Program-made: the position numbers and the translations under genes
The notes under the pieces: generated by a model
Told to the model about the DNA's origin: nothing
The model's database searches: none
The model's input: the letters and a program-made list of their open reading frames with translations, nothing else
Shown: in pieces, positions 1 through 21,846 of the stretch
How the letters are laid out: each line of letters starts with the position of its first letter
How positions within the stretch are numbered: the stretch's first letter is position 1
Source of the DNA: a virus
DNA length: 21,846 bases
Virus record (IMG/VR): IMGVR_UViG_3300034104_004183
Span: 1-21,846 of that record
Direction: 5' to 3' (one strand)

Positions 1-490
1 ATATAGATTTATAACAATCGTCATTTATATTAGATAAAATCTGATTAATATCTTCCAACATGGCAAGTTTATTTTTAGTCTTTTCTATTGATCCTTTTTG
101 GATACGTTGAATTTCATCATTGATATAGGTATAATCCCATTTCTTGTTTTTGTATTCTTCGATTCTTTTTTGTAGCTGCTTGATTGCTTTTTCTGGATTA
201 TTTAAAGCGTCCAGAAATTGTCTAACCTCATGAACGCTTTCTTCTTGTTCCGAATCGTTGATAATCAGATAATCTGTATATGCATTAAATACACATTCAT
301 CACCGTCATTAAAATATGGGGTATACTGTGTCCAGCTAAAACTCTTTAATTCTGGATGTTTCTTAAAGATTTCCTTAAAACCTTTAGAGATTAGTTTAGA
401 GCTTTCTTTTTCTGCTTGCTTTTCTAGCTTATCTATTTGCTTTTGAATATCGTTAAGCTTAGACTTAATTTGTTTAATATTTGGTATCAT
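1..490 (-). CDS. Hypothetical phage protein with N-terminal coiled coil (3' end outside window)
   Basis: The frame opens at an ATG at 490, preceded by an AGGACA ribosome-binding site, and stays open to the window edge (163 codons visible), so the C-terminus is missing. Residues about 1-35 are rich in K, E and Q with heptad-like spacing and probably form a coiled coil. Around residues 50-70 there is a conserved-looking block, SWTQYTPYFNDGDECVF, followed by more charged helical sequence. I have the impression of similar blocks in uncharacterised proteins of large tailed phages but cannot name a family. It lies directly downstream of the DUF6915-like gene with 8 bp between, so it is probably the third gene of the ligase operon. 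No catalytic motif is visible. Reality as a gene is secure; function unknown. Confidence 0.8.
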   Translation of the reverse strand, partial: MIPNIKQIKSKLNDIQKQIDKLEKQAEKESSKLISKGFKEIFKKHPELKSFSWTQYTPYFNDGDECVFNAYTDYLIINDSEQEESVHEVRQFLDALNNPEKAIKQLQKRIEEYKNKKWDYTYINDEIQRIQKGSIEKTKNKLAMLEDINQILSNINDDCYKSI

Positions 491-498
491 AATATGTC

Positions 499-903
499 CT
501 AATCAAAGTTAACGGTTGTATATTTTTTGGTTTTTTCTATCTTCTTAAAGCTATCAGGAATACCTTCTCTACCATTATTCATCCAGCTTTTAATTTCCAT
601 CTCTTGCAGATAGTCTTGTGCTGTTGGTATAAATTTCATACCAAAATCTTCTAAAATATGTTGTTCGCCAATATCTCTGACAGAAACTTCTCTACCAGCA
701 CTATTGATAATAATAGTTCCAAAAATCTTTTCAAGTGGACCGTCTGCTCCTATAAACCAACTATTATGGGTCAAACACCTATGACGATTGTCCCCAATAC
801 AATCTTTGCTACTATCCATTAGATTATGAATAGACAAATAATCTTCAGGTTGTCCACCAAATTTTCTAGCACTATTTTTTGCATGAATCCACGGCTTTGA
901 CAT
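499..903 (-). CDS. DUF6915-like protein
   Basis: This 134-residue protein opens with a conserved-looking block, PWIHAKNSARKFGGQPEDYL, followed by H/D-rich segments (RHRCLTHNSWF, then VSVRDIGEQHILEDFG, then IPTAQDYL). That order matches my memory of the DUF6915 family, small proteins of unknown function in phages and bacteria. The several invariant-looking His residues (H7, the RHR/LTHN region, EQH) could bind metal, but that is inference. Its ATG overlaps the ligase stop codon (TAATG at 903), so translation is probably coupled to the ligase. The family call is from pattern recall; an HMM search against Pfam would settle it. Confidence 0.75.
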   Translation of the reverse strand: MSKPWIHAKNSARKFGGQPEDYLSIHNLMDSSKDCIGDNRHRCLTHNSWFIGADGPLEKIFGTIIINSAGREVSVRDIGEQHILEDFGMKFIPTAQDYLQEMEIKSWMNNGREGIPDSFKKIEKTKKYTTVNFD

Positions 904-2213
904 TAAACCGTCCTCACTGTTCCATGAAGAAATTTAAAGGTTGGAAATCTTAGAGAAATTCCACCGTCTTGATTTTTGCTTTCAGCAAAGTATTGTACAG
1001 TAATTTGCTTTCCTAGAATCTTTTGTGGATTCTTATTAAAGTCCTGTCTTTGCTCAATAGTAAAACCAGACCCAACTCTAACTGGATAATTTTTGTGCAT
1101 AATTGTTACGCAGGATAGCATGATTTCCTCACACTCTGCCCCATCTTTAACGTATCGGAATGGTCCCATCTCTACATCAATTACCTCATACTCATCGTCG
1201 CTAAAGCTTTTATATTTCAACAAATCTTTACTACGCTTTCCCTTGTAGGGTTCGTCTGCTCTAAGCATCAAGCCTTCCCAAGACGATTGATTAGCTTTTG
1301 TTGTCCATTCAGCAAAATGATCGTCGTCTTTAACCTTATCCTGTTCAAGCACAGACAGACAAGGACAAGTATTATTTTCCATAACTTTCTTAAGATTATT
1401 AAGCCTGTGGGTATATGTTTTATTCGACTCTCCCTTTTTACTATAAAATTCATCGTGAGAGACCATATCAAAAATCTTATATGAAGGATTAGGAATCGTG
1501 TGATCTTTCTTCTTAAGTTGCTTCATAATTCCCTGAAAATCCTCATTACCATCATCATCAACAAGACAAAGTTCACCATCAAATACTACGGAATTAATGC
1601 CCAAACCCTTAATGCCATCGCTGACAACACTAAGAGTATCAAACTCTTTTCCTGTGCGGGAATAGAAGGTAGTATTCCCATTAGAGTCAACAATACCAAT
1701 ACATCTAGCACCATCAATTTTCCTGCTAACATACCAGCCGTCCTTCCAATCTACAATATTAGGATCATATTTATCTGCCAGAGCAACACTAAATTCTGGA
1801 ATATGATCTGGAATAGCTTTGTTGATAATCTTATCCCCTGCACGGGTTTTCAAGTCTTTGTCGATAATGCAATGAATTAGTTCTTCATAGTCTGAATGAT
1901 GCTCAATAAAACTATTAACAGCAGCAATAGCATCATGACCAGTAATTGTCCTGGCTTTAAGATCATCAAGTAGATCAAAAAAGTTTTTATAAGAGTTTTT
2001 TGCTTTTAGATGACTTTTCTTTTTAAGATTATCACTGGTGACGTTATACTGCCACAAAGGATGATAGGTATAGAGAAGAATCTTTTTAGTAAAATTAGCA
2101 GCTTCGGAACTGTGGTTACAATAATCCTCAATAATTCCCTGCTTGTCAAGAGTGCTACTTGTAGCTCTCAAGTCACGAACCATTCCCCAAACATAATCAA
2201 AATCGTGAGTCAT
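903..2213 (-). CDS. ATP-dependent DNA ligase
   Basis: A 436-residue ligase that seals nicked DNA through an enzyme-adenylate intermediate, presumably in phage replication and repair. Motif I is SRKIDGARC, with the adenylated lysine at about residue 165 (KxDG). Downstream the nucleotidyltransferase motifs appear in order: VVFDGELCL (motif III), WEGLMLRAD (motif IV) and LLKYKSF (motif V), followed by an OB-fold region ending near RFPTFKFLHG. About 150 residues precede motif I, more than in minimal T7-type ligases, indicating an N-terminal DNA-binding extension. The start at 2213 has GGAGATTATTGG before the ATG. A near-consensus promoter lies at 2240-2268. It heads a three-gene operon with the DUF6915-like and coiled-coil genes. 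NAD-dependent ligase is excluded by the absence of the BRCT and Zn-finger architecture. Confidence 0.95.
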   Translation of the reverse strand: MTHDFDYVWGMVRDLRATSSTLDKQGIIEDYCNHSSEAANFTKKILLYTYHPLWQYNVTSDNLKKKSHLKAKNSYKNFFDLLDDLKARTITGHDAIAAVNSFIEHHSDYEELIHCIIDKDLKTRAGDKIINKAIPDHIPEFSVALADKYDPNIVDWKDGWYVSRKIDGARCIGIVDSNGNTTFYSRTGKEFDTLSVVSDGIKGLGINSVVFDGELCLVDDDGNEDFQGIMKQLKKKDHTIPNPSYKIFDMVSHDEFYSKKGESNKTYTHRLNNLKKVMENNTCPCLSVLEQDKVKDDDHFAEWTTKANQSSWEGLMLRADEPYKGKRSKDLLKYKSFSDDEYEVIDVEMGPFRYVKDGAECEEIMLSCVTIMHKNYPVRVGSGFTIEQRQDFNKNPQKILGKQITVQYFAESKNQDGGISLRFPTFKFLHGTVRTV

Positions 2214-2239
2214 TCCAATAATCTCCTGTGTGTGTATCC

Positions 2240-2268
2240 ACTATACCACAGTATCGTCCTGTTGTCAA
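2240..2268 (-). promoter_or_regulatory. sigma70-type promoter of the ligase operon
   Basis: Read on the minus strand: TTGACA (2263-2268), 17 bp spacer, TATAGT (2240-2245). The spacer contains ACGATACT, the CGATA box shared with other promoters here. It fills the gap between the end of the DUF1552 gene and the ligase start. Confidence 0.85.
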
Positions 2269-2283
2269 GCCAAACTTTAATTT

Positions 2284-3564
2284 CTATATCTCTAAAATTT
2301 GATTGCTATCACCTAGTTTAACGCTTCTAATATCTACTCCAATATGATCTAATATTCCTAGCCATAAATTATTTAATGGTGTTTCATTAGGTAATATTTT
2401 ATATAATCCTCCATCAATTCCTGCACCACCTATTAATATAGGAAGATTATGATGCCTATGAGAATTGCCATCTTCTATACCACAACCATATGCTACTAAT
2501 GTCTGATCAAATATTGATGCTTCTTTGAGTTTATCGAATAAGTAAGAGACTTGCTGCATATGTAGTTTATTAATTTTGGCTATTTTTTCTAGTTTTTCCT
2601 TATCATTTTGATGATGGCTTAAATTATGATGCCCATCTGTAACATTAATTTCTTGGTACGTTCTATTTGTGCCTTCATTACCCAAAGTTAACGTAATAAC
2701 CTTAGTAGAATTAGTCTGTAAAGACAGCACCAATAAATCTATCATGAGCTTAGCGTGTTCAGAAAATAATTCTGGTTTATCGTCAAAGTACTCTCTTTTA
2801 CCAACTGGTTCTTTTGGTATTTGTTTTTGTAGTTGAATAGTTCTTTCTATTTCTCTTACTGCATTTAAATATTCTTCAAGTTTTCTTTTGTCTGCTCCAC
2901 TAAGTTGTGGCATCATATCTTTTATTTGAGCTAAAGAAAAATCAATAGCACTTTTTTGTCTTTGAATTGTTCTGCCATTAGATACTTCAGTCTGACCATA
3001 AATTCTATTAAATATTGATTCTGGATGATTATCTACTGGTAATGGTAGTTGTGGATTAGCCCAACTAATAGTGGAAGAATATGCACAACTATACCCAGAG
3101 TCACAATTACCAGCAGTTTTACCGGATTCTAATCCTAGTTGTAAAGACGGTATACGATTTTTAGTCTTAAAAAAATTAGCAGCTATTTGATCAGCAGAGA
3201 TTCCAGCAGATATATTTGATCCATCAGTTTTTTTAATTTGAACCCCAGTTAAAAAAGTACTCATTGATCGTGCATGATCTCCTCCACCATCACCATTTGC
3301 TCTAGCTTTGGTTTGGGCCAATCCTTGATATACTACTATATTTTCTTGATGTTTTTTTAACTGAGATAATGTTGATGATAGCTCTTGTATTTTGCCTTGT
3401 TTTTCTTGCTTTAGATTCCATTCATCCATGTTCATACCGTTAGGGCTAAATACTATAACCATATTTTTAGCTGAAGTTATAGTTTTACCAATAGCTAATG
3501 ATTCTAAGTATGGCAAAGCGATTAAACAGCCAGTGGTTTTTAAAAGAGTTCTTCTATTGAACAC
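2284..3564 (-). CDS. DUF1552 family secreted protein
   Basis: A 426-residue protein of the DUF1552 family, best known from Planctomycetes and some other bacteria, where it normally sits beside DUF1592/DUF1588-type cytochrome genes. The N-terminus NRRTLLKTTG followed by a hydrophobic stretch is a twin-arginine (Tat) export signal. Landmarks are VVFSPNGMNMDEW (about 33-46), GGGDHARSMSTFLTG (about 91-105), an internal ERTIQLQKQIP segment and the C-terminal VAYGCGIEDGNSHRHHNLPILIGG. The start is GTG at 3564, with AAGGAAC nine bases upstream, overlapping the last codons of the DUF6356-like gene. It is the last gene of the DUF1501 - DUF6356-like - DUF1552 cassette. The usual cytochrome partners are absent. 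Presence in a phage-like genome is unusual; it was probably taken from a host. Confidence 0.9.
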   Translation of the reverse strand: MFNRRTLLKTTGCLIALPYLESLAIGKTITSAKNMVIVFSPNGMNMDEWNLKQEKQGKIQELSSTLSQLKKHQENIVVYQGLAQTKARANGDGGGDHARSMSTFLTGVQIKKTDGSNISAGISADQIAANFFKTKNRIPSLQLGLESGKTAGNCDSGYSCAYSSTISWANPQLPLPVDNHPESIFNRIYGQTEVSNGRTIQRQKSAIDFSLAQIKDMMPQLSGADKRKLEEYLNAVREIERTIQLQKQIPKEPVGKREYFDDKPELFSEHAKLMIDLLVLSLQTNSTKVITLTLGNEGTNRTYQEINVTDGHHNLSHHQNDKEKLEKIAKINKLHMQQVSYLFDKLKEASIFDQTLVAYGCGIEDGNSHRHHNLPILIGGAGIDGGLYKILPNETPLNNLWLGILDHIGVDIRSVKLGDSNQILEI

Positions 3565-3778
3565 TTTTATGTTCCTTTTTGTGGTCTGTGAAGCTTTTAT
3601 TTAAATCGCTAACAAGATTAGAACCAGCGTGTTGAAATATTGCTGGCAAAAAAGAATGGCAGATCAAAAATATACCAGCTTTTATACAGGATATCCCATG
3701 AGACGAGGCAAATATCCAGTGTTGCCAGTATGTCATGCCATTTTCTTTAAGGTGTTTAATAGAATATTTAATTATCAT
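3554..3778 (-). CDS. DUF6356-like small membrane protein
   Basis: This 74-residue protein has a central hydrophobic helix (CIKAGIFLICHSFLPAIF, about residues 31-48) between a W/H-rich N-terminal part (MTYWQHW) and a polar tail (FTDHKKEHKSVQ). The order TYWQHW - AGIFL - CHSFLPAIFQHAGS - V..L matches my memory of DUF6356, a short family with a conserved H-[SA]-[FL]-L/V-P-x-[LI]-F-x-x-x-G-S core. It starts 2 bp after the DUF1501 stop and its last codons overlap the DUF1552 start, so it is an integral member of the cassette. An alternative start is Met15 (GMTYWQ). Function unknown; localisation in the inner membrane is inference. Confidence 0.7.
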   Translation of the reverse strand: MIIKYSIKHLKENGMTYWQHWIFASSHGISCIKAGIFLICHSFLPAIFQHAGSNLVSDLNKSFTDHKKEHKSVQ

Positions 3779-3780
3779 AT

Positions 3781-5025
3781 CTAGAATAACTCTTGAATAA
3801 CTTTACCGCTATTAGCAATTTTCATTGGACGACCATTTTTAGCTGTAAAATTCGTTTCTAATGAAATATCTATAGATTTTAATACACTAGCCATCAAATC
3901 TTGTGAGGTATATGCTTCTGAAACTACTTCTTTTCCATCGGAACTGGTTTCTCCAACAACAATTCCCTTTTTAAATCCTGCTCCACCCACAACGACACTC
4001 CAGCTTTTAGCCCAATGATCTCTACCAGCATTAGAATTAATATTAGGAGTTCTGCCAAATTCTCCCATCCATAATACTACTGTTGAATCTAATAATCCCC
4101 TATCATTTAGGTCAGATATTAAAGCACTCATAGCTTTATCCATCTCTGGTAGTTTTTGGTCTTTTAAAGTTGGAAAAATATTTTGATGATTATCCCAACC
4201 ACCCAAATCAACCTCTATAAAAGGTACTCCCATTTCAACTAATCGTCTTGCCATTAAACATCCTCTACCAAATCCAGTATTGCCATACCTTTCTTGGATT
4301 TCTTTAGGTTCTTTGGCTACTTTAAAAACATCCATCTGAGAACTGCTCATGAGTTTAACTGTTTTGGTTAAAAGCTTGGAATGATCATTAGCATACTCTC
4401 CACGATTTTCTTTGACAAATTTATCTTCTATTGCCTTTAGCATTTGTAGTCTTTGATTAAGTCTATTAGAATCTATGCCCATATCAAGATCACGAACTGT
4501 TCCATTAGAATTAACCACGAATGGAGCATAAGTCGCACCTAAAAATCCTGGCCCAACACTACCTCCACCAATACTAACGAATGGAGGAATATCTAATTCT
4601 GGAATAGTAGACATTAATTCGTGAGAAATTACCGAACCATAACTAGGATGCTCTATATTTGGATTAGGAACATAACCAGTATGCATATAATATCGACCTC
4701 TCATATGGTCTGCTTCTCTGGTACTCATGCTCCTTACAATATTCATGTGATGCATTTGTTTAGACATCAATGGCAAATGCTCACAAATTTGAATACCATC
4801 AGCAGATGTTGAGGTTGGTTTAAATGCACCGCCTGTTTGACTCCCAGGCTTTAAATCCCATAGGTCTATTGTGCTTGGACCTCCTCCCATCCATAATAGA
4901 ATCACAGACTTGTGTTTCTTTTTCATATCAGCAGCATTAGCTAATATCGTATTAGTAAAACTAGCAGATATTGAAGCCATGCTACATGTGGCAGTAATAT
5001 GGGATAAAAAATGCCTTCTGTTCAT
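3781..5025 (-). CDS. DUF1501 family Tat-exported protein
   Basis: A 414-residue DUF1501 protein, an alkaline-phosphatase/sulfatase-like fold common in Planctomycetes, where it is usually paired with DUF1549/DUF1553 proteins. The start chosen is the ATG at 5025 (MNRRHFLSHI), which gives a Tat-type signal and has TAAGGT upstream; the frame is open a little further 5' but that would run into the tmRNA. Diagnostic blocks: KSVILLWMGGGPSTIDLWD (about 40-58), PLMSKQMHHMNIVRSMSTREADH, a VDLGGWDNHQNIFPTL block, WMGEFGRTPNINSNAGRDHWAKSW and VVGGAGFKKGIVVGETSSDG. All key blocks are present, so it looks intact. The ATG is only 17 nt from the tmRNA 3' end, so it has no promoter of its own in between. Confidence 0.93.
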   Translation of the reverse strand: MNRRHFLSHITATCSMASISASFTNTILANAADMKKKHKSVILLWMGGGPSTIDLWDLKPGSQTGGAFKPTSTSADGIQICEHLPLMSKQMHHMNIVRSMSTREADHMRGRYYMHTGYVPNPNIEHPSYGSVISHELMSTIPELDIPPFVSIGGGSVGPGFLGATYAPFVVNSNGTVRDLDMGIDSNRLNQRLQMLKAIEDKFVKENRGEYANDHSKLLTKTVKLMSSSQMDVFKVAKEPKEIQERYGNTGFGRGCLMARRLVEMGVPFIEVDLGGWDNHQNIFPTLKDQKLPEMDKAMSALISDLNDRGLLDSTVVLWMGEFGRTPNINSNAGRDHWAKSWSVVVGGAGFKKGIVVGETSSDGKEVVSEAYTSQDLMASVLKSIDISLETNFTAKNGRPMKIANSGKVIQELF

Positions 5026-5042
5026 AGTAGTAACCTTATAAG

Positions 5043-5395
5043 TGGACCGGATGAGAGTCGAACTCATGTCTTGCGATATGTCTAATTATATTTTCTACAA
5101 GTTTAGATTGTTCATAAATTTTGAGAAAGATTAAAGAACAAACAATATTCATCTTTCCTTACCAACTAATCTCAGACTAGAACTCGTTGGCAATTCTAGT
5201 AGTCGAAGGATTTTACGACAATCTTTTGGACGCTACCCTCATCGCTTCCTAGGATTGTTGCTACTATTTATTAAGCAGCAAGGGCTAACTGTGTTTCGCC
5301 AGTTAAAGCGTTTAATCTGGTTTTAAAGAAGCCTCCAGATCAACTTCTACTTGCAAATATAATTTTCTATATCCAATCGATACCGTTACCGGCCC
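5043..5395 (-). ncRNA. ssrA: tmRNA (one-piece), tag ALTGETQLALAA
   Basis: Transfer-messenger RNA for ribosome rescue, 353 nt, single-chain type. The 5' end GGGCCGG (from 5395) pairs with CCGGTCC near the 3' end (5044-5050); the discriminator is A at 5043 and CCA is not encoded. The T arm is ATGAG-TTCGACT-CTCAT. The tag frame is 5309-5271: resume codon GCT preceded by TAAAC, encoding ALTGETQLALAA then TAA. The -LAA end is the classic ClpXP/ClpAP degron. The 5' end is 8 nt from the stop of the endonuclease VII-like gene and the 3' end is 17 nt from the DUF1501 start, so the RNA is probably excised from a longer transcript by RNase P and 3' nucleases. A TATACT box abuts the 5' end but no good -35 is spaced from it. 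Confidence 0.95.
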
Positions 5396-5403
5396 TAGTA
5401 TAT

Positions 5404-5814
5404 TTACACCGATCTTCTATTGTACAAATAATTCAATAAATTGACAGCTCCTTCATAAGAATCACCAACAGATCCAGCCGCATTATTACAATTAAAACAT
5501 ATCCATCCACGAAATTTGGAAGTTTGTGGATGATGATCACAATACCATTTGTCTACAGATTTACCACAACACTCACACTTATCGGGTTTATCCGGTGCGT
5601 TTTTTTTAGCTTCATTTAATCCAAGATTATATTCTTTGCAGCAATCTTTGCACTTGGAGTATACTGCTCCACGATCTAAATAAAATTCGTCTGTAGATTT
5701 CTCTGCTCCACAGATACGACAAACTTTTTTACTAACTTGATTATTTGATTCAACAGATTCAACATTAGCTGAATCAGAATAATCATCGTAATCAAATAAT
5801 TCTAATTGTGTCAT
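5404..5814 (-). CDS. Endonuclease VII-like HNH nuclease with clamp-binding motif
   Basis: A 136-residue nuclease resembling recombination endonuclease VII (T4 gp49 family, Holliday-junction resolvase). It has an N-terminal zinc pair CRIC...CKDC (about residues 32-58) and the C-terminal catalytic block: CECC (80-83), YCDHHPQTSKFRGWICFNCN (about 91-110), then GSVGDSYEGAVNLLNYL. C-x2-C, DHHP and C-x2-C-N are the family signature. The start chosen is the ATG at 5814 (MTQLELFDYDD). A longer frame begins at 5859, but that ATG lies inside a terminator-like hairpin. Residues 3-7, QLELF, match the bacterial beta-clamp-binding pentapeptide, suggesting recruitment to replication forks (inference). The stop is 8 nt upstream of the tmRNA. 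Confidence 0.88.
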   Translation of the reverse strand: MTQLELFDYDDYSDSANVESVESNNQVSKKVCRICGAEKSTDEFYLDRGAVYSKCKDCCKEYNLGLNEAKKNAPDKPDKCECCGKSVDKWYCDHHPQTSKFRGWICFNCNNAAGSVGDSYEGAVNLLNYLYNRRSV

Positions 5815-5818
5815 TGTG

Positions 5819-5868
5819 GTAAAAACAATACCCCCGAAGTATGCATTATTAAGAGGCATCGGGGGATT
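5819..5868 (-). terminator. Rho-independent terminator, possibly bidirectional
   Basis: Between the winged-helix gene (stop at 5882) and the endonuclease VII-like gene. On the minus strand an ATCCCCCGA / TCGGGGGT-type stem (about 5829-5866) is followed by TATTGTTTTTA. On the plus strand the same stem is followed by ATTGTTTGTTTG. The alternative ATG at 5859 of the downstream frame is inside the stem, so the hairpin could also gate that start. Confidence 0.7.
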
Positions 5869-5881
5869 GTTTGTTTGTTAA

Positions 5882-6112
5882 TTAACGAGAACTATTCTTT
5901 CTGGAAACAACACCATATCTGGTTTCACCCATGCGACCAGTTGTGGTAACAATATTAAAACCAGCAGATCGAAGCTGCGGCTTAACATCACTAATTGTAG
6001 CTCTTAGATTACCAACACCAAACATAGAAAAAGCACTATCTTGGCTAAGTGTCTTTCCTCTTACTAGATAATTAATTACACGATCCTGCTTACTAAGTGT
6101 AGCTGTAGCCAT
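5882..6112 (-). CDS. Small phage winged-helix (HTH) protein
   Basis: A 76-residue protein with a winged-helix pattern: helix 1 SKQDRVINYLVRG, a second helix AFSMFG, recognition helix NLRATISDVKPQLRSAG, then the two-stranded wing NIVTTTGRMGETRYGVV. The FGVGNLRATISDV segment is typical of phage helix-turn-helix domains (HTH_39-like). It would bind DNA as a repressor or activator; the target is unknown. The start at 6112 is preceded by GAGGATTGCTAA. It has its own promoter (6194-6222) and the terminator at 5819-5868, so it is a monocistronic unit. It is one of few clear DNA-binding regulators in the window and therefore a candidate reader of the dispersed repeats (speculation). Confidence 0.85.
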   Translation of the reverse strand: MATATLSKQDRVINYLVRGKTLSQDSAFSMFGVGNLRATISDVKPQLRSAGFNIVTTTGRMGETRYGVVSRKNSSR

Positions 6113-6193
6113 TTAGCAATCCTCATGTGGTAAAAACATTTTCAATAGACCAACTATCTACCACCAACAGTTGATCTAAACGCTTGCTGTCCT

Positions 6194-6222
6194 ATAGTAT
6201 CTAGGATATTGATTTGAGTCAA
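6194..6222 (-). promoter_or_regulatory. Promoter of the winged-helix gene
   Basis: TTGACT (6217-6222), 17 bp, TACTAT (6194-6199), minus strand. The -35 box overlaps the TGA stop codon of the preceding 50-residue gene (6219). Confidence 0.7.
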
Positions 6223-6371
6223 GGCTGATTATTGGTATACTGGTTAAGTATTTTTTGATATTTTTCTAATTGAGAAAACATTTCTTCACACTTCTTACAT
6301 ATTTCAGTACTAATATACTCTTTAATATTATCAATATCAGCTTTTATCTTTACAAAATCTTCTTCATTCAT
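6219..6371 (-). CDS. Hypothetical 50-residue helical protein
   Basis: ATG at 6371 (MNEEDFVKIKADIDNIKEY) runs 50 codons to TGA at 6219. Composition is charged and helical, with a single CKKC (about 25-28). It follows the 87-residue helical gene by 11 bp on the same strand. No family recognised. Support is codon continuity, operon position and the neighbouring gene pattern. Confidence 0.6.
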   Translation of the reverse strand: MNEEDFVKIKADIDNIKEYISTEICKKCEEMFSQLEKYQKILNQYTNNQP

Positions 6372-6382
6372 TTGAACTAGAC

Positions 6383-6646
6383 CTAAATAAATTTTTGAAT
6401 ACCAGATTGATCTTTATTATCCGAATCTCGTATGGAGTTTATTGTATCCTCAATCGAAAATTGTCCTCTTTTCAGCCATCTAGTATCATTTTTAATAGCT
6501 GTTATAATTTGTGGAAGCCAATGTTGGAAGCATTGCTCATAATATTTTGGATAAAAATTCCTAATATATGCCTCAATCTCCCAGACTTTATCTTCTAGAT
6601 CGTCTTTTAGATTTAAAAGATTAGAGATATGATCTTTTGTTTTCAT
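6383..6646 (-). CDS. Hypothetical 87-residue helical protein
   Basis: The protein has an N-terminal charged helix (LLNLKDDLEDKVWEIEAYIRNFYP) and an aromatic middle part (KYYEQCFQHWLPQIITAI). The ATG overlaps the stop of the zinc-ribbon gene upstream (ATGA at 6643-6646), which supports translational coupling and the choice of start. No family recognised. Confidence 0.75.
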   Translation of the reverse strand: MKTKDHISNLLNLKDDLEDKVWEIEAYIRNFYPKYYEQCFQHWLPQIITAIKNDTRWLKRGQFSIEDTINSIRDSDNKDQSGIQKFI

Positions 6647-7053
6647 ACATTCTCTCTAACTTTAAGTTTAATAATTTTGTGTTTGATTTTCCAAACTCCA
6701 GTTTCAGGATTCTGGATATCTCTACCCATATAAATATGGCAAAATCCTTGATTTTTATCCAAGCCCCATGCTTTGATACCATTTTCATCAATACTATCTA
6801 CAATAAAACGACCTCTATATCCCATTGGAATAAACTCGGATCCCTTTACAAAGTATGGGCCGCCATTAACTTTAATTCTATCTCCCTTAACAAGCTCTCT
6901 CCAATTAACATCTCTAATAATTTTAGTATTTTTTGCTTCTTTGCTTTTAGCCTTAAAAACAAATGGGGTATTGCATTTCTTGCAAACATAAGCTCTGGGA
7001 CCAGTAATGGTTCCACAATTCGAACAAGCCTTTTTACCTTTGCCAAGTTTCAT
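6643..7053 (-). CDS. Zinc-ribbon plus SH3-like beta-barrel protein
   Basis: A 136-residue protein beginning with a four-cysteine zinc ribbon (C10, C13, C24, C27: CSNC...CKKC), a basic linker, then a beta-rich segment (RELVKGDRIKVNGGPYFV...GYRGRFIVDSIDENGIKAWGL) that looks like a KOW/SH3-type barrel. Such proteins often bind nucleic acid or ribosomes, but no specific family is recognised. It heads a three-gene operon (this gene, then 6383-6646 and 6219-6371) from the promoter at 7090-7117. Confidence 0.82.
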   Translation of the reverse strand: MKLGKGKKACSNCGTITGPRAYVCKKCNTPFVFKAKSKEAKNTKIIRDVNWRELVKGDRIKVNGGPYFVKGSEFIPMGYRGRFIVDSIDENGIKAWGLDKNQGFCHIYMGRDIQNPETGVWKIKHKIIKLKVRENV

Positions 7054-7089
7054 TTTAATTCCTAAACTGTTTCTGGGTACGACATACTT

Positions 7090-7117
7090 AGTATACCACT
7101 CATATCGGCAATGTCAA
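7090..7117 (-). promoter_or_regulatory. Promoter with CGATA spacer box (zinc-ribbon operon)
   Basis: TTGACA (7112-7117), 16 bp spacer TTGCCGATATGAGTGG, TATACT (7090-7095), minus strand. Confidence 0.8.
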
Positions 7118-7144
7118 CACGCATCTGTACAAATAATTTTTCGA

Positions 7145-7357
7145 TTACTTGGTAAAAATCTTATCTATATTTGTTGCCAAAACAAAACGCTCTTGATCAT
7201 TATCGCTTATAAAGTAAGTATCACAATTATATTCATCTCCAGTTTCAGCATCATGCACAATTACAGGATCATTCCAATTAAACTTTCCAAGATTTTTGAA
7301 ATCATGAGCTTGTTTATGAAGATAATTATATAGATCCAACCATGTCATATTATTCAT
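7145..7357 (-). CDS. Hypothetical 70-residue protein
   Basis: Begins MNNMTWLDLYNYLHKQA, with a beta-rich centre (DPVIVHDAETGDEYNCDTYFISD) and a C-terminal FVLATNIDKIF strand. The order W-x-x-L..YL / P-V-I-V / Y-x-x-D-T / F-V-L-A resembles small phage proteins of unknown role. Start at 7357 has GGAGATCACG just upstream and overlaps the preceding gene's stop by 4 bp. Last gene of the operon that begins at 7694 or upstream. Confidence 0.75.
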   Translation of the reverse strand: MNNMTWLDLYNYLHKQAHDFKNLGKFNWNDPVIVHDAETGDEYNCDTYFISDNDQERFVLATNIDKIFTK

Positions 7358-7572
7358 CGTGATCTCCTATTAGCTCTATCAAGAATACGAATAGTTTCTT
7401 TAGCATTAGCAGGAACCATTACTAGGCTAGGTGCTGTTTTATGATTCCAATCCATAAACCCAACAGCTCTAGTTTCTTTAGAGCAATTAATACAGACTAG
7501 TGTTCTGTTAGTTTCTACAAGAAACTCTAGTCTTTCATCGGGTATTGTTTTGTAGCAGTAAATACAGTTCAT
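7354..7572 (-). CDS. Small zinc-finger protein
   Basis: This 72-residue protein carries C3-x2-C6 and C27-x2-C30 (CIYC...CINC), a treble-clef or zinc-ribbon pattern, then GFMDWNHKTAPSLVMVP and a basic C-terminus (RILDRANRRSR). It resembles DksA/TraR-like short zinc proteins only in the cysteine layout; I would not assign a family. It overlaps both neighbours by 4 bp (ATGA). Confidence 0.78.
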   Translation of the reverse strand: MNCIYCYKTIPDERLEFLVETNRTLVCINCSKETRAVGFMDWNHKTAPSLVMVPANAKETIRILDRANRRSR

Positions 7573-7694
7573 TTATTTATATACCTAGAAATAAGAAATT
7601 TGGAAATAAAAAACACACAAACAATAAGAACTAATGTGGCTGTCTCTACTTCAAAAGCGAAGGTTGTATTTTCGCCAACTAAATTAATTACCAT
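7569..7694 (-). CDS. 41-residue single-span membrane protein
   Basis: ATG at 7694 (MVINLVGENTT), preceded by AAAGGGTAG, runs 41 codons to a TGA that overlaps the next ATG. Residues about 17-35 (VETATLVLIVCVFFISKFL) form a single transmembrane helix with a basic C-terminal end (SRYINK), so the C-terminus is probably cytoplasmic. Function unknown. Confidence 0.68.
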   Translation of the reverse strand: MVINLVGENTTFAFEVETATLVLIVCVFFISKFLISRYINK

Positions 7695-7727
7695 AACTAC
7701 CCTTTCTTTAAGAATGTCATAACTGAT

Positions 7728-8189
7728 CTAGATTTTATCAGACATTCGGATGGAGTCAATAGAGAAATTAAATTTTGGTCTAAAAGAATGATAGAATTTC
7801 TTATCATTTTCACTCCAAAATATACTTGTTAAATTAACTTTATCCAATACTTGCTGACAATTTTCACATGGCTTACTTCCCATAAGCTTACCTTGTCTAT
7901 TAATTCTAAGCACAACAATATCCAAACTAGAATCTATATGTCCAAATTTTTGCCATAAATTACAAACAAGATTAGTTTCTGCATGAAGAAATGGATACTC
8001 AATATATGTTCTAATATTAAAATGTTCACCAATTTTCAATGCTTTAGCATTTACTTTAATAGGATTATTCTGACTAATAGCTACTGGTTTATTTCCATCA
8101 AAAGCAATAGCAAAATGATATCTTCTTTGATAAGGATTTGGTTCAAATCTATCGTATGCCAATTTAAGAGCTTTGTGTAAAATCTTCAT
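7728..8189 (-). CDS. Cytidine-deaminase-fold protein
   Basis: A 153-residue protein with the zinc-dependent deaminase signature: H69-A-E71 (FLHAETNLV) and P107-C108-x2-C111 (KPCENCQQVL), the canonical spacing of the CDA/dCMP deaminase superfamily. H69, C108 and C111 would hold zinc and E71 would shuttle protons. The N-terminal part (RYHFAIAFDGNKPVAISQNNP) is a typical beta-hairpin plus substrate loop. It could act on dCMP or a free nucleotide in phage DNA precursor supply; substrate cannot be read from sequence. Own promoter at 8226-8253. Confidence 0.83.
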   Translation of the reverse strand: MKILHKALKLAYDRFEPNPYQRRYHFAIAFDGNKPVAISQNNPIKVNAKALKIGEHFNIRTYIEYPFLHAETNLVCNLWQKFGHIDSSLDIVVLRINRQGKLMGSKPCENCQQVLDKVNLTSIFWSENDKKFYHSFRPKFNFSIDSIRMSDKI

Positions 8190-8225
8190 TTGTTAGCCAA
8201 AGTGCGTGATGTCTCCGATTGCTAG

Positions 8226-8253
8226 AGTATATAGCATATATCGACAAAAGCAA
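8226..8253 (-). promoter_or_regulatory. Promoter with CGATA spacer box (deaminase gene)
   Basis: TTGCTT (8248-8253), 16 bp spacer TTGTCGATATATGCTA, TATACT (8226-8231), minus strand. Confidence 0.7.
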
Positions 8254-8267
8254 CACCTTACTTTAAA

Positions 8268-8414
8268 TTACTTCGACGCTAACATATATAATCCAACATT
8301 AGCAAAAGCATAACCAATATAGGTAATCAACATACCTATATTACCTTTATATCCTTGTTCAGCAGCGACGTATAGATAGCAACAACCTGTAAAAGCAATT
8401 AACCATGCGCTCAT
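8268..8414 (-). CDS. 48-residue membrane protein downstream of UvsE
   Basis: ATG at 8414 overlaps the UvsE stop (ATGA). The product (MSAWLIAFTGCCYLYVAAEQ...) has two hydrophobic spans, about residues 3-18 and 29-46 (GMLITYIGYAFANVGLYML), separated by a short EQGYKGN loop. It resembles tiny two-span membrane proteins in large phages, but no function is known to me. Translational coupling to UvsE supports it being real. Confidence 0.72.
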   Translation of the reverse strand: MSAWLIAFTGCCYLYVAAEQGYKGNIGMLITYIGYAFANVGLYMLASK

Positions 8415-9322
8415 GCATAAACTCCTTGTAATATACTTTGGTATTTTTCTATAGCATAGTCTTTTGCTTTTAATTCCATATCAATATCAAATTCTAACCC
8501 ATGAGTATTGAAAGGAATTTCTGCGTAATCTGCGTGCGCTCTTGGATTATTACCAATTCTACTTTCGCTATAGTGAAATAATGGTTTGGTTTGCCAAGTA
8601 TCAGAACACATATTAATTGCTTCACATTCTGTTAATCCATTTGGATGACATTTATGATGCAAGTAGTCGAAGCATATTGGAATACGAGTAATTGGATGAA
8701 AAATATCTACAAGTTCACGAACACTCCAGCAGTTAAGTTTATCATCATTTTCTATTGTGAGTCTGGCCTGACAATTTTCATCAAGTTTTTTGAAGTTTTC
8801 ATAGAATCTACGAGCAACCTCTTCTCTTGTTCCGTTGTTATTGTGAACATGAAGATTCATTGGAGACTTATGATTCGCCGGAAGTCCAATTCTGTCAAAG
8901 AAACTGCTGTAGAAATTGAGTTCTGTGATTGTTTTGGATACAACTTTATCGCTGGTGGAAGCAAGAGCATTAAATTCGCTAGGATGAGCAGAAACCCGTA
9001 CATTAGTACTGGATATAGTTTTTTCAATATTATCAAGCTCATCTTGTATTTCCTCATAATTTGGCAAATCTTCTAGACTAACATTAGCTTCATCATATGT
9101 TATTAGTGGGAAAATATCGCTACTTACACGATAAACATAATTGTTTTCTGCACAAAATTGTATTGTTTTATTTGTAGTCTTTAAATTATTGAGAATTCTT
9201 TCTCCTAAAATAGACAATGCTTCTTGTCTTGGTAAGGTAGAAAATCTTTTATATGTCATAGTCTGATGACCATAACCTTCTTCTTTTAATTTTAGACTAA
9301 TACAACAAAGGCCGAATCTCAT
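8411..9322 (-). CDS. uvsE: UV damage endonuclease (UvsE/UVDE)
   Basis: A 303-residue UV DNA damage endonuclease, a TIM-barrel enzyme that nicks DNA 5' of UV photoproducts. The start MRFGLCCISLKLKEEGYGHQTMTYKRF is the standard UVDE N-terminus and has AGGAGG just upstream. Further blocks: VYRVSSDIFPLITY (about 75-88), VRVSAHPSEFNALAS, MNLHVHNNNGTREEVARRF, ARLTIENDDK, PICFDYLHHKCHP and PLFHYSESRIGNNPRAHADYAE; these hold the metal-binding His, Glu and Asp residues of the family. Length is normal. Upstream in-frame codons exist to 9400 but lack a ribosome-binding site and overlap the promoter, so they are rejected. It suggests a UV-exposed habitat. Confidence 0.95.
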   Translation of the reverse strand: MRFGLCCISLKLKEEGYGHQTMTYKRFSTLPRQEALSILGERILNNLKTTNKTIQFCAENNYVYRVSSDIFPLITYDEANVSLEDLPNYEEIQDELDNIEKTISSTNVRVSAHPSEFNALASTSDKVVSKTITELNFYSSFFDRIGLPANHKSPMNLHVHNNNGTREEVARRFYENFKKLDENCQARLTIENDDKLNCWSVRELVDIFHPITRIPICFDYLHHKCHPNGLTECEAINMCSDTWQTKPLFHYSESRIGNNPRAHADYAEIPFNTHGLEFDIDMELKAKDYAIEKYQSILQGVYA

Positions 9323-9340
9323 TTTTTGTCCTCCTGTCCT

Positions 9341-9369
9341 ATTGTATCGACAGATAGAGCGATTTGCAA
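9341..9369 (-). promoter_or_regulatory. Promoter of uvsE
   Basis: TTGCAA (9364-9369), 17 bp spacer, TACAAT (9341-9346), minus strand. The CGATACAAT sequence places a CGA directly before the -10. The -35 is near the sulfotransferase stop at 9378. Confidence 0.65.
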
Positions 9370-9377
9370 TAGGAAAA

Positions 9378-10205
9378 CTATCTGTTCCAATCAAGTTCAA
9401 TATTTAGCAAATTTGCTAATTTAGTATTGCTTTCAGCGTAAAAATTTTTTATATATTCAATATGAGACGGCTCTATTTCCTCTTTACACTGAACATATTT
9501 CAACCAATAGTCTGCCTTATTTACATCTTTAAATTCAAAATCAAAGTTTGATATATCTAAAAATTTACATATGGAAGATAGAACATATTGATTATTATCT
9601 TTAAAAGTATCATAAAGTATTATCTCTATATTATTTTTATCAAAATTATCATATAATCTATTTATATGAGCATAATAATTGCCTATTTCAAAGTAATGAG
9701 CATATTTATTATTTTCTTTATGATTTTTAATAATTAGCTCAAGATTTCTTTTTTCTCCCCTACCAGACTTTGTATTTATTTGTTTGTCCCATGATTCAAC
9801 CCAATCCATTTCAGATCTAAATTTTTGATGAACTTCTTCATTCTGTAGTATTAAAAATATAGATCTTTTATGTATATATTCTGAAATTAATCTATCTACT
9901 GGATTTCTCAATATGATAATAAATTTCAAATCATCCAAACAAAACTGTTTGATATTAGCAATAGCAATATCATTATGAAGATAATTTGTACTGGCTTCTA
10001 GTCTATATTTATTTGATCCATTGAATAATTTGTTATAGCTTTCAATTTTATCCTGAGTAATATCGTTTTCAAGAAAAAAATGAGGTTCTTTTACGGAACA
10101 GCCTAAAATTTGTGGGTGCTGAATCAAATCAAAAAATAAAGACGTTGAGCCAGTTTTAGGTGGAGATAATATAAATAAGTTTGTTACTGCCTTATTTATT
10201 GCCAT
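9378..10205 (-). CDS. Sulfotransferase family protein
   Basis: A 275-residue PAPS-dependent sulfotransferase. The 5'-phosphosulfate loop is SPPKTGSTSLF (about 14-24, Lys17 catalytic) and the 3'-phosphate site is IIILRNPVDRLISEY (Arg100 and Ser108). The acidic HFFLENDI and the later LYDTFKDN / CKFLDIS segments fit NDST-like carbohydrate sulfotransferases. It transfers sulfate from PAPS to a sugar or other hydroxyl acceptor; substrate unknown. The gene is strongly AT-rich and Lys/Asn/Ile-rich. Its start overlaps the end of the preceding 83-residue gene by 10 bp, making it the last gene of the long operon that begins at 12175. Confidence 0.9.
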   Translation of the reverse strand: MAINKAVTNLFILSPPKTGSTSLFFDLIQHPQILGCSVKEPHFFLENDITQDKIESYNKLFNGSNKYRLEASTNYLHNDIAIANIKQFCLDDLKFIIILRNPVDRLISEYIHKRSIFLILQNEEVHQKFRSEMDWVESWDKQINTKSGRGEKRNLELIIKNHKENNKYAHYFEIGNYYAHINRLYDNFDKNNIEIILYDTFKDNNQYVLSSICKFLDISNFDFEFKDVNKADYWLKYVQCKEEIEPSHIEYIKNFYAESNTKLANLLNIELDWNR

Positions 10206-10447
10206 TTCTTTTGTCCACCATCTCCTTTTTCGTTAAAAACAGCTATACCATCATCGTTAGCAAAAACAGTAAGATTTAATCTATTTGCAATACTAACAAA
10301 TTCTTCTGTTAAATTCTCTTTTTCTGATGGTCTGTATATTACAGCGCCATTTCTAGAAAGAATATATAGATAGTTTTTAACCATTTCACTTGTAGTTTTA
10401 GGAATATTGAATCCATTGTGTCTAATTAGTTCTTCATTAATAGTCAT
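10196..10447 (-). CDS. Hypothetical 83-residue protein
   Basis: Starts MTINEELIRHNGF with AAGGAC upstream, and ends FNEKGDGGQKKWQ overlapping the sulfotransferase start. Predicted helix-strand mix: VKNYLYILSRNGAVIY then EEFVSIANRLNLTVFANDDGIAVF. No family recognised. Confidence 0.72.
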   Translation of the reverse strand: MTINEELIRHNGFNIPKTTSEMVKNYLYILSRNGAVIYRPSEKENLTEEFVSIANRLNLTVFANDDGIAVFNEKGDGGQKKWQ

Positions 10448-10661
10448 TCGAGTCCTTTGTTAAATGTCTGGTACTTTGTAAAAACATTATAATACTACTA
10501 GCAGCATTATTGATACTATCATGATTATGATAATATTCGGTAATCATATTTTTAATACATAATCTCTCAACATCTGAGATATCTAAATAGTTATATAAAT
10601 CATTATATTCACAATCTATATAGTCAGCAATAGCATGAGTATATTGTTGTAGTGTATTCAT
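10437..10661 (-). CDS. Hypothetical 74-residue acidic helical protein
   Basis: ATG at 10661 (MNTLQQYTHAIADYIDCEYNDLYNYL) is chosen over a TTG two codons earlier. The protein is helical and Tyr/Asp-rich (DISDVERLCIKNMITEYYHNHDS). It begins 2 nt after the preceding stop and overlaps the next start. No family recognised. Confidence 0.7.
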   Translation of the reverse strand: MNTLQQYTHAIADYIDCEYNDLYNYLDISDVERLCIKNMITEYYHNHDSINNAASSIIMFLQSTRHLTKDSNDY

Positions 10662-10663
10662 AA

Positions 10664-10858
10664 TCAATCTCTGATATCAGATAAAAAATTATCAATAAAT
10701 TCCGACATTTCTTTCAATTCTTCAGCGTTCATTCTTATTTCAAATGGTTGATTATGATAATCATAAATTCTAACCAAGAATGGATTTTTTGATAGCAAAG
10801 TATTATGTAATATTTCTATAACATTATCCTCAAAAATAATTGTTTGAGATTTAACCAT
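10664..10858 (-). CDS. Small ELxxLADFI-family paralog (divergent)
   Basis: A 64-residue protein: beta-rich N-terminal part (QTIIFEDNVIEILHN), then RIYDYHNQPFEIRM and the C-terminal helix NAEELKEMSEFIDNFL. The last block aligns with EELKGLADFI, DELRGLADFI and DELLDLADFI in three other small genes of the same operon, so it is the most divergent member of that local family. The ATG overlaps the stop of the gene before it. Confidence 0.7.
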   Translation of the reverse strand: MVKSQTIIFEDNVIEILHNTLLSKNPFLVRIYDYHNQPFEIRMNAEELKEMSEFIDNFLSDIRD

Positions 10859-10860
10859 AA

Positions 10861-11160
10861 TTACGGATTAATAAATACTAGTTGATAAACCCACTGGACT
10901 TGCGGCTTGTTAACAATATAGTACCTCTTGCAAAAAACTCCAGAATATTCCATCACAACCTGTTGATTAACAATAAAAGGAACTGGTTGATATATTGACG
11001 GTCTTATGTATTGAACTACTGGATATGTAGAATATGTTTGAGTTGGATATGGAGCAACATATACTGCTGGTGGAGTTGGTTGCATAGATATCCACTCTTG
11101 ACCATTAGCAAGACCACAACATAGCATAAAACAGGCTAAACTAGTGAAAATCATTTTCAT
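10861..11160 (-). CDS. Secreted Pro/Tyr/Val-rich protein
   Basis: A 99-residue protein with a clear Sec signal peptide (MKMIFTSLACFMLCCGLANG, cleavage probably before QEW). The mature part is rich in Pro, Tyr, Val and Gln (PAVYVAPYPTQTY, PSIYQPVPFIVNQQ) with one Cys (FCKRYY) and little charge, resembling short secreted proteins of Planctomycetes and low-complexity envelope proteins. A lipobox is not convincing. AAGGAGATATTT precedes the ATG. It may be displayed at the host envelope during infection (inference). Confidence 0.75.
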   Translation of the reverse strand: MKMIFTSLACFMLCCGLANGQEWISMQPTPPAVYVAPYPTQTYSTYPVVQYIRPSIYQPVPFIVNQQVVMEYSGVFCKRYYIVNKPQVQWVYQLVFINP

Positions 11161-11252
11161 TAAATATCTCCTTATTGGGTTATATCAACTCATACCTGAA
11201 ACTTATAATACTTCTCACACCGCTTTACAAAAGTTTGGTTTCATCGTCTCTA

Positions 11253-11441
11253 TCATTTCTTTTCTCCAATAGTTTCATAAATAAAATCGGCTAACCCCTT
11301 GAGTTCTTCTTTTGTCAACTTCATTTGTATCCACTCCCAAGAGATAGCATTATTAATAGTCAGATTAAGTAGACTACCAGATCGTTCAAGATCAAACTTG
11401 AAAACATCAGCCTTATAAGAATCTTTAATTACCAAACTCAT
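11253..11441 (-). CDS. Small ELxxLADFI-family paralog
   Basis: A 62-residue protein (MSLVIKDSYKADVFKFDLERSG) with a beta-rich body and a C-terminal helix LTKEELKGLADFIYETIG. Its ATG overlaps the preceding stop (TAATG at 11441). Paralog of the products at 11799-11996, 11996-12175 and 10664-10858. Confidence 0.78.
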   Translation of the reverse strand: MSLVIKDSYKADVFKFDLERSGSLLNLTINNAISWEWIQMKLTKEELKGLADFIYETIGEKK

Positions 11442-11569
11442 TATTTTGTTCTTTCTAATAGATTGCTTAAAGTTGCGACACTATTATAGCGTACTGTCTC
11501 ATCACAAGCATTTATTGCGCACTTAATTACTTCAATTTCCTTATCTGTTAGAACTATCGGTTTAATCAT
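11441..11569 (-). CDS. 42-residue LTDKEI-family mini-protein
   Basis: ATG at 11569 overlaps the stop of the gene before, and the TAA overlaps the next ATG, a TAATG chain on both sides. Product MIKPIVLTDKEIEVIKCAIN..., helical. The block VLTDKEIEVIK matches LLTDKEIALVK in the 55-residue protein at 12930-13097, so the two are paralogs. Function unknown. Confidence 0.75.
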   Translation of the reverse strand: MIKPIVLTDKEIEVIKCAINACDETVRYNSVATLSNLLERTK

Positions 11570-11802
11570 TACTTATCTCTTTCATCTGATAGTCTTGTTT
11601 CGGCCGGTCTTGATTGAGGGGCTTTTGGTATAATTTGTTGCTTAGAAAATTCAATCCCTGCTTCAAATCCAGATGCAAAATAATTAAAGGAATTAGGAAC
11701 ACTTTTATACCATCCCTCACCTACCCATATGGGTTGAATATTCTTTTGGGATTTCTCATATTCACTCACAATAGTCTCTAGTTTAGTTTTATCGTCCATC
11801 AT
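11569..11802 (-). CDS. Hypothetical 77-residue protein
   Basis: Begins MMDDKTKLETIVSEYEKSQ; centre IWVGEGWYKSVPNSFNYFASGFEAG; tail Pro/Arg-rich and disordered (KAPQSRPAETRLSDERDK). Two adjacent ATGs (11802 and 11799); the first overlaps the preceding stop by 4 bp. No family recognised. Confidence 0.75.
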   Translation of the reverse strand: MMDDKTKLETIVSEYEKSQKNIQPIWVGEGWYKSVPNSFNYFASGFEAGIEFSKQQIIPKAPQSRPAETRLSDERDK

Positions 11803-11996
11803 TGATTTTTCCCAACAATACCATATATGAAATCGGCCAATCCCCTTAACTCGTCCCTATTGCAAGTATATCCAACACTAGTATCATTTCGATCATTATA
11901 AATACTAACGTGCATACGTCCATGACTCCAACAATCAATCCTAATATCAACTTGTTTATCTTTATCTAGATAATGCTGAACGGTTTTATCGGTCAT
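11799..11996 (-). CDS. Small ELxxLADFI-family paralog
   Basis: A 65-residue protein: TVQHYLDKDKQVDIRIDCWSH, then VSIYNDRNDTS and the C-terminal helix NRDELRGLADFIYGIVG. Start overlaps the TAA of the upstream paralog (TAATG). The two adjacent paralogs suggest tandem duplication. Confidence 0.78.
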   Translation of the reverse strand: MTDKTVQHYLDKDKQVDIRIDCWSHGRMHVSIYNDRNDTSVGYTCNRDELRGLADFIYGIVGKNQ

Positions 11997-12175
11997 TAAT
12001 TATTCTCCACAAACTCTTTAATGAAATCGGCCAAATCCAATAGTTCATCCCTGCTCATATTAGGATAAACATATTCACTAGCAATAATGAACTGATAAGG
12101 ATAGTCTTGATCTGTTGAGCGTCCCTTATTAATATGACTAATAAAGTCTCGTCCTTTGAATGAGTCTCGTTTCAT
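11996..12175 (-). CDS. Small ELxxLADFI-family paralog, first gene of the long operon
   Basis: ATG at 12175 (MKRDSFKGRDFISHINKGRS) runs 59 codons to a TAA that overlaps the next ATG. C-terminal block MSRDELLDLADFIKEFVEN aligns with its neighbours. It is the first gene after the promoter at 12232-12260, which then serves ten overlapping or close genes down to the sulfotransferase. Confidence 0.78.
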   Translation of the reverse strand: MKRDSFKGRDFISHINKGRSTDQDYPYQFIIASEYVYPNMSRDELLDLADFIKEFVENN

Positions 12176-12231
12176 TTAAAATTGATTTCTTTTGATTTGT
12201 GGGTTTGTTCTGATTTGTGGGTTTTCGGTGT

Positions 12232-12260
12232 ATTCTACCATATGAAGTATCGACTGTCAA
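12232..12260 (-). promoter_or_regulatory. Promoter of the 12175-9378 operon, CGATA spacer box
   Basis: TTGACA (12255-12260), 17 bp spacer GTCGATACTTCATATGG, TAGAAT (12232-12237), minus strand. The -35 region overlaps the ribosome-binding site of the plus-strand HNH gene. Confidence 0.85.
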
Positions 12261-12270
12261 GGGGACAAAC

Positions 12271-12894
12271 ATGAGAAAATGTCTAGATTGTGAAATAGAA
12301 TTAGGTCAATGTGGAAATGCTAAAAAACGATGTGATTCTTGTCAAAAAGAATATCGTAAATTATGTTGGAGAATGAGAGAAAAAGATCCAGCTAGAAAAG
12401 AACATAATAGACAACGACATAAAAAATTTAGAGACACTAATCCAGATAAGGTTAAAGAGTATGCTAAAAAATATAATGATAATTATAGGAAGGGAATCAA
12501 TAGACAAAATTATTTAGCTAAAAAAAGAGAACTTAATAAAAAATATTACCATGATAATATAGAAACTAAATTAGCTCAGGTATTGAGAAATAAACTTTGG
12601 AAATCACTAAAAGACCAAAATACAAATAAGGAAAATTCTGCATTAGAATTAGTAGGCTGTTCTAAAGAAGAATTAATAGAACACATACAATCCCAATTCA
12701 AAAAAGGTATGACATGGGAAAACTGGTCTTTAAATGGTTGGCATATTGACCATATTCGCCCAATATCATCGTTTAATCTTTCTGATTCTGCACAACAAAA
12801 AGAATGTTTTCACTATACTAATCTACAGCCTTTATGGGCAATAGAAAACCTTCAAAAATCAGATTTGTGGGAATCGGACCCAAAAGAAACCTGA
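12271..12894 (+). CDS. HNH endonuclease (putative free-standing homing type)
   Basis: A 207-residue nuclease and the only convincing plus-strand gene. It has an N-terminal Cys cluster (C4, C7, C14, C21, C24), a long Lys/Arg/Asn-rich linker (about 30-125), and a C-terminal HNH domain: SALELVGCSKEELIEHIQSQF, then WHIDHIRPISSFNL (H158, D160, H161), and HYTNLQPLWAIENLQKS with N184. The D-H-I-x-P-I and NLQPLW blocks are typical of phage and organellar HNH nucleases. The ATG at 12271 follows AAGGGGAC; the frame is open 18 codons earlier without a ribosome-binding site. Its strand, A-rich codon use and insertion at the head of another operon fit a selfish mobile gene. Confidence 0.88.
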   Translation: MRKCLDCEIELGQCGNAKKRCDSCQKEYRKLCWRMREKDPARKEHNRQRHKKFRDTNPDKVKEYAKKYNDNYRKGINRQNYLAKKRELNKKYYHDNIETKLAQVLRNKLWKSLKDQNTNKENSALELVGCSKEELIEHIQSQFKKGMTWENWSLNGWHIDHIRPISSFNLSDSAQQKECFHYTNLQPLWAIENLQKSDLWESDPKET

Positions 12895-12929
12895 TTCTTT
12901 TATTTCTTTACCATTTCATGCTCATTTGA

Positions 12930-13097
12930 TTAATTGATACTCTGATTATACTTTTTTGTGGGTACAATAGCCCTTAGACGGTTATAAATAATGGTCAAAT
13001 TTGTTGCTTCTGGAGTAATCTTCTCATGCAAATGATCACCTATAACCCTTTTGACGAGAGCGATTTCCTTGTCAGTTAACAGCACATTCTTATACAT
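12930..13097 (-). CDS. 55-residue LTDKEI-family mini-protein
   Basis: ATG at 13097 (MYKNVLLTDKEIALVKRVIG), 55 codons to TAA at 12930. Helical; the block LLTDKEIALVK is shared with the 42-residue protein at 11441-11569. Own promoter at 13154-13182. Function unknown. Confidence 0.65.
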   Translation of the reverse strand: MYKNVLLTDKEIALVKRVIGDHLHEKITPEATNLTIIYNRLRAIVPTKKYNQSIN

Positions 13098-13462
13098 AAA
13101 CCTTCATTTTTCCCGTGATTTATTAAACTTATCCCTATTACCACATAGTAGGTAGTATACCACGAATCACAGAGATAGTCAAGAGGAGTTATCGGCCAAT
13201 ACCATGAGTAGTCTTTAGCCTATTTGAACCACCGCTTTATTTAGTAAGTAAATTAACTAATTTTTGCTGGAAAAATACGCAAATATACGGCACTTTTCAA
13301 GGCTTTTCTAATGATGCAGAAGGAAAAGATGTATATTCTGAGGATTTATAGAAAGAAAAACAATAATTTATCACAAAACTTGATGAAATCATTAGGCTTA
13401 TGGTGATTATTGCTATGGATAGGAGGTTTTTCATGGTTTTTATGCGTATTTCTAACTCTTTT
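13098..13462. other. Non-coding stretch with one promoter and possible decayed reading frame
   Basis: Apart from the promoter at 13154-13182 I see no intact gene. A plus-strand frame from about 13211 to 13349 is open without a start codon, with a protein-like stretch (TQIYGTFQGFSNDAEGKDVY) that ends in TAG; further plus-strand sequence to about 13490 has hydrophobic runs broken by stops. It may be the remnant of an inactivated gene. Confidence 0.4.
13154..13182 (-). promoter_or_regulatory. Promoter of the 55-residue gene
   Basis: TTGACT (13177-13182), 17 bp spacer, TATACT (13154-13159), minus strand; no CGATA box. Confidence 0.75.
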
Positions 13463-13651
13463 TCATTCATGATTCTTGTACTCTAGTTTCGGAATAAGAT
13501 CATTAGTTTCTTGTGTCACAGATGCTATGGAAATTTTTAATAGTTGATTTTCTAGTGTTCCATGTAGTCTTATATGATTGTCCAACATTCTTTTGATTTG
13601 TTGACAAATTTTTTCACACGATATCTGTTGATTAAGATTATAAACTATCAT
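13463..13651 (-). CDS. Hypothetical 62-residue helical protein
   Basis: ATG at 13651 (MIVYNLNQQISCEKICQQIKRMLDNHIRLHG); an upstream in-frame ATG at 13681 would run through repeat R0, so the shorter start is preferred. Helical, with no recognised domain. R0 lies 7 nt upstream of the start. Confidence 0.6.
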   Translation of the reverse strand: MIVYNLNQQISCEKICQQIKRMLDNHIRLHGTLENQLLKISIASVTQETNDLIPKLEYKNHE

Positions 13652-13657
13652 GATCTC

Positions 13658-13702
13658 GCTGACTACGACCAAAAAAACCAAACGGGATATATTGAGTAAA
13701 AC
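13658..13702 (-). repeat. Leader repeat R0 (degenerate copy)
   Basis: Plus-strand CTGACTA at 13659 and GTAAAAC at 13696, 37 bp apart, with CCAA and GGGAT blocks between; the weakest copy of the R family. Confidence 0.45.
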
Positions 13703-13705
13703 ATT

Positions 13706-13915
13706 CTACTCTTCATTTGAGCAAAGTGGGTTGTCTAAATTAGTATTAAAATCATTTAGTATATTTTGTACTATACCACTAAGATCTGGAGATAGTCTAT
13801 CTGTAGTTAGTTCGTCCTTTCTTAGCCACACATATTCCTTATCGATTTTTCCTACCACATAATTGTTCTGACTAGCCCAATCTCTGACTTGTGCCAAAGA
13901 CAGTTTTTGACCCAT
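13706..13915 (-). CDS. Hypothetical 69-residue protein
   Basis: Begins MGQKLSLAQVRDWASQNNYVVGKI, a helix-turn-helix-like start (LAQVRDWASQNNY) followed by a strand KEYVWLRKDEL, so a small DNA-binding role is conceivable, then a helical tail (GIVQNILNDFNTNL). No family assigned. Confidence 0.68.
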   Translation of the reverse strand: MGQKLSLAQVRDWASQNNYVVGKIDKEYVWLRKDELTTDRLSPDLSGIVQNILNDFNTNLDNPLCSNEE

Positions 13916-13983
13916 AATTATTTTGTTAACATTAACACTCCGTTAGTAAATTAACCATGTTAATAGTAATATACACCCAAAGA

Positions 13984-14202
13984 TTATTCGTTATCCAACT
14001 CACTCAACTCTATACTAACCACCTGACCACCAATCACAAGATCGCTTGGTTTTCCATACGGCCAGATAGAGCTATTTGTTAGTTGCCATGAGTTGTAGAA
14101 TCTTAGTTCCGTTTGATTCACTACTTCTTTAGGATCAATATTGTCCTTATACAACTCTATTTCAAAAGTTATATTCATAGTATATTTAACAGTATTCTTC
14201 AT
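13984..14202 (-). CDS. Hypothetical 72-residue beta-rich protein
   Basis: Begins MKNTVKYTMNITFEIELYKDNIDPKEVV; ends SDLVIGGQVVSIELSELDNE. The pattern strand - helix - strand (ITFEIELY / ELRFYNSW / QVVSIELSEL) suggests a small alpha/beta sandwich. Repeat R1 is 12 nt upstream of the start, with GGTGG as ribosome-binding site. Confidence 0.7.
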   Translation of the reverse strand: MKNTVKYTMNITFEIELYKDNIDPKEVVNQTELRFYNSWQLTNSSIWPYGKPSDLVIGGQVVSIELSELDNE

Positions 14203-14213
14203 ATGCCACCAAA

Positions 14214-14264
14214 GTTAACTGACTACGCCACCTCCGCCAATCTTGGGGATTTGGGTAAGACAGT
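14214..14264 (-). repeat. Leader repeat R1
   Basis: Plus-strand CTGACTA (14219) and GTAAGAC (14255), 36 bp apart, with an imperfect dyad CAATC...GATTTG between; immediately upstream of the 13984-14202 gene. Confidence 0.65.
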
Positions 14265-14308
14265 CCTAAAATTTATTTTCTTGACAGACCCTAGAATATA
14301 TATTATAT

Positions 14309-14356
14309 CTTATGCAGAGACGTAAGTAATAATATATCTCTTCTTCCCTGCATAAG
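14309..14356. other. Stem-loop, 9-bp perfect outer stem
   Basis: CTTATGCAG (14309-14317) pairs with CTGCATAAG (14348-14356); an inner AGAGA / TCTCT can extend the structure. The loop side contains CGTAAGT, the same core as in the A-E repeats. No T-tract on either strand, so not a simple terminator. Confidence 0.5.
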
Positions 14357-14394
14357 AGTAATAGATGTAGTTAGAACATAGGAGGTTGACACAA

Positions 14395-14423
14395 GGATGG
14401 ATATCGGTTATTATACATTACTC
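14395..14423 (+). promoter_or_regulatory. Plus-strand promoter with no clear gene downstream
   Basis: TTGACA (about 14395), a 17-bp spacer CAAGGATGGATATCGGT, then TATTAT. It points toward the convergent 14555-14713 gene, so an antisense or non-coding RNA is possible. Confidence 0.5.
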
Positions 14424-14554
14424 ACTCAAGTTTCTGACGACGGCAGTATGATAGGATTGTGAACAATAACATAAATCATAACCATGATAATATTTATATA
14501 GGGCAGATAAGGATAAAGCATAAGCATTAGAAGTATAATCCGTTATGAAAGGAA

Positions 14555-14713
14555 TTAGTAGTAATATTTGACGTTAACAATATTCTCAGGACCAAGAATC
14601 AAACAAGTATCTTGATTCAAGAATTGTTGATTAAGATAATCAGCTAGAGATTTAGGATCATCACTAACATTATCATCAACACCAACCTCCACCTGAATAG
14701 TAACAATTTTCAT
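14555..14713 (-). CDS. Hypothetical 52-residue protein
   Basis: ATG at 14713 with AAGGAGA nearby (MKIVTIQVEVGVDDNVSDDP), ending IVNVKYYY. Strand - acidic loop - helix (KSLADYLNQQF) - strand, a compact alpha/beta mini-protein. Promoter at 14736-14763. Confidence 0.68.
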   Translation of the reverse strand: MKIVTIQVEVGVDDNVSDDPKSLADYLNQQFLNQDTCLILGPENIVNVKYYY

Positions 14714-14735
14714 GAAGAGTCTCCTTGACTACCCC

Positions 14736-14763
14736 AGTATAACATAGGTATCGACCAGGACAA
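14736..14763 (-). promoter_or_regulatory. Promoter with CGATA spacer box (52-residue gene)
   Basis: TTGTCC (14758-14763), 16 bp spacer TGGTCGATACCTATGT, TATACT (14736-14741), minus strand. Confidence 0.68.
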
Positions 14764-14781
14764 CGACCTGACTATACAGAG

Positions 14782-14925
14782 TTATGAGTTTATAATGCTT
14801 TTCATTTTAATAGTAATATTATCAAATGTTTTACTAACAGCCCCAGTAACAACATAATCATTACTATAAGCTTTGATAGCATCCAGAATTTTATGAGCCT
14901 CAGATTTTGTAATTTCTATTTGCAC
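14782..14925 (-). CDS. Hypothetical 47-residue protein, GTG start
   Basis: GTG at 14925 is preceded by a very strong GGGAGGAAAA ribosome-binding site, which decides the start; the frame runs 47 codons (VQIEITKSEAHKILDAIKAY...) to TAA at 14782. Strand - helix - strand layout as in the neighbouring 52-residue protein. Probably transcribed from the promoter at 15081-15109 through repeat R2, although a TATACA box at 14936-14941 could be a closer start. Confidence 0.65.
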   Translation of the reverse strand: MQIEITKSEAHKILDAIKAYSNDYVVTGAVSKTFDNITIKMKSIINS

Positions 14926-14960
14926 TTTTCCTCCCTGTATAATCAATGTATCGCATTTTT

Positions 14961-15010
14961 TGGCTGACTATCGCCAAGACCGCAAATCTGGTAGTTTGGG
15001 TAAGACTTAC
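14961..15010 (-). repeat. Leader repeat R2
   Basis: Plus-strand TTGGCTGACTATCGCC then GTAAGAC 36 bp after CTGACTA; imperfect dyad CAAATCTGGTAGTTTG between. Confidence 0.65.
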
Positions 15011-15080
15011 ACTATTTTAATGTTGAGATTTTATTGAGATTACAATCTCTCAAAATGTTACTACCGTGTTTACTATTCAT

Positions 15081-15109
15081 AGTATAGCACACACCACCAC
15101 TTGACGCAA
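15081..15109 (-). promoter_or_regulatory. Promoter upstream of R2 and the 47-residue gene
   Basis: TTGCGT (15104-15109), 17 bp, TATACT (15081-15086), minus strand; no CGATA box. Confidence 0.6.
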
Positions 15110-15154
15110 GGCGTTGAGAATCATAGAGTTACGATCGATTCTTATAGCAATATT

Positions 15155-15204
15155 TTGGCTGACTATCAGCATGACCAGCAATCCGGCCGGATTAGGTAAA
15201 ACAG
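15155..15204 (-). repeat. Leader repeat R3
   Basis: Plus-strand TTTTGGCTGACTATCAGC then GTAAAAC 37 bp after CTGACTA; contains the palindrome AATCCGGCCGGATT. No gene follows it. Confidence 0.6.
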
Positions 15205-15261
15205 TTTTGTCTGTTGATTTTATCTAACCTATTGCCACCATTACACTTACGATCACTATCC

Positions 15262-15290
15262 ATTATATCGACATTCTCGACCTGTGTCTA
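15262..15290 (-). promoter_or_regulatory. Promoter downstream of repeat A
   Basis: TAGACA (15285-15290), 17 bp, TATAAT (15262-15267), minus strand. No coding gene between it and the next promoter. Confidence 0.55.
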
Positions 15291-15300
15291 TAGACTTTTT

Positions 15301-15372
15301 GACGTAAGTCCTTGGTACTCTTAAAGTTATGGCTAAATTTCGCCCGGCCGTTTGTTCTAAGTCCTTTGATAC
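15301..15372 (-). repeat. Three-site intergenic repeat, copy A (diverged)
   Basis: TAAGT at 15305, inverted and degenerate AGTTA at 15325, TAAGT at 15358: the same 20 and 33 bp spacing as copies B-E, with CCCGGCCG in the 33-bp gap. It precedes a promoter at 15262-15290. Confidence 0.65.
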
Positions 15373-15401
15373 CAATCACTTATGTCAAATCGACAAAATA
15401 C

Positions 15402-15441
15402 AAAAAAACGAAGGCCACCCCCCGTCAGAAGGATGGCCCTC
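15402..15441 (-). terminator. Rho-independent terminator of the DUF932 gene
   Basis: Minus-strand 11-bp stem GAGGGCCATCC / GGGTGGCCTTC (15410-15441, two G-T pairs) followed within one base by seven T (15402-15408). Confidence 0.92.
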
Positions 15442-15473
15442 GTCCGCTGGCACCCGCCACGAAAGGAGAACGG

Positions 15474-16421
15474 TTAGATAGCGTTGGCAAACTCTACGGC
15501 AGTATTGAGTGCCTTGAGATTATCAACCCCATTCTGACCGAACCAGAGAGAGTCCAGGCGATTACTCACCGTGCGACCCTTGCTGTAGTTCAGATATTCA
15601 TTGAAGCCATTGTAGGCAGCCCACCACGTTCCACGAACACCAACAGCACTCTGCTTCGGACCTTCGACCAGGGTCAAAATCTCGTCCATAATATTACGGG
15701 TACGAGTCTTGATATCCTGCTCTGGAGTCTTATCAATGCCGAGCATAACCTTGACATACTTTTGAACATCATTCTGGTTAAAGTCTCGACTAGCCAGGAA
15801 TCGGTACTGTTCAGCAGTAGCCTCAAACTGGGCGTTGATATTGTCCATAATATCTCGCACATTGTCGAGGTTAGTCTTGCTCGACCGTGTGTGACGAATA
15901 CGAATCAGCGAACTAGCCTTGCTGCTGTGAGCAGCGGCGAGAGTATTCACACACACAACCCGAATCGGAGTATATCCGACACGAATCGAAGTGGTGCCAT
16001 CATGACTGTTGGAGAGCAAAATGAACTTGCTCACCTCGTCACCCTTGACGATCTCGCTGTTCTCACGATTGAGTTGAGCCAGCACCCAAACCTTCTCGCC
16101 CTCACTGAGCGAACCAGCGGTGTGCAACTGGCACTCACCAGCGTCGAGAAACGGCTGAAACCAATCGAACGCATCCTGATTCTGGAGCGGAGTGTAGCGT
16201 GGACCGACAACACCCAAGACACGATTGTCGTTCTTGCGATATGTGGCTTTGGCATTGACCTGTTGACCATCAGAGGTAAACAGATCCTTAGTGCCAACCT
16301 CCCAATCCAGACCAGCGGCCACAATGGCCTCGCTAATCGAGGGGTTCTCATCCAACTGCGTACCCTCACCATGCCAAGGGGTGGCACCGACAAACATCAT
16401 CTTTTCAACCATAGCAGGCAT
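15474..16421 (-). CDS. DUF932 phage/plasmid-like protein
   Basis: A 315-residue DUF932 protein, a family widespread in phages and plasmids and of unknown biochemical role. Diagnostic blocks: MFVGATPWHGEGTQLDENPSI at the N-terminus, LDWEVGTKDLF, VVGPRYTPLQNQDAFDWF (about 90-107), GEKVWVLAQL, SHDGTTSIRVGYTPIRVVCVNTL (about 161-183) and a C-terminal AYNGFNEYLNYSKGRT block. The gene is conspicuously GC-rich compared with the left part of the window. The start at 16421 has AAAGGGATAG upstream. Single-gene unit from the promoter at 16464-16492 to the strong terminator at 15402-15441; the combination suggests high expression. Confidence 0.95.
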   Translation of the reverse strand: MPAMVEKMMFVGATPWHGEGTQLDENPSISEAIVAAGLDWEVGTKDLFTSDGQQVNAKATYRKNDNRVLGVVGPRYTPLQNQDAFDWFQPFLDAGECQLHTAGSLSEGEKVWVLAQLNRENSEIVKGDEVSKFILLSNSHDGTTSIRVGYTPIRVVCVNTLAAAHSSKASSLIRIRHTRSSKTNLDNVRDIMDNINAQFEATAEQYRFLASRDFNQNDVQKYVKVMLGIDKTPEQDIKTRTRNIMDEILTLVEGPKQSAVGVRGTWWAAYNGFNEYLNYSKGRTVSNRLDSLWFGQNGVDNLKALNTAVEFANAI

Positions 16422-16463
16422 ATCTATCCCTTTCGTGTTACTGAACCTTCGTTACGTCCTTCG

Positions 16464-16492
16464 ATTCTACCATCTAGTATCGGCAGTGTCAA
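16464..16492 (-). promoter_or_regulatory. Promoter with CGATA spacer box (DUF932)
   Basis: TTGACA (16487-16492), 17 bp spacer CTGCCGATACTAGATGG, TAGAAT (16464-16469): both hexamers near consensus, minus strand. Repeat B is just upstream. Confidence 0.92.
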
Positions 16493-16500
16493 GCCTCAGC

Positions 16501-16600
16501 CTTGAGATTTTTTTTGGCGAACGTAAGTCGTTGTGGCGTAAGCACTTACGTCGAGCGGGGCGGGGCGGCATCGCCCTAAGTCCTTGGCGGGCTTGGATTT
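16501..16600 (-). repeat. Three-site intergenic repeat, copy B
   Basis: TAAGT 16524, ACTTA 16544, TAAGT 16577 (plus-strand starts; spacing 20 and 33). GC-rich block between sites 2 and 3. One edge carries CTTGAG plus a T-run. It encodes the last residues and stop of the phosphoribosyltransferase gene. Confidence 0.8.
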
Positions 16601-17082
16601 AGGAAAGGTGTGCGATATCTCTGTTCGAACATTTTAACTGTTGCGGTAGTGTACGCACACTCGTCTGGGATATAGCAATATAGGCCCGTACATATCGCTT
16701 TTGGGTTATCCTCATGAATAGCTTGGCGAATCCACTTAAACGTATCACCAGAACAAATCAAATCATCCACCACCACATATCTGAAAGGAGAAGCTCCTTC
16801 TATCCAGAACTCGCTGTATCTTTTCTCGTCTGGCTTACGAACAATAACAATATTCTTATTTAGTAGTTCAGCTATTTGTGGTACTACCATTAAGCCACTA
16901 ACCCCACAGCACGCTATGCTATCAAAAGTATTCTCAATCTTTCGCAGATCGCACACAGCCTTAATAATAATCTTATTGCGATTCTTATGATTCAGAACCC
17001 TACAAGTATGACTCGCCCCCTGGATAACTTTCCCGTCCTCAGTCATACGATAGCTATCAAGCTGATGATTAAGAATATTCAT
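16576..17082 (-). CDS. Phosphoribosyltransferase-like protein
   Basis: A 168-residue type I phosphoribosyltransferase-fold protein. The PRPP-binding loop is RYVVVDDLICSGDTF (about 101-115), with the two acidic residues and the SGDT turn expected; the pyrophosphate-side loop is IACCGVSGLMVVPQIAE (about 56-72). It would transfer a ribose-5-phosphate group or bind PRPP in nucleotide salvage; the base is not deducible. The C-terminus NPSPPRT is encoded inside repeat B, suggesting that the repeat's arrival reshaped the end. The ATG at 17082 is 4 nt after a tRNA-like element and lacks a ribosome-binding site; Met13 (17046) is an alternative, also without one. Confidence 0.85.
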   Translation of the reverse strand: MNILNHQLDSYRMTEDGKVIQGASHTCRVLNHKNRNKIIIKAVCDLRKIENTFDSIACCGVSGLMVVPQIAELLNKNIVIVRKPDEKRYSEFWIEGASPFRYVVVDDLICSGDTFKWIRQAIHEDNPKAICTGLYCYIPDECAYTTATVKMFEQRYRTPFLNPSPPRT

Positions 17083-17085
17083 AAA

Positions 17086-17161
17086 AACGGATGGTACGAT
17101 TCGAACGTACTAGAAAGAGAAAAAGATAAGATAAGAACTTGTCCCACCAAGTCGCATCCGT
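17086..17161 (-). ncRNA. tRNA-like element lacking an anticodon stem
   Basis: A 76-nt element of exact tRNA length. Acceptor ACGGATG (17155-17161) pairs with CATCCGT (17087-17093), 7 of 7; a D-like stem ACTT / AAGT; a perfect T arm GTACG-TTCGAAT-CGTAC. The anticodon-arm region (about positions 26-51) is nearly all pyrimidine with only three A, so no stem can form. It lies between the acidic mini-protein gene (stop 17175) and the phosphoribosyltransferase start (17082). It could be a decayed tRNA or a processing/regulatory mimic in the mRNA leader. Confidence 0.7.
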
Positions 17162-17174
17162 CGAAGAAGAAGGC

Positions 17175-17333
17175 TCAATCGTCCACTATTTCGTCTGCAA
17201 TATTATGATAATAGTTTTCCCATGCCTCTAATCCATCATCATAAATATCATTCTCATATACGTCATCTTCATATTCGTTAGTAAGTGTTTCATTATCGTA
17301 AAGATCTTCGTATTCTTCATCATAATAATTCAT
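17175..17333 (-). CDS. 52-residue highly acidic protein
   Basis: ATG at 17333 has AAGGAGATATCT upstream and is chosen over an earlier in-frame start. The product (MNYYDEEYEDLYDNETL...) is dominated by D, E, Y and N, with one W-rich turn (LEAWENYYHNI). Such acidic mini-proteins can mimic DNA (as phage anti-restriction proteins do), but the sequence alone does not show this. Promoter at 17354-17381. Confidence 0.72.
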   Translation of the reverse strand: MNYYDEEYEDLYDNETLTNEYEDDVYENDIYDDGLEAWENYYHNIADEIVDD

Positions 17334-17353
17334 AGATATCTCCTTCTTTTGAT

Positions 17354-17381
17354 ATTCTACACCAACCAACGAAATTGTCAA
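17354..17381 (-). promoter_or_regulatory. Promoter of the acidic mini-protein
   Basis: TTGACA (17376-17381), 16 bp, TAGAAT (17354-17359), minus strand; the -35 sits 1 nt from the tRNA-Lys 3' end. Confidence 0.8.
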
Positions 17382-17382
17382 G

Positions 17383-17455
17383 TGGGCCCCCAGGGACTCG
17401 AACCCTGAACCTAAGAGTTAAAAGCTCCTTGCTCTGCCAATTGAGCTAGAGGCCC
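17383..17455 (-). tRNA. tRNA-Lys (UUU)
   Basis: 73 nt. Acceptor GGGCCTC / GGGGCCC, anticodon loop CTTTTAA with anticodon TTT, T loop TTCGAGT, discriminator A; CCA not encoded. Confidence 0.95.
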
Positions 17456-17468
17456 ATGTTGTTTTTTT

Positions 17469-17497
17469 AGTTTACCAGAAGATTCTTTCTCTGTCAA
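17469..17497 (-). promoter_or_regulatory. Promoter of tRNA-Lys
   Basis: TTGACA (17492-17497), 17 bp, TAAACT (17469-17474), minus strand; start point expected about 7 nt before the tRNA. The -35 lies next to the tRNA-Glu 3' end. Confidence 0.75.
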
Positions 17498-17498
17498 G

Positions 17499-17571
17499 TG
17501 ACCCTACTGGGATTCGAACCCAGATACTTGGAACGAAAATCCAAGGTCCTAAACCGTTAGACGATAGGGCC
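17499..17571 (-). tRNA. tRNA-Glu (UUC)
   Basis: 73 nt. Acceptor GGCCCTA / TAGGGTC, anticodon loop TTTTCGT with anticodon TTC, T loop TTCGAAT, discriminator A; CCA not encoded. Confidence 0.95.
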
Positions 17572-17609
17572 ACTCTCGTAACTCAGCATCAGCCTCCGAA
17601 GCATAAAAG

Positions 17610-17685
17610 TAGGGCGTGTACGAGTCGAACGTACCTATGAACACCTTATAAGAGTGTCGGATGCTACCGGCTTACCTTACGCCCC
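17610..17685 (-). tRNA. tRNA-Ile (UAU)
   Basis: 76 nt. Acceptor GGGGCGT / ACGCCCT, anticodon loop CTTATAA with anticodon TAT, T loop TTCGACT, discriminator A. A direct TAT anticodon reads AUA without needing lysidine. Confidence 0.92.
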
Positions 17686-17693
17686 GTATACTA

Positions 17694-18065
17694 TCACCAC
17701 CAACTGTTATACTCTACATGGAGTCCAGAGTCAAGAGCCTCTCTAGCTTTGGAGATAAACTCCAAATCCTTTTCCATATAGTAATCGTCACTATCTTGTC
17801 CAAAGAAAAATCCCATAGTTTCTGGCATATGCTTGTTTTTGATTGCATTTTCCAGATTATTCAGATCCTCATGGGTCAGTTCAACAGGAATACAGTTAAA
17901 ATCACTCATGCCAAGAGCATTATCTTCATCTGGCTTGCCAGGACAACCCTTTTCATGCCAGAGATTTTCCATCCAGCCTTGCAGATTAGGATGCTTTCTC
18001 CAATAGGCGAGTTCTTCCTTCTCTCCATTGTTGTCGATAGCGTGAGCGTACTGGTCAAGTCCCAT
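17694..18065 (-). CDS. Conserved phage-type protein (MGLDQYA family)
   Basis: A 123-residue protein starting MGLDQYAHAI, with blocks LAYWRKHPNLQGWMENLW, FNCIPVELTHEDLNNLENAI, MPETMGFFFGQDSDD and a SWW C-terminus. Uncharacterised phage and bacterial proteins with the same MGLD-x-Y start and W-[RQ]-K-H-P-x-L-x-x-W-M core are familiar to me, sometimes with doubtful enzyme names; I give none. Own promoter at 18089-18117. Its 3' end carries the promoter for tRNA-Ile. Confidence 0.85.
   Translation of the reverse strand: MGLDQYAHAIDNNGEKEELAYWRKHPNLQGWMENLWHEKGCPGKPDEDNALGMSDFNCIPVELTHEDLNNLENAIKNKHMPETMGFFFGQDSDDYYMEKDLEFISKAREALDSGLHVEYNSWW
17706..17734 (-). promoter_or_regulatory. Promoter of tRNA-Ile and tRNA-Glu, inside a coding 3' end
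   Basis: TTGACT (17729-17734), 17 bp, TATAAC (17706-17711), minus strand; lies within the last codons of the MGLDQYA gene, about 20 nt before tRNA-Ile. Confidence 0.75.
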
Positions 18066-18088
18066 TGTTTGTTCCTTTCATTTCTCGT

Positions 18089-18117
18089 ATTCTACATCTA
18101 TTATCGGCTGTTGTCAA
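18089..18117 (-). promoter_or_regulatory. Promoter with CGATA spacer box (MGLDQYA gene)
   Basis: TTGACA (18112-18117), 17 bp spacer ACAGCCGATAATAGATG, TAGAAT (18089-18094), minus strand. Confidence 0.9.
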
Positions 18118-18124
18118 GAGGTAA

Positions 18125-18205
18125 CTTGAGAAAATCCTAAGTCGTTGAACAGAAAGAACTTACGACGATCCCGGCCCGCTAGATTCGCTCTAAGTCTTTA
18201 TGCGA
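18125..18205 (-). repeat. Three-site intergenic repeat, copy C
   Basis: TAAGT 18138, ACTTA 18158, TAAGT 18191 (spacing 20 and 33); CCCGGCCCG in the 33-bp gap; flanked by CTTGAG on the promoter side and by tRNA-Tyr on the other. Confidence 0.8.
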
Positions 18206-18215
18206 CAATGAGTTA

Positions 18216-18298
18216 TGGTGGATGAGAGATTCGAACTCCCGAAGGCGATAGCCAGCAGATTTACAGTCTGCCCTCGTTGTCCACTTGAGTAATCCACC
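18216..18298 (-). tRNA. tRNA-Tyr (GUA)
   Basis: 83 nt with long variable arm. Acceptor GGTGGAT / ATCCACC, anticodon loop CTGTAAA with anticodon GTA, T loop TTCGAAT, discriminator A. Last gene of the five-tRNA array. Confidence 0.95.
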
Positions 18299-18301
18299 GA
18301 A

Positions 18302-18388
18302 CGGAAGAAGTAGGATTCGAACCCACGGACCCAATTAAGGGTCGCCGGTTTAGTAAACCGGTGCATTAGACCACTCTGCCATTCTTCC
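18302..18388 (-). tRNA. tRNA-Ser with unusual ACU anticodon
   Basis: 87 nt, type II. Acceptor GGAAGAA / TTCTTCC, discriminator G as in serine tRNAs, long variable arm GACCC / GGGTC. Anticodon stem CCGGT / ACCGG encloses loop TTACTAA, giving anticodon ACT (AGU codon). Serine AGY tRNAs normally carry GCU. Confidence 0.88.
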
Positions 18389-18393
18389 ATTAG

Positions 18394-18466
18394 CTGCCCA
18401 GGTAGGACTCGAACCTACAACCCAGCGGTTAACAGCCGCTTGCAACTACCATTGTGCTACTGGGCA
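18394..18466 (-). tRNA. tRNA-Asn (GUU)
   Basis: 73 nt. Acceptor TGCCCAG / CTGGGCA, anticodon loop CTGTTAA with anticodon GTT, T loop TTCGAGT, discriminator G. Confidence 0.95.
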
Positions 18467-18477
18467 ATATTCTCTAA

Positions 18478-18548
18478 TTCCGGGGCTAGGATTCGAACCC
18501 AGACAAGATGATCCAAAGTCATCGGTGCTACCGTTACACCACCCCGGA
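18478..18548 (-). tRNA. tRNA-Gln (UUG)
   Basis: 71 nt. Acceptor TCCGGGG / CCCCGGA, anticodon loop CTTTGGA with anticodon TTG, T loop TTCGAAT, discriminator A. Only 1 nt separates it from tRNA-Thr. Confidence 0.95.
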
Positions 18549-18549
18549 G

Positions 18550-18622
18550 AGCCGAAGACCGGGAACGATCCGGTGACATTTGGTTTACAAAACCAATGCT
18601 CTACCAACTGAGCTACTTCGGC
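18550..18622 (-). tRNA. tRNA-Thr (UGU), atypical T loop
   Basis: 73 nt. Acceptor GCCGAAG / CTTCGGC, anticodon loop TTTGTAA with anticodon TGT, discriminator T. T stem ACCGG / CCGGT is perfect, but the loop is ATCGTTC: A54 and T58 instead of T54 and A58. Confidence 0.92.
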
Positions 18623-18631
18623 AATCTACAT

Positions 18632-18660
18632 ATCATACTCTCGACGCCAACTCCTGTCAA
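18632..18660 (-). promoter_or_regulatory. Promoter of the five-tRNA array
   Basis: TTGACA (18655-18660), 17 bp, TATGAT (18632-18637), minus strand; no CGATA box. Start point about 3 nt before tRNA-Thr. Confidence 0.85.
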
Positions 18661-18689
18661 TATCATTTCGTGTACGCTTACGTTTCGGC

Positions 18690-19022
18690 CTATTGTCGAA
18701 CGTAGTGACCGACCGATCCTCCTTGTGTCCCGTAGGAACCTGCCACTGTGGCTTGACCTTGAGCTTGACCATGTTGCGGCGTGGACGCATATCGTCGTTG
18801 TTGTGGAGCGTAATCATACCATTGTCCATTTTCGTGTAGATAGAAAACCTTATCAATATTAGGATCGTAAGCCATTAAGCAGTATTGTACTGGATAAACA
18901 GGTTTTGTCAAGACTTGTTTTTGAGGAAGTTGTGGGATTTTTATATCACCTTTCTGATAATCTTTTACACCATTATAGGCCAATCCCAGAATCGCAATCA
19001 GAATACCAACCCACTGGATCAT
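18690..19022 (-). CDS. Membrane-anchored protein with Gln/Gly-rich tail
   Basis: ATG at 19022 has AAGGGGTGA upstream and is preferred to an earlier ATG pair at 19058 that overlaps the promoter region. N-terminal span MIQWVGILIAILGLAYNGV anchors the protein; then a Lys/Gln/Pro linker, a compact segment PVQYCLMAYDPNIDKVFYLHENGQWYDY, and a low-complexity tail (QGQATVAGSYGTQGGSVG). Orientation with the tail outside the membrane is likely but not certain. Function unknown. Confidence 0.75.
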   Translation of the reverse strand: MIQWVGILIAILGLAYNGVKDYQKGDIKIPQLPQKQVLTKPVYPVQYCLMAYDPNIDKVFYLHENGQWYDYAPQQRRYASTPQHGQAQGQATVAGSYGTQGGSVGHYVRQ

Positions 19023-19060
19023 CCGTTCACCCCTTAGTGTTGCTCGTCGTGCCATCATGC

Positions 19061-19089
19061 TCTATTTATCGGCAATCGCCCACAATCAA
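19061..19089 (-). promoter_or_regulatory. Weak promoter with GCCGATA spacer box
   Basis: TTGATT (19084-19089) and a poor -10 (AATAGA at 17 bp), minus strand; GCCGATAAATAGA matches the spacer box of the better promoters. Upstream of the membrane-anchored gene, downstream of repeat D. Confidence 0.45.
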
Positions 19090-19195
19090 CTTGAGAGGAT
19101 TTTTAGATTTTCTCTAAGTGTTTGTGGCATAAGGACTTACGTCGAGCCGGGCGGGCCGCCCTCGCCCTAAGTGCTTTAGGGACAAGGGTTTGCGA
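19090..19195 (-). repeat. Three-site intergenic repeat, copy D
   Basis: TAAGT 19115, ACTTA 19135, TAAGT 19168 (spacing 20 and 33); GCCGGGCGGGCCGCC between sites; CTTGAG and a T-run at one edge, CAAGGGTTTG at the other. Confidence 0.82.
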
Positions 19196-19429
19196 TTAGT
19201 CCTCCAGTGCCCAACCCGCCTTCTGAATCACCTTCGCACTCTTATAGACTTTCGTGTCGGATAACGCTGTTGCATAATCCTTGAATCCTCTTTCGTCTAC
19301 ATAGAAATATTCATCCAGTACATCAAACTTGTTAGTTTCCCACAGAGCATCCTTTGCCGCCCCGAATGGTTTCTTATCTGTTGAGTAAATAAGTTCTAGG
19401 GTTCCACACTTAATATAATACTTAGCCAT
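19196..19429 (-). CDS. Hypothetical 77-residue protein
   Basis: Compact protein MAKYYIKCGTLELIYSTDKKP...FDVLDEYFYVDERGF...VIQKAGWALED. The regular strand pattern (YYIKCGTLELIYS, DEYFYVDERGF) suggests a small beta sheet. It overlaps the zinc-ribbon gene before it by 8 bp. Family not recognised. Confidence 0.78.
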   Translation of the reverse strand: MAKYYIKCGTLELIYSTDKKPFGAAKDALWETNKFDVLDEYFYVDERGFKDYATALSDTKVYKSAKVIQKAGWALED

Positions 19430-19595
19430 TTTTCATCTCCGTACTAAGATATTGCATATCTTCATCACAATCGCAACAAACTGGAGTGCCAATATTCATA
19501 TAGTCCCATGGCACAACAGCAGTCTCGTCGCCACATTCCGCACAACGCCAAACGTGTCGGATTTTAGTATCGTCAATAACTTGCCAGTTTTCCAT
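19422..19595 (-). CDS. 57-residue zinc-ribbon protein
   Basis: ATG at 19595 with AAGGATATAAA upstream; 57 codons to TAA at 19422, overlapping the next ATG. Cysteine pattern WRC18-AE-C21 and VCC41-D-C43 (CAEC...CCDC) is a zinc ribbon. Third gene from the 20309 start, same strand. Confidence 0.72.
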   Translation of the reverse strand: MENWQVIDDTKIRHVWRCAECGDETAVVPWDYMNIGTPVCCDCDEDMQYLSTEMKNG

Positions 19596-19604
19596 TTTAT
19601 ATCC

Positions 19605-20309
19605 TTAGTGTGCAGGAAACAATACGTTAGCCAAGCCCTTGACGCACATGTCACATGATATACTATCTTTGGTTCCGGTGCAAGTGATAACCGAACGACC
19701 ACGACGGATTTCTGGACAAACCACAAACTTTGTCGCATTGAGAACCACCAGCTTGGGCAACGCTTTTCGCCATGCGTCTGCCTTTGCCTTGTTCTTAGGA
19801 CGCTTAGGTGCAACCTTCATGTCGCTATCGCACCATGCGAACAGTTTGAAACCTTGGACCAGTGCTTCGCCCATGTCGTTATCATCATGCACACTAGCGT
19901 ATACATTCATATACTTTTCCAGACTCACAAGCCGGGAATCATAGATATGAGTATAGAACCACATATCGGGCAGACTATCACCATCGGCAAGAATACTCTC
20001 ACAAGCCCATGTCACATTGGCAAGATAGTCAAGGTCGAGTTCGCCATTGAGAAACCAATCGCCACGCTCGTGCCACCGAATAGACTTCTCACGACGCTTT
20101 GCCTCAAGAATCATGGCACGGATTTTATTCTTCTCCGTCACGACATTAGCAAAACCAGCCGTGCGGGCATTTTTATACTGATTCTCGGTAGCTTCAGCGT
20201 AGCAACCGTTGCCGAGATAGTCGCAATCGGGAGGACAAGTGTCGCCAACCGGACGAGAAACCACAATACAACCCTTACCCAACTTATCATTACCATCAGC
20301 AGTTTTCAT
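19605..20309 (-). CDS. Gp88-like cysteine-rich phage protein
   Basis: A 234-residue protein with an N-terminal cysteine set C14, C25-x3-C29-x6-C36 (GCIVVSRP, then CPPDCDYLGNGCYAEATENQ), a central KSIRWHERGDWF and PDMWFYTHIYDSRL, and C-terminal cysteines (FVVCPE, TCTG, SCDMCVKGLANVLF). The TCP...C..GCYA opening resembles the phage Gp88 / DUF7227 families; role unknown, a metal or Fe-S centre is likely. Promoter at 20334-20362. First gene of a three-gene unit with 19422-19595 and 19196-19429. Confidence 0.82.
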   Translation of the reverse strand: MKTADGNDKLGKGCIVVSRPVGDTCPPDCDYLGNGCYAEATENQYKNARTAGFANVVTEKNKIRAMILEAKRREKSIRWHERGDWFLNGELDLDYLANVTWACESILADGDSLPDMWFYTHIYDSRLVSLEKYMNVYASVHDDNDMGEALVQGFKLFAWCDSDMKVAPKRPKNKAKADAWRKALPKLVVLNATKFVVCPEIRRGRSVITCTGTKDSISCDMCVKGLANVLFPAH

Positions 20310-20333
20310 AGCTTTCTCCTAGCGTGTCTCTCG

Positions 20334-20362
20334 ATTCTACTCTACTAATATCGATAAGTCAA
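20334..20362 (-). promoter_or_regulatory. Promoter with CGATA spacer box (Gp88-like gene)
   Basis: TTGACT (20357-20362), 17 bp spacer TATCGATATTAGTAGAG, TAGAAT (20334-20339), minus strand. Confidence 0.85.
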
Positions 20363-20387
20363 GAGTGATTTTGTAAGAAAACTTTAG

Positions 20388-20459
20388 TAGCCCCAAGAGG
20401 AATCGAACCTCTAACTAGACTTTAGAAGAGTCCTGTTATATCCATTTAACTATGGGGCC
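20388..20459 (-). tRNA. tRNA-Arg (UCU)
   Basis: 72 nt. Acceptor GGCCCCA / TGGGGCT (G1-T72 wobble), anticodon loop CTTCTAA with anticodon TCT, T loop TTCGATT, discriminator A; CCA not encoded. Confidence 0.95.
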
Positions 20460-20467
20460 GCAATACC

Positions 20468-20499
20468 GCAAGCCCCCACGGCGTCCCGTGGAGGCTCGC
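20468..20499. other. Strong GC stem-loop between the 20525 gene and tRNA-Arg
   Basis: 14-bp stem (GCAAGCCCCCACGG against CCGTGGAGGCTCGC, two G-T pairs) with a 4-base loop and no T-tract. It may terminate transcription poorly, protect the mRNA 3' end or act as a processing site before the tRNA. Confidence 0.7.
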
Positions 20500-20503
20500 A
20501 GCT

Positions 20504-20532
20504 ATTATAACTCCTTAGAGTTGGTCACGCAA
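20504..20532 (-). promoter_or_regulatory. Promoter of tRNA-Arg, overlapping a stop codon
   Basis: TTGCGT (20527-20532), 17 bp, TATAAT (20504-20509), minus strand; the -35 overlaps the last codons of the 20525-20782 gene. Confidence 0.65.
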
Positions 20533-20782
20533 CTGCTTCGACAGTGACCTTGCTAGCCTTAGCCTTGTGGCCGTCGCCAGCTTCCTTGACACCGATACCG
20601 AACTTGCGATTACGAGCAACCTTCCAACCCTGCTCACTATACTCCTTCACACCATCAGCCTTGACGAGAGCCAGCGTGTCGCTAGGCAATCCATCAACAA
20701 GGGTCTGACGCAGCGTATCCTCAATAACCTCACAATCAAGACCGTCCGCAGCAATCGTCACATTGAAACTATAAGCCTTCAT
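20525..20782 (-). CDS. Hypothetical 85-residue protein
   Basis: Begins MKAYSFNVTIAADGLDCEVIEDTLRQTL, with a strand-helix start, then VKEYSEQGWKVARNRKFGIGVKEAG and a basic tail (GHKAKASKVTVEAVA). GGAGGTTTACT precedes the ATG. Two promoters in tandem (20824-20852 and 20912-20940) suggest high or regulated expression. No family recognised. Confidence 0.82.
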   Translation of the reverse strand: MKAYSFNVTIAADGLDCEVIEDTLRQTLVDGLPSDTLALVKADGVKEYSEQGWKVARNRKFGIGVKEAGDGHKAKASKVTVEAVA

Positions 20783-20823
20783 AGTAAACCTCCAAAGTGT
20801 AAAAACCTATCCAACATATGACT

Positions 20824-20852
20824 AGTATACGCTACTAATCACCACTTGTCAA
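20824..20852 (-). promoter_or_regulatory. Proximal promoter of the 20525 gene
   Basis: TTGACA (20847-20852), 17 bp, TATACT (20824-20829), minus strand. Confidence 0.85.
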
Positions 20853-20854
20853 GC

Positions 20855-20890
20855 CTGCTATGACGGTTTCGATTGTTGTCATCGTAGCAG
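20855..20890. other. Stem-loop between the tandem promoters
   Basis: CTGCTA / TAGCAG outer stem plus TGAC / GTCA inner stem with a 3-base bulge. It would form in the leader made from the distal promoter. Confidence 0.4.
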
Positions 20891-20911
20891 CCACTTGCGT
20901 CGTGTTCTATC

Positions 20912-20940
20912 ATTCTACAGTATAGTATCGGCACTGTCAA
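20912..20940 (-). promoter_or_regulatory. Distal promoter with CGATA spacer box
   Basis: TTGACA (20935-20940), 17 bp spacer GTGCCGATACTATACTG, TAGAAT (20912-20917), minus strand; repeat E is just upstream. Confidence 0.9.
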
Positions 20941-20948
20941 GGTCGTCT

Positions 20949-21062
20949 CTTGAGTCTGAATCCATTTTTTTTAGATTAATCGTAAAGTGTTGACACATAA
21001 GCACTTACGTCAAGGTCGGCCCGCCCTCTTTGCCGTAAGTCTTTACAGCACAAGGGTTTGTG
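20949..21062 (-). repeat. Three-site intergenic repeat, copy E
   Basis: TAA(A)GT 20983, ACTTA 21003, TAAGT 21036 (spacing 20 and 33); GGCCCGCC between; CTTGAG and a T-run at one edge; the other edge abuts the stop of the 21063 gene. Confidence 0.8.
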
Positions 21063-21434
21063 TCATGAGAGAAAACCCTCACAACCCAAGTCGATCAAAT
21101 CACACAACAGAGACTCTGCCGCTTCCGGCGTTTTCAGAGTCATCGTGTTTTGATTAGCGCCACCAACACGCCACTTGCCAAACTGGTCATAATAACCAAC
21201 GATTACATCCGTCCAATCCTTGGCTTCCTTCAAGCCCCATCCAGTGTGTTCACGGATAGCCTTGATGCAGCGGATGCGGTTGTCTGTTGTCATACCACCA
21301 GTAATCGTAACCATTCGACGCTGGTTAACGCCCAATGCTACCTCAAACGCCTTTGTGATCTGCTCACGCATCTCTACAGGAGCATAGATAGCAAGTTCCA
21401 TAGCCTCACGAACGCTCAGTTGCAGATTGATCAT
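21063..21434 (-). CDS. Protein with ribosomal L7/L12 C-terminal-like domain
   Basis: A 123-residue protein. Residues about 52-78 (NRIRCIKAIREHTGWGLKEAKDWTD) match the signature of the ribosomal protein L7/L12 C-terminal domain, in which I-K-x-[IV]-R-x-x-T-G-x-G-L-K-E-A-K-x-x-[VT] recruits translation factors. The N-terminal part (SVREAMELAIYAPVEMREQITKAF) replaces the usual dimerisation domain and is helical. A role in binding host translation GTPases is inference; such domains also occur in phage and bacterial proteins of unknown role. The start overlaps the preceding stop by 4 bp (ATGA). Confidence 0.78.
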   Translation of the reverse strand: MINLQLSVREAMELAIYAPVEMREQITKAFEVALGVNQRRMVTITGGMTTDNRIRCIKAIREHTGWGLKEAKDWTDVIVGYYDQFGKWRVGGANQNTMTLKTPEAAESLLCDLIDLGCEGFLS

Positions 21435-21846
21435 ATTCCAAAACTTTCTGTATACTTAGGGTCGATTTCGTAGATACCGTCAAAACTTCCGTTTCGTTCT
21501 TCCAAAATATGCACTTGCTTACCATTGGTAATCAGAGTGTCATATTCGCTATTGTCCCAAATAAACTCGTTGTTGTCGCTCTCTCGTCGCCAGTGTGGAT
21601 CACGAATCGGATTATAAAACAACTTTTCCAGATTGTCAACAGGCAAAATCGGATAAAAATCCTTTCGGAGCATCACTTCTTCACATCTTACCCATCCACT
21701 AACATCATGCACACCAGCTTCAAATACCTGTTTAGCCTTATTGGGCCGGTTCCACAACTTACAACCCCTCATCTCCAACTGATATTTAGCAGGATCATAA
21801 TAGCAAACCTCGACGGTCTCACCGCCTCGTTTAATCTTGATTTGCC
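21431..21846 (-). CDS. Hypothetical protein (5' end outside window)
   Basis: The frame is open through the window edge; 138 codons are visible, so the true start is upstream and the internal TTG/ATG near 21778 are not the start. The visible part begins QIKIKRGGETVEVCYYDPAKY, then KLWNRPNKAKQVFEAGVHDVSGWVRCEEVMLRKDFYPIL and ends IYEIDPKYTESFGI. Mixed alpha/beta with several W; no family recognised. Confidence 0.75.
   Translation of the reverse strand, partial: QIKIKRGGETVEVCYYDPAKYQLEMRGCKLWNRPNKAKQVFEAGVHDVSGWVRCEEVMLRKDFYPILPVDNLEKLFYNPIRDPHWRRESDNNEFIWDNSEYDTLITNGKQVHILEERNGSFDGIYEIDPKYTESFGI

Follow-up and report, generated by a model that had tools for sequence, protein, structure and literature searches.

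A double-palindrome module at transcription-unit boundaries of large uncultured aquatic phages

The virus record analysed here, 21,846 bases long and called the window throughout, carries five copies of an intergenic repeat of rigid internal geometry. Is this repeat a binding site for a protein, a mobile element or a signal in the RNA? The initial annotation had described three sites per copy, TAAGT, inverted ACTTA and TAAGT, with starts 20 and 33 bp apart, and had considered a cooperative protein-binding or mobile module rather than a simple activator site.

Anatomy of the five copies

Five copies were present at the places first described (Table 1), with a fourth, inverted half-site that had been overlooked; thus the three-site repeat is in fact a pair of palindromes. 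The module is a pseudo-palindrome of approximately 90 bp, in which two 25-bp palindromes (TAAGTnnTTn7AAnnACTTA) flank a GC-rich core, and its four half-sites follow each other in the order forward, reverse, forward, reverse. The palindromes occupy core positions 0-24 and 53-77, their dyads centred on 12 and 65, and the symmetry centre of the whole module (38.5) lies inside the GC-rich core. A profile of related copies gave a full half-site consensus of about TYGACSTAAGTSCTTR. With this type of profile the five copies scored 51.7 to 97.4, and nowhere else did the window exceed -52, thus the copies are not a product of chance. An exact TAAGT/ACTTA/TAAGT match at 20/33 spacing, initially ascribed to all five, was limited to B, C and D; E has TAAAG as first half-site, in register, and the decay noted in the middle site of copy A was confirmed for its second site. 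The expectation that all sites lie on one face of the helix held for the 33-bp-spacing lineage, where AA/TT steps are invariant and 21, 32 and 21 bp apart, and failed for sister lineages with other cores.

Table 1. Modules and promoters in the window
Feature	Position	Strand	Elements	Profile score	-35 to module (bp)
Module A core	15305-15382	minus	palindromes 15305-15329 (decayed) and 15358-15382; GC core 15330-15357	51.7	
Module A promoter	15262-15290	minus	-35 TAGACA 15290-15285; spacer 17; -10 TATAAT 15267-15262		14
Module B core	16524-16601	minus	palindromes 16524-16548 and 16577-16601; GC core 16549-16576; exact pattern	85.8	
Module B promoter	16464-16492	minus	-35 TTGACA 16492-16487; spacer 17; -10 TAGAAT 16469-16464		31
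Module C core	18138-18215	minus	palindromes 18138-18162 and 18191-18215; GC core 18163-18190; exact pattern	73.8	
Module C promoter	18089-18117	minus	-35 TTGACA 18117-18112; spacer 17; -10 TAGAAT 18094-18089		20
Module D core	19115-19192	minus	palindromes 19115-19139 and 19168-19192; GC core 19140-19167; exact pattern	97.4	
Module D weak promoter-like site	19054-19082	minus	TGGGCG / CATGAT with GCCGATAAATA box; below strict criteria		~32
Module E core	20983-21060	minus	palindromes 20983-21007 and 21036-21060; GC core 21008-21035; first half-site TAAAG	88.8	
Module E promoter	20912-20940	minus	-35 TTGACA 20940-20935; spacer 17; -10 TAGAAT 20917-20912		42

The neighbouring genes named below are on the minus strand. 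Module B lies between a phosphoribosyltransferase-like gene (16576-17082) and a DUF932 gene (15474-16421), module C between a tRNA cluster (18216-18622) and the gene at 17694-18065, module D between the genes at 19196-19429 and 18690-19058, and module E abuts the stop codon of the gene at 21063-21434. Module A, the most degenerate copy, sits after the DUF932 gene. A minus-strand promoter had been announced for each copy; it was found at A, B, C and E, and copy D has only the weak site. The GC content is 46 % in the array part of the window and 32-34 % in the remainder. The window carries the end of a gene order conserved in module arrays (families 3/5, 2/1, 8, 9, 10, 11).

Arrays in related phages and their placement

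The same module was present in many viral contigs of IMG/VR. Enrichment of the 20/33 spacing over other spacings, on which the first description depended, was confirmed: the strict 22-base pattern occurred in more than 119 stretches and the control spacings 21/33 and 20/43 in none. A 20/32 control matched 27 stretches, which are genuine relatives and represent a sister variant. A TAAGT-to-ACTTA distance of 20 was seen 416 times against a median of 1, a count from a biased set, the loci having been drawn by the 20/33 pattern itself. Recent duplication into identical copies was rejected, since identity averages only 60 % within a genome; copies from the same gene junction in different genomes share 75 %. 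An element of host chromosomes was rejected as well: among 84,980 bacterial and archaeal genomes the 20/33 form was limited to three short MAG contigs, two with phage-like arrays and one of a different, AT-rich type. Neither the module nor the portal protein of its carriers had a match in 50,697 deposited phage records, and this search revealed no cultured relative of the module-bearing phages. Lineages with other cores yielded no or only short, scattered matches in the search for cultured relatives. The 40 kb at either end of LR756511, a DUF932 relative, contain no module, and searches of open-access papers revealed no description of the element.

The module arrays belong to many large uncultured aquatic phages. 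Phage contigs of 200-240 kb have one cluster of 12-25 copies, about one per kb; in G009 (237,915 bp) all 17 copies are located within 133.4-151.7 kb and none elsewhere, with a GC content of 42-44 % in the array region versus 31-39 % in the rest of the genome. One portal protein (44-82 % identity) was common to 30 of the 34 module-bearing contigs tested, and the four others may be fragments. From genome to genome, the array keeps both its gene order and the positions of its modules. Single copies occur in large phages without a homologue of this portal protein, where inspection of the neighbours revealed no common DNA-binding gene.

Modules mark the boundaries of transcription units. At orthologous unit boundaries comparable in many genomes, the module was present in 14 of 14 (5>2), 14 of 14 (6>15), 13 of 13 (8>9) and 12 of 12 cases (10>11), and operon-internal junctions had none (0/16, 0/15, 0/12, 0/11). 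The upstream stop codon lies most often 2-3 bp before the core (77 cases), and the oriented profile revealed a polarity consistent along transcription. A strict sigma70-type promoter stands on the gene side of 249 and on the other side of 6 of 320 modules; random 200-base stretches of the same regions had a background of about 60 in 668. A junction can acquire or lose module and promoter jointly. At 1>17, two genomes have both and most others neither. At 2>1 the window has kept the promoter and has no module, which is present there in 12 other genomes.

Core length and helical phasing

A scan allowing a free gap of 14-44 bp between the palindromes recovered families whose gaps range from 14 to 43 bp and for the most part agree across a contig. 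The core is 28 bp in main-clade regions and in the window, and other lineages keep the palindromes with another fixed core of 27, 25, 23, 17 or 33 bp. Every one of the 13 G042 modules has a 27-bp core, as do nearly all modules in G044 and G045; a 17-bp core was found in all 15 modules of G047 and a 25-bp core in all 7 of G048. Thirteen of 16 other-gap contigs have a distant portal homologue (23-29 %). G042 follows the main clade in gene order, and its genes reach 94 % identity, but each of its 13 modules is 1 bp shorter, and the half-sites have drifted too. Sequence-level orthology between its modules and the main-clade copies at corresponding junctions is weak in most cases, thus the 1-bp change was concerted, either by many single changes or by spread through conversion. 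A single trans-acting protein that reads the spacing would lead one to expect such a concerted change; the alternative is gene conversion.

The distance to the -35 box had been considered as loose. The variation is real but proceeds by increments of roughly one helical turn, as modules C (20 bp), B (31 bp) and E (42 bp) illustrate. Modal distances from the core end, taken across 81 families of downstream genes, concentrate at 20, 30-31 and 41 bp, and the Rayleigh test over these families was significant near 10.5-11 bp, with P-values that are nominal because the genomes are related. Several lineages have the -35 box at approximately 20, 31, 41 or 51 bp, again in one-turn steps. In the 33-bp-spacing lineage the phasing is only weakly seen at distances above about 50 bp, and an earlier non-redundant set had no clear periodicity after removal of the 30-bp class; thus this lineage alone is moderate evidence of phasing. 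Independent support is provided by the other-core lineages, tested for distances up to 80 bp: 29-32, 39-42 and 49-52 bp with the 27-bp core (R 0.80 at 10.25-10.5 bp), 36-39 and 47-50 bp with the 25-bp core (R 0.79) and a weaker phasing with the 17-bp core (R 0.53). A spacing phased to the helix is as seen at activators that touch RNA polymerase, and the contrast to a simple activator site drawn in the initial annotation is not upheld.

Candidate regulator, rival explanations and known systems

The palindromes could fold into long hairpins and lie after stop codons, as would suit signals that terminate or process each unit's transcript at its 3' end. Covariation versus base conservation, the comparison suggested in the initial annotation, gave no sign of such pairing. 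Among 248 non-redundant copies no consistent Watson-Crick excess over independence was observed in either hairpin or in a central pairing; several pair positions were below independence in Watson-Crick combinations, and the strongest couplings were between sequence neighbours. The 183 palindromes of other lineages were likewise without pair covariation. The two members of a pair change independently of one another, several pairs (5-19, 6-18, 9-15) matching no more often than expected or even less often, and an RNA element leaves the phasing to the downstream promoter unexplained. The hairpin or terminator was thus rejected; the reading is strongly disfavoured already and is scarcely credible. 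Judged by their sequence, the modules look like protein-binding DNA sites rather than RNA hairpins. The cooperative protein-binding module proposed at the outset agrees with the four half-sites, the rigid geometry, the lack of pairing covariation and the strict placement at unit boundaries.

The module is probably the binding platform of a putative oligomeric regulator that contacts RNA polymerase. This DNA-binding protein, presumably trans-acting and lineage-specific, would occupy both palindromes as one complex and so measure the core length. The module itself stands, in consistent polarity, after the stop codon of one unit and ahead of the sigma70-type promoter that serves the following one, phased by helical turns to the -35 box; placement, polarity and register suggest that the bound complex most likely contacts RNA polymerase directly. 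It may switch an island of about 20 kb of small genes, tRNAs included, as one regulon. Activation is favoured over repression. The module promoter cores are near consensus and therefore do not demand an activator, and the same promoter class also occurs outside the array without modules. Promoters this close to consensus would be compatible with repression or insulation; the helical phasing agrees with contact. Among the Pfam families listed for the 127 non-array proteins of G009 the only DNA-binding regulators were of the sigma-factor type, and a sigma70 region-4 protein was found in 10 of 10 genomes searched. A TGGCAY-N5-TTGC motif is real and present in the arrays, but a protein with the sigma54 activator domain PF00158 was found in 0 of 10 genomes when the phage-encoded proteins were searched, and a sigma54 regulon or enhancer (UAS) served by a phage-encoded activator was rejected.

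Other explanations start from the same placement. A bound protein might act as insulator or roadblock, in the manner of stoperators, stopping transcription that runs on from the preceding unit and thus leaving every unit under its own control. Modules that begin at the upstream stop codon, are never inside operons, follow the polarity of transcription and precede promoters already near consensus would fit this role; a pure roadblock, however, could do without helical phasing to the -35 box of the next unit, and at 1>17 the module was gained along with a new promoter. We consider this role unlikely. Less likely still is a mobile regulatory cassette, or a target of site-specific recombination by which gene cassettes are shuffled, comparable to T4 PeSLs or integron attC. 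Small-gene cassettes with modules in between, the joint gain and loss of module and promoter, the single copies in phages without the portal homologue and a slightly more conserved upstream module half when only the upstream gene is shared (69.5 % versus 64.9 %) point in this direction. Against it, the gene order and module positions are conserved, the copies have diverged and are not homogenised, and a tyrosine-recombinase search gave no match in 9 of 10 genomes and a sub-threshold match in the tenth; the mobile module of the initial annotation is thereby improbable. Partition, replication-origin or nucleoid sites would account for one cluster of 12-25 sites per genome, but not for the strict tie to unit boundaries, the polarity and the promoter phase, and such a role in genome organisation is very improbable.

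With the binding platform as the preferred reading, the module would be a searchable signature of one regulon common to many uncultured large phages, indicating which of their promoters belong together; the regulon would comprise mostly unknown small genes, possibly for host takeover. More tentatively, at slightly less than even confidence, we suggest a new regulatory system in a deep uncultured assemblage of large aquatic phages, in which one oligomeric regulator reads a lineage-specific core as a ruler and the arrays change length in concert with the protein. If true, the lineages present a natural series of co-evolved protein-DNA rulers, and the concerted core change in a genome with neighbouring genes up to 94 % identical would render the co-evolution of a regulator with its many sites directly testable.

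Class I activator sites (CRP) and the sites of phi29 p4 are palindromic and located upstream of the -35 box at helical-turn steps. At class I sites the bound protein raises transcription by way of the alpha subunit of RNA polymerase. The module shares the position and the increments; it differs in having two palindromes around a core of set length, repeated for every unit of an array, and its protein is putative. T4-type PeSLs, reportedly described by Arbiol in 2010, are said to be promoter/stem-loop cassettes tied to gene shuffling. Promoter plus palindrome between small genes is the common feature. In contrast to PeSLs, the module arrays keep their gene order and show no sign of selection for hairpins; the presence of module and promoter does vary at some junctions.

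Stoperators of cluster A mycobacteriophages are repressor sites repeated in short intergenic spaces and oriented with transcription (PMC9283540), an orientation shared by the module. Whereas stoperators are 13-bp asymmetric single sites bound by a monomer (PMC9283540), the module consists of two 25-bp palindromes with four half-sites, rigid and phased to the promoter. The nearest published parallel is the ESAS of cluster K mycobacteriophages, present in many copies beside genes of the non-structural genome part, as imperfect inverted repeats with a subcluster-specific consensus; its authors found little support for RNA pairing and inferred DNA-binding proteins, the function being unknown (PMC3203893). 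Repeated inverted repeats, a group-specific consensus, little sign of RNA pairing and an inferred DNA-binding protein are common to both. In ESAS a single pair of 17-bp repeats flanks a spacer of variable length, mostly 4-13 bp, and the element is tied to the 13-bp SAS (GGGATAGGAGCCC) at start codons (PMC3203893), whereas the core of the module is fixed within a genome and the module lies beside the upstream stop codon, upstream of promoters. The double palindrome, the fixed lineage-specific core and the promoter phasing set the module apart from ESAS.

Sequence motifs at the array promoters

The array regions of the module-bearing genomes G001-G024 (e.g., the flanks of loci L126-L165) contained a sigma54-like motif, TGGCAY-N5-TTGC. 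Ninety-one occurrences were counted in 651 kb of array regions, where the same elements at a spacing of 4 were found once and at a spacing of 6 not at all. In most cases the motif was oriented toward the module at a distance of 10-20 bp. Five records were searched as a whole: in some (G001) the matches clustered in or near the array, in others they did not. The 21,846 nt of the window had no match. Many promoters of the arrays and of the 156-191 kb region of the phage genome G009 shared a conserved CGATA box (e.g., GCCGATAATA), located within the promoter spacer or directly after the -10 element. It was present at promoters with and without a module and is possibly an operator for a different regulator.

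Large contigs and phage G009

Single four-site modules with the 32-bp spacing were obtained from the contigs of L179 (458 kb), L189 (381 kb), L196 (180 kb), L198 (73 kb), L192 (60 kb) and L186 (48 kb); a search for the portal homologue in these six contigs found none. Phage G009 (L173-L176) encodes a Volactin-family actin-like protein as well as proteins of the SET-domain and RuvB types.

Gene content of the window and hints to the host

The array gene at 21063-21434 belongs to family 5, with members in 19 genomes. Two of the three copies of a further dispersed repeat contained GGCTGACTA.

Features of the window
Feature	Position (nt)
AT-rich part, 32-34 % GC	1-15200
tmRNA	5042-5395
Dispersed repeat, ~37 bp	13650, 14955, 15150
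Array gene, ribosomal L7/L12 C-terminal-like stretch	21063-21434

The AT-rich part also carries DUF1501, DUF1552, UvdE-type endonuclease and sulfotransferase genes. Together with the tmRNA, this gene content provides hints to the host; DUF1501 and DUF1552 gene types are associated with planctomycetes.
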